64,000 bases of DNA from Kaistia dalseonensis (lineage in GTDB: Bacteria; Pseudomonadota; Alphaproteobacteria; Rhizobiales; Kaistiaceae): the NCBI RefSeq assembly GCF_030814715.1, contig NZ_JAUSVO010000004.1:434001-498000 (forward strand), read 5' to 3'. The notes under the pieces are model-generated. The model did not search any database, was not told the origin of the DNA, and saw nothing but the letters and a program-made list of their open reading frames with translations. The translations under genes and the position numbers were made by a program. Below are positions 1 to 64,000 of the stretch, in pieces. Numbering within the stretch: the stretch's first letter is position 1; each line of letters opens with the position of its first letter.

Positions 1-903
1 CGGGTTCGGCTTTCCGCTTTCCGGCAGAAGCTCCTTCAGGATGGCCACGGCGCGATCGGGAAGCGGGACGCGATGCTCGCGGCCCGCCTTCATTCTATCG
101 CCGGGCACGGTCCAGACCTTCTCGTCGAGGTCGATCTCTCCCCATGCCGCACCCAGCGTTTCGCCGGTCCTCGCGGCGGTCAGGACCGTGAACTCCAGCG
201 CCCGCGCCGAAGTGCCCGGAACCGCGCGAAGCCGCTCCATGAAGCCGGGAAGCTCGGCGAAGGGCATGGCAGCGTGGTGCCCGCGCGTCGCCTTCTTCTC
301 CTTCGGCAGGAGAACATCGAGGTGCCCCTTCCAGCGCGCCGGGTTCGCATCGTGCCGGAGCCCCTTAGCCGTGGCGGCGTCGAGAACCTTCTCGATCCGG
401 CCACGCAGCCGGCTCGCGGTCTCCCGCTTCTCGATCCAGATCGGCTTCAAGACGCGCAGCACGTCCTCGGTGGTGACGGCATTTACGGCAAGGTCGCGGA
501 TCGGCGCCGCGTATTCCTTCAACGTCATTTCCCACTGAGCAATATGCTTCTCGTTCCGGAACCCCGCCTTGAGGCTATCGAGCACCTCCGTGGCCATCTC
601 GCCGAAGGTCGGGATTGCCTTGAGCTTGTTCCGCTCGGCATTGCGCTCGGCGATCGGATCGCGACCTTCAAAAACGTCGTTTCGGAATTTCGCTGCAATC
701 TCTCTCGCCTTCGAAAGGGAAACGGTATTGACGCTCCCGAGACCGGCCTCGCGCTGCTTGCCGCCGGCACGGGTCAGGAACACCCACTGCTTCGAACCGC
801 CCTCGGCGACCCGGAGATACAGGCCGCCGCCATCACTGTAGCGGCCGGGGGTCTTGACCGACTTCACGGTCAGGGATGAGAGGCGATGGAGCGTCCGGGC
901 CAT
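1..903 (-). CDS. P4-type tyrosine integrase, C-terminus beyond window edge
   Basis: The reverse strand is open from an ATG at 903 to the window edge (301 codons). The first 90 residues have the arm-binding DUF4102 look (KSVKTPGRYSDGGGLYLRV), followed by a core-binding region and the start of the catalytic domain with the first catalytic arginine in AARTGE. The later H-x-x-R and tyrosine boxes must lie to the left, outside the window. The family carries out site-specific recombination of genomic islands, usually at tRNA 3' ends. A tRNA-like 3' end about 170 bp upstream of the start and three TTGTCCT direct repeats just upstream fit that role. The visible part has no frameshift, so the gene may be intact. 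Confidence 0.92.
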   Translation of the reverse strand, partial: MARTLHRLSSLTVKSVKTPGRYSDGGGLYLRVAEGGSKQWVFLTRAGGKQREAGLGSVNTVSLSKAREIAAKFRNDVFEGRDPIAERNAERNKLKAIPTFGEMATEVLDSLKAGFRNEKHIAQWEMTLKEYAAPIRDLAVNAVTTEDVLRVLKPIWIEKRETASRLRGRIEKVLDAATAKGLRHDANPARWKGHLDVLLPKEKKATRGHHAAMPFAELPGFMERLRAVPGTSARALEFTVLTAARTGETLGAAWGEIDLDEKVWTVPGDRMKAGREHRVPLPDRAVAILKELLPESGKPNP

Positions 904-940
904 TTGTCCTAACCATTCTTGTCCTAGAACTTGTCCTAAC
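904..940 (+). repeat. Three TTGTCCT direct repeats before the integrase start
   Basis: TTGTCCT begins at 904, 919 and 931; the first and third copies extend to TTGTCCTAAC. The copies touch the integrase start codon. They could be integrase or excisionase arm-type sites or an autoregulatory operator; the sequence does not decide between these. Confidence 0.5.
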
Positions 941-1071
941 CGATACGGTGGATTGGAGCGGACGGTCAAGGACGGCCGAACACAAGCGATCCAGAAAGAA
1001 CCGTTGCGTCAGTAGGTTGCTAGCGGCGATCAGGCACGTCAGCGCACACCGGAAAACAGGCAGTTCAGCGG

Positions 1072-1086
1072 ACCCCCTCTCCGCCA
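1072..1086 (+). other. Possible att site: tRNA-Ser-like 3' end
   Basis: ACCCCCTCTCCGCCA reads like the 3' acceptor strand plus CCA of a bacterial serine tRNA, but no tRNA body precedes it. P4-type integrases commonly use tRNA 3' ends, so this may be the duplicated core left at an island boundary. The match is short and could be chance. Confidence 0.35.
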
Positions 1087-1103
1087 TCAACTAACCCATT
1101 GAT

Positions 1104-1563
1104 TTAGTTATTATTTTTATCTTTTGACGCCGCGATTTCGCTGGTCATTTCCGCGGCTTGCGGCTGCCTCATCGCTGTCGTGGTTTCAGGAGACGTTTTT
1201 CCGGCCGAATCCGGGCCACTTTCTCTCCCGCGTCTCCCTGCCGCCTTTCGGCAGTACCGAAGCTCGGTCGGACCGGGACTCGGCGTTTCGTAGCCTGCGT
1301 GCCGGCCGGTGGTCATGAGTGGCGAAGAAGAGACAACTTCTACGACGACCGTGGAACCGATAGCTCGTCGGTTTCTGATCGCAGTCGGCAGCGTCGCTGG
1401 ATTCGCGTGAGCAGCAGGCAAGCTGCGACGCCCGCGGTAGGCCAAGGCGGGAGGCGATGCATCGATTTGCCTGGAAGCGATGGCCTGACCGGCTGGCGGC
1501 AAGGATGTCCAATGCGATGCAGTCGGGGTCGGTGTTCGTGTCGCTAAGCAGTCCGGGAGACCG
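1104..1563. other. No recognisable gene
   Basis: About 460 bp lie between the putative att site and the recombinase tail. Open frames exist on both strands but none resembles a known family, and none has a convincing ribosome binding site. It is probably decayed mobile DNA. Confidence 0.5.
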
Positions 1564-3213
1564 CTACTCGAACCCGAGCGCCTGACGCTGTCCCGACCAG
1601 TCGATCGAAAGCCGCGTATCGGCCATGATCTTGTTGGCCGTGAGTTCGACGGGCTGTCGGCCATCGAGGATGGCGGTGACGATATCAGGCGCCACGAAGG
1701 CCAGTCGCAGCAAGCGGGTCAAATAGGACGCGGTTAGCCGCTCCTGCTCCGCCAATTGGGTGATGGTTCGATCGGGATCGGCAACGAGACGATCCCGCAT
1801 CTGATGCGCACGAGCGACAAGGCGAACGAGACTGTGATCAGGCCGGGCTCCTGTTTCTTTGCCCGGCACTACGAGACGCAGTTCGAAGCCAGATCGCCTG
1901 AAGGCGACGTGGACCGTCAGCAAGATGATGTCGCGCGCGCCGCGCTCGCTGGAGTGAGGGGCCAAAGCGGGCTCGTCTGGGTGGCTCGTTCCGATAACGC
2001 CATCGTCGCGCACTGGGTGATCTTCGTCCAAGGCTCCAACGCGACTGGGCTGATCGTCATCGCGCACGCGCTGCAGCAATCCGGTCCGATCGATCCGGAT
2101 CTCAACCCGATCCCGATGCACGTCGACCCGTTGCAAGGCGGCGAGCAGAAAGCCGCGCTGCGCGACTGCATCGGCCGCTACGAGGGCCGAAGCGTTCCGC
2201 TGCGCTGCCTCCAGCAGTGCGCTCTGTCCGACTGCATCGAGATTAGAGTCCGGATGGAGGTTGGGATCGAGATCGGACGCGGAGATCGCGAGGACCTCAG
2301 CGGGTGTGGCCAGGAGTTGAACCATCCGATCAAGCACGAGCCGCTCAATGTCGCCAGCGGGCAGGCGCAAGCTGTTCCGGTCTTTGGCGATCGGCGCGGC
2401 TGTACCGTTGAAGTCCGCATCCTTGTGTCGACGGGTGCTTATCTGCCGCGGCGTGATCAGCGTCTTCGAGACATAGTAGCGATAGCGCACACCCTTCTTG
2501 CTGGCGTGGGTCGGCGTCATCCGGTTGCCATCGGCGTCGAACAGCAGGCCAGCGAGCAGCGACGGTTCGTCGGCATTGACGCCGCGCTCGCGGTCGACCC
2601 GATTGGTCGCCAGGATCTGCTGAACGTCATTGAACAGAGCTTCGTCGACGATGGCATCGTGCTGACCCGGATGCGAGACATCCTTGTGGACGATCTCGCC
2701 GCGATAGAGCCGGTTCGACAGCATGACGTAGACGAAGCCGGCGGTGATCGCGACATAGGTGATGTCGGTCACCCAGAGCGGGTTCGGCCCGCCCGGGACC
2801 ATATCCCGCGCCAGGTTCGGGAAGATCGGCAACTCGTGATCGCCATCGGTGGTGGCGATGTAGCGCCGACGCCGTCGAGGCTGGAGGCTGTGCTCGCGCA
2901 TCAGTCGCCTGATCTTCTTATGATTGACAATCAGGCCGAGATGCCGCAGCGCTGCCTGCATCCGGCGAGAGCCATAGGCTTCGAAGCTCTCGCAGATGGT
3001 GACCATCGTCTCGACGAGTGCGGTGTCGTCGAGGCTGACGGCCGGCTTATCGCAATAGGTCGAGCGCGCGATCCCCATCAGCCGGCATCCTTCTGCGACA
3101 GAGATGCCACGGGGCCGGTGACGACGGATGTAGTCGCGCTTCCAGGCCGCGGTCCGTGCTTCAGAGCCCGGTTTAGAAACTCGATCTCCAGGGCCTGCCT
3201 GCCGACGAGCCAC
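1564..3213 (-). CDS. In-frame chimera: IS3 OrfB N-terminus fused to serine recombinase C-terminus
   Basis: One 549-codon frame joins two unrelated proteins. Residues about 1-164 are IS3-family OrfB: the HTH_21 region (GISVAEGCRLMGIARSTY) and the first catalytic-domain strand with its Asp (LWVTDITYV). From about residue 165 (SNRLYRGEIVHKDVSHPG) it becomes the recombinase and zinc-ribbon region of a large serine recombinase, ending in the usual tail (IDWSGQRQALGFE). The rest of the transposase core, including its second Asp and Glu, and the recombinase catalytic domain are all absent, so neither activity is expected. The fusion probably arose by insertion of the IS into a recombinase gene followed by deletion. 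A second copy of the recombinase tail lies at 20160-20540. Whether the chimera is expressed is unknown. Confidence 0.7.
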   Translation of the reverse strand: MARRQAGPGDRVSKPGSEARTAAWKRDYIRRHRPRGISVAEGCRLMGIARSTYCDKPAVSLDDTALVETMVTICESFEAYGSRRMQAALRHLGLIVNHKKIRRLMREHSLQPRRRRRYIATTDGDHELPIFPNLARDMVPGGPNPLWVTDITYVAITAGFVYVMLSNRLYRGEIVHKDVSHPGQHDAIVDEALFNDVQQILATNRVDRERGVNADEPSLLAGLLFDADGNRMTPTHASKKGVRYRYYVSKTLITPRQISTRRHKDADFNGTAAPIAKDRNSLRLPAGDIERLVLDRMVQLLATPAEVLAISASDLDPNLHPDSNLDAVGQSALLEAAQRNASALVAADAVAQRGFLLAALQRVDVHRDRVEIRIDRTGLLQRVRDDDQPSRVGALDEDHPVRDDGVIGTSHPDEPALAPHSSERGARDIILLTVHVAFRRSGFELRLVVPGKETGARPDHSLVRLVARAHQMRDRLVADPDRTITQLAEQERLTASYLTRLLRLAFVAPDIVTAILDGRQPVELTANKIMADTRLSIDWSGQRQALGFE

Positions 3214-3420
3214 TCCAGCGCGGCGATGCGCGCCTCGTAGGCTTCGATCGTGTCGGCGCGGCGGCTTCGTCGTCGAAGTCGCCGCCCTCGAACTTTAGAT
3301 GCGGATCAGGTTGCGCGACAGGTCGTGTCGACGAGCAAGGCCGTGGAGCGTCTCGCCAGCCAGGTAATCCTGCGCCACCTGGCGCTTGAACTCGATGCTG
3401 TGGGTGCGGTGTCGGGCCAT
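2722..3420 (-). mobile_element. IS3-family element remnant
   Basis: This covers OrfA and the N-terminal third of OrfB of one IS3-family insertion sequence. The 3' two thirds of orfB and the far inverted repeat are missing at the junction near 2722, where recombinase sequence begins. OrfA is also broken, so the element is dead. Confidence 0.7.
3150..3420 (-). pseudogene. IS3-family OrfA, disrupted
   Basis: The reverse strand starts ATG GCC CGA CAC at 3420 and reads MARHRTHSIEFKRQVAQDYL, a typical OrfA start with a helix-turn-helix. After LSRNLIRI the frame hits TAA where a WVEK-like stretch is expected. Later pieces (KFEGGDFDDEAAA, then RIAALEWLVGRQALEIEFL) sit in different frames, so small deletions have inactivated it. 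It overlaps the OrfB part of the chimeric frame downstream, as expected for programmed-frameshift IS3 elements. Confidence 0.75.
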
Positions 3421-3499
3421 GGGGTTTCATCCTTCGAAAGCCCGACTCCCCGGTCAATTCCCCGTCGTCACACTGTCCGCCTCTCGGGGCGCACTCCAG

Positions 3500-4534
3500 C
3501 TAATATTCCACAATCGACCGTCGCTTCCGCCATTCCGAAGGTGTGATACCGCTCCACCGCCTAAAGGCGCGGATGAAGGATCGCAGTTCGGCATAGCCCA
3601 GGATACCGGCGATCTGCGGTAGTTTTTGAGACGTCCTTTCGAGCAATTCGCAGGCAGCCTCAAAACGCGTCTTGTCCAACAGTTCCTGGTGGCTCACTCC
3701 GTGCTCGGCCAGGCGTCGGTGAAATGTGCGGACGTGCATGTCGAACAGTCTGGCCAGACGGTCTGCCCTCGCGTGATCGAATGTCATGGCCGTTCTCATG
3801 ACCGCTTGCACTTGGTCCGGGAAGGAACGCGCATGAACCCGTTCTTGCTCAGCAACCTTGTCGAGGATCAGACGGGTCAGTGCCGGTTCGGTCGGCGGCA
3901 GTGGTCGGGACAGCCAGGTGACCGAAAACACAAGGCCGTAACTTTCAGCATCGAATTCGAGATGCACTCCTAAAATCTTCTTGTACGGCTCCAAGGCCTT
4001 GGGCCGACCATGTGCAAATCGAGCCTCTATCGCCTTGAAATCATTTCCGCAGAGATCTCTCATAACGTTGAGGATCGCTGCCACCGCGCCATCGCCCGTT
4101 TGATCGACCGCAGGAATTCGCGGTTCGGTAATTCTGTAGGACAGGGTCGCTGCCCCGCCGTCAACATGGAGGTGCAAGGCGACCCCGTCAGCATGAAGGA
4201 AGAAGTGCCGGCATAGATTTCGAAGCGCGCTTCCGACATCTGGAGAGTGCTTTGCCAGGAGCCCCACAAGACCAAGTGATTCAAGTCGGCTCCGGCTGCC
4301 GACCAGAAGGCCGAAATACGGACAGCCTGTAATCTTCGCGCATCGCTCGAGAAGTCGACCGCGTGCCGATAGCGAGATCTGATGATCCGGGCTTCCGAAC
4401 AGCGTCGGGCTAAACTCAGGGGGCAGAGCCTTCTCCGTGGGCTCGGCGCCGAGCTCCCGCAGCACGTCGGGAATTCCAAGGGTGGCTCCGATCCGCAGGA
4501 TCGCCTGATCGCTTGTCTTCCGAACTCTTTGCAC
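3500..4534 (-). CDS. AraC-family transcriptional regulator
   Basis: This 344-residue protein has an N-terminal Arabinose_bd-type ligand-binding region (about 1-220) and a C-terminal AraC double helix-turn-helix (about 240-340), with the signature stretch LPQIAGILGYAELRSFIRAFRRWSG. It is the long OruR/VirF-like architecture. It is divergent from the DszB-like desulfinase gene, with about 190 bp between start codons, so it is the natural candidate to control the sulfur operon. That role is inferred from position; the inducer is unknown. The gene appears intact although an IS remnant lies immediately behind its 3' end. Confidence 0.88.
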   Translation of the reverse strand: MQRVRKTSDQAILRIGATLGIPDVLRELGAEPTEKALPPEFSPTLFGSPDHQISLSARGRLLERCAKITGCPYFGLLVGSRSRLESLGLVGLLAKHSPDVGSALRNLCRHFFLHADGVALHLHVDGGAATLSYRITEPRIPAVDQTGDGAVAAILNVMRDLCGNDFKAIEARFAHGRPKALEPYKKILGVHLEFDAESYGLVFSVTWLSRPLPPTEPALTRLILDKVAEQERVHARSFPDQVQAVMRTAMTFDHARADRLARLFDMHVRTFHRRLAEHGVSHQELLDKTRFEAACELLERTSQKLPQIAGILGYAELRSFIRAFRRWSGITPSEWRKRRSIVEY

Positions 4535-4724
4535 GACCGTCTCTATATATTGTATTGTCCCAATCTGTCCACCTGATGTCCAGATCGGACCTGTTCGGAA
4601 GCCTCTTGCCGGTTACAGAATTCCCACAGGACGGGCTTCGGGCGAAAATCAGCTGAGCTCAGGACGTGTTCCACCGTGAACGATGATGACCTTGTCGGTC
4701 GGCATTCCATCTGGAGGAGAATCG

Positions 4725-5888
4725 ATGACCACCCAACGCGTTTCAACAACGGTTCCACTCGATTGGAAGCAGGTCTGGTTCACGAACTGCCCCATGGTGT
4801 CAGCCAACAATGTTGATCAGGAACTTGGCTGGTGTCGGGAGGAATATAAGAAGATCGGCGTCGAATACGCCTATTTCCGCCACGCGCCGGAAAACAACTG
4901 GTACCCTCACTACATTCACAATCTGGACAATTTGATCCGTTTTGGCGGACTTTATCCACCGATCCAAGTTAATTCAGACATCCGCCGGACCGTTCTACTT
5001 GGAGCGACCTGGGTTTATGAGGGCGGGGTGATGCAGGTTCGCGCCCGTGACAAGATCTTCCGGGTCCAGGATCTGAAGGGCAAGAAGGTCGGGCTCACGA
5101 AGAGCCTGAACACGATCAAGAACGACTGGTGGCGAATTCAGGAGCACATGGGCATCCTGAACATATTGAAGCTGCACGACATGACCATCGACGACGTTGA
5201 GATCGTCGAGTTCCCATACGCAGACGACTGGTACGACAAGCCCGAGATGCTCGTGCCGCCGATGAACAATCCGTCCGAACTCTGGATGCGGCGCGACCAC
5301 AAGCGCGACTATGCCTTCCGGCCATTGGAGAAGGCCCTGCTCGCGGGGACCGTCGACGCCATCTATAACCAGATGGGCCAGCTGGGGCAGCTCTCGGAAG
5401 CGACGGGAGAAATCAAGTCGATCTTCGACCTGTCCAAGCTGCCTGACTGGACCATTCAGGTCGCCAACACGCCAGCCATCATCACCTGCACGGACGTGAT
5501 GGCCAAGGAGCATCCCGAACTGGTCGTCGCATATATGAGGGCCATGATCAAAGTCGGCCGCTGGGCCAACAGAAACAAGCCGGCGGCAGCCGAGATCCTC
5601 AACCGGCAGACCTTCTACCTGGATGCCGAGCACACCTATGAAGGGATCAAGCACGTCGACATGGTGCCGAGCCTGAGCGCACAGAACCTTGAATGCATCC
5701 GGATCGGCAAGGACTTCATGCTGGAGCATGGCTACATCAAGAACGACTTCGACGTCGCCGAATGGGCCGCGCCCGAGTTCCTCGAGAAGGCTGCAATCGA
5801 AGTTCTCGAGGAGGAGTGGGAGCGGCGGAGTTGGAGCAAGCTGCCCGCTGGCGGCGGTCTCGACGTGGAGGGAACGCGCCTCGGCTAG
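4725..5888 (+). CDS. DszB-like sulfinate desulfinase
   Basis: The predicted protein has 387 residues. I start it at the ATG at 4725 because GGAGGAGA lies just upstream; an earlier ATG at 4683 lacks this. It resembles 2'-hydroxybiphenyl-2-sulfinate desulfinase (DszB), which has a periplasmic-binding-protein fold and releases sulfite from a sulfinate. TNCPM carries a Cys (residue 22) matching the catalytic Cys of DszB (SNCPV). His62 and Arg72 of PHYIHNLDNLIRFGG keep the exact 10-residue spacing of DszB His60/Arg70. WAAPEFLEKA near the C-terminus matches DszB WAAPEFLNN. There is no signal peptide, so it is probably cytoplasmic. No DszA or DszC monooxygenase lies nearby, so the substrate is probably not dibenzothiophene-derived. 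A solute-binding role is the alternative, but the catalytic residues argue against it. Confidence 0.8.
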   Translation: MTTQRVSTTVPLDWKQVWFTNCPMVSANNVDQELGWCREEYKKIGVEYAYFRHAPENNWYPHYIHNLDNLIRFGGLYPPIQVNSDIRRTVLLGATWVYEGGVMQVRARDKIFRVQDLKGKKVGLTKSLNTIKNDWWRIQEHMGILNILKLHDMTIDDVEIVEFPYADDWYDKPEMLVPPMNNPSELWMRRDHKRDYAFRPLEKALLAGTVDAIYNQMGQLGQLSEATGEIKSIFDLSKLPDWTIQVANTPAIITCTDVMAKEHPELVVAYMRAMIKVGRWANRNKPAAAEILNRQTFYLDAEHTYEGIKHVDMVPSLSAQNLECIRIGKDFMLEHGYIKNDFDVAEWAAPEFLEKAAIEVLEEEWERRSWSKLPAGGGLDVEGTRLG

Positions 5889-5999
5889 CTACATCAAACC
5901 GGGGACGCCATCAGCCTGGTTCATGCCGATTGGCGTCGCCCGGCCGTGGGACGATGGGGATGGGAAAGCTCGCGGGATCAGACCCCGAGGGGGACATGC

Positions 6000-7766
6000 A
6001 TGCGCCGCACTGAACCGAGCCGCTGGCCAGTGCCGTTCTCTGGATTGCGAAGCGCGACCCTGAGTGGCGCTCCCCGCGAGATAGCCGCGGGAATTACGCT
6101 CGCTGCTCTGATCATTCCGCTCAATATCGGCTACGCGCAGGTCGCAGGCCTCCCACCGACCGCGGGTCTCTATGCCGCGATCATTCCGCTTGTTGTCTTC
6201 GCCCTGCTCACCTCGTCGCGTCACCTCATCACCAGTCCCGACGCGTCGCTTGCCGCTTTGGCATCGGCGGCGCTCATAGGATTGCAGCTGCCCGACGCCA
6301 CAGTTCGCCACGACTACGTCCTCGCAATGGCACTGGTCGCAGGCGGATTGTTCTTCATCTTCTGGGCGTTTCGCCTCGCGTTCCTCGCCAACTTTTTATC
6401 CCGCCCTGTCATGGCCGGCTTCGTCTCGGGCTTGGGACTAGAAGTCTTTGTAAGCCAGGTCTTCAAGATCCTCGGAGCTCCACACATCGACATGACGGGC
6501 ACGGCAGCCGCGACCGCACGCGACGCGATGTCGTTGCCGTTCGAGACGACGGGGTTCTTTCTGGAGCTGGCCACCCTGGCTCGTACTGTCCCACATGCGA
6601 ACCTCTGGTCAGTCGTCGTCGGGCTCTCCGCCTTCTTCATGGTCCGGCTGCTCAAGCGCTTCGCGCCGGCCGTACCCGGCTCTCTCGTCGTGCTGGCGAT
6701 CCTGACGGTTCTCGTTGGTGCGTTCGGGCTCGACCAGAAGGGGGTCAGCGTCCTCGGCGCCATTCCCTCAGGCCTGCCCCAACTGACATTTCCGCGAGTT
6801 CCTCTTTCTGCCTTCATCGACGTCCTGCCCGCGGCACTCGCAGTCGTCGCGATCACGCTGTGTGAAGGGCTCCTTCTGTCGCGCCGCTACAGCCGCAAAT
6901 ATGGATATAAGGCTGACGGCAACCAGGTCCTCTTCGCCTTCGGGGCGGCCAATGTTTCTGCTGCACTTTCGGGCGCCTTCCTGACCGCCGCAAGTCCGTC
7001 TCGCACGGCGGCCATGGACACTGCGGGCCAGCAGAGCCAACTGCCATCCCTGGTGGCGGCCGTCACGATCACAATCGTGATGCTGTTCTTCACCGACGTA
7101 CTCGCCTATTTGCCGAATGCAGCATTGGCGGGGATCGTGGCAAATGCCGTCATCGGCCTCGTGTCCGTTTCGGAATTCCGAGACCTCTGGCGGATGCGCA
7201 AGACGGAGTTCTGGATCGCCGCGGTCTGCTTCCTGAGCGTGCTTGTTCTGGGACCCATGCAGGCGGTCCTCATTGCCGTTCTGATGTCGATCATTGACGT
7301 CGTCGGTCGTGCATCGCGGCCGGAAAGCTGGCTTCTCGCCGCGGTCTCCGATGGCAGCCATTTCGAACCCGTTCCACCGGATGAGGAAGACACTGCTGCC
7401 CCGCTTCTCGTGTATCGCTTCGGTACTGCGCTCTACTTTGCCAACGCGAACACCTTCCTGGAGGACGTCGAGGCCATCCTCGAATGCCGGACGGCGCCGC
7501 TGGACTGGTTCGTGCTCGATGCAGAGGCGATCTCTGAACTTGATACGACCGGAGCGGAGACCCTGCACCAAGTGGCGAAAATGCTCGACAGCAAAGGTGT
7601 CACCCTGGTCATCACGCGGGCGAGCACCGCCCTGGCCGCACAGTTCGGCCAGCTCGGTCTGCATGAACTGGTCGCCAAGGCCCCGACGTTTCCAACCAAT
7701 CGACAGGCGGTGGACGCTTTCCGCAACGCGAAGACGTCCCGTCACGGACGAGGAGAACTCGCATGA
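6000..7766 (+). CDS. SulP-family anion transporter with STAS domain
   Basis: This is a 588-residue inner-membrane protein. Its N-terminal sulfate-transporter domain begins with the SulP signature (PLNIGYAQVAGLPPTAGLYAA) and about twelve hydrophobic segments follow. A C-terminal STAS domain spans about residues 455-580 (LDWFVLDAEAISELDTTGAETL). The start at 6000 has GAGGGGGA just upstream. SulP proteins move sulfate, bicarbonate or other anions. Between a sulfite-releasing desulfinase and a persulfide reductase, a sulfur oxyanion is the likeliest substrate, but direction and ion are not shown by sequence. It lies 111 bp after the desulfinase and overlaps the next gene by 4 bp, so the operon is likely. 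Confidence 0.9.
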   Translation: MRRTEPSRWPVPFSGLRSATLSGAPREIAAGITLAALIIPLNIGYAQVAGLPPTAGLYAAIIPLVVFALLTSSRHLITSPDASLAALASAALIGLQLPDATVRHDYVLAMALVAGGLFFIFWAFRLAFLANFLSRPVMAGFVSGLGLEVFVSQVFKILGAPHIDMTGTAAATARDAMSLPFETTGFFLELATLARTVPHANLWSVVVGLSAFFMVRLLKRFAPAVPGSLVVLAILTVLVGAFGLDQKGVSVLGAIPSGLPQLTFPRVPLSAFIDVLPAALAVVAITLCEGLLLSRRYSRKYGYKADGNQVLFAFGAANVSAALSGAFLTAASPSRTAAMDTAGQQSQLPSLVAAVTITIVMLFFTDVLAYLPNAALAGIVANAVIGLVSVSEFRDLWRMRKTEFWIAAVCFLSVLVLGPMQAVLIAVLMSIIDVVGRASRPESWLLAAVSDGSHFEPVPPDEEDTAAPLLVYRFGTALYFANANTFLEDVEAILECRTAPLDWFVLDAEAISELDTTGAETLHQVAKMLDSKGVTLVITRASTALAAQFGQLGLHELVAKAPTFPTNRQAVDAFRNAKTSRHGRGELA

Positions 7767-9457
7767 AAGTCATGATCATTGGAGGTGTCGCTGGTGGCGC
7801 ATCCTGCGCCGCTCGCCTTCGCAGGCTGGACGAGACGGCCGAGATCGTTCTCGTGGAACGGGGGCCGTTCGTCTCCTTCGCCAATTGTGGTCTTCCCTAT
7901 CACACCGGCGGCATCATCGCGCGGGAGCAGGATCTGATCGTCGCGAACGAAGCGTATTTCAAGGTCAACCTGAACATCGACGCCCGGACGAGATGCGAGG
8001 CAGTCGCGATCGACAGGAGGGCCAAAACTGTCGACCTGCGATACCTCGATACGGGGGAGGTGACGACGGAGAGCTACGACAAGCTCGTTCTTTCGCCTGG
8101 CGCTCCATCGGTGGTGCCACCCATCCCGGGCATCGACCAGCCTGGCATCTTCCAAATGCGCACCGTGCCTGATGCTCGCGCCGTGCGGGAATGGATCGAG
8201 AAGGGCTCCTTGTTCCTCACAGGAATGAGCAAGTATTCAGGCTTCCAGACTGCCCGTCCCAAGACGCGTGCCGTGGTGGTTGGAGGCGGGTTTATCGGGT
8301 TGGAGATGGCCGAGAACCTGGTCCATCGCGGATTTGACGTGACGGTGATCGAGTTGCGGGACCAGGTTCTCGCCCCGATGGACCGCGAAATGGCGGAGAT
8401 CGTTGAGAGCCATCTCAAACATCACGGTGTCAGCGTCGTGCTCGGTGATGCCGTAACGGCGTTTACCCCAAGGGAGGACGGCGCCATCAAGGTGGCGACC
8501 CGTTCTGGAACCGAGTTTCCGGCCGATATCGTGATCCTTGCGCTCGGTGTGCGCCCGGATACTGCGCTGGCCCGGTCGGCGGGTCTCGAAATCGGAAAGC
8601 TTGGCGGCATTCGCGTTAATGACAACATGCAGACCAGCGACCCGGAGATTTTCGCCGTCGGCGATGCAATCGAGGTGCGCGATACGGTCACGGGGGCGTG
8701 GAGTCTCGTCGCTCTGGCCGGACCGGCCAACCGGCAGGGCCGGATCGCGGCAGACGTGATTGCTGGACGTGACAGCCGCTACAGGGGAACGCAGGGAACG
8801 TCGATCATCGGTCTCTTCGACGGGGCGGCAGCGTGGACGGGCGCGAGCGAGAAGGCGCTGCAGAATGCGGGCCGGCAGGACTACGAGAAGGTCTACCTCT
8901 ATCCCAACTCGAATGCCGGCTACTATCCCGGCGCCAAGCCCATTGCCATGAAAGTCCTGTTCTCCAGGACGGATGGACGCCTTCTTGGTGCGCAGGCGGT
9001 CGGCACGAAAGGAGTCGACAAGCGCATCAGCACCCTTGCGATGGCCATCCAGATGGGCGCAACGGTCTATGATCTCGAGGAGGCCGAGTTGTGCTATGCG
9101 CCGCAGTTCGGAAGCGCCAAGGATGCAGTGAATTTCGCGGGCATGGTTGCTGCAGACGTGCTCCGGGGTGATATGCCCATCTCCCACTGGGGCGACCCTT
9201 CGAAGGCAATCCTGCTCGACGTGCGGGAACCGGCCGAGCTAAGTGTGGAAAGCGTGGCCGGTGCGGTCAACATTCCACTTCGCCAGCTCCGCGAACGGAT
9301 CACCGAACTGCCGCGGGATCGAGACATCCACGTGATCTGCAGGTCGGGCCAGCGCGCCTATTATGCGACGCGCATCCTGCTCCAGAACGGCTATCGGGCA
9401 CACACTATGTCCGGGGGCATGCTCGCCCGTTACCATCGCGGCGTGCTCGACAGCTGA
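7763..9457 (+). CDS. CoA-disulfide/persulfide reductase with rhodanese domain
   Basis: This 564-residue flavoprotein has an N-terminal FAD motif (IIGGVAGGASCAARLRRL), the single active Cys42 in SFANCGLPY typical of CoA-disulfide reductases, and an NAD(P)H motif (VVVGGGFIGLEMAENL). The AVGDA FAD motif and dimerisation domain follow. From about residue 465 there is a rhodanese domain with its own active cysteine (VICRSGQRA). This is the CoADR-RHD architecture, and characterised members reduce CoA or other persulfides. Its start overlaps the end of the SulP gene, implying coupled translation. In this operon it could handle sulfane sulfur linked to the desulfinase; that is inference. Confidence 0.9.
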   Translation: MKVMIIGGVAGGASCAARLRRLDETAEIVLVERGPFVSFANCGLPYHTGGIIAREQDLIVANEAYFKVNLNIDARTRCEAVAIDRRAKTVDLRYLDTGEVTTESYDKLVLSPGAPSVVPPIPGIDQPGIFQMRTVPDARAVREWIEKGSLFLTGMSKYSGFQTARPKTRAVVVGGGFIGLEMAENLVHRGFDVTVIELRDQVLAPMDREMAEIVESHLKHHGVSVVLGDAVTAFTPREDGAIKVATRSGTEFPADIVILALGVRPDTALARSAGLEIGKLGGIRVNDNMQTSDPEIFAVGDAIEVRDTVTGAWSLVALAGPANRQGRIAADVIAGRDSRYRGTQGTSIIGLFDGAAAWTGASEKALQNAGRQDYEKVYLYPNSNAGYYPGAKPIAMKVLFSRTDGRLLGAQAVGTKGVDKRISTLAMAIQMGATVYDLEEAELCYAPQFGSAKDAVNFAGMVAADVLRGDMPISHWGDPSKAILLDVREPAELSVESVAGAVNIPLRQLRERITELPRDRDIHVICRSGQRAYYATRILLQNGYRAHTMSGGMLARYHRGVLDS

Positions 9458-9513
9458 GACCACCGATGTCCTAGAATCCCACCGCCAAGGCGACTGCATT
9501 CGAGGCTCAACCC

Positions 9514-9921
9514 ATGGCATCTATCGAGGAAGCTGCTACCCGGTTCCTCGCCCACATTCTGGAAAGGCCTGATGGACCCATGGCGTTTCGCCTCATTCTG
9601 CAGCCGATCATGGCTGCCATTCTGGCGATCCGCGATGGCGTTCGCGACGGCAAGACCGGTGCGCCATCCTATCTTCTTGCCGTCTTTGGTGCCGCCGAGC
9701 AACGGAGGGAAGCCTTAAGGAACGGATGGCGCTCGACATCGAAGATCGTAATTCTCGCGGCGGTGCTCGATACAATCTATCAGCTCATCGTGTATCAGGC
9801 CGTCCGCCCCGGTGAAGTCATGGTCATCGCCATTGTGCTCGCGATCGTTCCGTACACGATCTTGCGCGGTCCGGTAGCGCGGATCGTCAGGTGGGCGCGG
9901 GCACCGGCCGAGAAGGTCTGA
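9514..9921 (+). CDS. Small membrane protein of unknown function
   Basis: The 135-residue product has two or three hydrophobic stretches in its C-terminal half (IVILAAVLDTIYQLIVYQAV and VMVIAIVLAIVPYTILRG) after an amphipathic N-terminus with a hydrophobic patch (LILQPIMAAILAI). I recognise no family. GAGG lies eight bases before the ATG. It follows the reductase by 56 bp on the same strand and is probably the last gene of the sulfur operon. The DNA to the right is mobile debris. Confidence 0.7.
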   Translation: MASIEEAATRFLAHILERPDGPMAFRLILQPIMAAILAIRDGVRDGKTGAPSYLLAVFGAAEQRREALRNGWRSTSKIVILAAVLDTIYQLIVYQAVRPGEVMVIAIVLAIVPYTILRGPVARIVRWARAPAEKV

Positions 9922-10314
9922 CAGCGGCCGCTAGCAGTTGCCAGCCGGTTGATCCATCGTCCGAGCCGACCCGACCACCCTTCTGGGATCGGGGGACGCT
10001 GAATCTGCTGAATTCAATGAAGGGAGAAAGCCTCGGCGAACAAGTCCGTCGAGCCGAACACGGTGCCCCACGACTGGAGCGAGCTCTACTCAATAAATAC
10101 CCTGTCGCGCATCGATCGAGAGCCCTGTCGGACCCGCGAGGAATGAAGCGCACCGAACTCGCCTATGGCTTGCAGAGGAGACGACCGAGGTCGAGCGCTG
10201 GGCCCAAAGGGACTGCTTGGCAACGTCTCTGCTTGCTCTGCCCGCTGAGAACTGGATCGTTTGAAGCTGGAGTTTTCCGCTCGATTTTCCCGGCTGGGAG
10301 AGGAGCGGAGCAGC
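9922..10314. other. No gene; leads into IS3-type left end
   Basis: About 390 bp have no recognisable protein on either strand. The last 70 bp (about 10245-10314) resemble the sequence at 42980-43050 and form the leader of an IS3-type OrfA, so they mark the left part of a decayed insertion sequence. Confidence 0.5.
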
Positions 10315-10568
10315 ATGAAGGCATCGAAGTTCAGCGAGGCGCGAGATGAGCGTTTATCCTGAAGCAGGGCGAGGGAGGTACGCCGGTTGCGGAGATCTGC
10401 CGCAAGGCGGGGATCAGCCAGGCGACCTATTTCAACTGGAAGAAGCGGTACGGCGGCCTGCTGCCTGACGAGATGCGGCGGTTGAAGTCCCTGGAAGACG
10501 AGAATGCGCGGCTGAAGAAGATCGTGGCGGAGCTGACGCTGGACCGCGAGATGCTGCAGGACCATTCG
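10315..10568 (+). pseudogene. IS3-family OrfA, frameshifted and truncated
   Basis: From ATG at 10315 the frame reads MKASKFSEAR and then shifts. The second frame gives FILKQGEGGTPVAEICRKAG, ISQATYFNWKKRYGGLLPDE and LKKIVAELTLDREMLQD, a typical IS3-family (IS407-like) OrfA with helix-turn-helix and leucine zipper. After MLQD the homology stops at the boundary of the 187-bp inverted-repeat element, and no orfB follows. It is a dead remnant. Confidence 0.8.
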
Positions 10569-10755
10569 TGTGAATAGGCGCGGAATGGAGGCATCGGCTT
10601 AGGTCGACCTAACTATCTGATTTTCATCATAAATCCTAAATACACTCGGGTCACGCTCGGCGCCGATCGAGGCCCCTGTAGACATAGAATTTCTGAAGTA
10701 CTCTCAATGAGTTGAAGCCATCTGGCGCGGGGGCCTGCTTGGGCGCTTGTTCACA
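10569..10755 (+). repeat. 187-bp MITE-like element, copy 1
   Basis: The segment starts TGTGAATAGGCGC and ends GGCGCTTGTTCACA, imperfect terminal inverted repeats. It has no open frame of note. A second copy of 188 bp in the same orientation lies at 43055-43242 and is similar along its length, for example in CGGCGCCGATCGAGGC and GAGTTGAAGCCATCTGG. Each copy directly abuts a truncated IS3-type left end. Size, inverted repeats and lack of coding suit a non-autonomous element; the parent transposase is not in the window. Confidence 0.7.
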
Positions 10756-11059
10756 CAAGGAGACTTCACGGCGACGCGGAGCCGGCTTCAAAAGAGCCTC
10801 GAAGAGCCATCAAGGAGCCTTCTAAGAGTCTTCGAAAGACCGCAGCGATCCCGAACGGTGGGATTTGGCCTGCTGCTGAGGACGGGACGCTGGGCCAAGC
10901 AGAGATCGAATGGGACTGCAGACGTCGTGATTCCCCGAATCACTCGCCAATAGGGCAGTGTCCGGTCCCAGCAGCGCCAATGCCGCCAAGACCTGCGTTC
11001 GACCGCTCATTCAGCCGGGTTAAGGTGATATTGCCATTGCTGATCCACTGCTTCTCAGA
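10756..11059. other. No recognisable gene
   Basis: About 300 bp between the MITE-like element and the end of the NHL gene. Short frames occur but none is convincing. The stretch is downstream of the leftward amidase/ABC operon and may hold its transcription end; I see no clear hairpin with a T-run. Confidence 0.5.
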
Positions 11060-11923
11060 TCAAATGCGGATCAGCTTCGTGACAGAGCTCGGATCGATTT
11101 CAGCAAGATAGATGTCTCCGAACCGGTCGACAGCAAGGCCATGGGCGCCGTTCAAAGACGGGCGGGCCCGGCCGATTCTGTGACCGTCAGGTGCGAAGGC
11201 GTGGAGGCTCGGAATCTGATCGCTGACAAAGATCGTGCCGTCGGCCTGTTCGAACAGATCCATCGGCCGGCAGAGGCCGTCCCAGTTCTGCAGCCAGTTT
11301 CCCGATCGGTCGAAGACCTGTACCCGATCGTTCTCGCGATCGCAGACGAGCAGCCGGTTCTGGCGGTCGACCAGGATCGCATGCGGCGTCATGAACTCGC
11401 CGTCTCCCGTCCCGACCGAGCCGAAGCTTGACAGCCAGCCGCCATCGGCGCCGAAGCGGTGGATGCGCGCGTTGCCATAACCGTCGGCGACATAGATCTC
11501 ACCGTCGCCGGCGACAGCCGCCTGGGTCGGATGGTTGAACGGCCTCTCCCAGCTCGGAACGCGGCGTTCGCCGAGCGCGAACAGCAGCGCGCCGTCGGAG
11601 GAGAAGAGGAGGATCTGGTGCGCGTCGCGGTCGGCGATCAGCACGCGGTCCTGCGCGTCGATACGGATGCCATGCGCGTCGAACACCTGGCCGGTGCCAT
11701 AGCTGAACAGGAATTCGCCATCCGGCGCAAAGACGACGGCAGGCGTCGCCGCCCGCCGCAGCACATGCAGCCGGCCGAGGCGGTCGACCGCGACCTGGCT
11801 GACGCGCGCCGCCGCGATATCGGTCGGCAGCCTGCCCCAATGACGGATCACGTCGTAGAAGACGCCCGCCAGAACGATGCGTCCGGTCTCGGCGATGTCC
11901 GGCCTAACGGCGGGGTTCGGCAT
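11060..11923 (-). CDS. NHL-repeat beta-propeller protein
   Basis: The 287-residue protein has repeated NHL-type blades (VDRLGRLHVL, IDAQDRVLIADRDAHQILLF, EIYVADGYGNARIHRF, LVCDRENDRVQVFD), predicting a six-bladed propeller. No signal peptide or membrane segment is evident, so it is likely cytoplasmic. NHL propellers bind ligands or act as lactonase- or lyase-like enzymes; here the activity is unknown. It overlaps the racemase-like gene by 20 bp and ends the leftward operon with amidase and ABC importer, suggesting a role in handling the imported compound. Confidence 0.82.
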   Translation of the reverse strand: MPNPAVRPDIAETGRIVLAGVFYDVIRHWGRLPTDIAAARVSQVAVDRLGRLHVLRRAATPAVVFAPDGEFLFSYGTGQVFDAHGIRIDAQDRVLIADRDAHQILLFSSDGALLFALGERRVPSWERPFNHPTQAAVAGDGEIYVADGYGNARIHRFGADGGWLSSFGSVGTGDGEFMTPHAILVDRQNRLLVCDRENDRVQVFDRSGNWLQNWDGLCRPMDLFEQADGTIFVSDQIPSLHAFAPDGHRIGRARPSLNGAHGLAVDRFGDIYLAEIDPSSVTKLIRI

Positions 11924-12665
11924 GGGAAGCGTCCATATAGGCGGAGAGAGCGGCCGGCAGGCCGATTGCGGTCTTGAAAACCGGGCGCTTGAAGGAGCCG
12001 CGGGTCGCCTTGCGGGGGCTGAGCGCCACCAGCGCTTCCGCCTGCTTTACGGCGGCGGCGATCGGATCGATGATCGGCACGGGAATGCGATCGCGAACTT
12101 TTCGCGCGAGACCGGCGAGCGGCGCACCGGCGAAGATCATCGCGTGCGCGTCCTCAGCGTCGATCGCGTGATTGGCGAGGGCCACCAGCGCTTCGAGATT
12201 GTCGTCCTGGACGTCGGCGATTGAGTCGAACGAGCGGTCGAGGCCGTAAATGCCGGCGCAGCGGCCCATCAGCCCATGCATCTCGACGCAGTCGCGATAC
12301 CAGCCATTGAAAGCGCTCGACAGGGCGACAAGGGCGAAACGCTGGCCAAGCATGCAGGCGGTCAGCATGGCCGCCTCCGAGATGCCGATCACCGGCAGAT
12401 CGAACATTTCGCGCGCGCCGAACAGGCCCGGATCGCCATAGGCGGCGATGATCACGGCATCGACCTCGCGATACGCCTCGGCGATCATGTCGAGCACGAT
12501 CGCGCCGCCGATCTGCGCTTCGGCGCGAGTCGAGATATAGGGCACGCCGAGCCGCGCCGTCATAGGAACCAGTTCCGTTCCGGCCGCCGTCACCGCTCGG
12601 CCGGCCTCGATCATCAGCTCCGTGACCGATTCGGTCGTATTGGGATTCAGGACCAGGATGCGCAA
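11904..12665 (-). CDS. Asp/Glu/hydantoin racemase superfamily protein lacking both catalytic Cys
   Basis: The 253-residue protein begins MRILVLNPNTTESVTELM, the signature of the Asp/Glu/hydantoin racemase family. The initiator is TTG, preceded by GGAGA. Cofactor-independent racemases use two cysteines, usually in a C-F-x-D-P-G-like and a G-C-A-G-like motif. Here the matching positions read AAYGDPGLF and FAGAPLAG, so both cysteines are absent although the fold motifs are kept. It may bind its ligand or catalyse a different reaction, such as decarboxylation or isomerisation. It sits 44 bp after the amidase and overlaps the NHL gene, so it belongs to the same operon. A simple racemase label would be risky. 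Confidence 0.8.
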   Translation of the reverse strand: MRILVLNPNTTESVTELMIEAGRAVTAAGTELVPMTARLGVPYISTRAEAQIGGAIVLDMIAEAYREVDAVIIAAYGDPGLFGAREMFDLPVIGISEAAMLTACMLGQRFALVALSSAFNGWYRDCVEMHGLMGRCAGIYGLDRSFDSIADVQDDNLEALVALANHAIDAEDAHAMIFAGAPLAGLARKVRDRIPVPIIDPIAAAVKQAEALVALSPRKATRGSFKRPVFKTAIGLPAALSAYMDASHAEPRR

Positions 12666-12709
12666 AAACTTCGTCTCCGCTTGGATCGATGCCGCCTTGG
12701 TGCGGCTGT

Positions 12710-14050
12710 TTATTGAGTTCCGGCCGATACCGGCCGCGCTCGTTCGAGCCAGGCAGCGGTGGAAAGCAAGCGCCGGTCCTGTCGCGTTCCACTCACGAGT
12801 TGCACGCCGAGCGGCAGGCCATGCGCGCCTTGGAGCAGCGGCAGGCTGATCGCGGGTACACCGAGCAGCGTCCAGAGCGAGGCAAAGATCGGATCGCCGG
12901 TGCCATCGGAGCGGAGCGGCGCCACACCGATTGCGGACGGGGTCAACGCAGCGTCATAGGGCGCGATGATCTGGTCAAACAGGCACCGGAGCGTGTCGCG
13001 AGCTGCCCAAGCGTCAAGAAACGCCGTAGCCGAAACACGCTGTCCGTCTTCGATGATGCGGACAAGGACATCGGCCATCAGCGGACGGGCTTTGTCAAAA
13101 TCCTCGCGATAGGTCTGAGCGATGCCGGCTGCCATTATCATGCTGAGAATATCGGCGGCGGCATCGAAGGCGGGGGGCAGGTCGACGATGTCGATCGCTC
13201 CATCCAGGCTTTCGACGAGCGCCTCCAGGCCGGCGCGGGTTGTCGGATCGGTGCGCAGCCAATAAGGGCTGCGGATGAAAGCGAGACGCGGTCGGCCATT
13301 GATCGGTGACGTGGCTTCAACCAAGCCGGCCGTCGAGAGGCCAAGACTCTGCTCGTCGAGCGGATCCTCGCCGCCGATCGCCTCGACCACAAAGGCGGCG
13401 TCGGCGGTGCTCCTGGTGATGATGCCGGGATGATCGAGCAGGCTTGATTGCTTCAGAATGCCGGTCCGCGGCAGCAGGCCGAGGCTCGGCTTGTAGCCGA
13501 CGACGCCGCAGAACGAGGCCGGGCGGATCGTCGAGCCATTGGTCTGGGTCGAAAGGGCCACTGGCACCATGAAGGCGGCGACTGCCGCCGCCGAGCCGCT
13601 CGACGAGCCGCCGGGCGTGCGGTCGAGCGCATGCGGGTTGCGCGTAGGCCCGGCAACGTAGACGGCATGCTCGGACGTGACCGTCTTGCCGAGAATGATG
13701 GCCCCGGCCGAACGCAGCCGCTCGACGATCGTCGCATCGGCTTGCGGCCGACGGCCCTTATGGATCGGCGTGCCATACTCAGTCGGCATGTCGGCGGTGT
13801 CGATGATGTCCTTCACGCCGACCGGCAGTCCGTGCAGTGGTCCGAGCGTCGCCCCGCTTGCGCGGACCGCGTCCGCCTCGGTCGCCGCTGCAAGCGCCTG
13901 GCCGCGATCGAGCCAGGCCCATGCCTGGATATCGGGCTCGAGCGCATCGATCCGCGCGAGATGTGCCTCAATGACCGCGCGTGCGGACACGGTGCCGGCG
14001 CGAAGCCTTTGCACCAGTTCTCGGGCCGAAAGCTGAAACAGGGCTTCCAT
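12710..14050 (-). CDS. Amidase-signature family hydrolase
   Basis: The 446-residue protein has the Ser-cisSer-Lys catalytic set: Lys in GLPVGVKDIID and the Gly/Ser-rich signature TPGGSSSGSAAAVA. I take the ATG at 14050; a TTG at 14083 in the same frame would overlap the permease gene. The family hydrolyses amides to carboxylate and ammonia (or carbamoyl substrates). It follows the ABC permease directly and precedes the racemase-like gene, so the operon probably imports an amide-type compound and cleaves it. The substrate cannot be told from sequence. Confidence 0.88.
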   Translation of the reverse strand: MEALFQLSARELVQRLRAGTVSARAVIEAHLARIDALEPDIQAWAWLDRGQALAAATEADAVRASGATLGPLHGLPVGVKDIIDTADMPTEYGTPIHKGRRPQADATIVERLRSAGAIILGKTVTSEHAVYVAGPTRNPHALDRTPGGSSSGSAAAVAAFMVPVALSTQTNGSTIRPASFCGVVGYKPSLGLLPRTGILKQSSLLDHPGIITRSTADAAFVVEAIGGEDPLDEQSLGLSTAGLVEATSPINGRPRLAFIRSPYWLRTDPTTRAGLEALVESLDGAIDIVDLPPAFDAAADILSMIMAAGIAQTYREDFDKARPLMADVLVRIIEDGQRVSATAFLDAWAARDTLRCLFDQIIAPYDAALTPSAIGVAPLRSDGTGDPIFASLWTLLGVPAISLPLLQGAHGLPLGVQLVSGTRQDRRLLSTAAWLERARPVSAGTQ

Positions 14051-14055
14051 CTCGG

Positions 14056-14913
14056 TCACCGTCGCTGCGAGGGCGGCGCCCAAGCGAGCCAGCGGGCGGA
14101 GAGCCGGCCGATCGCCCAGTAGCTGATCGAGGTGTAGACGATGAACAGCAGCGCGATGAAGAACATCCGGTCGAGATAGGCGAATTGCTGCGCGTAGACG
14201 ATGATGTAGCCAAGGCCCGATTGCGCGCCGAGATATTCGGCGCCGAGCACCGCGCTCCAGCCGGCGCCGAGGCTGAGCAATATGGTCGAGCGCATTGCCG
14301 GGAAGATCGCCGGCAACACGATCGTTCGGCAGAGCGTCCAGCGGGACGCGCCGAGCGAACGGGCGTTATCGATATATATCTGCGGCACGTTGCGGACGGC
14401 ATTGACCGTGCCGGCAAAGACGATGACGCCGATGCCATAGGCGACGAACAGCACCTCGCCGAGGAAATAGGTGCCGAACCAGAGCTGGAATAGCGGCACC
14501 ATGGCGAGCAGCGGCAGCGTGCGCAGGAATTGCAGCGGCCAGTCGAATAGCCGCCGCGTCCAGCGCGACCAAGAGACGGCGAGCCCAAACAAGAGGCCGG
14601 CTGCGCCGCCGACGGCAAGGCCGATCGCCAGGCGGCCTATCGTGTCGATCGAATGCGACGCGACAGCAAGGAACGCCGCCGGATAGGACCGCGCAGCGCC
14701 ATCGGCAACAGCGGGAACGCCGAATCCGCCCTGCCAATAGTCCGACATTGCCAGGAAGGTGTTGGTGAACAGCACTTGCCAGCCGGCGATCATCGGCTCG
14801 CCCGGTTGCGCCTCGGCGGTATAGACCATCGACAGGACCTGCCAGATGGCGGCGAGCGTCAGAAAGACGGCGACCGAGATCCAGCGATCGCGATGGACAT
14901 GGCTCGTTATCAT
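14056..14913 (-). CDS. ABC transporter permease (SsuC/TauC-like)
   Basis: The 285-residue inner-membrane protein has about six hydrophobic segments and the EAA loop of binding-protein-dependent permeases (DNARSLGASRWTLCRTIVLPA). It resembles permeases for nitrate, sulfonate or taurine. Its start overlaps the ATPase gene by 4 bp. It is the second permease of the operon, with the other at 15783-16634, so the importer is likely a heterodimer in the membrane. Confidence 0.9.
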   Translation of the reverse strand: MITSHVHRDRWISVAVFLTLAAIWQVLSMVYTAEAQPGEPMIAGWQVLFTNTFLAMSDYWQGGFGVPAVADGAARSYPAAFLAVASHSIDTIGRLAIGLAVGGAAGLLFGLAVSWSRWTRRLFDWPLQFLRTLPLLAMVPLFQLWFGTYFLGEVLFVAYGIGVIVFAGTVNAVRNVPQIYIDNARSLGASRWTLCRTIVLPAIFPAMRSTILLSLGAGWSAVLGAEYLGAQSGLGYIIVYAQQFAYLDRMFFIALLFIVYTSISYWAIGRLSARWLAWAPPSQRR

Positions 14914-15737
14914 GACGCGGCCCCATCCTGGACGATGGCCAATGGCTTGGCCCGCTTTTCAAGGCCGAGATGGGCGAGGAGCTTATGCTTGATCGCCACC
15001 ATGTCCGGCAGAAGCAGACTGTCGGTCGAGCGCGGCCGCTCGGCTGTGACCGCGAGATCGTCGACGAGATGGCCGCTGTGAAACACCAGGATGCGGTCGG
15101 CGAGGCTAAGCGCCTCGTCGACATCGTGGGTGACGAACAGAACGGTGCGCCGCGCTGCCGCGCCGCCTTCGTCCCACAGATCGAGTAGCACCGATTGCAA
15201 CTGGTGCCGGGTGACATAGTCGAGCGCGCCGAACGGCTCGTCGAGCAGCAGCACGCGGCTGCCATTGGCGAAGACGGTGGCGATGGCGACCCGCTTCAGC
15301 ATGCCGCCGGAGAGTTCGCGCGGCCAGGCCTTCTCGACATGGCCGAGGCCGACGCGCTCGAGATAGGTGCGCGCGATCTCCCGTCTTTGTGCTGCCGGGA
15401 CGCCACGGCATTTCAGGCCATATTCGACATTGTCGATAACGCGCATCCAGGGGAACACGCTGTCCTTCTGGAACACCATGCCGCGTTCGCGGCCCGGCCC
15501 CGAGATCTCCCTGCCGGCGACCGCTATGCCGCCGTCGGACGGTTCGAGCAGGCCGGCGACCATCTGCAAAAGGGTGGTCTTGCCGCAGCCCGAGGGGCCG
15601 ACCAAGCAGACGAATTCGCCCTCCTTGATGACCACCGAGACGTTGTCAACGGCCTTCACCATCTGCCCGTCGGCGCGCTGGAAGGTACGATTGACGTGGA
15701 CGATCTCGATCATGCGGGAATTAGCGGCACTGTTCAT
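14910..15737 (-). CDS. ABC transporter ATP-binding protein (SsuB/TauB-like)
   Basis: The 275-residue ATPase shows Walker A (GPSGCGKTT), Q-loop, signature motif LSGGMLKR and Walker B (VLLLDEPFGALD), then the switch His in VTHDVDEAL. It groups with nitrate/sulfonate/taurine importer ATPases. It lies between the two permease genes and overlaps the downstream permease start in an ATGA arrangement. It energises uptake of the solute caught by the binding protein at 16664-17995. Confidence 0.92.
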   Translation of the reverse strand: MNSAANSRMIEIVHVNRTFQRADGQMVKAVDNVSVVIKEGEFVCLVGPSGCGKTTLLQMVAGLLEPSDGGIAVAGREISGPGRERGMVFQKDSVFPWMRVIDNVEYGLKCRGVPAAQRREIARTYLERVGLGHVEKAWPRELSGGMLKRVAIATVFANGSRVLLLDEPFGALDYVTRHQLQSVLLDLWDEGGAAARRTVLFVTHDVDEALSLADRILVFHSGHLVDDLAVTAERPRSTDSLLLPDMVAIKHKLLAHLGLEKRAKPLAIVQDGAAS

Positions 15738-15782
15738 GGCATCGGCCTCAAGGCTTTCGGGCGGTCCGCCCGGAACAGGGGA

Positions 15783-16634
15783 CTAGCGCGACGCGGCGCT
15801 CCATTTGGCGGTACGGGCAACGGCAAAGGCGGCGACCGCGTCGACGACGATGGCGGCGAGCCCGAGCATCAGCAGCGTCGCCATGATGCCCTGTGGGTCG
15901 GTCGCGCCGGCGAGCACTTCGAGCACTTTGCCGACGCCTGATTGCGAGCCGAGCAACTCTGCAATTGCCTCAAGGCCCCAGGCGCCGGCCAGCGCGATGC
16001 GGAGACCGCCGAGGATTTCGGGGACGGTCGCCGGGATCAGGATATCGCGCACGATCCCGGCCGGTGTCGCACCGAGCGTGCGCGCGGATTCCTCATAGAC
16101 CGGGTCGAGATTGGTCGCGGCGCGCTGCGCGAACAGATAGAGGATGACGATGACATAGAAGATGACGAGGCAAACGGCGCTCGCCCGTCCGACGCCGAAC
16201 CAGATCAGCAGGAAGGGTGCTGCGACCAGGATCGGCACGGTACCGGCGGTCATCATCACAGGATCGATGATGGCACGGATGATGCCGAAGCGGGCCGACA
16301 GCAGGCCGGCGAGAATACCGATTACCGAGCCGATCACGACCGCGATCGCCACGTTCTCGGCAGTATAGATCAGGTTGCCATAGAGGTTGGCTTCCTCGAC
16401 TCCATAGTATGAGAGCGCCGGGGCCGACCAGAAATCGGCGACCAGCCGTTCGACGACGCCGCGCGGTGTCGGCAGGATGATCGCCGGCAGGCCTAGCGTC
16501 AGCACCTGCCATACGAGCACGAACAGCACCACACCGGCGAGCCGCAACGGATCGAGGATCGCTAGCAGTATCCTGGCACGCGAGAGCAACGAGGGTGATG
16601 GCCGGGTCAGAACATCAGGGGCTACCAATGTCAT
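15783..16634 (-). CDS. ABC transporter permease (SsuC-like)
   Basis: The 283-residue permease has about six membrane segments and an EAA loop (ESARTLGATPAGIVRDILIPA). I choose the ATG at 16634 because GAGAGGAG lies seven bases upstream; a GTG ten codons earlier overlaps the preceding gene. It follows the binding-protein gene by about 30 bp and precedes the ATPase by 45 bp in one leftward operon. Confidence 0.9.
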   Translation of the reverse strand: MTLVAPDVLTRPSPSLLSRARILLAILDPLRLAGVVLFVLVWQVLTLGLPAIILPTPRGVVERLVADFWSAPALSYYGVEEANLYGNLIYTAENVAIAVVIGSVIGILAGLLSARFGIIRAIIDPVMMTAGTVPILVAAPFLLIWFGVGRASAVCLVIFYVIVILYLFAQRAATNLDPVYEESARTLGATPAGIVRDILIPATVPEILGGLRIALAGAWGLEAIAELLGSQSGVGKVLEVLAGATDPQGIMATLLMLGLAAIVVDAVAAFAVARTAKWSAASR

Positions 16635-16663
16635 CGGATCGCTCCTCTCGCGTGCACGGTTCA

Positions 16664-17995
16664 CTATGTCGAGGCCGCGAGCGCCAGGCGATAGGCGTCG
16701 AGGAAGTCGTAGTTGGCGTAGAAAGTCTTCGCCCTATCGACCAGGGCCTGCTTGTCCGAAGACAGCGTCATGCCGTTGATCTTGGTCAGCAGTTCGTCCG
16801 TCTTGGCCTTGTACTCGACCATCTGGTGCCAGATCGGGCCGCCCCAGACGACGTCGTCGGCCGTGATTCCGGCCGGGATGATCTTGTGGGCTTCGAAGTC
16901 CTTGATCACCGCGCTCCAGACATTGGCGTAGTAGGAGGTGGCCTTATTGTTATCGTAATATTCGGCGTTGCCGGCGAACGGCGTGAACGGATGCAGGATG
17001 TTGACGGTCGCTTCCACGCCCTTGCCGTCAAGGTCGGTGCCGGCGACAGAGTTCAGGTACGGTGCCTGCAGGTCATAAAGCGACGGATCGGCCTTGGTGG
17101 CGTCGATGATGTGCCAGACGACCGACATGAAGCGCAGCAGTGTATTCTGGTTGGCGTTGACCCAATCGGAATTGGCGCCGAGGCCGACAATGCCGATCAG
17201 CGGTTCGATCGGCGAATCGACACCGCCGGGGCCGTATTTGATCAAATCGCCGATGTCGACGAGGCTCGTCCAGCCCGCCTGCCGCAGAGTGTAGACGATC
17301 GGTGCGCCTTCCGGATTGACGAAGTCCTCGCGGTCGGCCTTGGCAAGGACCAGCGATTTGGCGTCGTCGAGGACCTGCAACTTGAAGCCGGCGCCGGAGG
17401 TCTTGTTCAGATATTCCTCGAAGGCACGATCGGAAAGCTGCGGCGCGCCGACCAGCGTCTTGCCCTTCATCGGGGCGAGGGTCGCCTTCAGCGCCTCTTC
17501 GTAGGTTTTGCCCTCAGCGATATATTCCTTGAACGTCTTCAGCTTGAGTTTCGGATTGGCGAGGATCGCATTGGCAAGGAAATTGTCGGTGAAGCCGACG
17601 CATTTCAGCTTGGTCGAATCCTTGTAGGTCGGCAGCATCAGCGGGCAGAACTCGGAGATCAGGTCGAGCTGACCGTTGAGCAGGAGAGTCGTGACGTTCG
17701 AGTCATTCGCCTTCAACCCGTAGGGAGCCGGATCGAAGCTGATCCCCACATCCGAGAACCATCCCTTTTTCATGCCGATGATGTAGAAGGTGTTGTCGGC
17801 ATAGGGCCGCATGCCGAACTTGATGGTCGAAGCCGGGATATCGGTGCCGGGCTCGGCCGCGGCCGGCACGAAGCGATCCGCGGCGAAGGCGGTCGGCGCG
17901 GCGCTAAGCGCCGTAAGGCCAACCAAGCCGGTGGCTAGTATCAACAGGCTCTTGCGCCCGATCGACGCGGCGATGCCCTGGATGGAGGATCTCAT
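16664..17995 (-). CDS. ABC transporter periplasmic substrate-binding protein
   Basis: The 443-residue protein has a clear Sec signal peptide (basic start, hydrophobic core LLILATGLVGLTALSAA, cleavage after AFA). The mature part resembles NMT1/THI5-like and nitrate/sulfonate-type binding proteins (TIKFGMRPYADNTFYIIGMKKGWFSDVG split by variable loops). There is no lipobox cysteine, so it is soluble in the periplasm. It is the first gene of the leftward operon and its start faces the GntR gene across about 320 bp containing a TTTTGCATGCAAAA palindrome. The ligand is unknown; the downstream amidase suggests an amide-containing compound. Confidence 0.9.
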   Translation of the reverse strand: MRSSIQGIAASIGRKSLLILATGLVGLTALSAAPTAFAADRFVPAAAEPGTDIPASTIKFGMRPYADNTFYIIGMKKGWFSDVGISFDPAPYGLKANDSNVTTLLLNGQLDLISEFCPLMLPTYKDSTKLKCVGFTDNFLANAILANPKLKLKTFKEYIAEGKTYEEALKATLAPMKGKTLVGAPQLSDRAFEEYLNKTSGAGFKLQVLDDAKSLVLAKADREDFVNPEGAPIVYTLRQAGWTSLVDIGDLIKYGPGGVDSPIEPLIGIVGLGANSDWVNANQNTLLRFMSVVWHIIDATKADPSLYDLQAPYLNSVAGTDLDGKGVEATVNILHPFTPFAGNAEYYDNNKATSYYANVWSAVIKDFEAHKIIPAGITADDVVWGGPIWHQMVEYKAKTDELLTKINGMTLSSDKQALVDRAKTFYANYDFLDAYRLALAAST

Positions 17996-18261
17996 TGCAA
18001 TCTCCTGGTTGTCGGGGCCGAAGGCGACCCTCGATTGTCGCTGGGGGAAAACGTTCCGCCCGTCCGGTTTGCGGCGTGCGGCGTGGAATCGGCTCAGCCA
18101 GGGAGGGAGGAGGATCCGGGATCCTCGGGACGATGGCTGCGCGGTCGTTTAGGCAACAAGGTTCTTGCATCCATCATGCCAATAGCGGTAAATTGCATAA
18201 TTGATTGATTTTAAATACGATTTTTGATTGTCGCCGATATTGTGCATGCATTAATTTGATT

Positions 18262-18275
18262 TTTTGCATGCAAAA
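18262..18275. promoter_or_regulatory. Candidate GntR operator TTTTGCATGCAAAA
   Basis: This perfect 14-bp palindrome lies between the divergent binding-protein and GntR genes. A second GCATGC sits at 18244-18249. FCD-type GntR proteins bind short A/T-flanked palindromes, so this is a good candidate for autoregulation and control of the ABC/amidase operon. Binding is inferred. Confidence 0.5.
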
Positions 18276-18317
18276 TTGGCGGAGGTGACTAAGAATGCTC
18301 ATGCTTTGCGCAACAGG

Positions 18318-19052
18318 ATGCCTGACGAAGTGACGACGGACGAAAGCCTGGCACCGAACCCCGTGATCGAACGCCCCGCGCCGGAGGCAGCAAAGCGCGC
18401 CGCGCGTCAACGTCCTTTGCACGAGGCCGTAGTCGACCGGCTGCGCGACATGATCATCGAAGGCGAACTGCGTGTCGGCGAGCGGCTGCACGAATTCAAC
18501 CTCGCCGAGACGCTGAACGTTTCGCGGACGCCGGTGCGCGAAGCCGTCAAGCTGCTTGCGACGGAAGGGCTGGTCGAGCTTCTTCCCGGCCGTGGTGCGC
18601 GCGTCGCCGCCCTTTCAGCGAAGACGATCACCGATCTGCTCGAAGTCATTGGCGGCATCGAGCGCCATGCCTGCGAGCTCGCCGCTGAGCGCATGACGGC
18701 GCGGGAACTGGCGAAGCTCAGCCGTATGCATGAGCGGATGGCGGGCTATCACCAAGCCGGCAATCTACACGATTATTTCAAGCTGAATAACGAGATCCAT
18801 GTCGCGATCGTCGCCGCGGCGAAGAATGCGACTTTGGCGACGACCCATGCGGCGCTAATCCTGAAAGCGAGACGCGGCCGTCACGCTGCACTGGCATCAC
18901 AGGCCCGTTGGGCGGAAGCGATGGCCGAGCATGAACTTCTCATGAAGGCTTTCGCCGAACGAGACGGCCGTAAAGCCGGCGAGATCATGCTTCAGCATGA
19001 TTTACGGACGCGGGAGGTCGTCCAGCGGATACTTGAGGCGTCGAAGCCATAG
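18318..19052 (+). CDS. GntR-family (FadR/FCD) transcriptional regulator
   Basis: The 244-residue protein from ATG 18318 has an N-terminal winged helix (VVDRLRDMIIEGELRVGERL, NVSRTPVREAVKLL) and a C-terminal FCD ligand domain with metal-type histidines (NNEIH, AMAEHELL). It is divergent from the ABC importer and probably its regulator. The start is uncertain: in-frame TTG 18264 falls inside the palindromic operator, and the best ribosome site (GGAGGTGA at 18281) instead serves an out-of-frame ATG at 18295 opening a 12-residue frame that overlaps this start. Translational coupling through that leader frame is possible. Confidence 0.88.
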   Translation: MPDEVTTDESLAPNPVIERPAPEAAKRAARQRPLHEAVVDRLRDMIIEGELRVGERLHEFNLAETLNVSRTPVREAVKLLATEGLVELLPGRGARVAALSAKTITDLLEVIGGIERHACELAAERMTARELAKLSRMHERMAGYHQAGNLHDYFKLNNEIHVAIVAAAKNATLATTHAALILKARRGRHAALASQARWAEAMAEHELLMKAFAERDGRKAGEIMLQHDLRTREVVQRILEASKP

Positions 19053-19287
19053 ACGGCCCAATATCCATTTGGATGGCTTGGAATCGGCTCGAGGCTGTCA
19101 ATCGGGCGCGGGACGCAAACCCCGCCATCTTCAAAAATCAACCCGCGTCACCGCACCCCGGGACCAAATACCTAGGTCGCTTTGTAGACGTCCTGCTTGT
19201 CGTCGAGAGGCAGGGCATTCCCCTGCCCAGCGCCAAGGCATTGCCTGCGCCTGTTCGGGGCCTTGGATCGGCTCTCGCCAAGCCCCT

Positions 19288-19677
19288 CCGAATTCGACAA
19301 TCGGATACCGCCAAGCGGCAGTCCTGGCCCGCTTAACGGCAGGCCAGCACCGGATAACGACATTGCCGAACCGCCATTCGACAAAGCGATCCCGCAATCG
19401 CGCAAGCCAATTCCACAGAATTGCATTCCGATCCCGGCTAACGACAACGCAATCCCACCAAACGACAATCGATTTTCCCAGATAGCGGCTGAGAACACCC
19501 TTCCAGATGTCTAAAAATCGGCCCATCATTTCACAGAGATATTCAGGTAACGCACGGAAATCGCGTCACTTTCCAGCAGGCACTCCACCCGAGATCGCGA
19601 GGAAGTCCCTCTCTGGCGTTTCTGCTCCGAACAGGGAAGCCGGCAGAGACGGGTTCACGGCGGACTGCGCCCGCCGC
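19288..19677 (+). repeat. 390-bp dispersed repeat, copy A
   Basis: The segment aligns without net gaps to 43656-44045, same orientation, offset 24,368 bp. It has two parts: a degenerate 21-bp iteron array (19289-19477) and a conserved tail containing CAGCGGCTGAGAACACCC-like sequence and ATTCAGGTAACGCACGGAAA. A 58-codon frame starts at 19507 in the tail, but its differences between copies are mostly replacement changes, so it does not look selected as protein. It may be one end of a transposon. Confidence 0.75.
19289..19477 (-). repeat. Nine degenerate 21-bp iterons, copy A
   Basis: On the forward strand nine consecutive 21-mers share the frame xxx-AACGACAA-xx-CGATCCC, for example GGCTAACGACAACGCAATCCC written in halves as GGCTAACGACA and ACGCAATCCC. 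On the reverse strand each unit carries TTGTCGTT. Arrays like this occur at the ends of Tn7/Tn5053-like transposons as TnsB/TniA binding sites; that assignment is inference, as no such transposase lies here. Confidence 0.6.
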
Positions 19678-20159
19678 AATTAAGTACTTGTTTTTTATTA
19701 GATTTTTTTACTTTTGGAGGCTGCGGCAGATAGTGCCGTTGTTTCCAGAGCTTGCAGGCCGCCGATCTTGGGCCGGGTCGGAAGAGACTGCTTTTGCCTG
19801 CTCTTCACGTCCCCGTCTCTAGCGCGACTTTCAGCGGTACCCGAATTGCGAATTGGGGGGCGACTTTTTGCACGACTGCACGGCCGCCCCTTTCCACTTC
19901 ATATGCCCGCAAGCCGCTTTCCTGCCGACAGGATTGGCCTGCTGCGTCGATCGGTTCGAGCAGACGCGCCTCTTTGCCTTGCGTGCAATTGGGACCGACG
20001 AGTCGGAGGGCTTCTAGTGTGGCGCAATGCCAACTGGATTTGCCACAGCAGTCCACGAGATGCTGGCGCCAAACATTGCGATGGGTGTTGCAGCCTCGGC
20101 CGCTTGGCTGCTGTTCTGCAAGAAGATAGGCGTGCGGGGGCAACCAGAATGGCGCGGGA
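19678..20159. other. No recognisable gene
   Basis: About 480 bp begin with an A/T-rich tract (TTTTTTATTAGATTTTTTTAC) and then G/C-rich sequence. No frame resembles a known family. It separates repeat copy A from the recombinase tail. Confidence 0.45.
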
Positions 20160-20540
20160 CTAATTGAACCCGAGCGCGCGGCGCTGCTCTGCCCAATCGA
20201 TCGGAAGGCGAGTATCCGCCATCAACTTGTTGGCGGTCAGTGTAACGGGCTGCCGGCCTTCCAGAATTGCAGTGATGATATCGGGCGCCAGGAAGGCCAA
20301 CCGGACGAGCCGCGACACATAGGATTTGTTCAGTCCCTCTTCCCTGGCTAAATCCGCAACGGTGGGCTCCGGGTCACCACTCAACCTGGGTACAATCTGG
20401 TGCGCGAGCGATAAGGCGAACGAGACTGGTATCCGGCCGGGCTGCTGCTTCTTTGCCCGGAACGACGAGGCGCAGTTCGAAGCCGGACCGTTTGAAGGCG
20501 ACCGGGACCGTCAGTGTGATGACGTCGCGCTCGCTGGAGT
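20160..20540 (-). pseudogene. Large serine recombinase, C-terminal remnant
   Basis: Two reverse frames together match the tail of the chimeric recombinase at 1564-1960: VAFKRSGFELRLVVPGKEA in one frame, then after a 1-nt shift near 20390 VADLAREEGLNKSYVSRLVR and DWAEQRRALGFN. It keeps only the last 130 or so residues of the family. At its upstream side it is joined to an unrelated secreted-protein fragment. No function is expected. Confidence 0.75.
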
Positions 20541-20840
20541 TCGTTGCTGGGGCGGGCTCGGCTGCAGGGCGCCGGAGATCCGGTAGGTCACCGCCTTCAG
20601 GGAGACAATCCCGGTGTCGGGATCCAGATGGATCGCATCGCCTCTCTGGGTGATGACCCGGTTCAAAGCCCGGAGATTTGCTCCCGGCTGCATCGGCTTC
20701 GTTTCCGGCGAGTGCTCTTCGTAGACAGCGTAATCGGCAGCAAACGCTTCGGCAGCGCCAAAACTCAGGGCGCCCATCGCAACGAGCAGGATGAGACCAA
20801 GAACTCGGAATGTTGAAAACGGCTTCAGCCATCTGCCGCG
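20541..20840 (-). pseudogene. Truncated secreted protein of unknown family
   Basis: The reverse frame reads FSTFRVLGLILLVAMGALSF, then GAAEAFA^ADYAVYEEHSPE, a convincing signal peptide and cleavage site, and continues to SLKAVTYRISG. It then runs straight into recombinase sequence, so its C-terminus is lost. No clear start codon with a ribosome site is present. I do not recognise the family; it is a broken fragment at a recombination junction. Confidence 0.5.
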
Positions 20841-20952
20841 CTCCTGCGCTGTCAGTCGCGTGCCACCCGACCGGGAACATCCTGATATCTCTCTGTCGTT
20901 CGTTCCGCTCATGACGTTCCACTTGGTGTGTGTCTGAACCGCCCCGCGTTTT

Positions 20953-21735
20953 CTAGACGCCCTCGGCTTTGGCTTTGTGCTGCCGTTCGAACTCCATGGG
21001 TGACAGCATCTCGTTGCGTGCGTGCTTCCGGGTGGAGTTGCAGAACATCTCGATGTAATCGAACACGTCCCGGCGTGCCTCGTCGCGCGTGCGGTGGACC
21101 TTGCGGCGGACGCGTTCGCGCTTGAGCAGGTTGAAGAAGCTCTCGGCCACGGCGTTGTCATGGCAGTTGCCACGACGGCTCATCGAGGGCTGCAGATCGT
21201 GGTGTTTCAGGAACGAAGCCCATTCCAGGCTGGTGAACTGGCTCCCCTGATCCGAATGCACCAGCGCACGGTCCTTTGGCCTGCGTCGCCAGACGGCGGC
21301 CAGCAGCGCCTGAAGCACGACGTTGGTGGTCTGCCGGGCCTGTATGGACCAGTCGACGACCCGGCGGGAGAAGAGGTCGATCACGACCGCCAGATAGGCG
21401 AAGCCTTCGTGAGTGCGGATGTAGGTGATGTCGGTCACCCAGGCCTTGTCAGGCGCGTCCGCGTCAAACCGGCGATCGAGCGTGTCGTCTACCGCCAGGG
21501 ATGGCTTGCCTCCTTATTGGCCGGGATGGCGTCTGTAGCCGATCTGCGCCTGAATGCCGGCAAGTCGCGTCAGCCGCGCAACCCGGTTGGGACAGCAGCT
21601 CTCGCCCATGTCCGCCAGATCGTCGTGAAGCTTGCGCCTTGCGGTGATGGCAAGCAATCACCTGTCGGCCAATGGATAGCCATAGACTTTGCCGCTCTCG
21701 CGGCGATGCTCGGCGATGAGCGCGTACTTCGCTTT
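20953..21735 (-). pseudogene. IS3-family OrfB transposase, disrupted
   Basis: The C-terminal 161 residues are intact in one frame (20953-21438) with the DDE pieces WVTDITYI, VHSDQGSQF and the Glu in FNLLKRERV. Upstream, the coding sequence is split by frameshifts and an in-frame TAA (GGCCAATAAGGAGG on the reverse strand), and a stretch between the OrfA junction and KVYGYP is missing. It is therefore inactive. Confidence 0.85.
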
Positions 21736-22004
21736 GCATCGTTGGCGAAGTACGCGGCCGCTTCTTTTGGGATGTCGCGCTCCTCCGTCACGCGCTGCAA
21801 CTCGCGCTTCAGTCGGCGGACCTCAGCAGCCTGATCATCATCGCGGGCTGCGGCCGCAGGCTTGCCGTACCGTTTCCTCCGCTCGTAGAGCGAGTACTTG
21901 CTGATCCCCAGCCGCGCAGCCACCTCCGCAACCGGATAGCCCCGCTCGATGATCTGAACGACCGCGTCGCGCTTGAAGTCCTCGGTGAAGTTCGCTTTGC
22001 TCAT
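21730..22004 (-). pseudogene. IS3-family OrfA of degenerate IS
   Basis: From ATG 22004 the frame reads MSKANFTEDFKRDAVVQIIE, then GYPVAEVAARLGISKYSLYE (helix-turn-helix) and a leucine-zipper-like RRLKRELQRVTEERDI. OrfA itself is nearly complete (about 91 residues to YFANDAK), but it then runs into scrambled sequence rather than a normal frameshift window. It belongs to the IS at 20935-22064. Confidence 0.8.
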
Positions 22005-22232
22005 CGGGGCCTCCTTGCCTCAGAATTGAGGGAAGAAGGCGTCCAGGAATCTAGGGGCGGTTCAGAGCCCGCGATCGGGTAGGATTGAATTCCGCGCATT
22101 CTCGTGCGCCAGAACTCAGCGAATACGACCATCTGGGCCAACCACTTTCAGTAGCCGTAATGATGACGCCACTCGTCGACATCCGAGATCGTATACACGT
22201 GGTTAGTTGAATCTCCCAGCGACGTGGATGCC

Positions 22233-22246
22233 TTGACCAAGCTCAA
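22233..22246. promoter_or_regulatory. FNR/FixK-type box TTGACCAAGCTCAA
   Basis: The site matches TTGA-N6-TCAA exactly and is centred about 71 bp before the flavocytochrome start at 22311. Such boxes bind FNR, FixK or related Crp-family activators under low oxygen. A similar site precedes the hibernation-factor gene at 24025, suggesting one regulon. Confidence 0.55.
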
Positions 22247-22310
22247 GGACCGTCGTCCGTAGTGCGGATATTTGAAATACGGAGGTGACGAATCAACCGA
22301 AGGAATTCAC

Positions 22311-23666
22311 ATGCAGAATATCCGCCGCACCCTGATCGGCCTCTTCGCGCTGCTTACAATCCTTTGGCTCATCGCCGAGCCTTCCGTCTTCCAGCCAGCG
22401 AACTTCTTCGTGCTGCGCGCAACGATGATGCAATACAGCGGCATCATCGCCATCGGCGCTATGAGTGTGGCGATGATTCTGGCGCTGCGGCCCCGCTGGC
22501 CAGAACGCTGGTTCGGCGGCCTCGACAAGATGTACCGCCTGCACAAATGGCTGGGCATCACGGCGCTGATCGTGTCCGTCATCCACTGGCTGTGGAGCCA
22601 GGGTGCCAAATGGGCGGTTGGCTACGGCTGGATCGCGCGGCCGGCTCGCGGCGAACGTCCGGCGATTGAAAATCCGATCGAGGCCTTTTTCTCGACCCAG
22701 CGGGGAACGGCGGAAGGACTCGGGGAATGGGCCTTCTATGCGACGATCATCCTGATCGCCCTCGCACTGATCAAGTATTTTCCCTACCGCTATTTCTACA
22801 AAACGCACCGCCTGCTGGCCGTCGCGTATCTGGTGCTCGTATATCACAGCGTGGTTCTGACGAGCTTCGATTACTGGACATCGCCGATCGGCATCGTCCT
22901 GGCTATGTTGCTCGCCTACGGAACATGGGCCGCTATCGTCGTACTTGTACGACGAGTCGGCGTCACCCGGCAGGTTCGCGGCACGATCGCGTCGACACAC
23001 TATTATCCTGGCGTGAAGGTCCTCGAGACTGAGATCGAAGTCCCGCATGGCTGGCCGGGCCACAAACCGGGCCAGTTCGCCTTCGCGACGTCGGATCTCT
23101 CGGAAGGTGCGCATCCCTACACAATCGCCTCCGGCTGGAACGACAAGGACCCGCGCATCACCTTCATCACCAAGGAACTGGGCGATCACACCAGCCGCCT
23201 GCGCGAGAAGCTTCGCGCCGGACAGGACATGAAGATCGAAGGACCTTATGGTTGCTTCACCTTCGATGACGACAAACCGCACCAGATCTGGGTCGGCGGC
23301 GGGATAGGTATCACGCCGTTCATCGCCCACATGAAACACATCGCGCTGCAGAGCGGCTCCGGAAAGCCCGGCTCGAATGCGAAGACGGCCGACCTGTTTC
23401 ACACCACGACGGATGTCGACGAGGAAGCGCTCCGCAAGTTGGCGGCCGACGCGTCGGAGGCAAAGGTGCGGCTTCACGTTCTCATCGACGAGCGCGACGG
23501 ACGGCTGACCGGCGACCGCATCCGCGCCGAAGTGCCGAACTGGCGCGAAGCCAGCATCTGGTTCTGCGGGCCGTCTGGCTTCGGCGAAGCGCTGCGCAAG
23601 GACTTCGAGGCACAGGGTTTCGACGTTTCGAGACATTTCCACCAGGAGCTGTTTGCCATGCGCTGA
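22311..23666 (+). CDS. Ferric-reductase-like transmembrane flavocytochrome
   Basis: The 451-residue protein has an N-terminal ferric-reductase-like membrane domain of about six helices (residues 1-215) with haem-type histidines (RLHKWLG, SVIHWLW, KTHRLLA, VYHSVV). A ferredoxin-reductase-like FAD domain (HPYTIASG) and NAD(P)H domain (GGGIGITPFIAHMK, WFCGPSGFG) follow. It should pass electrons from NAD(P)H via FAD and haem across the membrane. The ATG at 22311 is chosen for GAAGGA upstream; a TTG 13 codons earlier is less likely. The FNR-type box at 22233 suggests low-oxygen induction. The electron acceptor is unknown. Confidence 0.88.
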   Translation: MQNIRRTLIGLFALLTILWLIAEPSVFQPANFFVLRATMMQYSGIIAIGAMSVAMILALRPRWPERWFGGLDKMYRLHKWLGITALIVSVIHWLWSQGAKWAVGYGWIARPARGERPAIENPIEAFFSTQRGTAEGLGEWAFYATIILIALALIKYFPYRYFYKTHRLLAVAYLVLVYHSVVLTSFDYWTSPIGIVLAMLLAYGTWAAIVVLVRRVGVTRQVRGTIASTHYYPGVKVLETEIEVPHGWPGHKPGQFAFATSDLSEGAHPYTIASGWNDKDPRITFITKELGDHTSRLREKLRAGQDMKIEGPYGCFTFDDDKPHQIWVGGGIGITPFIAHMKHIALQSGSGKPGSNAKTADLFHTTTDVDEEALRKLAADASEAKVRLHVLIDERDGRLTGDRIRAEVPNWREASIWFCGPSGFGEALRKDFEAQGFDVSRHFHQELFAMR

Positions 23667-23935
23667 AGTCGGTCAGGCATGGGTGTGAGCAAGCGCCCAA
23701 GCGAGGCCACACATCAGATTGCTTCAATTCATTGGGAATACTTCAGAAATTCTATGTCCACCGAGATCTCGATCGACGGTGACCTGCCACTGCATTTGGC
23801 AGGTCTCGCTCGTGGCTCGGGCTCCAGGATGAAAGCCTCAATCCTCAGGCGAGAGATGCCTGACGGGCTCGGTTGATGCGAGCCGGCGACAATCGGAAGC
23901 GCCGCCTGAGCGCCACCGACGGAAGTGATGTTGCA

Positions 23936-23949
23936 TTGATCCGGCTCAA
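23936..23949. promoter_or_regulatory. FNR/FixK-type box TTGATCCGGCTCAA
   Basis: A TTGA-N6-TCAA match centred about 82 bp before the hibernation/cold-shock fusion gene. The 23667-24024 gap holds nothing else I can support apart from short unconvincing frames. The consensus is short, so function is inferred from position and the partner site at 22233. Confidence 0.5.
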
Positions 23950-24024
23950 TTCCAGGGCCGATGGGTTGGTGCATTCTCCATCAACGGCCGTTTAGAGCAG
24001 CAGGGCCAGGGAGAGGGGGCAGCA

Positions 24025-24591
24025 ATGCAGGTTCCCGCAGAAATCACCTTCCGCAATTGCGAACCGTCGGAGGAACTCCGCGCCGAGATCGCCAGGGAAC
24101 TGGATCGTCTGGAAAAATTCAGCGGCCAGATAACGAGTTGCCATGTGGTGATCGAGGGCCCGAGTTCGCGGCATCGCAAGGGCGGCGCTTTCAACGTCGA
24201 GTTGCGCATCGCGATGCCCGAGCGCAAGGATATTCTGGTCAGCCGGTCGCACGGCGACATCCCCGGGAACGAGCACCCGCTCGTCGCGATCAGGAATGCA
24301 TTTCACACCGCACAGGGTCAAATCGAGGATGCCGAGCGCGAGATGCGCGGCGACGTCAAGACCCACCAGCCACCCGATCACGGACGCGTCACGAGGTTTC
24401 TCGCGGGCGAGGACTGCGGCTTCATCGAAACCAACGACGGGCGAGAGTTGTTCTTCAGCCGCAACGCCGTGCTGAACGATGGGTTTGACCGCCTGGTGGT
24501 CGGCAGCGAGGTCCGGTTCGTCGAGCAACAGGGCGACAAGGGTCCGCAGGCGAGTTCGGTGCGCTTGATCGGCAAGCACCACCCGACGTAG
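24025..24591 (+). CDS. Ribosome-hibernation (HPF/YfiA-like) protein fused to a cold-shock domain
   Basis: The 188-residue protein has an N-terminal S30AE-type domain (about 1-110: EITFRNCEPSEELRAEIARE, IVI-like strand with HRKGGAFNVELRI). A C-terminal cold-shock domain (about 119-186) reads GRVTRFLAGEDCGFIETNDG and ELFFSRNAV. The first domain family binds the small ribosomal subunit and silences it in stasis; the second binds single-stranded nucleic acid. Here the HPF dimerisation tail is replaced by the cold-shock domain. GAGGGGG precedes the ATG, and the FNR-type box suggests expression under oxygen limitation. Confidence 0.85.
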   Translation: MQVPAEITFRNCEPSEELRAEIARELDRLEKFSGQITSCHVVIEGPSSRHRKGGAFNVELRIAMPERKDILVSRSHGDIPGNEHPLVAIRNAFHTAQGQIEDAEREMRGDVKTHQPPDHGRVTRFLAGEDCGFIETNDGRELFFSRNAVLNDGFDRLVVGSEVRFVEQQGDKGPQASSVRLIGKHHPT

Positions 24592-24608
24592 CGGGATCAC
24601 CATGTCCA

Positions 24609-24637
24609 CGCTTGGTGCCTTACGGACACGCCAAGCG
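24609..24637. terminator. Weak hairpin between convergent genes
   Basis: CGCTTGG and CCAAGCG form a 7-bp stem around a 15-nt loop between the ends of two convergent genes. There is no T-run after the stem on either strand, so it is at best a weak or protein-dependent end. Confidence 0.3.
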
Positions 24638-24729
24638 ATGGATGGCGGAGAAACGGCCGCGTAAGCATGCCTCAGAGAACCTCCTGATGCCTTCCCCGAG
24701 CCAGCACACCAGTCCCCGACCTCGATTCT

Positions 24730-25923
24730 TCAGTGTGTTTCCACCCGAACATCATCGGCAACGCTGTCGCTCGGATAGACGATGACTTGGTCGCCTGGTT
24801 GCAGTCCCGCGGACACCGCCGCGACGCGGCCGGATCGCCTCAATAGCTGGACGGCACGGAGCCGGGCCCTGCCGCCCGCCACCACATAGACATTCCATTG
24901 GTCGCCGGCACGAAACAGAGCGCCGGTCGGAATCATCGTCACATCATCGCGCCTGAACACTGTGATCCGCGCATCGACCTGATAGGCGTCGCCGAGACGG
25001 ATCCAGTCCTTCTCCGGCGAGACCAGATCGATGAGCACGTTGACGCGTTGCTCCTCCACGCCCAGCGTCGAGACCTTGGTAAAGGCGGCCGGCTCGACCC
25101 TGCGCACGCGTCCGGCGAGCACGCCCGCTCCGCCCCAATTGTCGATCGCAACCTCGGCGCCTGGAGCGATTTCCACCGCATCGACACTGAGCACGTCGAC
25201 GACGATCTCCAAGTCGCGAGGATCGCCGATTTCAAGAATGGGAGTGCCGGGTTGGACAATGGTTTCGCTCTCTTGCGTTACCTTCAGGACGAGCCCCGAC
25301 ACCGGCGCGGTCACGAGCCAGAGGTCAGGCGTCGTGTCGCTGCCATTCCGATACTGCGCGAGCAGCGCCCGGGCCTGTTCCATCTCATGTTCGGCGGCGT
25401 GATCCAGAAATTGCGCAGCGCGCAGTTCGCGATCGGCCACGCGCTTCGCGGTCTCGGCACGCTCAAGCACTTGTTGCGTCGACACGCCGCGCTGGGTCAG
25501 GGCACGCGCCCGCTCCAGATCGCTCGTTGCTTGCGCGACTTCCGCCTCGGCGCGCTCCACAGCGGCCTTGCTCCGTTCACGGCTGGCTTCGGTGACGCCC
25601 AGATGTTCCTCCGCCTCGCGGCGGCTGCGCGGATCGAGGAGGGGCGCCGGCGAAGGCGTGAGCGTCGCAATGGCGCCGCCGGCCGTCACCTCGTCGCCCG
25701 CCTTGAGCCAAACGCGACTCAGTCGGCCGGAGAGTGGCGCCGCCACGACGTAGCGCTCGCGGATCTGTGTCTTGCCGTCCTCGTCGATGGTAGCAACGAA
25801 TTCGCCCTCGGTCGCGGTCGCCGTCTCGACGACCACGCGCTTTGGCACCATCAACCAGATGACCAGCGCCAGCAATGCGGCGACAGCGAAAAAGGACAGA
25901 ACGCGGCTGAGCGTGATGCGCAT
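24730..25923 (-). CDS. HlyD/MFP-family periplasmic adaptor
   Basis: The 397-residue protein has one N-terminal membrane anchor (VLSFFAVAALLALVIWLMV), a split lipoyl/barrel-sandwich domain (VVAAPLSGRLSRVWLKAGDE, VTAPVSGLVLKVT) and a long coiled-coil hairpin (about 100-190, EASRERSKAAVERAEAEVAQ). This is the adaptor of a tripartite ABC exporter. It starts 3 bp after the FtsX-type permease stop, and the ATPase gene lies just upstream, so all three form an operon. No outer-membrane channel gene is adjacent. Confidence 0.88.
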   Translation of the reverse strand: MRITLSRVLSFFAVAALLALVIWLMVPKRVVVETATATEGEFVATIDEDGKTQIRERYVVAAPLSGRLSRVWLKAGDEVTAGGAIATLTPSPAPLLDPRSRREAEEHLGVTEASRERSKAAVERAEAEVAQATSDLERARALTQRGVSTQQVLERAETAKRVADRELRAAQFLDHAAEHEMEQARALLAQYRNGSDTTPDLWLVTAPVSGLVLKVTQESETIVQPGTPILEIGDPRDLEIVVDVLSVDAVEIAPGAEVAIDNWGGAGVLAGRVRRVEPAAFTKVSTLGVEEQRVNVLIDLVSPEKDWIRLGDAYQVDARITVFRRDDVTMIPTGALFRAGDQWNVYVVAGGRARLRAVQLLRRSGRVAAVSAGLQPGDQVIVYPSDSVADDVRVETH

Positions 25924-25926
25924 CGT

Positions 25927-28290
25927 CTAGTCCCTCGTCTTGAGCACCGCGACCAGATCGAAACGGTCGACACGTCTGCGCACCACATAAGCGCTGCCGA
26001 CGGACGCGGCGATCACGACGATACAGGCGGCGAAATAAGTCCCGGCGGTGACGACCCCGGGAATTTGGAAGCTTTCATTGGAGTAGAATTGGGTGATCAG
26101 GTGGATGAGGCCCTGCGAAAGCAGCATTCCGAGAGGAAGCGCCAGCGCAATCTCGATCACAAATTCTCCAAGCAGAATTTGGGCGACTTCGGCACGGGTG
26201 AAGCCAAGCACGCGCAAGGTTGCCAGGTCCCTCGCGCGCTCCTGCAGCCCGATACGGGCACTATTGTAAACGACACCGATTGCGATGATCACGGCGAATG
26301 TCGTGAGGATGCCCGCGCTGACCAGCAACATCTTGGCAATCTTGTCGAGGAAGGAAGCCAGCGTGTAGGTCTTGATGGCGACGGATTCGATGACCGGCAA
26401 ATCCCTGAAGCGCTGCGACAGGGCCGGCAAGGCCGAAGGCTCGATGAAGAGCGCCGCGCCGGACACGACGTCGCCCTCGCCGGTAAGGCGGTTCAGCGTG
26501 CCGATCTCCATATAGGACCCCATGCCGAGCACCTCGTCGACGATGGCGCTCACGGGAACATCGCGTTTCCGACGCATTCCCTCCATGACCTCGACCGTCA
26601 TGACGTCGCCAGGCGCGACGCCGAGGCGCTCGGCCAGCCGGCGCGTCAGCGTAATGCCGTCTTGCGATATCTCGATGGGGCGAAGCCTTGAATCATGCGG
26701 CCGGCGCAATTCTCCGTCCATCGGCAGGCCCGTGACGGCGGTCAGATAGCTGCGCTGGCCGGCGCGCATCCGTACCGGAACGATACGCTGGCCCTCAGCG
26801 GCAAGGACGCCGGGCTCTCGGCCCAAATCACCGATGATGCGGCGATCCAGCGGGTGCGGGAATGTCACCGTGGCATTGCCGCGTTCCACCAGGTTGAACT
26901 GGATTTCGATCATCGCATCGATGGCGTCGTGCCAGAATAGTCCGAGCACCACCATCGGAATGGCGAAGGCGATGCCGATCGTCGTCAGGGAGGCGCGGAT
27001 GGGGCGGCCGAGAAGATTGCGCAAGACCATGATGCGCCGTGGCGTCAGCAGGCGCGACGACAGCAGGATCTCCAGCCACGATCTTCGGAAGCGCAGCGGT
27101 GCTGCTGGGCGCATTGCGACGGCGGGCGCCAGGACGACCACTTTGCGCAGCTCGGTGACGACGCCCAGAGTCGCCGCGGCGAAGCTGAGACCCACACCGG
27201 CTACGATCGACCACGCCGTCAGTTCGAACGTCAGGGTCGGAAGGCGGAAAAATCCCTGATAGCTCGCGATCATAGCGCGGCCGAAGGCGACGCCGCCGAC
27301 AACGCCAAGCACCGAGCCCAGGATCACGACCACCGCCACCAGCTTCAGGTAGTGCGCGACGAGCGGGGCATTCGAGAATCCGAGGGCTTTCAGCGCTGCA
27401 ATCTGCTCGCGCTGGGCCGCCACCTGTCGGCTGAGCGTCACGTTGAGCAGGAAAGCCGCCACGCCGAAGAAGATGACCGGAATGATGATGGAGGTCACCT
27501 TCTGCTGATCGAGTTCGTCCTCCAGGAACCGGTTGGACGGCTGATCGCGCCTTTCGAGCGCGCCCACCGAGCCGTAGGGTTCGAGCAGCCGGTCCAGTTC
27601 GGCGATCACCGGCCCCTGATCGACCCCTGGCGCCAGGGAGATGGCGAGGTCGTTGAACGCGCCCTTCATGTCGAAAGCAGCTTCGGCCGCGCTGCGATCG
27701 ATCCAAAGAACGGCGTAGAAGCGATCATCCGGAATGGGAGCGCCAGGCTTCACGGCATAGACATATTCCGGTGAGAGCGCGGTGCCGGTCACGGCGAAGT
27801 TCTGCACGCGGCCATTGAGGATCACGCGGATATCGGTGCCCGGCACGGCGCCGTTCGTTTCGGCGAAGGCTTCATTGACGACGGCGCCGTGCGTTTCATT
27901 CGGTCCTGGCGCCGTGCCGCGCCGCACATGGAGGCGGGCAAGCGTTTCATCCCCACCGTTGGAAAGCGAGACCATGCGCGCCGACACGGGCAGGAGGGAA
28001 TTGGGCCAGTCGACGATGACGTCGCGGACGATGCGTGGCTCGACCACCGCTACGCCTGGGATCGCTGCCAATCGCGACACGATCGATAGCGGGGCACGTT
28101 TCAAGCTGACGAAGATCTGGGGAAACCGCGCGCTGTCATAGAAGCGCGAGCGGCCAGATTGCAGGGAGTTGAAAGTCGAGATCGATGCTACGAAAACAGC
28201 TACGCCAGCGGCGACGACAAATGCGATCGTGATGATCTGGCCGCGCAGGGACAGCAGGTCGCGCCAGAGCTTCCTGTCGAGCAGGCTCAC
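25927..28290 (-). CDS. MacB/FtsX-type ABC exporter permease
   Basis: The 787-residue protein starts at GTG 28290, overlapping the ATPase stop (GTGA). A first membrane helix ([20 protein letters not shown]), a periplasmic domain and an FtsX domain ([18 protein letters not shown] and following helices) are followed by a second half with the same layout ending [20 protein letters not shown]. Two FtsX modules in one chain resemble YbbP/LolCE-like permeases rather than the short DevC type. Together with the ATPase and HlyD adaptor it should export a hydrophobic or envelope substrate of unknown identity. Confidence 0.87.
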
Positions 28291-29039
28291 CACCTCAACT
28301 CCTCTGGCGACAGCCGGCACTCGTTGCGCTCCTCGCCGACGATGCGGCCGCCGCCGAGTTTCAGTACCCGGTCGGCCATTCCGGCGATCGCGGCATTGTG
28401 CGTGATGATGACGGTCGTCGTGCCGAGCTGTTCGTTGACGCGGGCAATGGCCGCCAGGACCAGCTTGCCAGTGTCGTAGTCGAGAGCGCCGGTCGGTTCG
28501 TCGCAAAGGAGGACGTCGGGTGACTTCGCAATCGCTCTGGCGACGGCAACGCGCTGTTGTTCGCCGCCCGAAAGCTGCGACGGAAAATGGTCGAGTCGCT
28601 CCGTAAGACCGACCAGAGCCAGGGCTGCTCGCGGGTCGAACGGCTTTTCGGCGATCTCCTGCACCAACTCGACATTTTCGAGGACTGTCAGGCTGGGTAT
28701 CAGATTGTAGAATTGAAAGACGAAGCCGACATGTTCGCGCCTGTAGCGTGTCAATTCGGCTTCGCCCGCATTGACGAGATCGTGGTCGCGCCACCTGGCC
28801 TCGCCGGATGTTGGTGCATCGAGCCCGCCAAGGATGTTGAGCAATGTCGACTTGCCAGACCCAGAGGGACCGAGCAGCACGACGAATTCACCCTCACGGA
28901 TATCGAGATCGATATCGCGAAGCGCGTGCACCTCGACTTCGCCCATGACATAGGTCTTCGACAGTCCACGGGCGTGGAAGACCACGCTTGGCGGGAGGTC
29001 CTTTGGCGTATGCGTCGGGTGAGAGCCGCCTTGTGTCAT
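28287..29039 (-). CDS. ABC exporter ATPase (LolD/MacB-like)
   Basis: The 250-residue ATPase shows Walker A ([11 protein letters not shown]), signature [14 protein letters not shown], Walker B ([12 protein letters not shown]) and the switch His ([10 protein letters not shown]). This is the LolD/MacB/FtsE group that pairs with FtsX-type permeases. Its end overlaps the permease start by 4 bp. It is the first gene of the exporter operon; the 200 bp upstream hold a hairpin (29174-29206) but no recognisable operator. Confidence 0.9.
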
Positions 29040-29173
29040 TCGACGTCGATCCGGGGTCAGTTTTGAACGCCGTCTGACACGCCGTGGACGCTTTGCGGCT
29101 TAACCTGTCGACGCGTACTCTTGCAATGCGATGCAGATCATCTGCGCCATGTTCCGGACGCCTCGCGCGAAAC

Positions 29174-29206
29174 TGGCTGCAGCACGGGCAACGCCTGCTG
29201 CAGCCA
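29174..29206. terminator. 11-bp stem hairpin after the DUF35 gene
   Basis: TGGCTGCAGCA and TGCTGCAGCCA form a perfect 11-bp stem with an 11-nt loop, 33 bp downstream of the DUF35 stop. It could end the thiolase/DUF35 transcript before the exporter operon. It lacks a clear T-run. Confidence 0.4.
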
Positions 29207-29238
29207 CGATGCAATGCGGGAGCCGTTTGCGCGTCCGC

Positions 29239-29658
29239 TCAGCCCGCCAAACGGAATGCAATAACTGGCAGATCGCTCATCTGCAGCGTTTCTGCCTTCA
29301 CCGGAACCGGACCACGCTCGAATAGGGCCTTGAGATCCTCCGGGGTTGGCTTTACGCCGAGAACGATCCCCTGGACGATCGGCCCCTCCTTCAGGCGGAG
29401 ATGGCCGTAGACATAAGGCGCGATCTTCTCGAACCTCGGATGGCAGGCCGGCGAAATATTGTGTGACGCCAGCAGCAACGTCGCGTCGCCACTCAGCTCG
29501 ACCGGCGTCACGTCCCAACTGGCGCAATGTTCGCAGCAGCCGGTCGGCGGGAAAGTGTAGCCGCCGCAGGCTTTGCAGGTGACCGCCCGAAAGACGCCCT
29601 TCGCGAGCCCTTCGTAATAGGAGCGGATGGCACTCGACTGTTCGGCAACGTTCGGCAT
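29239..29658 (-). CDS. Zn-ribbon/OB-fold (DUF35) acyl-CoA-associated protein
   Basis: The 139-residue protein has a zinc ribbon (CKACGGYTFPPTGCCEHC) and then an OB-fold (SGDATLLLASHNI and following). DUF35 proteins pair with thiolase-like or lipid-transfer-protein enzymes and bind acyl-CoA. I start at ATG 29658 with GGGAG just upstream; the gene lies 1 bp from the stop of the thiolase-like gene. The pair probably forms a complex, as known for thiolase/DUF35 partners in steroid side-chain breakdown and HMG-CoA pathways. The substrate is unknown. Confidence 0.88.
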   Translation of the reverse strand: MPNVAEQSSAIRSYYEGLAKGVFRAVTCKACGGYTFPPTGCCEHCASWDVTPVELSGDATLLLASHNISPACHPRFEKIAPYVYGHLRLKEGPIVQGIVLGVKPTPEDLKALFERGPVPVKAETLQMSDLPVIAFRLAG

Positions 29659-29659
29659 G

Positions 29660-30940
29660 TCAAACACTCCCAAGGACGACGACGGTGCCGATCATGGCGT
29701 AGCCGTGTGTGTGAATGACGGATATCTCCGGTGTCTTCCTGATTTGTCGCGGCCCCGCCTGGCCGCGCATCTGCAACACGGCCTCGTAGGTGTCGGTGCC
29801 GGCGCTGGCGCCCCAGGCATGGCCGAAGGCGTGGCGGCCGCCGTGGGTCGACATCGGCCGGTCGCCGTCAAAGCGCAGCCGGCCATCGCGCGCCGCGGCG
29901 AGCCCCTTGCCGGGTTCGAGATAACCGGTGGCCTCGGCGGTGCAGATGCCGGAGATGTGGGAGCAGTCGTGGGTGTGCAGGTAGTCGATGTCGGCGGCGG
30001 TGATGCCGGCCATATCGAAGGCGGCGTCGATCGCGCGGCGGTCGAATTCCCAATAGGTGGCGTCTTCGCCGTACCACGGCAGGTCACTATAGCTGATGCC
30101 GAAGCCCTTGAGCTCGACGGGCTGCGATTTGGCGCCTTTGGCTGCGTCCGCGCGGGTGATGACCATGGCCGAAGCGCCGTCCGCGGTCGTTACCAGGCTC
30201 AGAAGCCGTGACGGCCACGCCACGAAAGGATTGTGCTTGTCGGATTGCCAGTAGTCGTATGGATCGGAGAAGCCTTCCCTCGCCGCGCGGTCTTCGAGCT
30301 TCTCCTGAATGTTGGCTTTGGGGTTCATGGAACCGTGGAGGCGCCGTGTGCGGCAGAGCTCGAACATGCTGCGATCAAAGTCGTCGATCGACATGCCGTA
30401 TTTGCGGCAGTAACCGAGCGCGACCAGACCGTTATAGGTCGAGAAGATGTCGTAGCCCTGCGGCACGCCATAGGCCTGATTGACCGCCATGTCGGTCCAA
30501 AGCCAGGTCTGCTGATGTGAAATCGGCTCGCGCTCGTAGGGACTGAACCCTTTCACCTTGGTGCGCGTGGTTTCTAGGCCATAGACGAGCACCGTGTCGT
30601 AGACCCCAGCCGCGACCGACATCGCGGCCATGGCGGCGCCGACATTGGTGGTTGAACATTGCGCCTCGAAATGGACGCCGGCCTTGAACTGCGTGCCGGT
30701 CCACTTGGACAGTTGCGAATAGGTGCCCGGCACCTGCGAACTGTGGACCATCGCATTGCCGGCGAAAACCGCGTCAACGTCCTGGCCGGTTATCCCGGCG
30801 TCGTCGAGCGCTTCCTTGACCGCGCGCGCCATCAGCTCCTGAATGCTCAACCCCTTCAGCTCAGGCGTTTCAAGCAAATCACCGAAGCGCGAGCAGCCGA
30901 CACCCGATATCACGGCCCGTTCGACTAATTTGTTTCTCAT
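29660..30940 (-). CDS. Thiolase-like enzyme (lipid-transfer-protein/SCP-x type)
   Basis: The 426-residue protein from ATG 30940 (GGGAGGGA upstream) has the thiolase fold: VERAVISGVGCSRFGDLLET, an active-site region with Cys in QCSTTNVGAAMAA, a His-containing HTHDCSHIS and a C-terminal THGGRHAFGHAWGASAG-type loop. It belongs to the lipid-transfer-protein/SCP-x branch that needs a DUF35 partner, here the next gene. The C-terminal catalytic Cys of classical thiolases is not obvious, so it may act as an aldolase-type C-C lyase as described for some Ltp2 proteins. The pathway is inferred to be acyl-CoA degradation. Confidence 0.87.
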   Translation of the reverse strand: MRNKLVERAVISGVGCSRFGDLLETPELKGLSIQELMARAVKEALDDAGITGQDVDAVFAGNAMVHSSQVPGTYSQLSKWTGTQFKAGVHFEAQCSTTNVGAAMAAMSVAAGVYDTVLVYGLETTRTKVKGFSPYEREPISHQQTWLWTDMAVNQAYGVPQGYDIFSTYNGLVALGYCRKYGMSIDDFDRSMFELCRTRRLHGSMNPKANIQEKLEDRAAREGFSDPYDYWQSDKHNPFVAWPSRLLSLVTTADGASAMVITRADAAKGAKSQPVELKGFGISYSDLPWYGEDATYWEFDRRAIDAAFDMAGITAADIDYLHTHDCSHISGICTAEATGYLEPGKGLAAARDGRLRFDGDRPMSTHGGRHAFGHAWGASAGTDTYEAVLQMRGQAGPRQIRKTPEISVIHTHGYAMIGTVVVLGSV

Positions 30941-31136
30941 GGACTGATCCCTCCCAGTCGTACCGAAGGCGTCTGTAGACGCTCTTATGACGAATGCGGC
31001 GGGGAACTCGGCACGAGAATGGCGCATCAATCCGCCGATAGCTCATTACTGTTGACCAACTGGAACAGACCGCTTTGATATGGGTCAAACAATTACGCGG
31101 AGCTGCATGGGAGGAAAGTGCTTCTTGAGCGAGAAT

Positions 31137-32270
31137 TTAGGGTGGCGACACCGTTGCGATAAATGCCCCTAGGTCAGCCAACAACAGCTGCGGCTCCTCC
31201 AATGCGGCGAAATGGCCACCTCTCGGCATGTCGGTCCATTGAACGATGTTGTAGGTCTTTGCGGCGAACGAGCGCGGCGGCGGCAGGAAGACCGGGTCCC
31301 TAAAGGCCGCGAACCCCATCGGCGTCTCGACGCGTGCGCCGGCCGGAAAGCGATCGGCTCCTTCGAGCCGCTGCCCGTGATAGATCCAGCTCGCCGTCAC
31401 GACCGCTGGCGGGGCGACATAGAGCATGATGTTGGTGAGCAGTTGCTCTTCCGAGAAGCGACTCCAGAGATCAGGGCTGCCGTCTGCGCGCCGCGGCAGA
31501 TCAGCCCAGACGCCGAATTTCTCCAGTATCCATGCAGCAGCCCCGACCGGGCTGTCAGCCATCGCCGCGCCCAATGTCTGCGGCCGGGTTCCCTGCTCAT
31601 GGCTGTATCCCTGCTCCCAGTCGAGGATTGCTGCCCGACGCACGAACCAGTCCTGCTCTTCGGGCGAAGCGGGAACGACGTCCTCTGCGAACACGCCGAC
31701 CATGTTCATGTGAAAGCCGAGCAGTGCCTGCGGCTGATCCATGGCCATCCAGCTCGCGATCCCCGATCCCCAATCGCCACCCTGAACGAAGTAGCGGGTT
31801 TGCCCGAACAAGCGCTGCATCAGGCCATGCATGAGCCTGGCGGTTCGCCTTGGCCCGATGATGCCTGTGATCGGCGTCGAGAACGCGAAGCCGGGAAGCG
31901 ATGGCACCACGACGTCATGCCCGGCCGATGCCAGCGGATCGAGCAACTGTTCGAACTCGAGATAAGAGCCCGGCCATCCATGCAGCAACAGGAGTGGCGG
32001 CCTCGTCCCATTCCCGCGCTTGTGCAAGAAGTGAATGCGTTCGCCGTCGATCTTGGTCGTGAAGTTGGGCAACCCGTTCAGGCGGCGCTCGATGGCACGC
32101 CAGTCGAACACCTCCTGCCAATAGGAAACAAGCCGCCTCAGGTCGTCTTTGCCGATGCCCGCCGACCAGCCGCCCGCATCCGGGAGACCATCCCAATCGT
32201 ATTGCGCGACCCTGCTTCGAATGGCGGTAAGTCGACGTTCGGGGATGTCGATGACAAAGGGAGTAACCAT
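31137..32270 (-). CDS. Epoxide hydrolase (EHN-type alpha/beta hydrolase)
   Basis: The 377-residue protein begins with an epoxide-hydrolase N-terminal lid (FVIDIPERRLTAIRSRVAQY). It then shows HGWPGS (oxyanion hole), the nucleophilic Asp in GGDWGSGIA and the catalytic His in GGHFAALEEP. The family opens epoxides to diols in the cytoplasm through an ester intermediate. The gene is divergent from the LysR regulator (79 bp apart), its probable controller, and lies upstream of the thiolase pair on the same strand. Confidence 0.92.
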   Translation of the reverse strand: MVTPFVIDIPERRLTAIRSRVAQYDWDGLPDAGGWSAGIGKDDLRRLVSYWQEVFDWRAIERRLNGLPNFTTKIDGERIHFLHKRGNGTRPPLLLLHGWPGSYLEFEQLLDPLASAGHDVVVPSLPGFAFSTPITGIIGPRRTARLMHGLMQRLFGQTRYFVQGGDWGSGIASWMAMDQPQALLGFHMNMVGVFAEDVVPASPEEQDWFVRRAAILDWEQGYSHEQGTRPQTLGAAMADSPVGAAAWILEKFGVWADLPRRADGSPDLWSRFSEEQLLTNIMLYVAPPAVVTASWIYHGQRLEGADRFPAGARVETPMGFAAFRDPVFLPPPRSFAAKTYNIVQWTDMPRGGHFAALEEPQLLLADLGAFIATVSPP

Positions 32271-32349
32271 TCCGTTCTCCTGGCTTGTCGAATTTCAGCG
32301 ACTGACACAAAAATGGACGTCCTGATCCAGGCTTTGTAGGCTCCCAGCG

Positions 32350-33276
32350 ATGAGAGGTCCTTTGCATCCCGCGCATCACAAGGCCCCCTCTGCAGATTGG
32401 GGCAGGGAGCTGGAGCTGTTCGCGCTGGTTGCCGATAACGGGAGCTTCTCGGCGGCAGCGCGGAGACTCGGTCTTGCTCCATCATCCGTTTCGCGCGTCG
32501 TCGACCACATGGAGGAACGGCTCGGCGTCCGGCTCCTGCTGCGAACGACGCGTTCTTTGACGCTTACCCCCGAAGGGTCCAGCTATCTCTCGGCCGCCCG
32601 CCGCATCCTGGCTGACCTCAGGGAAACCGAGCAATTGATCTCCCATCAGAGTTCACCCAAAGGGCGGCTGCGGGTCAGTGCGTCGATCGAGTATGGGCGG
32701 ATGTTCCTGCTGCCCGTCCTCGGTGGCTTTATCCAGCGCTATCCGGACATATTGCTGGATGTCAGCTTGACCGACACCGTCGTCGACATCGCGGCCGGTC
32801 AAGCCGATGTGGGGATTCGGGTGGGTCCTCTGGCGGACACACAGCTGGTCGCCCGCAAGCTTGCGGAGACCCGAAAGGTGATCGTCGCGTCCCCGGACTA
32901 TCTGGCGCGACGCGGGGTCCCCGGAACTCCCGAAGACTTGCACGCCCATGACTGCCTCGGCTTCAATTTCAAGCGCACCGCACCGGTCTGGCCGTTCCTG
33001 AGGGAGGGGCGCCACTATGCGCTCGCCATCAAGGGGAGCGTCGAGGCCGATAATGGCGATACGCTGAGACAGCTCGCTATCGGTGGCGTCGGCATCACGC
33101 GTGTCGGGACCATTACCGTCGAGGAAGAGATTCGATCGGGCGCGCTGATCCCCCTGCTAGAGGAATTCAATCCAGGCGATGTGGAGGAAGTCCACGCTCT
33201 TTTCGTCGGGGGCCCGCATATTCCAGCCCGGGTCCGATGCTTTTTGGACTATCTGACAGAGACGCTTCGGCCCTAG
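32350..33276 (+). CDS. LysR-family transcriptional regulator
   Basis: The 308-residue protein has an N-terminal winged helix (LELFALVADNGSFSAAARRL, APSSVSRVVDHMEERLG) and a LysR substrate domain (GRLRVSASIEYGRMFLLPVL). It is divergent from the epoxide hydrolase gene, a standard arrangement for LysR control. The 79-bp gap should contain its T-N11-A type site, but I cannot single one out. It is likely intact. Confidence 0.92.
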   Translation: MRGPLHPAHHKAPSADWGRELELFALVADNGSFSAAARRLGLAPSSVSRVVDHMEERLGVRLLLRTTRSLTLTPEGSSYLSAARRILADLRETEQLISHQSSPKGRLRVSASIEYGRMFLLPVLGGFIQRYPDILLDVSLTDTVVDIAAGQADVGIRVGPLADTQLVARKLAETRKVIVASPDYLARRGVPGTPEDLHAHDCLGFNFKRTAPVWPFLREGRHYALAIKGSVEADNGDTLRQLAIGGVGITRVGTITVEEEIRSGALIPLLEEFNPGDVEEVHALFVGGPHIPARVRCFLDYLTETLRP

Positions 33277-33508
33277 CCAAGTGCCGCAGGAGAGCGCCGG
33301 CCCCGCTCGGTGACGAACTCGATCAGAGCATGGCGGATCTGGTTTGGCGCCGGGACGGGCGTTAGCGCCATAGTGACGTTCATCCGCGCGCTCCGTGCAA
33401 AGGTTCCGTGCGCCGTGCAGCTCTAGGTCAAGCGCATTCCAGCCCCCATCTCTGTGTTGCACGGGCAATCACCGGCCATCCTTCTCTTGCACGATCGGAG
33501 ACATCCTG

Positions 33509-33895
33509 GTGACCGCCACCATCGCCGACATCTATCGTTGCTATATCGACTGCCTGAATGCTCAGGACTGGCCGAGCCTCAGCCAGTTCGTGGCGGACGA
33601 TGTCGAACATAATGGCCGGAGCTTTGGACTGGCCGGCTATCGCGCCATGCTCGAGGAGGACTTCCGGCAGATACCCGATCTCGCCTTCAGGCTTGATCTC
33701 CTGATCGAGGATCCCCCGATCATCGGCGCGCGGCTCGTCTTCGATTGCCGGCCAGCCGGCCTGTTTCTCGGCCTTCCCGTCTATGGTCGCCGTGTCTCGT
33801 TCACGGAGAACGTCTTCTATGAATTCCGCGGTGCGAAGATCGCACGCGTTTGGTCGGTCATCGACAAGGCTGCGATCGAAGCGCAACTCGCATGA
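33509..33895 (+). CDS. SnoaL-like (NTF2-fold) protein
   Basis: The 128-residue protein from GTG 33509 (GGAG upstream) has the NTF2-like fold of SnoaL polyketide-cyclase and ester-cyclase proteins: DIYRCYIDCLNAQDWPSLSQ, FVADDVEHNG, YRAMLEEDFRQIPDLAFRLD. Small enzymes of this fold include cyclases, isomerases and limonene-type epoxide hydrolases, while others only bind ligand. Following LysR, and near an epoxide hydrolase, a role in the same catabolic module is plausible. An IS lies 46 bp downstream. Confidence 0.8.
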   Translation: MTATIADIYRCYIDCLNAQDWPSLSQFVADDVEHNGRSFGLAGYRAMLEEDFRQIPDLAFRLDLLIEDPPIIGARLVFDCRPAGLFLGLPVYGRRVSFTENVFYEFRGAKIARVWSVIDKAAIEAQLA

Positions 33896-33941
33896 CACGC
33901 CCGAGCGCGATCACATTGACGTGCTCCCAGATTGCCCTCGC

Positions 33942-34763
33942 TCATAACTGGACTCTGTTCTCTCTTTGGTCCGTTTTGGACCGAGCCGCAAACTCGTTCG
34001 AGGTGAGGCCGCGCAGGCTGGTGTGCGGCCGGTGATGGTTATAGTCGTTCCTCCATTCTTCGGTGATGCGGCGTGCCGATGCCAAGCCGCGGAACAGATG
34101 TTCGTTGAGGCATTCGTCCCGGAAGCGACCATTCAGGCTTTTGACGAAGCCGTTCTGCGTCGGCTTGCCGGGCGCGATGTAGTGCCACTCGACGCGGGTA
34201 TCTTCCTGCCACTGCAGGATCGCCCGCGAGGTCAACTCGGTGCCGTTGTCGGAGACGATCATCAATGGCCGGCCACGTGCCTCGGCGATGGCGTCCAGTT
34301 CCCGCGCCACCCGCATGCCGGAGAGCGACGTGTCGACGACGAGCGTCAGGCACGCGCGCGTGAAGTCGTCGACTACCACCAAGACCCGGAACCGCCGGCC
34401 GTCAGCCAGCATGTCTGAGACGAGGTCCGGGCTCCACCGCTGGTTCGGCCCCTGCGACAGCGCCATGGGCGCCCTTGTGCCCAGCGCCCGCTTGCGGCCG
34501 CCGCGCCTCTTCACCGTCAACCGCTCCTCGCGATAGAGCCGGAACAGCTTCTTGTGGTTCAGCTCGATGCCTTCCCGCTTCAGCAGGATATGCAGGCGCC
34601 GATAGCCAAACCGGCGCCGCTCAAGCGCCAGTTCTTTCAGTCGCCCCCGCAGGGCGGCATCGTCCGGTCGCCGTGACGCATAGCGATAGGTCTTCGGGTC
34701 GAGCCCGATCAGCCCGCAGGCCCGACGCGGCGAGTAACGCTTCTCTTTGATCGCCCAGGTCAC
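33942..34763 (-). CDS. IS3-family OrfB transposase
   Basis: The 273-residue frame has the HTH_21 start ([20 protein letters not shown]) and an rve integrase core with Asp in [10 protein letters not shown], Asp in [10 protein letters not shown] and Glu in [10 protein letters not shown], the DDE triad. The C-terminal [14 protein letters not shown] is typical. The frame appears complete. OrfA is frameshifted, so normal OrfAB production is doubtful. Confidence 0.92.
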
Positions 34764-34786
34764 GAAGTGCTTCCTTGTCCTGGGCG

Positions 34787-35051
34787 TCAGAACTTTCCCA
34801 GCCCCTCCCGCAGCGTCGCGACGTCCAGCATCGGCTCCGCCAACGACTTCTTGAGCTTGCGGTTCTCATCGTCGAGCGCCTTCAGCCGGCGTGCGTCGGA
34901 CACTTCCATACCGCCATTAGCGACTGCGCCAGCTGCAAAACGTAGCGTCGCTGATCCCGCGCTTGCGGCAGATCTCCGCCACAGGAATCCCGGTCTGATG
35001 CTCTTTCAGGACGGCAATGATCTGCTCTTCGCTGAACCGGCTCTTCTTCAT
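34787..35051 (-). pseudogene. IS3-family OrfA, frameshifted
   Basis: The reverse strand begins MKKSRFSEEQIIAVLKEHQT, then IPVAEICRKRGISDATF (helix-turn-helix). It reaches a stop in place of the expected KYGGMEV junction, and the rest ([28 protein letters not shown]) continues in another frame to 34787. A small indel around 34920 explains this. Confidence 0.8.
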
Positions 35052-35172
35052 CCCGTCTCCTTCCGACGGGGGCCAATTCAAACCGAAGGCATTGCAGGGG
35101 GCAAGGTCACCCTTCATTTACTCCGCCCGCTTACCTGGATGAGACCTCGACACGAACGAAAGGCTTGATGCT

Positions 35173-36000
35173 CTAGAGCCGGGCGATGAAGTCGAGGACA
35201 GCGCCCGGCGCGAAGCGGTAGGTGCCGTCGATATCGGAGGCGACGACAGCTCCCGCCTCGTCCCGGCCCGTCACCTCGACGCGGTACTCCTTCGCTACCT
35301 CGAGTTCATAGCCGCCGGCCTGTGGGAAGCGGTTGCGGTCGAGCAGGAACACCGAGCCGATGATGGCCCAGAAGCCGCGCGGCGCGACGATTCCGGCCAG
35401 TTGCGGCGGGCTTGCCTCCGTCACTGGTCCAGCCTCGGTGACACGCACATAGACCTGGCCGACCGCGCTACGGCGCTGGACCTTGACAGAAATCCAGGCC
35501 TTGTCCTTCTTCGGCCTCGGCCGGATTTCGGCTTCGCTCGGCGCCTGCCGGTAACCGAGCGCGACGAGGACGCGGTAGACACCGGCGCTGCCGCCCGCGA
35601 GGATCAGCGCGGTGAGCAAATGCGACAGCGGCCCGCCACCCTCGCCCGAGACGAGGCCGTATTGGCTGAGCATAGTCTGCACTACATCGATGTTGAACGC
35701 CCATACGGCGAGCGCCGAGACGGCGATCATCACCAGTGTCTTGACGCCGCGGCCATAGAAGAGCTCCAGGAACAGCCGCCAGTTGAAGATGACGGCCAGG
35801 GCGGATTCTATCAGCACGGCCATGACGAAGAGCAGCGTCAGCGCCTTCAACGAGACGGCGTAGAAATTGGCGCTCCCCATCGTGACCCAGGCCGAGGCGG
35901 GCGGCGTCGGCGTATCGGCGAGCGCCGCGCCGGTGAACCCCGCCACGACGACCAGCGCGAGGGTAAGGGCGGCGATGGCGTCGCGGCTCTTCCTGGGCAT
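35173..36000 (-). CDS. Membrane protein of protease cassette, unknown function
   Basis: The 275-residue protein starts at ATG 36000 with GGGAG upstream. It has a signal-like N-terminus (AALTLALVVVAGFTGAALAD) and then hydrophobic segments (AVSLKALTLLFVMAVLIESA, TLVMIAVSALAVWAFNI, HLLTALILAGGSAGVYRVLV). A C-terminal soluble part with beta-rich sequence ends GTYRFAPGAVLDFIARL. I recognise no family. It ends the leftward cassette and follows the MBL gene by 23 bp, suggesting it anchors or signals for the other products. Confidence 0.72.
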   Translation of the reverse strand: MPRKSRDAIAALTLALVVVAGFTGAALADTPTPPASAWVTMGSANFYAVSLKALTLLFVMAVLIESALAVIFNWRLFLELFYGRGVKTLVMIAVSALAVWAFNIDVVQTMLSQYGLVSGEGGGPLSHLLTALILAGGSAGVYRVLVALGYRQAPSEAEIRPRPKKDKAWISVKVQRRSAVGQVYVRVTEAGPVTEASPPQLAGIVAPRGFWAIIGSVFLLDRNRFPQAGGYELEVAKEYRVEVTGRDEAGAVVASDIDGTYRFAPGAVLDFIARL

Positions 36001-36023
36001 CGAAGGCTCCCTTTTGGACGTCA

Positions 36024-37553
36024 TCAAGCGAGATCGAACTCGACCCAAAGGCCCGCGCCATGCCGGATCGTGCGGATGGACCCCGACGGCGAGAAGTTCG
36101 GCTGCCCGTCGGGATCCGCTACCCAAACATCGTCGGCGCGCACGACACGGCCGGCACAGCGCTCCTTGAGCGCCGTGAGGATCTTGTCATAGGGCATGGC
36201 GCCCCAGTGGACGTTGGCCGCATCTTTCTGGTTGGTCGGGATGAATGCCGAGAGATCGGGGCTCGTCATCAATTCGAGGCCCTTGGCGCGCGCCGTGGCG
36301 TTTTGGCTGCCGTGATGGCCGACCTTGTAATAGACCGTCCGGCCGAGCAGATCGGGCCCGGTGACGACGGCGCCGTCAACCTGCCATTTCGTGTCCAGCC
36401 ACGACAGCCAGTTGCCGATCTGCGCGTCGGCGGCGAAGAGCAGGACGCGCTTCGTGTCGGTAAACTCGAAGGCGAGCACGAGGCTGGTATTGTTGGTCCT
36501 GTCGTCAAGCTGCATTGCGAGGTCGGCAGAGACGCCGAGCCAGTCCATGTCGATCCGCCGCCAGGATTGATCTCTGGCTTCGGGATCAGGCGCCTTCGCC
36601 TTTCGGCGGCCTCGTGCTGGCGCCGTCTCGACAGACAGCGGCCCGAAATAGCGCTCGCGCGCGAAGTCGGCTATCTCCGGGGCGATATCGTCCGGCGGTG
36701 AGACCGGCGAAGCGGCCAGTCGCGCGAGATCGCTGCCGACATTGGGATCGAACGGCGCGGCATAGTCGAAGGTCTTGCTGCCGGCCGGATCGGTCGCCGC
36801 GAACGCCGACGACAGGGCTCGCTCAAGCGGCCATCCCGGACCGGCGCCCATGGCGTACATCTCGCTCGCCCGCTCCGTCAGCCCCAGCAGCGCCGGATCG
36901 CGCGGCGGGCCGAGGACATAAATCCGCAGGCCGGGGACATCCGTTAACTCGATCGGTGGGTCGCCGGGCTCGAAATAGCGCACATGCCCCTTGGCCAGCG
37001 CGGCAGCGGCGTCGCGCGAGGCGCGGACGCGCTCGCCTTTGACGCCGAAATTGAAGCCGAGCAACGCATCGAGCCCCGCGTGCAGGCCCGCAAGGTGCGG
37101 GTTGAGCGGGCCGGCCGCGCCGAGACGCTGGCTGGACGATTGCAGCGCGGCGAGGGCCTGCTGCTTGAACTTGTCAAGTTCGTTAGCCTGTGCGTCCAGA
37201 GGATCCTCGGTCCAGGCCATCCAGACCTCGCCGACCGAAAAGCCTTTGAAGGCGTCCGCCGCGGTCAGGAAGGCAGAGACGTGGTCCGTATGCTCGTGCG
37301 TGACGACGACGACGTCGAGGCGGGCCTTGGTGACCGCCGCGATATCGGCGACGACCTTGGCCATCTTGGCCGAGCCGCCGGAGACGGAGGAATGGACGCC
37401 GCAATCGATCAGCATCCAGAAATCGCCGCCGCCAGCCTTGGGGAAGCGCAGCAAATGGCTGTCGCCGATGCCCTGGCAGTAGTGGCGCACCGTGACCACC
37501 CCACCGATGGAGGGTGCCTTGCCGACCTTGGCCGGTGTCGCCTTCTTAGCCAT
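36024..37553 (-). CDS. ComEC-like metallo-beta-lactamase-fold hydrolase
   Basis: The 509-residue protein from ATG 37553 shows the MBL metal motif VTHEHTDHVSAF and an earlier Asp in MLIDCGVHSS. A late KVGHHGSQNATA is typical of the ComEC/Rec2-like MBL branch. That branch includes DNA nucleases in competence and stand-alone effectors in conflict systems. No membrane segment is evident. The start overlaps the protease gene stop by 8 bp (ATGGCTAA), so translation is coupled. What it cleaves is unknown; a nuclease or phosphodiesterase role is inferred from family only. Confidence 0.82.
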   Translation of the reverse strand: MAKKATPAKVGKAPSIGGVVTVRHYCQGIGDSHLLRFPKAGGGDFWMLIDCGVHSSVSGGSAKMAKVVADIAAVTKARLDVVVVTHEHTDHVSAFLTAADAFKGFSVGEVWMAWTEDPLDAQANELDKFKQQALAALQSSSQRLGAAGPLNPHLAGLHAGLDALLGFNFGVKGERVRASRDAAAALAKGHVRYFEPGDPPIELTDVPGLRIYVLGPPRDPALLGLTERASEMYAMGAGPGWPLERALSSAFAATDPAGSKTFDYAAPFDPNVGSDLARLAASPVSPPDDIAPEIADFARERYFGPLSVETAPARGRRKAKAPDPEARDQSWRRIDMDWLGVSADLAMQLDDRTNNTSLVLAFEFTDTKRVLLFAADAQIGNWLSWLDTKWQVDGAVVTGPDLLGRTVYYKVGHHGSQNATARAKGLELMTSPDLSAFIPTNQKDAANVHWGAMPYDKILTALKERCAGRVVRADDVWVADPDGQPNFSPSGSIRTIRHGAGLWVEFDLA

Positions 37554-40500
37554 CCTCCGGACCTCCATCATGGGTGTGCAGCAGCGCGAAGGGCTCACCG
37601 GGCGTTTCGCCGAAATAGAGCTGGCGGAGCGGCGAAAGGGCGTTGCCGGACGCCGTCTCGCGCTGCCGTTCGATGCGGCTGGTGCTCGCGCTGTTCTTGA
37701 CGATGCTGTAGCGGACCTCGCGCTGCCCCTCGCGCGGATCAAGGATCAGTGTCGTGCCGCCACGGAACCAGAACCAGTGCCCGGCCTCGTCGTCCGGATT
37801 CAGGGGAACACGGCGCCGTTGCTGGATGGTGGCGACGAACTCGGTTCGGAAAGAACCGTCCGGCGCGACACGGCGGGCCGGACGCACGCTGAACACCTCG
37901 AACGTTGTGCTGCCGGGTTCCGGTTGTTTGACGATGTTGCCCTCGCTGTCATAGCGGGGTACGTCCGGCATCAGTCCGAACTGCACCAGAAGCGCCGGAT
38001 CCTTGTCGAACTCCTGTTTGAGCGCCCGCCACATCGACCAGCGGTTCTTCTCGTTCAGGGCAAAGATCTGCGAGCGGTCGAGAACGCGGTCCCAGCCCAG
38101 GTCGAGCTTGGCCAGCACCTTGTCGAGCCAGGCCGGTTTCGGATCATCGAGCGTGCCCCAGGCGAGCGTTTCCTCCGATACGGTGCGCACATCGCGCGGC
38201 AGCAGGCCGCGGCGGCGGAACGCCTCCATGAAGGCGACGCGGTAATAGAAGCGGTCATTGGGGACGAGATCGATATCCGCCGTAATCAGGGCGCGCAAAT
38301 ATTCGCCGAAGGTGATGTCGACCGCCGGGCAATAATCCAGTGCGCGAATGCACATGCGCAGGACGTGCCGGGCCGCCTTGCAGCTTTCGGCGGTCAGGGC
38401 GTCGACGAGATCGGGATGCAGCGCGCCCTGGGGCAAGATGCCCGTGCCATTGGTGGCCAGACGAATGAGCAGCGCGGTTCGCCGTTCGACGATGCGCAGG
38501 AACGCGTCATAGACCGCGGAAACGAGGATCGAGCCGCGCGCATGGACCTCGGTCGTCGTCGCGTAGTCGAGCCCATGCACCTCCGCGCCGAGATAGTCGC
38601 GCAGCGGCCCGCCGCGCTGCGTGCCCTCGCCGAACTGCTTGGCGAGACCGCCGAGCAGCTCCGCCGCACTCAGCTTCCCTCCCGCCTGCGCGATCTGGAA
38701 GCGCACCAGCTCGGGAATCGCGAAATGCTGGAACAGTGCCACGATGTCGGCGAACGCCTCGTGGAACGCCGGCACGTCCGGATTCGACGCCTCCTGCAGA
38801 CGGCGGTGCAATCCGTCGAGCAGGGCGTGCGACATCTCGTGGACGACAATGTCGCTTGAGAGGCAGGCAAAGACCATCGTCCCGGGCGCCGTCGCATCGT
38901 CGTCCTTTGGCTGGGCCGGGAAATAGCCGAACAGTAGCGCGACCTTCTCGGGACTGTAATAGGCATTCTCGGTCCGCAGCGCATGCGGATAGAGCCGGAG
39001 CCGAGGCACTTCATAGCTGGCGGTGCGGTCGTCGCCGTCGGCGTCCTTGGTCACGACCTGGCGCGGCGCCCACAGCGCCTTGCGGCCGAGTGCTTCCTCG
39101 AAATGGTCGATTGTCGTCATGGCGACCGCATAGACCATCTGCTGGTGAAAGCCGGGATTGCCCTCCGACGGTGGCCAGCCGTCCTGCGCAAGCAGCCTCG
39201 GCTCGTCGAGATTGACCGGGTCGTAGATGCGGTTCGAGGCCGGGTCGATGTCGACCACCTCCAGATACTCGCCAACGGGGCCGGGTCTCAGCTTCTCTTC
39301 CCAGCGCACCGTCAGAACTGTCTCGTTGACGACGACCGAGTCGAGTGACTTCGCTACGCTCGGATCGAGCGCGTAGACGCGAAGGCGTCGCTTTGGCGGC
39401 GGCAGCGCCTTCTGCTTGCGCTTGATCGGTGGCGTGGGCATCGCACCTGCCGCCGGCGCCGGCGCCTGCGCGCGACCGAGCGCCTGCTCAAGCGCCGCCT
39501 TCAGCGGCGTCGACGGATTGCCGGCATCGAGCGCCGCCTCGAGATAGCGCCGGCGCGCGGCGGCCGGAATCTGGTCATCCGGCAGGTCCGGATCGCCGAT
39601 CGCCTCGTCGACGGCGGCGACGCGCTGCGCCATCTGCGTCAGTTCGAGCGCGAACATCGCGCCCCTACCATCGCCGGCCCCGGCGGCAAAGCTTGGATCC
39701 GTGCCGAGCAGAATGTCGAGCCATCCGAGGCTCGCCTTGGCCGGCGGCAGCTTGACGAGATCGTTGGCGGGGACCGGCTGATGCTGCAGCGCCGCGGCGG
39801 CCTTCATCACACCTTGGCCGATCTTCTGTAGCGTCTCGGCCGCCGTCATCGCCGCGGTGTTCTTGGTCGCCGAGGTGAAGAGCGCGCGGCGCGCCGCCTC
39901 GACCCACATCCACGCCTCGGGATATTGCGCCAGCGCCTGCCGGTGCTCGGCCAGCCAGAGCGCCGTGGCCGCCGCGATCTGCGGCGTCGCCGAGGACGTC
40001 CCGGCGCCGTCCATGTCGACGACCTTGCCGCAATCGATCGTCGCCCAGGGCACGTTCGGCGTATAGGCGCCCAGCGCCGTCTGCATCTTGCTGTCCGGGC
40101 CGTAGCTGCCCTGCATCGTGCCGGCTGCAAGGCCGGCATAAGCCCTTCCGTCGGCCATCACGCCGCAAGCGGCGAGAACGCGCCGGTAGCGGGCGGGATA
40201 GACGATCGATCGTGGCATAGGCGAGCCGGCATAGTTGTTGCCCGCAGCCGTCACCATGACCATTCCAGATTCGTAGGCGAGGTTGATCGCATCGACGAGT
40301 GCGGCCGAGGTCAGGCCGCCCATGCTCATGGAGAGCACATGGGCGCCCTGCCGGATCGCATAATCGATGCCCTGCACCATCGTGCCTGTCGAGAAGCGGA
40401 CGACCCAGTCGGCGATGCGGATCGGGATCACGCGGGCATAGGGCGCCCCGCCGATGAAATCGTTGAAGCCCGGCCAGCTCGGCGAGGTGCCGTCGAGCTT

Positions 40501-41195
40501 GTTGCCGGCGAGGAGCGCCAGCGTCGCCGTGCCGTGGCCGCGATTGCGGATCGCGCCCATGCCGGTCGGCGTATGATCCGAGGCATCTCCCGGATCGGGA
40601 TCGCCGTCGACGAAGCTGCGCTGATGGGCCGTATCGAGGTTTATTGGCCGCGTCACGTGCTGGGGATCGTAGCCCGTATCGAGATGGGCGATGACGATCT
40701 GCGACAGCTTCTGCTCGAAAGCGGGGCCGAGGGCGGCACGCGCCTTGGCAAGTTCCGAATAGCCATCGCCGAAATTCCAGGCGATGCCGGGGCCGACGGC
40801 CTTGCCGCCGGAGGGGTCCTGGTCGTCGAAAGCGCAGCGGTCCGCGGCAGAAGCCGCTGCGGCTCCCGTCACCTCGCGCGGCACGGGGAGCCATTCCTGC
40901 TGGATATCGGGCTCGACGAACTGCACATCGGCCGCGGCGGCCGCGGCAAAGCCCTGGCCGGGCGAGAGCAGCTGGTGGGCGTCGTCCCAAGGATTGCCGC
41001 CGCCCCCCCCCTCGGCGCCGAAAGCTGAAGCCAGGCTGAACCGGCTGAAGGCGCGAGACCTTTGCCCTTCGCCCCTGGCGGTATAGTCAGGATCGTCCGG
41101 ACATCGACGCCGGCCGCGCCGAACGCCTTTCCGGTTGCCGCGACAAAGCTTTTCCCATTGCCGCGTACTTTGACCAAGAGCCGTGTATTCGCCAT
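37546..41195 (-). CDS. Dual subtilisin (S8) / gluzincin-type protease, frameshifted at G9 tract
   Basis: Coding begins at ATG 41195 (GGGAGG seven bases upstream) with a propeptide-like MANTRLLVKVRGNGKSFVAA. It shifts at the G9 tract (41003-41011) and continues to 37546, about 1,215 residues if the shift is repaired. The S8 triad is visible: Asp in IAHLDTGYD, His in RGHGTATLALLAG, Ser in GTSSATPQIAA, with Asn in TAAGNNYAG. The C-terminal half has a zinc-protease motif HEMSHALLDGL and a downstream Glu in HEAFADIVAL, a gluzincin arrangement. Two unrelated protease centres in one chain are unusual. No Sec signal is obvious. It lies between a cell-wall hydrolase and the MBL gene. One extra G (or two fewer) restores the frame. 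Confidence 0.75.
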
Positions 41196-42812
41196 CGCCG
41201 TGCCTCCCGGACGATTTCGCTCGACTTCAGATCCTGCCGCCGCGAGAGCCGCTGCCGGCGCGCCGCAAACCCCTCGCTTCAGGAACGCCACTTCGAAATG
41301 CATGCCGTCCTTGCGGTTGTCATAGTGCCCGCCCCACCAGAAGCCCCAGTCATTGGCGAGCGGCACGAGTTCGCGCACGGAGCCCTTCTCGCCGACAAGG
41401 GCCGGCCGATGGCCGAGCTTGTTGAACTTCTCATTGATGTCGAAGGCACTACCGAAGGCGTGATTGCTGAGATTGGTGCGGCTGCCGCGCACGAAACGGG
41501 GCACGAACGAACCGTCATAGATCAGCACTCGGTCGAGCAGCTCCGCCTTCTCCCATGCCGCCCACATGCCCTGCAGCTGCGCGGCCGCCAGGCGGTGGAA
41601 CTGCATCGTCTGCGGCGCCTTGGAACCTAGCGCCTTGCGCAGCTGCGGGATCGGCACGGCGATGATGTTGTCCCTTTCCCAGCTGCCGAGGATGCGGATT
41701 GCCTCAAGATTGCCGGGCTGCGGCGCCGACACGAAATCATAATGGCCGAACAGCGCCTCGCGCTGCGCGTTGGTGACGAGCGGCGAGAAGCCCGGACGCG
41801 GCGGAAAATTGGAGCTCGTATCGTCGTTCGCGGGTTCCTCGATCAGCTCAAGGCCGATCGACGCCGCCTCCAGCAGCGTTGCGCGCCCCGCGACGCCATC
41901 GGCCGTGAGTTTCTCCCGCTTCTGGAACGCCTTGGTCGCATCGCGCGTATGCTCGCCGAAACCGCCATCGAGGGCGCCCGGATCGAATCCCTGCCCTCTC
42001 AGGAAGGTCTGCCAGGCGAGGATGCGCGGTCCCGACATGCCGATCCGCAGTGCCGAAAGCGTCGCCGGCTGCGGCGCGTCGGCGGTTGGCAAGGCGGCAA
42101 TCCCTGCGAGATGAAGGGAATTCGCGGCCATAATGCCGCCCGTCACGCCGGGCCCGCCGGCCATCGCCAAGGGCGCGGGGGCAGCGGCAAGCGCCGAGGC
42201 AGCAACTGCTGCCGGGGCGGCGGAGGGAGCCAGAGCCGCTTCTGCCGTCATCGGGAAGGTCTTGGCGATGTCGAGCGCCTTGTTCCAGCGATTGACCAGC
42301 CCCTTCCAGAACTTGCTCTTCTCGTCGCGATGGACGACGTCGCGCTCATAGGCTTCGCGTGCCGCGCGCAGCTTCTTCAGAAGCGCCGGGGCATCGCTCT
42401 CCGCCGCCGTCTCGGCGTCGCGGGTCGTCTTGCCGACGGCGCCGTCATCGGCGACGCCGAGCGCCCGCTGCAGGATGCGGGCACCACCGCCGGCGCCGCG
42501 GTTGAAGACGCAGTCGCGCAGGTAGGATTCGATCGCCGGGATCCGGGTCCAGGCGGCGGCACGATCCGTGTCCTCGGCGATGAAATCGGTCGCGAGTGCT
42601 TCGGCCTCGGCGAACTTCTTCTGTGCGAGCAGCGCAACCAACGCGTCGGCGACGGGCTTGTTGTAGCGCTCATTGATGCCGCCGACCTCATAGGCACCGC
42701 CGCCATCGCCGGCGGGGAGCTTATAGACCTTGAGATTTCCGTCGCGGTCACGCCTAGCTTCGAAATCAAGTATCGTCGCCGCCATGCGGTGGCGCTGTTC
42801 TGACGTCGCCAT
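40869..42812 (-). CDS. Cell-wall hydrolase: secretion-activator-like, PG-binding and M15 peptidase domains
   Basis: The frame encodes 647 residues from ATG 42812 (GAGGGGGG upstream). Residues 1-130 resemble zliS-type secretion activators/GH108 (HRMAATILDFEARRD). Residues about 250-320 are a peptidoglycan-binding repeat (MSGPRILAWQTFLRGQGFDP, GVAGRATLLEA). Residues about 340-515 are an M15_4/VanY-like D,D-carboxypeptidase (SNHAFGSAFDINEKFN, KDGMHFEVAF) with the zinc His/Asp set. The frame has no stop before the protease start at 41195, so the last 108 residues are really the protease propeptide read up to the G9 shift. A lost stop or a natural fusion are both possible. The Glu expected for GH108 catalysis is uncertain. 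Confidence 0.8.
   Translation of the reverse strand: MATSEQRHRMAATILDFEARRDRDGNLKVYKLPAGDGGGAYEVGGINERYNKPVADALVALLAQKKFAEAEALATDFIAEDTDRAAAWTRIPAIESYLRDCVFNRGAGGGARILQRALGVADDGAVGKTTRDAETAAESDAPALLKKLRAAREAYERDVVHRDEKSKFWKGLVNRWNKALDIAKTFPMTAEAALAPSAAPAAVAASALAAAPAPLAMAGGPGVTGGIMAANSLHLAGIAALPTADAPQPATLSALRIGMSGPRILAWQTFLRGQGFDPGALDGGFGEHTRDATKAFQKREKLTADGVAGRATLLEAASIGLELIEEPANDDTSSNFPPRPGFSPLVTNAQREALFGHYDFVSAPQPGNLEAIRILGSWERDNIIAVPIPQLRKALGSKAPQTMQFHRLAAAQLQGMWAAWEKAELLDRVLIYDGSFVPRFVRGSRTNLSNHAFGSAFDINEKFNKLGHRPALVGEKGSVRELVPLANDWGFWWGGHYDNRKDGMHFEVAFLKRGVCGAPAAALAAAGSEVERNRPGGTAMANTRLLVKVRGNGKSFVAATGKAFGAAGVDVRTILTIPPGAKGKGLAPSAGSAWLQLSAPRGGAAAILGTTPTSCSRPARALPRPPRPMCSSSSPISSRNGSPCRAR
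41003..41011 (-). other. Nine-G homopolymer interrupting the protease frame
   Basis: The coding strand has AGGGGGGGGGC, nine G. Upstream of it the frame of MANTRLLV applies; downstream the subtilisin frame is offset so that ten or seven G would join them. Such tracts slip readily, so this may be a phase-variable switch, a fixed mutation, or a sequencing error. Confidence 0.75.
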
Positions 42813-42966
42813 TCAGCCCCCCTCTGAACAGTCACCCCGAATATTTCTTGGTTGTGATCATTAGATCGTAACTCGTCATAATAGTAGAGGAATACACGGG
42901 GCGCTCTTGAGACTGCGACAGTGACGCGCCACTGCTCTTTAGTCCGGCTGCGGTTAGCGCCTCGGT
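42813..42966. other. A/T-richer region upstream of protease cassette
   Basis: About 150 bp, richer in A/T than its surroundings (GTTGTGATCATTAGATCG and nearby), lie directly before the cell-wall hydrolase start. It is the likely promoter region of the leftward cassette. No specific operator can be named. Confidence 0.35.
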
Positions 42967-43054
42967 GGGTTTGATCTGAGCCCCGAAAAATGGACCGTTT
43001 TCAGTTGAAGTGTTCCGCGGCAAAATCTCCTGGCTGGGAGGAGCGGAAGACGAT
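42967..43054 (+). mobile_element. IS3-type left-end fragment
   Basis: This stretch, with GCCCCGAAAAATGGACCG and CTGGCTGGGAGGAGCGGAA, matches the leader just before the OrfA remnant at 10315. It ends at the border of the 188-bp MITE-like copy, so only the IS leader survives here. Confidence 0.45.
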
Positions 43055-43242
43055 TGTGAATAGGCGCGGACTGGAGGCCTCGGCTTGGGTCGACCTGAAT
43101 ATCCAATTTTCATTATTTATTTCGAGTACAGCCGGGGTCATGATCGGCGCCGATCGAGGCCCAGCCAGACTTAGGCTTTCTGAAGTATCGTCAATGAGTT
43201 GAAGCCATCTGGTCTGGGGTCCCGCTTCGGCGCCTATTCACA
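43055..43242 (+). repeat. 188-bp MITE-like element, copy 2
   Basis: Perfect 13-bp terminal inverted repeats: TGTGAATAGGCGC at the left and GCGCCTATTCACA at the right. It is the better-preserved partner of 10569-10755 and has no coding capacity. Flanks show no clear target duplication. Confidence 0.75.
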
Positions 43243-43366
43243 GCCGGCTCTTTGGATTGCCCGACCGACCCTTCTGGAAGCGTATCCAGCCTGGCGGATT
43301 CGTATAGACGAGCGGCTCATCATGATCCTCAAACCCCGCCATCGACGCCTCCCTGGCTGGCACCGG

Positions 43367-43560
43367 CTACCACTTCCTCATGGTCCCCGAAGCTTCGTCC
43401 CGTGACGACGCTCTTGCCGCAACGCGCTGCCTGCGGCGGGGAACCGTGTCGCAATAGAGCGGGTCATATTCGATGAGGCGGGCGAGCCGTCCCGTCCTCC
43501 CGACCGGGACTAACGTCGACCCGGAGCCGCCGAGTGAAACACAAACTGAGGGCGTCCAGA
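43367..43560 (-). pseudogene. DNA methyltransferase C-terminal fragment
   Basis: The reverse frame reads GGSGSTLVPVGRTGRLARLI then EYDPLYCDTVPRRRQRVA. This matches the SAM-binding motif I and following strand of N4/N6-type DNA methylases (typically F-x-G-S-G-S-T and E-x-DP-x-Y-x-D...RRWQ). The catalytic motif and N-terminus are missing, and the sequence upstream joins the iteron repeat. It is a relic, perhaps of a ParB-type methylase gene common on mobile islands. Confidence 0.6.
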
Positions 43561-43655
43561 AAACTCGGGGCAATCCAAAATTCCGCCGCGATGAGCTGCT
43601 CGTCGTCGGAAGTGCGCATGTTCTCGGCGTTGGAGCGCCTACGGTCTGGCCAATT

Positions 43656-44045
43656 CCGAATTCGACCATCGGATACCGCAAAGCGGCGATGCTTGCCCGC
43701 TTAACGGCAAGGCAGCACCGGATAACGACAGTGCCGAACCGGCATGTGGCAAAGCGATTCCGCAATCGCGCAAGCGGATCCCGCAAGCTTGCAGTCTGAT
43801 CCCGGCTAACGACAACGCAATCCCGCCAAACGACAATCGATTTCCCCTGATAGCGGCTGAGAACACCCTTCCAGATGTCGAAAAATCGGCCCATCATTTC
43901 ACAAAGATATTCAGGTAACGCACGGAAATCGCGTCACTTTCCAGCGGGCACGCGACCCGAGGTCGCGAGGAAGGCCCTCTCTGGCGATTCTGCTCGGAAC
44001 AGGGAAGCCGGCAGAGACGGGTTCACGGCGGACTGCGCCCACCGC
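43656..44045 (+). repeat. 390-bp dispersed repeat, copy B
   Basis: It aligns base for base, without net indels, to 19288-19677 in the same orientation. The tail halves are the more conserved; the iterons have drifted. Here it lies only 413 bp after the MITE-like element, while copy A lies 8.5 kb after the other MITE-like copy. Confidence 0.75.
43657..43845 (-). repeat. Nine degenerate 21-bp iterons, copy B
   Basis: The nine 21-mers are in the same register as copy A, with forward-strand cores such as TTAACGGCA, ATAACGACA, CTAACGACA and CAAACGACA at 21-bp spacing. The reverse strand carries TTGTCGTT. See copy A for the transposon-end interpretation. Confidence 0.6.
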
Positions 44046-44103
44046 CACAGATTTCTCTTAGCTATTGATTTTTTGGCTTGGCTGCCAATTTGCCTGAACT
44101 TAT

Positions 44104-44121
44104 ATCCCGATTGATCGGGAT
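44104..44121. promoter_or_regulatory. Palindrome ATCCCGAT-TG-ATCGGGAT
   Basis: An 18-bp near-perfect inverted repeat with a 2-bp spacer, downstream of the TetR gene and just beyond repeat copy B. It looks like an operator for an unknown regulator, but no gene start follows closely. The 44122-44260 stretch holds no supported gene. Confidence 0.3.
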
Positions 44122-44260
44122 GGTATGCGCCATAGTTCTGCGCTGCGTTTCCTCGTGCGCAGCTATCGCAAGTCGATGAAAACCTGCGAACATCGCATCC
44201 CTGCCGCGCGGAAGGGGAATATGACGTCAGTCGATGCCATTTCTGTCCTATGGCCGTCGT

Positions 44261-44905
44261 TCAGCCACCATCGGGTCCATTGCCATCGTCCGACTGTTTG
44301 CAGGACACAAACACGCCGACCGTCCCCATCAGCACGCGTTGACGCGCCACGGACTCGGTGTCCTTGTAGCGATCGATGGCCCATGACAGAGCCAGCACGA
44401 GCTCGAAGACTTGTTCGGCAGTGACACCGGCTGCGGCCTGGTTGCGCGCCTGAGCGGCCCGCAACAAGCGCCCTGTCTCCACGATCAAGGGCCGGTTCGA
44501 GTCGTTCAGCGTCGCCGCAGTATCGGCATGGGCCGACGCCAGACAATAGGGCAGCTCATGCCAGATATGCAGTCGCCAAGCCAGCCCGACCAACCATTCC
44601 GCCAGTGCGGGCGCCGGCTCAAGTTCAGCAGACAATTCCTGGCCATAGGCGAGCGCATCATCGAAGCTCGACTGGATCACCGCGGCGAGTAGATCTTCCC
44701 GGGTCGGAAAGTTGCGATAGAGCGTTGCATTGCCAACCCCGGCCAGCACGGCAATGCCGTCAAGCGGCGCCATGACCCCTTCGGCCTCAAACGTTCGGCG
44801 CGCCGCATCCAGAATGGCCTCGCGATTACGCAGCGCGTCGCTGCGTGGTCGGCGAACCTTGGGCGTGGCTTCGAGAGGCTCCTGCCCAGCGAACATATTG
44901 ATCAT
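44261..44905 (-). CDS. TetR-family transcriptional regulator
   Basis: The 214-residue protein has an N-terminal TetR helix-turn-helix (RNREAILDAARRTFEAEGV, AGVGNATLYRNFPTREDLLA) and a C-terminal ligand domain. It is divergent from the SDR gene, 79 bp away. Two copies of a GGGGA-N3-TCCCC palindrome lie in the gap and are its likely operators. It should therefore repress itself and the SDR gene until an inducer binds. The inducer is unknown. Confidence 0.92.
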   Translation of the reverse strand: MINMFAGQEPLEATPKVRRPRSDALRNREAILDAARRTFEAEGVMAPLDGIAVLAGVGNATLYRNFPTREDLLAAVIQSSFDDALAYGQELSAELEPAPALAEWLVGLAWRLHIWHELPYCLASAHADTAATLNDSNRPLIVETGRLLRAAQARNQAAAGVTAEQVFELVLALSWAIDRYKDTESVARQRVLMGTVGVFVSCKQSDDGNGPDGG

Positions 44906-44925
44906 CGCTTCCTGCTTGCATAAGT

Positions 44926-44965
44926 GGGGAGTATCCCCATATAGATCGATACGGGGAGACTCCCC
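44926..44965. promoter_or_regulatory. Twin TetR operators GGGGA-N3-TCCCC
   Basis: GGGGAGTATCCCC (44926-44938) and GGGGAGACTCCCC (44953-44965) are two near-identical palindromes with centres 27 bp apart between the divergent TetR and SDR starts. The spacing is between two and three helical turns. This is a strong operator candidate for the adjacent TetR. Confidence 0.75.
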
Positions 44966-44984
44966 GCATAAATAGGGAATTCAG

Positions 44985-45710
44985 ATGGAAAAGTCACTCA
45001 ACGGCCGGACCGTGTTGGTAACAGGCGCGAATGGCGGCCTCGGCGAGCAGTTTGTGATCCAGGCGCTGGAGCGGGGCGCCACCAAGGTCTATGCGGCTGC
45101 GCGCAAGCCTCGCCATTGGGAAAACAGCCGCGTTCAAGCGCTGGCGCTCGACATCACCGATCCCGATTCAATATCTCGTGCCGCAGCACAGGCAACCGAC
45201 GTCGACTTGCTCATCAACAACGCAGCCATTGCGCCGGCCGGCGATTCGATGTCGGGTCCGGAGGCGGAGCTGCGACGCATTTTCGAAACCAACTTCTTCG
45301 GCACGCTGCGCGTCGCCAATGCTTTCGTGCCCATCTTGGCAAACCATGGCGGCGGAACGATCCTCAACGTCTTGTCGACTGCGGCATGGATCGGCCTTTC
45401 GACCGGGTACTCCGTTTCCAAGGCCGCGATGTGGTCCGCGACGAATGGCCTGCGTTTCCAACTGCAGGCACAGAACACGCAGGTTATCGGCCTCTTGGTC
45501 GGCATGATCGACACGCCGATGTCATCGCGCTGGGATTTCCCGAAGGTGAGCGCCGCCAGTGTCGTTGCCCAGGCCTATGACGGTGTCTCCGATGGTGCAA
45601 TGGAAGTTCTGGCTGATGAACCGACGCGGAACCTCAAATCGATGCTGAGCATGAAAGGTGAAGAGCTTTATCCTATGCTGCACGAGCAACTGGCCTCGTT
45701 CAAACCCTGA
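44985..45710 (+). CDS. Short-chain dehydrogenase/reductase (SDR)
   Basis: The 241-residue protein has the classical SDR cofactor motif (VLVTGANGGLGEQF), NNAAIAP, the catalytic Ser region (LNVLSTAAWIGLSTGYSVSK) and the Y-x3-K pair in GYSVSKAAM. An early basic residue pattern (AARKPRH) hints at NADPH. It is controlled by the divergent TetR through the twin palindromes in between. The substrate is unknown; TetR/SDR pairs of this kind often respond to small lipophilic or aldehyde-type compounds. Confidence 0.92.
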   Translation: MEKSLNGRTVLVTGANGGLGEQFVIQALERGATKVYAAARKPRHWENSRVQALALDITDPDSISRAAAQATDVDLLINNAAIAPAGDSMSGPEAELRRIFETNFFGTLRVANAFVPILANHGGGTILNVLSTAAWIGLSTGYSVSKAAMWSATNGLRFQLQAQNTQVIGLLVGMIDTPMSSRWDFPKVSAASVVAQAYDGVSDGAMEVLADEPTRNLKSMLSMKGEELYPMLHEQLASFKP

Positions 45711-45769
45711 CGATCCGCGTTGCATACCCATAAGGTGCGTTGATGTTCTTCAATCGGCCAGTAATGAAC

Positions 45770-45932
45770 TAGGGCGTTTCTGCTTTTGATTGAATCGGTG
45801 GGATTCCCGTCGTGATGAGTTTGTGCTTCAAGATGCTGGCTGGGCGGAGGCCAGCATCGATGGTCCGAGTTCTTTCGAATGATCCGCGCGAGCGGGTGGT
45901 TGCGGCGGTTCTTTCTGGCGAGACGAGCAAAA
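45770..45932 (+). mobile_element. IS630-family left-end fragment
   Basis: GGGCGTTTCTGCTTTTGATT and the following sequence resemble an IS630-type left end. From ATG 45860 the frame reads MVRVLSNDPRERVVAAVLSG, then ETSK, the N-terminus of an IS630-family transposase. Homology ends near 45932, eight bases before the stop codon of the convergent DUF2478 gene. The rest of the element is gone. Confidence 0.65.
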
Positions 45933-45939
45933 TCATCCA

Positions 45940-46473
45940 TCAGCAGACCCCCGGTGCCAGCGCTTCGTCGAACAGACCGGGGTGAAAATCCTCGACGGGC
46001 ACAAGGCGGGCGAATTCGCCGGCATAGGCCTTGAAGGGCCGGAGATTGATCGCCGGAACGCCGATCATCACGGGAATGCTGCGCTCCAGCGCTGCCTCGA
46101 TCAGGCCGCGAACGCCGCCGCCCTCGCACTCGACCTTGCCGAACTTGCTCAGCACCACCAGGGTGGTGCCAGCTGCCAGCCCGGGTTCGGCGGCGGTGCA
46201 GGCGCGCAGGAGAAGATCGACGTCAAGCGTGCAGCCGCGCGCCGCCTCGCCGCGATGCTCGGAGATCGGGTGCAGCCGTCCGGTGGCAAGATCGCGCAGC
46301 GCCATGTCGCATTTGCGCCGATCCGGGCGCGCGATGCTCTGCTGGACCAAGCCGGCGAGGCGAAGGCCCCGTGCTGCGAGGTTTCTGACCGTCTCCTCGA
46401 GGAGGGCCTCGAAGGCCGCCCCATCGGCATAGACGATTGCCGTGATCGGTCGGTGCGCGACATCCGCCATCAT
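45940..46473 (-). CDS. DUF2478 protein (molybdenum-associated)
   Basis: The 177-residue protein resembles DUF2478, NTPase-like proteins often encoded next to molybdate or molybdenum-cofactor genes: AIVYADGAAFEALLEETVRN, CDMALRDLATGR, LVVLSKFGKVECEGGGVRGL, VPVEDFHPGLFDE. The KFGK-E-EGGG region may be a nucleotide-binding feature. It follows moaA by 9 bp and ends the nitrate-reductase operon. The IS630 fragment abuts its 3' end, so the last few residues could have been altered. Confidence 0.8.
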   Translation of the reverse strand: MMADVAHRPITAIVYADGAAFEALLEETVRNLAARGLRLAGLVQQSIARPDRRKCDMALRDLATGRLHPISEHRGEAARGCTLDVDLLLRACTAAEPGLAAGTTLVVLSKFGKVECEGGGVRGLIEAALERSIPVMIGVPAINLRPFKAYAGEFARLVPVEDFHPGLFDEALAPGVC

Positions 46474-46482
46474 GCAGGCCTC

Positions 46483-47478
46483 CTATCCGCCGAGTGCCGA
46501 CATGTGGCGTGCGAGTTCCGGCCGGCCGCGCTCGATCCGGAAATCATGGCCGCGCGGCTTCGTGCGGATCGCGCCGTCGATCGCGGCGTGCAGCACTTCG
46601 TCCGCCTCGGAGCCGCGGAGCGCGGCGCGGAGGTCTGTCTGATCTTCCTGCCCGAGGCAGGAGTAGAGCGTGCCGGTGGCGCTGACGCGCACGCGGTTGC
46701 AGCTCTCGCAGAAGCTGTGGCTCATCGGCGTGATGAAGCCGATCCGCCCGCCGGTCTCGCGGATGCGCGCATAGCGAGCCGGACCGCCGCTGCGTTCCGC
46801 CATGTCGGTCAACGTCCAGCGGCTCTCGATGAGACGGCGCAGCGTCGTCAGCGGCACATACTGGTCGGTCCGATCGGCGCCGACATCACCGAGCGGCATG
46901 GTCTCGATCAGGGTCAGGTCCATGTCGTTGCCATGCGCGAAGGCGATGAGATCGTGGATTTCCGTCTCCGTGATCCCCTTGAGTGCCACGGTATTGAGCT
47001 TGACGCGCAGCCCCACCTCCCGGGCCGCGCGAAGCCCGTCCGTCACGACGCCCAGCGTGCCGCGGCGCGTGATGGCGCGGAAGCGGGACGGATCGAGCGT
47101 GTCGAGCGACACGTTGACCCGCCGGACTCCGGATGCCGCCAGAGCCTCGGCATGGGTCGCAAGCAGCGTGCCGTTGGTGGTGAGCGTCAGCTCCTGCAGG
47201 CGGCCGGCGGCAAGGTGGCGAGACAGACTACCGAACAGCGTCATGATGCCCTTGCGCACCAGCGGCTCGCCGCCGGTGATGCGGATCTTGGTGACGCCAC
47301 GCGCGATGAAGGCGGCGGCGAGGCGATCGAGCTCCGCGAGGCTGAGCAGATCGCGGCGCGGCACGAAAGTCATGTCGTCGGACATGCAATAGACGCAGCG
47401 CAGGTCGCAGCGATCCGTCACCGAGAGCCGGAGATAGGTGATGCGGCGGCCAAAGCCGTCGGTAAGCGTACAGCTCAT
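46483..47478 (-). CDS. moaA: GTP 3',8-cyclase MoaA
   Basis: The 331-residue radical SAM protein has [10 protein letters not shown] (N-terminal 4Fe-4S), GGEPLVRKG and the C-terminal cluster [20 protein letters not shown]. It ends in Gly-Gly (MSALGG), the tail needed for activity in MoaA. It performs the first step of molybdenum-cofactor synthesis, converting GTP to 3',8-cyclo-GTP. The start overlaps the moeA stop by 4 bp. Its place in the nar operon fits the Mo-bis-MGD demand of NarG. Confidence 0.95.
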
Positions 47479-48737
47479 CGTCCGTATCCCCCTGATGTTC
47501 CCGGAGCGCCAAAGGGGAGCACCTCGACCAACGCACCCGGCATGAGGCCTGCGAGCGGAGGCACGACCGCCACGGCATCGGCGGCGGCGAGCGGCGCCAG
47601 GCGATGGGAGCCCTCTGGCCCGGCCTGCTCCGCGATCAGCCGACCCTGGCGATGGGAGAGGTGGACCGGCACCAGCGCGGTGCGCCGGTCGACTCGCGCG
47701 CCCTGGGCGAAAGCCGCGGCCGCGAAGAGCGGTGACCCGGGTGGTCGGCCGGCGAGCGCATCGATCATCGGCCGCAGGAAGGCGAGGGCGCCGCAGGCGA
47801 CGGCTTGGGGATTGCCGGGGAGGCCGACGAAGATCGCTGCGCCGATCCGGCCGAGCGCCAGCGGCTTGCCGGGCTTCATGGCGACCTTGACCACATCGAG
47901 CGTGCCGCCGCTATCGGCGACGGCATCGCGGACGTGATCGCGCCCGCCGACCGACATTCCGGCCGTCGTAACGACGAGATCGCAGCCACGCGCCGCGATC
48001 GCAAGATTCGCCGCGATCGCGGCGCGATCGTCGGGAACGGTCACGAGTTCGATTTCGGTGCCGGGTCCGCCCAGCAGCGCGGCGAGCATCGGACCGTTGG
48101 AATCGTGAATCGCGCCGCCGGAAAGCATCGAGCCGGCGGGGCGCAGTTCCGATCCCGTCGTCAGCACCGCGATGCGGATCGGTGCCGCGACGCACACGGC
48201 GCCGATGCCGAGCGCCGCGAGCAGGCCGATCTGCGCCCAGTCGAGGCGGTCGCCGGGATGATTGACCACTACGCCGGCTGGAACATCCTCCCCGGCGCGC
48301 CTGATATGGCTGCCGGGCGTCGGACCAGGCTCGAACAGGATCCGCCCGCCGATCCGCCGTGTCGCCTCGATCATCACGACGGTGTCGGCGCCTTCGGGAA
48401 GTGCGCCACCGGTCATCACGCCATGGGCCGTGCCGGACGCGAGCCTCGCCGGTGGGTCGCCCGCCTCAGTGGTGCCGCAAAGAGGCAAGGCTGCAGCATG
48501 GCCGCCGCCGTCGCCGAGACGGATCGCATAGCCGTCCATCGCCGCCTGGTCGAAAGGCGGCAACGCATGCGGCGCTACGACGGGGCGGGCCAGAATGCGC
48601 CCGGTGGCGGCCGCGAGCGGGACGATCTCGTGCCGTGCCGTCGGCCGCACCATGGCGCGCGCCAACTCGCGGGCCGCGTCGAAGCCGGCGAGCACGTCAT
48701 GCGGGCGATGGCAGCAGTCGGGGGCTGGCATGCTCAT
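47475..48737 (-). CDS. moeA: Molybdopterin molybdotransferase MoeA
   Basis: The 420-residue protein from ATG 48737 has MoeA hallmarks: [28 protein letters not shown], the MoCF-domain stretch [10 protein letters not shown] and [13 protein letters not shown], and LPGNPQAV. It inserts molybdate into adenylylated molybdopterin. It overlaps the preceding small gene by 4 bp and moaA by 4 bp, so the operon is tightly coupled. Confidence 0.94.
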
Positions 48738-49021
48738 GACGCCACCGAGGCGGGCGGGAGGGATCGCTCCAGAATGGCGCGCATCGCGGCGAGGCCGGGG
48801 TCGGTCGCGCGGCCCATGATCCCGACGAGCTGCAGCCATTCCTCATCCGAGGCCGTGTCGAGGAACCCGCGTACGGCCGACGCGACCACCTCCGCGGGGG
48901 TCCTGCTTGCAGCAGCGGCGGCAGAGTCCAGGCGGTTCTGCAAGGCCGGCGCCTCAAGCGCCGACACGAGGCGCTCCGAAACCCCGGGCTCGTCCAGCGA
49001 GGCGATCAATCGTCCGAACAT
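48734..49021 (-). CDS. Small nitrate-reductase-operon protein, unknown function
   Basis: The 95-residue protein (MFGRLIASLDEPGVSERLVS, TPAEVVASAVRGFLDTASDE, EEWLQLVGIMGRATDP) is predicted all-helical with no cysteines or membrane segment. It lies between the isomerase and moeA genes, 7 bp after the former and overlapping the latter by 4 bp, which supports that it is real. I do not recognise a family. By position it may assist assembly of the nitrate reductase. Confidence 0.7.
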   Translation of the reverse strand: MFGRLIASLDEPGVSERLVSALEAPALQNRLDSAAAAASRTPAEVVASAVRGFLDTASDEEWLQLVGIMGRATDPGLAAMRAILERSLPPASVAS

Positions 49022-49028
49022 GATGACC

Positions 49029-49937
49029 TCACTGGACCAGAGGCGAAGCGGCGCCATCCATGGCGATGCCGCGAATATCGGCCCGGCCCACCAGGATCGC
49101 GATGTATTGCGCCGTCGCCTGCCGGCGGACATGCGCGTCGAGATAGGCTGCGATCGCGTCACGCACCGCCTCGAACGGCAGGACGCGTCCTTCGACACGG
49201 CGATTGAGCCGGATGAGATGCACGCCATAGCGCGTCTCGACCGGCTCCGAGATCGCTCCGGGCGCCAGGCCGACGAGCGCGGCCTCAAACTCCGCCGTCG
49301 TGTCGCCGGGCCCGATCTGGCCGAGGCTGCCGCCGAGCGCGGCGGACGGACAATCGGAATGCGCGCGGGCAAGCGCCGCGAAGTCTTCGTGCCCGGCCAG
49401 GAGCCTCGCCCGCAGCGACGTCGCGGTCTGGCGGGCTGCGGCGAAGTCGGCGGCATCGTCGCGGCGGGCGGCGAGGAGGATGTGATCGGCCTCAAACAGC
49501 GGCGCGTTGGTAAAGCGCTGCCGGTTGTTGCCGTAGAAACGGCGCAGCGTCACCTCGTCGGCTTCAGGGACGGTGATCTCGCGCTCCGTCAGGCCGCGGA
49601 TCAACGCTTCCTCCCGAGTCTCGACACGTCCCTCGGCATCCGTGGCCGGTTCGGCCGCGAGTTCGAGGCGGGCCGCCTCCTGCAGCAGGAGTTCGCGGAT
49701 GACGAGCGCACGGGTCGCGGCGCGCCAGCCCTCGCCGGGATTGGGGGCCGGGAAGTTCTGCACCTCGGCGGCGATCGCCTTGCGGCTGATCGGCACGCCG
49801 TTCACGCTGACCGCCGGCATGGCGACCCGCTCCGGTGATGGTGCGGTCGGAACGGGCGCTGGCCCGTGCTCGTGCGGGTGCTGGTCGGCGTGGCTGCTCG
49901 CGGCGGCATGGTCGATGACAAGGGTCGCCATGGTCAC
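49029..49937 (-). CDS. Parvulin-type peptidyl-prolyl isomerase
   Basis: The 302-residue protein has an SurA/NifM-like N-terminus and a parvulin domain at about residues 140-245 (EADHILLAARRDDAADFAAA, HSDCPSAALGGSLGQIGPGD, FEAALVGLAPGAISEPVETR, GVHLIRLNRR). No signal peptide is visible, so it is likely cytoplasmic, like NifM. The start is His-rich (HAAASSHADQHPHEHG), which might bind metal. Its overlap with narI by 4 bp points to a role in folding or maturing the nitrate reductase. Confidence 0.9.
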   Translation of the reverse strand: MTMATLVIDHAAASSHADQHPHEHGPAPVPTAPSPERVAMPAVSVNGVPISRKAIAAEVQNFPAPNPGEGWRAATRALVIRELLLQEAARLELAAEPATDAEGRVETREEALIRGLTEREITVPEADEVTLRRFYGNNRQRFTNAPLFEADHILLAARRDDAADFAAARQTATSLRARLLAGHEDFAALARAHSDCPSAALGGSLGQIGPGDTTAEFEAALVGLAPGAISEPVETRYGVHLIRLNRRVEGRVLPFEAVRDAIAAYLDAHVRRQATAQYIAILVGRADIRGIAMDGAASPLVQ

Positions 49938-50710
49938 TCTCCCTGCGGGCGCGTGGTGCGCGCCGGTCCGGCCTGAACTGCGGGGTGCGCAGCGGGCAAC
50001 GAGGCGCGGCGCTTGCCCGGGTCCGCAAAGCGCGTGCGCACGACCTGATAGCCGGGCCGGCCGAGATACCAGACCGGCGCGCTCCAGATGTGGACGAGGC
50101 GCGTGAACGGAAAGACGAGGAAGATCGTCATCCCGAGAAGCAGATGTGCCTTGAAGATGGGACTGACGTCGGCGACGTAGGCCGAAGCGTCAGGCTGCAA
50201 TGTCAGGATGCCCTGCGCCCAGTTCATGAACTTCACCATCTCATGGCCGTCCATATGGCCGAGCGAGACGAAGATGGTGGAGAGGCCGAGGGTGAGTTGC
50301 ACCCACAGGAGCAGCAGGATGGCGATGTCGCCGAAGCTCGACGTCACACGGATGCGCGGATCGAACAGGCGGCGATGCGCGAGCATCGCAATGCCGATGA
50401 AGCAGGCGATGCCGGCGATGCCGCCGACCGTGATGGCGAGGCCCTGCTTGAAGCTGTGGCTGATGCCGAGCGCGCCGAATACCCAGATCGGGGTCAGCAG
50501 GCCGACGAAATGGCCGCCGAAGATGACGAGGATGCCGACATGAAAGAGGTTCGAGCCCCAGCGCAGCTGCCGCCGGCGCAGCAATTGCGACGAGCCCGTC
50601 TTCCAGGTGTACTGCTCGCGGTCGAAGCGAATAAGGCTGCCGAGCAGGAAGACGGTGAGGCAGAGATAGGGATACCAGCCGAAGACAAGGTGGTTGAGAT
50701 AGGCGGACAT
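49934..50710 (-). CDS. narI: Respiratory nitrate reductase gamma subunit (cytochrome b)
   Basis: The 258-residue membrane protein from ATG 50710 has five hydrophobic segments and haem-ligand histidines (NLFHVGILVIFGGHFVGL, KAHLLLGMTIFL, FTRLVHIWSAP). It anchors NarGH at the inner membrane and oxidises quinol. It begins 11 bp after narJ and overlaps the isomerase gene. Length and motifs are normal. Confidence 0.96.
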   Translation of the reverse strand: MSAYLNHLVFGWYPYLCLTVFLLGSLIRFDREQYTWKTGSSQLLRRRQLRWGSNLFHVGILVIFGGHFVGLLTPIWVFGALGISHSFKQGLAITVGGIAGIACFIGIAMLAHRRLFDPRIRVTSSFGDIAILLLLWVQLTLGLSTIFVSLGHMDGHEMVKFMNWAQGILTLQPDASAYVADVSPIFKAHLLLGMTIFLVFPFTRLVHIWSAPVWYLGRPGYQVVRTRFADPGKRRASLPAAHPAVQAGPARTTRPQGE

Positions 50711-50721
50711 CGATCGCTCTC

Positions 50722-51420
50722 CTATGCGCCGGCTGCGCCGCGCCGGACGTCGCGGCTGCCGGCGCGCATCTGGATCCTGAGGCGGTCGACGGAGCATCCG
50801 TCGCTCGCGTCGCCGGGGCCGAAGGCGACGGCGGTCTCCTCCCATTCGGCGTCGAGGGCCGCGAGGTCGCCGTCCCGATCTTCAGGCGCAATTTCGCCGG
50901 CAAACTGAATGCTGCTGCCGGCCAGAGCGGCCACCGCCGCCACGACGGCCGCGTAGCCCGAGTCACGACGCGCCAGCCTTTCGCAGAGCGCCTCGAGAAT
51001 CGGCAGCGTGTTGGCGAGTTCCTTCCGCGCCTCGCCTTCAGGACGCGTCGACAGATATTCGAGGAAGAGCGGCAGATAATCGGGCAGTTCCCCGGTCGAA
51101 AGCACCATGCCGCCCCGCTCATAGAGGGCTGCCAGATCGACCATCGCCTGGCCGCGGTCCCGGCTCTCGCCGTGGACATGCTCGAACAGATGCAGCGAGA
51201 GATGCCGGCCGCGATCGAAGAGTTCGACATAGCGCTCCTGCACCTCGATTGGATCGCCAGCGGCGAGCGCATCGAGGAACGGCCAGAGCGCATCGAGCCG
51301 ACGACGCGGGACCAGTTCCTCCGCCGTCAGGACGTTCCGGATCTCGGGCACGGCCGCCTGCAGCACCGGCGAAGGATAGGAGAGGAGCGCCGAGAGCGCC
51401 TTGAAGGTCGTCGCCATCAT
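50722..51420 (-). CDS. narJ: Nitrate reductase molybdenum-cofactor chaperone NarJ
   Basis: The 232-residue protein (TFKALSALLSYPSPVLQAAV, HLSLHLFEHVHGESRDRGQA, LPDYLPLFLEYLSTRPEGEA) matches NarJ, the chaperone for cofactor loading of NarG. Its ATG overlaps the narH stop in ATGA, typical of nar operons. Confidence 0.95.
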   Translation of the reverse strand: MMATTFKALSALLSYPSPVLQAAVPEIRNVLTAEELVPRRRLDALWPFLDALAAGDPIEVQERYVELFDRGRHLSLHLFEHVHGESRDRGQAMVDLAALYERGGMVLSTGELPDYLPLFLEYLSTRPEGEARKELANTLPILEALCERLARRDSGYAAVVAAVAALAGSSIQFAGEIAPEDRDGDLAALDAEWEETAVAFGPGDASDGCSVDRLRIQMRAGSRDVRRGAAGA

Positions 51421-52943
51421 GCGATCTCCATCGGATTGCGAGCCTTGCCCGTCTTGTTCGTTGCGAAGAGATTGAGGTCGGTCTCGCCACCCGAGCAGCC
51501 ATTGCCGAAGGAGAAGCCGCAGGAGCCGCGCGCCTCGTAGGCATCCTCGCTCCATTCGCGATGCGCGGTCGGGATGACGAAGCGATCCTCGTAATTGGCG
51601 ATCGCCATCACCTGATACATGTCCTCGATCGCCGCGCCGGTGAGGCCGACCTTCTCGGCGATGCGCGGATCGATATGGCCGTCGACCGTCTTTGCCCGCA
51701 TATAGGCCCGCATGGCGAGCATGCGCTCGAGGGCGAGCGCCACGGGCTCCTCCTTGCCAGCCGTCAGCATGTTCGCGAGATAGCGCAGCGGAATTCGCAG
51801 CGAGCGGACATCCGGCATGACGCCGTCCACGCCCATGCGCCCCGACGCGGCGGCCGACTGGATCGGCGACAGCGGCGGCACATACCAGACCATCGGCAGG
51901 GTGCGGTATTCGGGATGGAGCGGGAAGGCGACTTTCCACTCCATTGCCATCTTCCAGACCGGGGAATGGCGTGCCGCCTCGATCCAGGTCTCCGGCACCC
52001 CGTCGGCACGCGCCTGCGCGATCACCGCCGGGTCGTTCGGATCGAGGAACAGCGAGAGTTGTTCCTCGTAGAGATCCTGCTCGTTCGCCGTCGAGGCAGC
52101 GGCCTCGATGCGGTCTGCGTCATAGAGGATCACGCCAAGGTAGCGGATGCGGCCGACGCAGGTCTCCGAGCAGACCGTCGGCTGACCGGACTCGATGCGC
52201 GGATAGCAGAAGATGCACTTCTCGGACTTTCCCGAAGACCAGTTGTAATAGATCTTCTTGTAAGGACAGCCCGAGACGCACATGCGCCAGCCGCGGCACT
52301 TGTCCTGATCAATGAGGACGATGCCGTCCTCCTCGCGCTTGTAGATCGCGCCGGACGGGCAGACCGCGACACAGGCCGGGTTCAGGCAGTGCTCGCAGAG
52401 CCGCGGCAGGTACATCATGAAGGTGTTCTCGAACTCGCCGTAGATCTCCTTCTGGACGCCTTCGAAATTGATGTCCTTCGAACGCTTCTCGAACTCGCCG
52501 CCGAGGATCTCCTCCCAGTTCGGGCCCCATTCGATCTTCTCGATCCGCTCCCCGGTGATGAGCGAGCGCGGCCGTGCCGTTGGGAAGGCCTTCGATTCCT
52601 TGGCCGTTTGAAGATGCTCGTAGTCGAAGGTGAACGGTTCGTAATAATCGTCGATCTCGGGGAGGTCCGGATTGGCGAAGATATTGGCGAGCACCCGCCA
52701 TTTGGCGCCGATGCGCGGCTCGATGCGACCGCTCTTCTTGCGTCGCCAGCCACCGTTCCACTTCGCCTGGTTCTCCCATTCGCGGGGATAGCCGACGCCG
52801 GGCTTGGTCTCGACATTGTTGAACCAGGCGTATTCGACGCCCTCGCGATTGGTCCATACGTTCTTGCACGTCACCGAACAGGTGTGGCACCCGATGCACT
52901 TATCGAGGTTCAGCACCATTCCGATCTGGGCGCGGATCTTCAT
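51417..52943 (-). CDS. narH: Respiratory nitrate reductase beta subunit
   Basis: The 508-residue protein carries four iron-sulfur motifs: CIGCHTCSVTCKNVW, CEHCLNPACVAVCPSGA, CRGWRMCVSGCPY (a Trp in place of one Cys, giving a 3Fe-4S cluster) and CIFCYPRIESGQPTVCSETC. It conducts electrons from NarI to NarG. It overlaps narG by 4 bp. All cluster ligands seem present. Confidence 0.97.
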   Translation of the reverse strand: MKIRAQIGMVLNLDKCIGCHTCSVTCKNVWTNREGVEYAWFNNVETKPGVGYPREWENQAKWNGGWRRKKSGRIEPRIGAKWRVLANIFANPDLPEIDDYYEPFTFDYEHLQTAKESKAFPTARPRSLITGERIEKIEWGPNWEEILGGEFEKRSKDINFEGVQKEIYGEFENTFMMYLPRLCEHCLNPACVAVCPSGAIYKREEDGIVLIDQDKCRGWRMCVSGCPYKKIYYNWSSGKSEKCIFCYPRIESGQPTVCSETCVGRIRYLGVILYDADRIEAAASTANEQDLYEEQLSLFLDPNDPAVIAQARADGVPETWIEAARHSPVWKMAMEWKVAFPLHPEYRTLPMVWYVPPLSPIQSAAASGRMGVDGVMPDVRSLRIPLRYLANMLTAGKEEPVALALERMLAMRAYMRAKTVDGHIDPRIAEKVGLTGAAIEDMYQVMAIANYEDRFVIPTAHREWSEDAYEARGSCGFSFGNGCSGGETDLNLFATNKTGKARNPMEIA

Positions 52944-55900
52944 TCTGCTGCCTCCTTGTGGGCATCGGCGTCAGTGGGTTCTTCGAGCCAGTCGACTTCG
53001 TTCATCTTGCGGACCACGATGAATTCATCGCGATTCGAGCCCACGGTCCCGTAATAGTTGAAGCCGTAGGATTGCTGCGCGTAGCCGCCGATCATGTGGG
53101 TCGGCTTCAGGATGGTGCGCGTGACCGAGTTATGGATGCCGCCCCGGTTGCCGGTCATCTCGGAGCCGGGCGTGTTTATGATCTTCTCCTGCGCGTGATA
53201 CATCATCATCATGCCGGGCTTGACGCGCTGGGAGACGACGGCGCGGGCCGTCAGCGCGCCATTGGCGTTGAAGACCTCGACCCAGTCATTGTCGATGATG
53301 CCGGCGCTCCGCGCGTCCGTCTCGGAGATCCAGACGACCGGGCCGCCGCGATTGAGCGTCAGCATCAGCAGATTGTCGGTATAGGTCGAGTGGATGCCCC
53401 ATTTCTGGTGCGGGGTGATGAAGTTGAGCACGATCTCGGTATTGCCGTTCGGTCGCGCGCCCTTGACGGCGGGGATCGTCTTCAGATCGACGGGCGGCTT
53501 CCAGGTGACGAAGCCTTCGCCGAAGGCCCGCATCCATAAATGATCCTGATAGAGCTGCTGGCGGCCCGTGAGGGTGCGCCAGGGGATCAGTTCGTGCACA
53601 TTCGTATAGCCGGCGCTGTAGCAGACCTTCTCGCTCTCGATGCCGGACCAGGTCGGCGAGGAGATGATCTTGCGCGGCTGCGCCTGGATGTCGCGGAAGC
53701 GGATCTTTTCGTCTTCCTTCGCGCGGGCGAGATGAGCATGCTCGCGCCCGGTCGCCTTCGATAGGGCCTCCCATGCCTTGACCGCGACCTCGCCATTCGT
53801 CTCCGGCGCGAGCATGAGGATCACCTCGGTCGCGTCGATGTCCGTCTCGATCTTCGGCAGGCCTTTCGCCGGCCCGTCGCGGTGCACGCCGTTGAGCGCG
53901 CCGAGCGCCTCGACCTCGTGCCCCGTCTTCCAGGCTATGCCTTTGCCGCCATTGCCGATCTCGGTCATCAGCGGGCCGAGGGCGGTGAAACGGGCATGGA
54001 TCTGCGAATAGTCGCGCGTGACGACATTGACCGTGGACATGGTGCGGCCGGGGATCGGGAGGGTTTCGCCGCGCTTCCAATCCGCGACATCGAAGGGCTG
54101 GGCCATCTCGCCGGGCGTGTCGTGCTGGATCGGCGTGAGCACGACGTCCTCCTCGACGCCGAGCACCTCCGGTGCGATCTCGGAGAAGCGCTTCGCGAGC
54201 TCCTTGTAGATCTCCCAGTCCGAGCGCGCTTCCCAGGCCGGATCCACCGCGGCCGAGAGCGGATGGATGAAGGGGTGCATATCGGAGGTGTTGAGGTCGT
54301 TCTTCTCGTACCAGGTGGCGGTCGGCAGGACGATGTCGGAATAGACGCAGGTGGTCGACATGCGGAAGTCGAGCGTGACGAGCAGGTCGAGCTTTCCCTC
54401 CGGCGCCTCCTCGTGCCAGACGATTTCGGTGTTGCGCACGGCGCCGTCGGCGCCGAGATCCTTGCCCATGACCCCATGCGTGGTGCCGAGCAGGTGCTTC
54501 AGAAAGTATTCGTGGCCCTTGCCGGAGGAGCCGAGCAGGTTGGAGCGCCACACGAACATGTTGCGCGGCCAGTTCGCCGGATCGTCCGGGTCGTGGCAGG
54601 AGAGCTCCAGCTCGCCGGATTTCAGCGCCTTGGCGACATAGTCGTTCGGCTCGGTTCCGGCATCACGGGCGCGGGCCGCGATGTCGAGCGGGTTCTGCTT
54701 CAGCTGCGGCGCCGAGGGCAGCCAGCCCATGCGCTCGGCGCGGACGTTGAAGTCGATGAAGCTCGCCTTCCAGTCGCCTTCCGGCGCCGTCGGCGACAGG
54801 ATCTCGGCCGCCGTTACCGTCTCATAGCGCCACTGGTCGGTATGGGCATAGAAGAACGAGGTCGCGTTCTGATGCCGCGGCGGGCGCGACCAGTCGAGCC
54901 CGAAGGCAAGCGGCGTCCAGCCGGTCTGCGGCCGTAGCTTCTCCTGCCCGACATAATGCGACCAGCCGCCGCCCGACTTGCCGACGGCACCGCAGAACAC
55001 CAGGAGGTTGATCACGCCCCGGTAGCCCATATCCATGTGGTACCAGTGGTTCATGCCCGCGCCGATGATGATCATCGAGCGGCCGTCGGTCTTCTCGGCA
55101 TTGGTCGCGAATTCACGCGCCACGGTGATGATGGCGTCGCGCTTGACGCCCGTGATCCGTTCCGCCCACGCTGGGGTGAAGGGCACGTCCTCGTCATAGG
55201 ACGAGGCGACATTGCCGCCGCCGAACCCGCGATCGAGGCCGTAATTGGCCATCATGAGATCATAGACGGTGGCGACAGTCGCCGTGCCCCCCTCGGCGGT
55301 CGCGATGGTCAAGACCGGCACGTTCCGGGTCAGGATCTCCGGGTGGTCCGTCGCGACGAAATGCTCGCTGGCCCGGCGACCGAAATAGGGAAAGTCAACG
55401 GCCCTGACCTCGGCGCCATCGCCGGCGAGGGAGAGCTTGAGGCGCGTATCCCGTCCCGCTCCGTCCTTCTCCTCGAGGTTCCACTTGCCGCTTTCACCCC
55501 AGCGGTAGCCGATGGAGCCGAGCGGGGCGACGAGCGCGCCGCTCGCTTCGTCGATCGCGACGGTCTTCCATTCCGGATTGTTGGTCTCGCCGAGCGAACT
55601 CGCGATCTCGGAGGCGCGCAGCAGCCGCTCAGGCACCAGCCGGCCGTCGCGTTCCTCGAGGCGGACGAGGAACGGCATGTCCGTGAAGCGGCGCAGATAG
55701 TCGTCGAAATAGGGAACCTGCCGCTGAAGGTGATACTCGCGCAGGATCACATGGCCCATGGCCAGCGCCAGCGCCGCGTCGGTGCCCTGCTTGGGGTTCA
55801 GCCAGATGTCGGCGAACTTGGTCGCCTCGGCATAGTCCGGGCTGACGACGGCGCTCTTCGTGCCCTTGTAGCGGACCTCGGTATAGAAATGCGCATCGGG

Positions 55901-56683
55901 CGTGCGCGTCTGCGGGACGTTGGAACCCCACAAGATGATGAAGCCGGCATTGTACCAGTCGGCGCTTTCCGGAACGTCGGTCTGTTCGCCCCAGGTTTGC
56001 GGGCTCGCCGGCGGCAGGTCGCAGTACCAGTCGTAAAAGGAGAGGCAGACGCCGCCGATCAGCGAGAGATAGCGTGCCCCGGCGGCATAGGAGACCATGG
56101 ACATCGCCGGGATCGGCGAGAAGCCGATGACGCGGTCGGGACCATGCTTGCGGATCGTATAGGCATTGGCGGCGGCGATGATCTCGTTCGCCTCGTCCCA
56201 TGTCGCCCGCACGAAGCCGCCATGGCCACGGATCGACGTATAGGAATGGCGCTTGTCGCCATCCTCCACGATCAATGCCCAGGCGGCGACCGGCGAGAGC
56301 GTAGCCCTCGCGGCACGCCAAAGGCGCAGCAGGCGGCTGCGGATCATGGGATATTTCACCCGCGCGCCGGAATAGAGGTACCAGCTGTAGGACGCGCCGC
56401 GCGAGCAGCCGCGCGGCTCATGGTTGGGAAGGTCGGGCCGCGTGCGCGGATAGTCGGTCTGCTGCGTCTCCCAGGTGACGATTCCGCCCTTGACGTAGAT
56501 CTTCCACGAGCAGGAGCCGGTGCAGTTCACGCCATGGGTGGAGCGGACGATCTTGTCGTGCTGCCAGCGCTTGCGATAGCCGTCCTCCCAGGAGCGGTCT
56601 TCGGCGGTGACCACGCCGTGACCATCCGAGAATGTATCGACGTTCTTCCGGAAGAAGGTCAGGCGGTCGAGGAAATGCGACAT
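52940..56683 (-). CDS. narG: Respiratory nitrate reductase alpha subunit
   Basis: The 1,247-residue catalytic subunit starts at ATG 56683. The N-terminal HGVNCTGSCSWKIYVKGG supplies the His/Cys ligands of the FS0 cluster, and YPRTRPDLPNHEPRGCSRGA the Mo-bis-MGD region. Long molybdopterin domains follow and the protein ends in the molydopterin dinucleotide-binding region (NRGGIHNSVTRTILKPTHMI). It reduces nitrate to nitrite on the cytoplasmic face. Length is normal for NarG and the frame is intact. Confidence 0.97.
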   Translation of the reverse strand: MSHFLDRLTFFRKNVDTFSDGHGVVTAEDRSWEDGYRKRWQHDKIVRSTHGVNCTGSCSWKIYVKGGIVTWETQQTDYPRTRPDLPNHEPRGCSRGASYSWYLYSGARVKYPMIRSRLLRLWRAARATLSPVAAWALIVEDGDKRHSYTSIRGHGGFVRATWDEANEIIAAANAYTIRKHGPDRVIGFSPIPAMSMVSYAAGARYLSLIGGVCLSFYDWYCDLPPASPQTWGEQTDVPESADWYNAGFIILWGSNVPQTRTPDAHFYTEVRYKGTKSAVVSPDYAEATKFADIWLNPKQGTDAALALAMGHVILREYHLQRQVPYFDDYLRRFTDMPFLVRLEERDGRLVPERLLRASEIASSLGETNNPEWKTVAIDEASGALVAPLGSIGYRWGESGKWNLEEKDGAGRDTRLKLSLAGDGAEVRAVDFPYFGRRASEHFVATDHPEILTRNVPVLTIATAEGGTATVATVYDLMMANYGLDRGFGGGNVASSYDEDVPFTPAWAERITGVKRDAIITVAREFATNAEKTDGRSMIIIGAGMNHWYHMDMGYRGVINLLVFCGAVGKSGGGWSHYVGQEKLRPQTGWTPLAFGLDWSRPPRHQNATSFFYAHTDQWRYETVTAAEILSPTAPEGDWKASFIDFNVRAERMGWLPSAPQLKQNPLDIAARARDAGTEPNDYVAKALKSGELELSCHDPDDPANWPRNMFVWRSNLLGSSGKGHEYFLKHLLGTTHGVMGKDLGADGAVRNTEIVWHEEAPEGKLDLLVTLDFRMSTTCVYSDIVLPTATWYEKNDLNTSDMHPFIHPLSAAVDPAWEARSDWEIYKELAKRFSEIAPEVLGVEEDVVLTPIQHDTPGEMAQPFDVADWKRGETLPIPGRTMSTVNVVTRDYSQIHARFTALGPLMTEIGNGGKGIAWKTGHEVEALGALNGVHRDGPAKGLPKIETDIDATEVILMLAPETNGEVAVKAWEALSKATGREHAHLARAKEDEKIRFRDIQAQPRKIISSPTWSGIESEKVCYSAGYTNVHELIPWRTLTGRQQLYQDHLWMRAFGEGFVTWKPPVDLKTIPAVKGARPNGNTEIVLNFITPHQKWGIHSTYTDNLLMLTLNRGGPVVWISETDARSAGIIDNDWVEVFNANGALTARAVVSQRVKPGMMMMYHAQEKIINTPGSEMTGNRGGIHNSVTRTILKPTHMIGGYAQQSYGFNYYGTVGSNRDEFIVVRKMNEVDWLEEPTDADAHKEAAE

Positions 56684-56711
56684 GGGTGTGGTCCCTTGTT
56701 TCGCGTATGGA

Positions 56712-59453
56712 TCAGGCGGTCCGGGCCGGACGCATGACGGCGCCGCGGCGAGCCCGCTCGACGTCGTGCAGCAGGCCACCCTTTCGGGCGTAGACGAACC
56801 AGGTGATGGCGAGGCAGCTCACATAGAAGCCGAGGAAGCCCCAGAGCGCGGCCTCGGCGCTGCCGGTGAGCGCAATCGAAGTACCGAACCCCTTGGGGAT
56901 GAAGAAGGCGCCGAAGGCTGCGATCGCGGAGGTGAAGCCCGTGATGGCGGCGGCTTCCTTGTCGGCCTGGCGACGACGCGTCTCGGCGTCGGCACCCGGC
57001 ATGAGCCGATCCATCTCCTTCGCGCAGATCGCCGGGATCATCTGGAACGTCGAGGCATTGCCGACGCCCGTGGCGAAGAAGAGCAGCAGGAAGGCGCCGA
57101 AGAAGCCCCAGAACGCGCCGGGCTGGTCCTTGATGCCGATGAACCAGAGCACCGCGCCGCATCCGGCCATCATCAGGACGAAGACGAACAGCGTGACGCG
57201 TGCCCCGCCATAGCGATCGGCGAGCCAGCCGGTTCCCGAGCGGGAGAGCGCGCCGACGAGCGGCCCGAGAAAGGCCAGCGAGAGCGCATTGACCTCGGGG
57301 AAGAGCATCTTGGCGAGCAAAGGAAAGCCGGCGGAGAAGCCGATGAACGAGCCGAAGGTGCCCGTATAGAGCCAGCACATGATCCAGTTGTGCCGGCGCT
57401 GGAAGATCACCGCCTGCTCGGCGAAGGAAGCCCTTGCCGAGGCGATGTCGTTCATGCCGAACCAGGAGGCGAAGGCCGAGAGCACGATGAACGGCACGAA
57501 GACGAAGCCGGCATTCTGCAGCCAGAGCGGCGTTTCGCCTGCCGCGCCCTTCGCCATCGTCGGATCGCCGCCGAGAGAACCGAACACGCCGGCCGTGATC
57601 ACGAGCGGCACGACGAACTGGACGACGCTGACGCCGAGATTGCCGAGCCCGGCATTGAGCGCCAGCGCGTTGCCCTTCTCGGCCTTCGGAAAGAAGAACG
57701 AGATATTGGCCATGGAGGATGCGAAATTGCCGCCGCCGAAGCCGCAGAGCAGCGCGAGGATCAGCAGGACGACATAGGGCGTGTCCGGATTCTGCACCGC
57801 ATAGCCGATCCCGACGGCCGGAATGATCAGCGACCAGGTGGTGAGGGTGGTCCAGAGACGGCCGCCGAAGATCGGCACCATGAAGGAATAGAAGATTCGC
57901 AGCACTGCACCGGAGATGCCCGGCAGAGCCGCCAGCAGGAACAACTGGTCGGTCGAGAGCGCGAAGCCGACCAATGGCAGCTTGGCGACCACCACCGACC
58001 AGACCTGCCAGACCGCGAAGGACAGCAGCAGCGCAGGAATGGAGAGGAAGAGGTTACGGCGCGCGATGGGCCGGCCGGTAGACTTCCAGAAGACGGGATC
58101 CTCGGGGCGCCAGTCGGTCAGGACGGACGTGTTCCTCTTGGGCACGGCGACGGGCACCGGCATGTCCTGCATCTCGGGGAAGGGCGGCAGCTTCGCGAGG
58201 GCAGCGCCGGCCGCGTTCGTCTCCATCTGCGCAATCGCGATGCGCATCCAGATGAGCGCGACGCTCACGAGGGCGAAGAGCGCCATGAAACAGCTCGTCC
58301 AGAGCCCCGTGAGATCGAGCAGGACGCCGAACAGGATCGGCAGGACAAAGCCGCCAAGTCCGCCGATCATGCCGACGAGGCCGCCGACTGAGCCGACATG
58401 GTTCGGATAATAGACCGGGATATGCTTGTAGACGGCCGCCTTGCCGAGGGCCATGAAGAAGCCGAGTACGAAGATTGCGACAATGAACCCGGGCAGGCCC
58501 ATGGCGAGGTGGAAGGCGTAGTCGCCACCCGCGCCGTGCACGACATAGTCGGTCGGTGGATAGGAGAGGACGAAGGTCGCCACGATGCCGACGAGGAACG
58601 TCCATGTCAGCACGCGCCGTGCGCCATAGGTGTCGGAGAGATGTCCGCCATAGGCACGGAACAGGCTTGCCGGCACCGAGAAGAACGCGGCGATCATGCC
58701 GGCCATCTTGATGTCCAGTCCGTAGACGTTGATCAGATATTGCGGCAGCCACAACGCCAGCGCGACGAAGGCGCCGAAGACGAAGAAATAGTAGAGTGAG
58801 AAGCGCCAGACCTGGACGTTCTTCAGCGGTTCGAGTTCGAGCCACGCACTCTTCGGCTGTTCGCCGCGGCGCTTCTGTTCGGCGTGAACCGGATCGTCCC
58901 GTGTCGTGAAGTAGAACAGCACGGCCATAACCGCGAGCCCGATCGCCCAGACCTGCGCGACGGTCTGCCAGCCGAAGGCGACCAGCACGAAGGGGGCGAG
59001 GAATTTCGTCACCGCCGAGCCGACATTGCCGGCGCCGAAGATGCCGAGCGCGAGGCCCTGCCTCTCTGGCGGGTAGAAGCGCGACACATAGGCGACGCCG
59101 ACCGAGAAGGAGCCGCCGGCGATACCCACGCCGAGGGCGGCGAGAAGCATCTGCGGATAGGTGGTGGCGTAGGCGAGCAGGAAGGTTGCGACCGCGGCCG
59201 CCAGCATGGTCGCCGCGAAGATGAGGCGCCCGCCATGGCGGTCGGCCAGGATGCCGAGCGGCACCCGCAGCAGCGAGCCGGCCAGGATCGGCGTCCCGAC
59301 CAGGAGGCCGAACTGCGTCTCGGTCAGATCGAGATCGGACCGTATGCGGATACCGATGATCGCGAAGATCGTCCATACTGCGAAGCACGCCGTGAAGCCG
59401 GCCGTGCTCATGCCGAGGATCCGCCCGGCATCGGGATGTGAGGTCGTCGCCAT
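56712..59453 (-). CDS. narK: Fused NarK1-NarK2 nitrate/nitrite transporter
   Basis: The 913-residue protein contains two complete MFS domains of about 12 helices each. The first half (to about residue 430) has the NarK1-type nitrate signature region (AGLPLG-like GLALGIFGAGNVGSAVTKFL). The second half has the NarK2-type (GFGGGNFASSMANISFFFPK, FGSFIGFSAGFPLLAK). Such fusions are known in alphaproteobacteria and Paracoccus: the first module imports nitrate with protons, the second exchanges nitrate for nitrite. It precedes narG by 28 bp in the same operon, downstream of the FNR-type box at 59558. Confidence 0.93.
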   Translation of the reverse strand: MATTSHPDAGRILGMSTAGFTACFAVWTIFAIIGIRIRSDLDLTETQFGLLVGTPILAGSLLRVPLGILADRHGGRLIFAATMLAAAVATFLLAYATTYPQMLLAALGVGIAGGSFSVGVAYVSRFYPPERQGLALGIFGAGNVGSAVTKFLAPFVLVAFGWQTVAQVWAIGLAVMAVLFYFTTRDDPVHAEQKRRGEQPKSAWLELEPLKNVQVWRFSLYYFFVFGAFVALALWLPQYLINVYGLDIKMAGMIAAFFSVPASLFRAYGGHLSDTYGARRVLTWTFLVGIVATFVLSYPPTDYVVHGAGGDYAFHLAMGLPGFIVAIFVLGFFMALGKAAVYKHIPVYYPNHVGSVGGLVGMIGGLGGFVLPILFGVLLDLTGLWTSCFMALFALVSVALIWMRIAIAQMETNAAGAALAKLPPFPEMQDMPVPVAVPKRNTSVLTDWRPEDPVFWKSTGRPIARRNLFLSIPALLLSFAVWQVWSVVVAKLPLVGFALSTDQLFLLAALPGISGAVLRIFYSFMVPIFGGRLWTTLTTWSLIIPAVGIGYAVQNPDTPYVVLLILALLCGFGGGNFASSMANISFFFPKAEKGNALALNAGLGNLGVSVVQFVVPLVITAGVFGSLGGDPTMAKGAAGETPLWLQNAGFVFVPFIVLSAFASWFGMNDIASARASFAEQAVIFQRRHNWIMCWLYTGTFGSFIGFSAGFPLLAKMLFPEVNALSLAFLGPLVGALSRSGTGWLADRYGGARVTLFVFVLMMAGCGAVLWFIGIKDQPGAFWGFFGAFLLLFFATGVGNASTFQMIPAICAKEMDRLMPGADAETRRRQADKEAAAITGFTSAIAAFGAFFIPKGFGTSIALTGSAEAALWGFLGFYVSCLAITWFVYARKGGLLHDVERARRGAVMRPARTA

Positions 59454-59557
59454 TCGTCAGAACTCTCTTGCGATCGGAGCGCTCGGGCCGAGGCGGCGAA
59501 ATTGTGCCGCGCTCGATCCAGCCATGGGCAGGCTGAGGCAACCGGCGCGTCGGCAGC

Positions 59558-59571
59558 TTGATATAGGTCAA
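59558..59571. promoter_or_regulatory. FNR-type box TTGATATAGGTCAA
   Basis: TTGAT-N4-GTCAA, a near-consensus FNR/DNR/NarR box, lies in the 153-bp gap between divergent narK and the Crp/Fnr gene. It is 104 bp from the narK start and about 42 bp from the regulator start, so one site could serve both promoters. Confidence 0.65.
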
Positions 59572-59578
59572 TTCATGA

Positions 59579-59616
59579 CGTGATTTTTGTCACGCGTTGA
59601 CGTGATATGTCTCACA
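59579..59616. promoter_or_regulatory. Two Crp-like palindromes at the regulator start
   Basis: CGTGA-N6-TCACG (59579-59594) is a perfect inverted repeat, and CGTGA-N6-TCACA (59601-59616) overlaps the ATG at 59607. Both resemble Crp-type TGTGA-N6-TCACA. They could give negative autoregulation of the Crp/Fnr gene. Confidence 0.45.
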
Positions 59617-60341
59617 AAGAAGGAATGTTTGGAGTGCTTGATGCGATCACGACGGTGTCCGAGGCCGAGGTGCTGCCGATCCTTGCCGGGATGTCGGCGG
59701 CTCGGCGGCAGGATCTGCTCGCCAATGCGATCCTGCACAGTGTCCCGACAGGGACAGTACTGTTTGAGCAGGGCGAGGTGCCGAACTTTCAGCTGATCAT
59801 CGTCTCCGGCTCCGCGCAACTCCTTGGAAAGTCAGGCGCAGGTCGCGAGGTGTTGATCGAAACCGTGCGGGCGCCCGACCTTATCATCCCGGCTGCGGTG
59901 GTCAGCGGCGCACCTTATCTGATGCAGGCGCGCGTGCCCGAGCCCTCGCGCTTCCTGCTCGTGCAGGCGGACGTCTTTCGCGACGCTGCTGCGGCCGATC
60001 CGGTCCTGGCGCAGGCGGTAATCGGTTCGCTCGCGACGCAATTCCGCCGCATGGTCCGGCAGATCAAGAACCTGAAGCTGCGTACGACGACGGAACGCGT
60101 CGGGTGCTATGTGCTCGCGCTTTCGGCACGGCAGGGAACCCCCGACCGCGCCGTGCTTCCCTATGAAAAGACGCTGATCGCCTCCGAGCTCGGCATGACG
60201 CGCGAATCCTTCTCCCGGACGCTCGCGAGCCTCGAGAACTCAGGCCTCCAGGTGGAAGGCCAAACAATTCTGATTCGCGACGCTCGCAGTCTTGCAGCCG
60301 CTTGCCATCCTGACCCGCTGATTGACGATTCTCCGCTCTGA
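59607..60341 (+). CDS. Crp/Fnr-family regulator of nitrate respiration
   Basis: The 244-residue protein has a cyclic-nucleotide-like sensor domain (TGTVLFEQGEVPNFQLIIVS) and a Crp-type helix-turn-helix (LIASELGMTRESFSRTLASL). The recognition helix keeps the E..SR residues that read TTGA half-sites in FNR relatives. The N-terminal cysteines of FNR are absent, so it is not an Fe-S oxygen sensor; DNR/NarR-type sensing of NO or nitrite is more likely. It is divergent from narK and flanked by an FNR-type box. Its stop lies 1 bp before an IS3 terminus, so the native C-terminus may have been slightly changed. Confidence 0.88.
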   Translation: MSHKEGMFGVLDAITTVSEAEVLPILAGMSAARRQDLLANAILHSVPTGTVLFEQGEVPNFQLIIVSGSAQLLGKSGAGREVLIETVRAPDLIIPAAVVSGAPYLMQARVPEPSRFLLVQADVFRDAAAADPVLAQAVIGSLATQFRRMVRQIKNLKLRTTTERVGCYVLALSARQGTPDRAVLPYEKTLIASELGMTRESFSRTLASLENSGLQVEGQTILIRDARSLAAACHPDPLIDDSPL

Positions 60342-60342
60342 C

Positions 60343-60373
60343 TGAACCGCCCCTTAGGTTCTTGGACGCCTTC
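60343..60373 (+). mobile_element. Isolated IS3-type terminus
   Basis: TGAACCGCCCCTTAGGTTCT and TGGACGCCTTC closely match the right terminus of the IS at 20935-22064 (as read inward: TGAACCGCCCCTAGATTCCT then GGACGCCTTC), with about one gap. Only about 30 bp remain. It marks a past IS insertion or deletion at the end of the nitrate block. Confidence 0.65.
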
Positions 60374-60875
60374 GATGGCGTCGTCCCAGCCTTGAAGCAC
60401 GAACTCTGCTCATCGAACGGCTCGCTTAGTTCCGGCACTGAGGAATCCGCACCCGTGCGGCTGACGTCATCCCCGAGCAAGGTTTTTGATGCGAGCACCC
60501 GGACTTCCGCCAATACGGTGCGCATGCGCCACATGGTTTGAGCGCAAGCGCCATTGGGCTCGAGCGCAATGGCCGGGCCGGCGCTGTTGGGGATGAACGC
60601 CAGCCGCTCTGAAGTGTCGAAGGCTCGGTCGGCGCTTCCGCGCATGCCCAGGCGCTGTTCGATCGCGTCATGGTCGGCCGCAATATCGATGGCGGCATCA
60701 GCGATGCGCCGCCCGCCCGCAAGTTCTCCGACCGGGGGACTGCTTCCGCCTCGCTCGCGGCAGTCTCGTGGGCAGCCGGCCAGCCGGGGTTTGCCCAAAT
60801 CATCGATTTTGTGCAGCCTTATTCGGCTCTATCCGTTAATCGAGTTCGCAAAGCCCCAGTCAGGAGATCGATCCC
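60374..60875. other. No recognised gene; coding-like reverse-strand fragment
   Basis: About 500 bp between the IS terminus and the GreA-like gene. A reverse frame at about 60470-60740 (IADAAIDIAADHDAIEQRLG, FIPNSAGPAIALEPNGACAQ) has the codon usage of real coding sequence but no start, no recognisable family and no intact end. It may be a gene fragment truncated by the IS event. Confidence 0.4.
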
Positions 60876-61358
60876 GTGAGCGTCGCGTTTGTCAAAGAAG
60901 AAAGCGCCGAGGCCGCGTCGGAGACCATTTTGCCCGCTCGCCCGATCTCCGATCGGATCAACCTCGTCACGGAAGCGGGCCTCCGTCTCCTGCAAGACGA
61001 ATTGGCCAGGGCGCAAAAGGCTCTTGAGGCCGCTGACGCGCTGGAAGACGTCAATGAGAGGCGGCGGCAGTCGGCGCTTCCCGTTCGGGATATGCGCTAC
61101 TACGCCGAACGCATCCGCACGGCGCAGGTGTCTCGGCCGCCTGCATCGAATGAAGTGATCGCCTTTGGCCACACTGTAACCTTCGAGCGTGACGATGGGC
61201 GGAAGCAGACCTTTCGAATCGTCGGCGAGGACGAGGCCGACCCGTCTCAAGGTTCTATTTCGCATGGCTCGCCGGTGGCCATTGCCTTGCTTGGGAAACG
61301 CGTGGGAGACGTTGGCCGGTTAGGGAACCACGAACTCGAGATTCTCTCGATCGCCTGA
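60876..61358 (+). CDS. GreA/Rnk-like transcription elongation factor
   Basis: The 160-residue protein has a helical N-terminal part (EAGLRLLQDELARAQKALEA) and a C-terminal GreA/B-C domain (ISHGSPVAIALLGKRVGDVG). It starts at GTG 60876. The coiled-coil tip acidic residues that GreA uses for cleavage are not clearly present, so it may be closer to Rnk-like regulators of RNA polymerase. It stands alone between gene fragments. Confidence 0.78.
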   Translation: MSVAFVKEESAEAASETILPARPISDRINLVTEAGLRLLQDELARAQKALEAADALEDVNERRRQSALPVRDMRYYAERIRTAQVSRPPASNEVIAFGHTVTFERDDGRKQTFRIVGEDEADPSQGSISHGSPVAIALLGKRVGDVGRLGNHELEILSIA

Positions 61359-61621
61359 CCGACCATGACCCATGCGCGGCATGGCAGCTCCGCGGTCTGT
61401 CGTCAGGCCCGCGCTCCACATCGCACCGATTCCCGCGCCTGTGCCTGCATCTGGATCCGGGGTGGCCGGAGCTTCGTCATGTCGCGGCGATGCGGGGCGC
61501 ACACTCGGGGGGGATGTCGCCGACGGGGCGCAAACGATCCTCTTGGCTCAGGCTGAGCCCACGATGCGCCGGCTCAATAGCCAGGCTGGGCAGTGTCGTC
61601 GGTCGTTTGGGTCGTCGCCTA
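61359..61621. other. No recognisable gene
   Basis: Short G/C-rich frames only, with no supported protein. It leads into the palindromic repeat at 61622. Confidence 0.4.
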
Positions 61622-61719
61622 GATCATTTCATCGTTTCATGGAAACGCCGAAATGATCTATCTATTTGATTTGTCGCGCTTCCTTCACGCAAACCGGTGC
61701 CCACTTCGCTCGGAAGCGC
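61622..61719. repeat. REP-like double palindrome
   Basis: GATCATTTC-atCGTTTC-atg-GAAACGcc-GAAATGATC is a 37-bp interrupted perfect palindrome (61622-61658). A second stem (GCGCTTCC at 61676, GGAAGCGC at 61712) encloses CAAACCGGTGCCCACTT. Such pairs resemble rhizobial REP/BIME repeats. Confidence 0.6.
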
Positions 61720-62042
61720 TCTGGGCTATGGCTTCTCGGGTCGTGGCTCGTCCCGCCGCTTTGGCGGCGTAGAGCCCGCGGTCGGCTCGATGGCGCCAGG
61801 CGTCTGCGTCCTCGCCGGCCGAAAGCGTCGCGACGCCGATGCTGGCGGTCAGTCGACCGCGTGTGGGATGCTCGATAGCCGCACCCGGCAATTGTTCGAG
61901 CAGCCGAATGACCCAGCGCATCGTTCACTTCCTTGAAGTGATCCAGGTCCAGCAACAGCAATGACGCGGCCTCGCCGGTGCGACGCGCCCGGCGCCACGC
62001 GCGCGCCAGCGCTTCATCAAACATGCGGCGGTTGGGAAGGCC
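61685..62042 (-). pseudogene. Diguanylate cyclase (GGDEF) with core deleted
   Basis: The reverse strand reads GLPNRRMFDEALARAWRRAR, then SLLLLDLDHFKEVNDALGH, the start of a GGDEF domain. It then shifts straight to LLEQLPGAAIEHPTRGRLTA and SIGVATLSAGEDADAWRHRA, the end of the domain. The middle, including the GG(D/E)EF motif, is deleted and the frame is broken. Stops lie upstream of GLPN in frame. The protein is inactive. Confidence 0.8.
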
Positions 62043-62237
62043 GGCTCCGCTCGGCTATTCCCGTCACTCGGTGCTGCCGATCACAGACGGCAATTGGTGC
62101 TTCAGCAACTTGAACGTCGAGGCTGACCAGTGCGGGATGCAGAATACAGAAAATGTCCTCGGCGCCGTCGGTTTGCACGGCAATGCCCGATAGATCACCC
62201 GTCGAACGGGCCTGTTGAGCCGTCTGACGCCTCGGCC

Positions 62238-63509
62238 TCACCGTACCGCGGCGGCGAGCTTGCGGAGGTCCTGTTTGGGATCGCGGAGGGCTTCGAGGTC
62301 GACTGGGCGCCCGGATGCGATCAGCTCCTTGGCCGGGCGCATCTCGCGGCCATTGTCGACGGTCACCGCGCCGACGATGCGGCCGTCCGTGACGCCGAAG
62401 AGCGTATAGCGCGCGGCAGTCGGGTCGCCGCGGCGGATCCAGTCGGTCGCCTCGGGCGAGCCCGCGACCTGGAAATTGCTCTGGTACTGGTCGGTCCAGT
62501 ACCAGGGGAGTTCGTGTGCGCAGGGCACGTCCCGCACCATGGCGGCGGCGACGGCCGCGCCCTGCACGCGCGCATTCTGCCACGTTTCCTGTCGGATATG
62601 CCGGCCGAGCGACTGATGCCACTGATGCGCCACGTCGCCGGCCGCATAGATCGCGGGATCGGATGTTCGGCCAAATTCGTCGGTGACGATGCCGTTGTCG
62701 ATGGCCAGACCGGCCGCGACGGCCGGCTCGGTGTTGAGGGTCACGCCGATGCCGTAGACGATCAGGTCGCCCTCGAAGCTGCGCCGATCCTCGCAGGTCA
62801 GCAGGAAGCCGCCGCCTTCGGTACGCCGCGCATCCGCCAGCGCCGCGCCGAAGGCGAAACGGACGCCGCGTGCCTCGTGCATCAGCATCAGCGCGTCGGC
62901 GAGCGGCTGCGGCGCCGCCCGCGCCATCAGCCTGTCGCCACGCTCGATGACCGTGACCGTGGCGCCCAGCACGGTCGCGCTCGCCGCGACCTCGAGCCCG
63001 ATCACGCCGCCACCCACGACGAGCAGCCGCTTGCCCGGCGCGATGGCCGCGCGCAGCGCCTCGGCGTCTCCGAGCGTGCGCATGGTGAAGACGCCCCCAC
63101 CAAGGGCGTCGAGCAGTGGATAGGGACGCGGGCGGGCGCCGGTCGCGATGAGCAGCCGGTCATAGGCAAGCGTCTCGCCATCGTCGAGCGTGACGATGCG
63201 AGCGGCGCGGTCGATCGCCGTCGCACGCCGGCCGAGCCGCGTCTCGATGGCGCGGGCGGCATAGACATCCGCGCCATGGATCGTGACCTTGGCCTTATCG
63301 GGCTGGATCAGCACGTCCTTGGAGAGCGGGGGGCGCTCATAGGGCAGGTGCGTTTCCTCGCCGACGAGAATGATCCGCCCGGCAAAGCCCTCGTCACGCA
63401 GTGCGACGGCCGCAACGGCGCCGGTCTGACCGCCGCCGATGATGACGAAGCTGCGCTCGTCCCGCGCCGGCTCGGCTTCGATCGGGGTCGGATGCTCGGA
63501 TAGGGTCAT
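62238..63509 (-). CDS. Ferredoxin reductase of a ring-hydroxylating dioxygenase
   Basis: The 423-residue flavoprotein from ATG 63509 (GGAGGA upstream) has an FAD motif (FVIIGGGQTGAVAAVALRDE), an NADH motif (LLVVGGGVIGLEVAASATVL), the IYAAGDVAHQ FAD motif and a C-terminal reductase domain (WYWTDQYQSNFQVAG). This is the BphA4/HcaD-type ferredoxin reductase that feeds electrons from NADH to a Rieske dioxygenase. The next gene (upstream of it on this strand) is a dihydrodiol dehydrogenase, which supports the role. The oxygenase and ferredoxin genes should lie beyond the right edge. Confidence 0.88.
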   Translation of the reverse strand: MTLSEHPTPIEAEPARDERSFVIIGGGQTGAVAAVALRDEGFAGRIILVGEETHLPYERPPLSKDVLIQPDKAKVTIHGADVYAARAIETRLGRRATAIDRAARIVTLDDGETLAYDRLLIATGARPRPYPLLDALGGGVFTMRTLGDAEALRAAIAPGKRLLVVGGGVIGLEVAASATVLGATVTVIERGDRLMARAAPQPLADALMLMHEARGVRFAFGAALADARRTEGGGFLLTCEDRRSFEGDLIVYGIGVTLNTEPAVAAGLAIDNGIVTDEFGRTSDPAIYAAGDVAHQWHQSLGRHIRQETWQNARVQGAAVAAAMVRDVPCAHELPWYWTDQYQSNFQVAGSPEATDWIRRGDPTAARYTLFGVTDGRIVGAVTVDNGREMRPAKELIASGRPVDLEALRDPKQDLRKLAAAVR

Positions 63510-63589
63510 GGGTGTCCTCCGATCGCCGCTCTTGCGCGGCTTGCCCTTGTGGGGAACAGGCATGGGGACGGCCGTTTGCGGTCCCTGGA

Positions 63590-63629
63590 GCATCGGACCG
63601 AAAAGTGGATCTTCGGGTCGATCCGATGC
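63590..63629. repeat. REP-like hairpin
   Basis: GCATCGGA (63590-63597) and TCCGATGC (63622-63629) flank CCGAAAAGTGGATCTTCGGG, itself partly self-complementary. It sits between two genes of the dioxygenase cluster and could stabilise or attenuate the transcript. Confidence 0.55.
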
Positions 63630-63680
63630 GAAGATAAGGAGCCAGATCGCCTCTTTGCGTCCGGCAGGATGCATGGTGAT

Positions 63681-64000
63681 CTAGAGATCGAGGCCGCCTG
63701 CCACATGCCGGATGCCACGGATGCCGAGCCCGCAATCGGCATTGATCATGACGCCGCTCAGCGTGCGGTTGTTGGCACGTGAAGCGAGCAGCACGAAGGG
63801 GCCGGTGAAATCAACGGGATCGGGGAAGAACTGCAGCGGCAGGATGGCGCGGATCGCCTCGGGCGAGCGCGAATCCATGATGCGGCGATCCTGCTGGCCG
63901 AGTGCTGCCGGGCCGCGCAGGTCGCTCGCCATGCCGCTCGGCCCGACGCCGTTGACGCGGACCTTCGGCGCAAGCTCGTAGGCCAGCTCGCGAATGAGTC
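63681..64000 (-). CDS. cis-Dihydrodiol dehydrogenase (SDR), C-terminal part
   Basis: The reverse frame enters at the window edge and ends TAG at 63681, covering the last 106 residues: [60 protein letters not shown]. This resembles BphB/HcaB-type dihydrodiol dehydrogenases, which oxidise cis-dihydrodiols to catechols. The catalytic YxxxK lies outside the window. With the adjacent reductase it shows that an aromatic-ring dioxygenase cluster continues to the right. Confidence 0.83.

What the first reader, a model, noticed from the sequence alone, without database searches (positions are those of the whole stretch)
35173..42812. Undescribed-looking cassette: cell-wall hydrolase, dual protease, MBL hydrolase, membrane protein
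Four leftward genes with overlapping ends or short gaps encode a secretion-activator/PG-binding/M15 hydrolase, a chain with both subtilisin and HEMSH zinc-protease centres, a ComEC-like MBL protein and a membrane protein. The block is isolated between an IS3 element and MITE/iteron debris, so it is mobile cargo. Combining proteases with an MBL nuclease-like enzyme recalls conflict, defence or toxin-release systems. The exact set is not one I recognise.
Basis: partly seen in the sequence, partly recalled or inferred. Interest (0 to 1): 0.7.

Follow-up and report, generated by a model that had tools for sequence, protein, structure and literature searches.

The report
Protease–nuclease defence module with endolysin
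Four linked bacterial genes look like a self-destruct module in which a double protease would switch on a DNA-cutting enzyme and a phage-like wall-dissolving enzyme; the protease–nuclease core recurs in distant bacteria with interchangeable membrane- or wall-damaging partners.

Summary
The four genes are real. A congener (G821) carries the same cassette, 89% identical over window 35111-43054, between unrelated flanks; dN/dS is 0.08-0.21 for the four genes. The window copy has a frame break near the protease start and lacks the hydrolase stop.

The stable part is a pair: a thermolysin-type metalloprotease (fused to subtilisin in 14 of 51 loci), then a ComEC-type metallo-beta-lactamase (MBL) enzyme directly downstream in 46 of 51 loci, in Alpha- and Betaproteobacteria, Bacteroidota and Deinococcota. 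Partners vary: patatin, Tle1/DUF2235, PLD or LCAT lipases, or phage-endolysin-like wall hydrolases. The membrane protein goes with wall hydrolases (7 of 9 such loci, 4 of 42 others; not significant tree-aware).

Best reading: a relative of the 2025-described proteolytically activated MBL pro-nucleases (trypsin- or caspase-partnered in Hachiman, AVAST, Lamassu, Canu), with another protease type and an envelope-damaging partner. In the window version an endolysin-like enzyme and a possible holin-like protein would add lysis.

Nothing was tested at the bench; sensor and cleavage steps are inferred.

The parts
41266..42812 (-). M15-type peptidoglycan hydrolase with two PG-binding domains, endolysin-like, no N-terminal signal found; reading frame runs on to 40869 in this copy
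   Evidence: Pfam; PHROG endolysin families (best phrog_2649 2.7e-19), but the strong matches cover its wall-binding part and only a weak one (0.0041) the M15 part; hydropathy; G821 copy 512 aa with its own stop, aa identity 97%, dN/dS 0.08
41003..41011 (.). run of 9 G at which the protease reading frame breaks in the window copy
   Evidence: uninterrupted ORF in the congener G821
37546..41196 (-). S8 subtilisin-like + thermolysin-type (HExxH...EAxxD) double protease; start MANTRLL inferred, ORF as it stands 40926-37546
   Evidence: Pfam S8; motifs; invariant H196/E197/H200/E223/H295 in 41 aligned relatives; weak profile match to neutral protease/thermolysin, best E 0.012; dN/dS 0.14 for the part after the G run
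36024..37553 (-). ComEC-type MBL hydrolase (predicted pro-nuclease) with two insertions, 121-187 and 227-340
   Evidence: Pfam; HxHxDH in 41 of 41; PDB profile best hit competence protein 9ic4 2e-14; AlphaFold model mean pLDDT 70.4 with 227-340 mostly below 50; Foldseek best 9ic4 ComEC MBL domain 2.5e-11; PADLOC LmuA 1.3e-11
35173..36024 (-). membrane protein: signal-like first helix, three further transmembrane helices, C-terminal beta-rich domain; possible holin-like partner
   Evidence: hydropathy finds 3 to 5 segments in six homologs, 5 in this one; low-confidence model, pTM 0.40; no Pfam, PADLOC or PHROG hit; dN/dS 0.21
35111..43054 (.). extent of the cassette shared with congener G821
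   Evidence: 7956 columns, 89.3% identity; the only other match is a repeat from window 19280-19716
43048..43249 (.). MITE-like repeat at the right edge (23-nt inverted ends, 83% complementary)
33942..34763 (-). IS3-type transposase ORF on the left (family name recalled)
   Evidence: rve, rve_3 and HTH_21

Best explanation
The cassette is one form of a mobile, modular programmed-cell-death (probably anti-phage) system. Its core is a cytoplasmic protease of thermolysin type, here fused to a subtilisin, plus a ComEC-type MBL enzyme that is most likely a DNase held inactive by insertions. On an unknown trigger the protease clips the MBL enzyme and releases its nuclease activity, as shown for trypsin- and caspase-partnered relatives of such nucleases. 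Exchangeable neighbours add envelope damage: a lipase in many variants; in this variant a signal-less endolysin-like wall hydrolase that needs a way through the inner membrane, for which the membrane protein is the candidate. Shown here: gene linkage, transfer as a unit, purifying selection, catalytic motifs, core pairing, partner exchange. Inferred: cleavage, DNase activity, trigger, holin role, defence function.
For: MBL directly downstream of the metalloprotease in 46 of 51 loci; 3 of the 5 exceptions (L058, L074, L075) have a caspase gene beside it instead. Distance matrices of the two proteins correlate (r 0.90, n 41, 0 of 2000 permutations as high). The same four genes in G821 at another site, dN/dS 0.08-0.21. 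MBL is closest to the ComEC nuclease domain by profile and by fold and scores to PADLOC LmuA/Avs1a/RTasMBL. A lipase or wall hydrolase was labelled near the core in 30 of 51 loci; partner type changes at least 14 times on the protease tree among the 34 labelled rows. Wall hydrolases beside the core match phage endolysin PHROG families in 6 of 7 proteins tested, and none of 10 such proteins has an N-terminal hydrophobic stretch. Membrane protein in 7 of 9 wall-hydrolase loci against 4 of 42 others (Fisher 9e-5; 1.5e-4 without the two loci fetched through it). Membrane protein and protease in the same genome in 6 of the 8 genomes (of 297) that have the former (expected 0.43, p 2e-7). Experimental precedent: PMC12799240.
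Against: No sensor is recognised in the four genes. The window copy has a frame break at the protease start and may not work. Local context is metabolic. 17 of 51 loci got no partner label; not every neighbour was searched. The membrane-protein/wall-hydrolase link is not significant when shared ancestry is counted (5 pairs same way, 1 opposite, 1 no difference, p 0.22). One of the 9 wall-hydrolase loci (L093) shows only wall-binding domains. Copies of the membrane protein occur beside metabolic genes away from any core. The window hydrolase's endolysin matches rest mainly on its wall-binding domains. The MBL model has modest confidence and the insertions' distance to the active site was not measured. 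The thermolysin assignment rests on motif spacing and a weak profile hit (0.012).
Confidence: 0.5

Rival explanations
1. The MBL/protease core is the only functional unit, and the lipases, wall hydrolases and membrane protein are independent passengers of mobile regions.
For: Partners vary; 17 of 51 loci have no labelled partner; membrane-protein copies away from the core exist; tree-aware test not significant.
Against: In the window and several relatives the partner gene overlaps or abuts the core on the same strand; all four genes are under purifying selection as a block; wall hydrolase and membrane protein stay together in differing gene orders (L042, L051, L144).
Confidence: 0.25
2. A lysis module for release of particles (gene transfer agents, phage-tail bacteriocins), as with LypABC in Caulobacter, rather than defence.
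For: Endolysin-like enzyme + membrane protein; a CARD-NLR-like peptidase system is needed for GTA lysis in Caulobacter (PMC13236601, abstract only).
Against: No phage structural gene among the 16 window ORFs searched with Pfam (the rest of the window was not searched); 21 of 51 loci are labelled with a lipase and only 9 have a wall hydrolase; 9 of 19 annotated relatives have a defence-named gene nearby.
Confidence: 0.1
3. Contact-dependent antibacterial effectors (T6SS type: Tle1, PLD, patatin, wall hydrolases) with processing enzymes.
For: Partner families overlap T6SS effector families; Pfam names the DUF2235 family T6SS_Tle1-like.
Against: TssK (PF05936) was not found in 10 of 14 genomes searched, the window's included, while the control search rang in E. 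coli.
Confidence: 0.05
4. Ordinary proteolysis genes gathered by chance beside an IS element.
For: Metabolic neighbours in the window.
Against: Core adjacency in 46 of 51 loci; the same cassette at another site in a congener.
Confidence: 0.05

Closest known systems
Gated MBL pro-nuclease + trypsin-like protease pairs (HamMAB Hachiman, Avs1, Lamassu, DRT) and Canu caspase-nuclease, Tuck et al. 2025 (PMC12799240; abstract, Results, Discussion and legends read)
   Same: ComEC-like MBL enzyme with insertions, beside a protease gene, transferred between systems; in Canu the nuclease is downstream of the protease, as here
   Different: Protease here is thermolysin-type, in 14 of 51 fused to subtilisin; MBL mostly longer (399-564 aa; HamM is 42 kDa); lipase or wall-hydrolase partner. 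Their main text has no hit for metalloprotease, subtilisin, patatin, phospholipase or peptidoglycan, but it mentions proteases of 'other diverse families' (fig. S2), which I could not see
'System 3' NucA-endonuclease/trypsin systems, Kaur et al. 2020 (PMC7159879; section 32 and passages read)
   Same: Mostly alphaproteobacterial; endonuclease + peptidases incl. S8, proposed proteolytic cascade, lysozyme-like effectors that may attack peptidoglycan
   Different: Nuclease is NucA (HNH), protease trypsin; no MBL or thermolysin-type core in that section. Annotated trypsin-like and DNA/RNA non-specific endonuclease genes lie near relatives L059 and L090
Lamassu (LmuA/LmuB)
   Same: MBL scores best to PADLOC LmuA; an SMC-like ATPase scoring to LmuB (3.9e-24) precedes the core in L045, and an AAA ATPase does in L053 by annotation
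   Different: No LmuB hit among the four window proteins
Phage lysis cassettes (endolysin + holin)
   Same: Signal-less endolysin-like enzyme plus a small membrane protein
   Different: Membrane protein matches no PHROG family
LypABC, Caulobacter (PMC13236601; abstract only)
   Same: Peptidase-based immune-like system coupled to cell lysis in an alphaproteobacterium
   Different: CARD-NLR-like ATPase; no MBL or endolysin set in the abstract

Membership tests
Gated MBL pro-nuclease/protease pairs | MBL fold of ComEC type with complete metal site | tested here: met
Gated MBL pro-nuclease/protease pairs | two insertions that cover the active site | tested here: inconclusive
   Stretches 121-187 (helical) and 227-340 (disordered; identity 0.25, occupancy 0.64) in model and alignment; distance to the active site not measured
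Gated MBL pro-nuclease/protease pairs | partner protease trypsin-like or caspase | tested here: not met
   S8 + thermolysin-type
Gated MBL pro-nuclease/protease pairs | proteolytic activation of DNase | not testable with these tools
   needs proteins
Lamassu | SMC-like LmuB in the operon | tested here: not met
   none of the four window proteins hits LmuB; LmuB-like gene in Hymenobacter L045
AVAST type 1 | STAND NTPase | tested here: not met
   no such domain in the four proteins
Kaur 'System 3' | NucA endonuclease + trypsin core | tested here: not met
   no NucA or trypsin hit in the four proteins
T6SS effector module | T6SS in the genome | tested here: not met
   TssK not found in G000
Phage lysis cassette | endolysin | tested here: met
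   PHROG endolysin families, for the window protein mainly through its wall-binding domains; M15 domain by Pfam
Phage lysis cassette | holin | tested here: inconclusive
   membrane helices but no known holin family; fold search of this model could not be run
M4-like (thermolysin) peptidases | HExxH, Glu ligand in EAxxD, catalytic His (pattern recalled) | tested here: met
   invariant in 41 relatives; profile match weak; fold not modelled

The most novel reading that the evidence does not exclude
A bacterial immune cascade in which one double protease switches on two zymogens at once, a gated DNase and a captured phage-type endolysin whose exit is controlled by a new holin-like protein, so that the infected cell destroys its DNA and then lyses on its own schedule; in sister systems the endolysin slot is filled by patatin, Tle1, PLD or LCAT lipases.
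Probability: 0.25. Interest if true: 0.85.

Novelty: new variant of a known kind. Interest (0 to 1): 0.62.

Why it matters
Tuck et al. [quoted passage not shown] This family offers concrete candidates: another protease type for MBL nucleases, and lipases or endolysins as possible further substrates. It also suggests that hosts reuse phage-type lysis enzymes in defence. The modular layout makes the claim testable with few genes.

Tried and rejected
Viral contigs (IMG/VR): two scans found no relative of the metalloprotease or the membrane protein; one 9.5-kb record labelled 'Bacteriophage sp.' has the core (L093). Genome contigs gave one distant hit, in the S8 part. PADLOC gave no hit for the protease or the membrane protein. 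The T6SS reading is disfavoured for this genome. My guess that the 228-aa neighbour in L079 is a lysozyme found no support in Pfam, PHROGs or PDB and was not counted. Literature: the titles and abstract starts listed by searches (some lists cut) show no paper on this combination apart from the kin named above; supplements and bioRxiv were not available.

Rows left out of the 51: L064 and L038-L041 (S8 part only), L002, and the class-search loci L004-L022. Four of the latter (L007, L008, L010, L021) match the metalloprotease part at 33-40% and were not followed up; nor was a short match in G422. L089, L090, L092 and L113-L120 (fetched through the membrane protein or the hydrolase) have no metalloprotease that my queries found. 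Of the 30 plasmid hits listed (132 records in all) I opened 23. Fragmented relatives (L051, L058, L063, L072) were used as single fragments. The set holds near relatives (L046/L054/L062, L065/L066, window/L112), so counts of loci are not counts of independent events. Partner labels come from Pfam, annotation or homology and cover only neighbours that I looked at.
Full report
What is there. The window (G000:C4:434001-498000; its nearest named relatives are Rhizobium and other Alphaproteobacteria) holds four leftward genes between an IS3-type transposase ORF and a MITE-like repeat. Domain searches give an M15 peptidoglycan hydrolase with two wall-binding domains, an S8 protease whose second half carries HEMSH...HEAFAD, an MBL enzyme, and a membrane protein without known family. 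The last three genes overlap at their ends (coordinates).

State of this copy. The protease's likely start lies inside the hydrolase ORF, and a 9-G run at 41003-41011 breaks the frame; the hydrolase lacks the stop seen in a congener. The congener G821 has four uninterrupted ORFs. The window copy is damaged, phase-variable or mis-assembled; the data do not decide.

It travels as a unit. G821 matches the window at 89.3% over 35111-43054; the only other match between the 19.5-kb G821 stretch and the window is a repeat from window 19280-19716. Per-gene comparison gives dN/dS 0.08 (hydrolase), 0.14 (protease after the G run), 0.16 (MBL), 0.21 (membrane protein). The hydrolase has a lower dS (0.21) than protease and MBL (0.43, 0.37), which may mean separate exchange of that gene.

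The stable core. I assembled 51 loci with the metalloprotease domain: the window, 22 plasmid records, 16 + 3 + 5 loci from genome searches, G821, two reached through the membrane protein (L088, L091), and one phage-labelled contig. The MBL gene is directly downstream in 46; of the other five, three have a caspase gene beside the metalloprotease (L058, L074, L075) and in two (L078, L096) my queries found neither. The subtilisin domain is fused in 14 of 51. Protease and MBL distances correlate at r 0.90 over 41 loci (0 of 2000 permutations as high). The pair occurs in Rhizobium, Methylorubrum, Paraburkholderia, Hymenobacter and Deinococcus among others; the cyanobacterium Kovacikia (L058) has the metalloprotease with a caspase, no MBL found. 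The domain is rare: 22 of 397 genomes of the order at 1e-12, 7 of 398 of the phylum at 1e-8.

What the core proteins are. In 41 relatives H196, E197, H200, E223 and H295 are invariant, the thermolysin pattern (recalled). The profile finds neutral protease and thermolysin weakly (best E 0.012). The MBL set keeps HxHxDH in 41 of 41. Its profile finds the ComEC competence nuclease domain (2e-14) and its model matches the same structure best (9ic4, 2.5e-11). The model (mean pLDDT 70.4) shows a helical stretch at about 121-187 and a mostly disordered one at 227-340, the latter poorly conserved (identity 0.25, against 0.47-0.60 in the stretches 20-115, 188-226 and 341-420). PADLOC scores the MBL to LmuA (1.3e-11), and in relatives also to Avs1a and RTasMBL, the systems in which Tuck et al. 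found protease-paired MBL nucleases (PMC12799240).

Exchangeable partners. Labels: patatin 13 loci, Tle1/DUF2235 4, PLD 2, LCAT 2, wall hydrolase 9 (L059 and L091 also have a patatin or an LCAT; L058 is an amidase-caspase fusion; L093 shows only wall-binding domains), SMC-like 2, other caspase 2, none 17. So 30 of 51 have a lipase or wall-hydrolase label. The 34 rows with a label need at least 14 changes of type on the protease tree. A tblastn scan of the whole loci (flanks up to about 10 kb) matched the partner queries only within 6 kb of the core; I did not run an independent background set.

The window variant. Wall hydrolases beside the core match phage endolysin families in 6 of 7 tested (L059 and L144 along most of their length at 2.3e-86 and 9.3e-84 to phrog_17001; the window protein mainly through its wall-binding domains, best 2.7e-19; L079's neighbour matched nothing). 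None of 10 wall-hydrolase proteins has an N-terminal hydrophobic stretch by a simple hydropathy scan; a companion PG-binding protein in L042 has one, and the L051 amidase has an internal one. The membrane protein has a signal-like helix, further membrane helices and a beta-rich C-terminal part (model pTM 0.40). It is present in 7 of 9 wall-hydrolase loci and 4 of 42 others (Fisher 9e-5; 1.5e-4 without the two loci fetched through it, 6e-4 if L112 is also dropped), in varying gene order. Counting only independent pairs the trend is 5 to 1 with one pair not differing (p 0.22), so ancestry may explain it. Across 297 genomes it occurs in 8, of which 6 also have the metalloprotease (16 genomes in all; expected 0.43; p 2.3e-7; 3.3e-6 without the window genome); in G216, G227 and G370 the two lie on different contigs.

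Interpretation. The most economical reading is a protease-triggered cell-death module whose DNase arm resembles the gated MBL nucleases and whose second arm damages the envelope. The trigger, the cleavage and the order of events are inferred. Of 19 relatives with an annotated neighbourhood 9 have a gene named McrC, TIR, SIR2, CBASS, NACHT, restriction endonuclease or ThiF in the fetched stretch; the window itself lies among nitrate-reductase, MoeA and transporter genes.

Known or new. Closest is PMC12799240, whose main text has no hit for metalloprotease, subtilisin, patatin, phospholipase or peptidoglycan, though it mentions further protease families in a supplementary figure that I could not see. 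Kaur et al. 2020 described alphaproteobacterial NucA/trypsin systems with possible peptidoglycan-attacking effectors (PMC7159879). I therefore file it as a new variant of a known kind. Searches listed no paper on this combination.

Noticed in passing
43048-43249: MITE-like element with 23-nt inverted ends; pieces of it recur many times in G000 and G821, and once in congener G822.
   Followed up: partly
43583-44048: Second repeat (about 460 bp), 77-88% copies elsewhere in G000, also in G821 and G822; function unknown.
   Followed up: partly
L045 and L053 (Hymenobacter plasmids): SMC-like ATPase gene precedes the metalloprotease-MBL pair (L045 scored to LmuB, L053 by annotation): a possible Lamassu-type system with a metalloprotease.
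   Followed up: partly
L058:4499-7483; L074; L075: Caspase genes, one an amidase-caspase fusion, next to the metalloprotease without an MBL gene found.
   Followed up: partly
L059:14693-17260 and L090:2408-4541: Annotated trypsin-like and DNA/RNA non-specific endonuclease genes near relatives of the cassette.
   Followed up: no
L089:5335-10937 (Paroceanicella plasmid): Patatin, the membrane protein, an S8 protease and an MBL scoring strongly to LmuA (1.2e-46) in a row: a sister cassette in which no thermolysin-type domain was found.
   Followed up: partly
L113, L115, L116, L117: Copies of the membrane-protein gene beside metabolic genes, away from any core.
   Followed up: partly
47478-59453: moeA, nitrate reductase alpha and beta subunits and an MFS transporter to the right of the cassette.
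   Followed up: no
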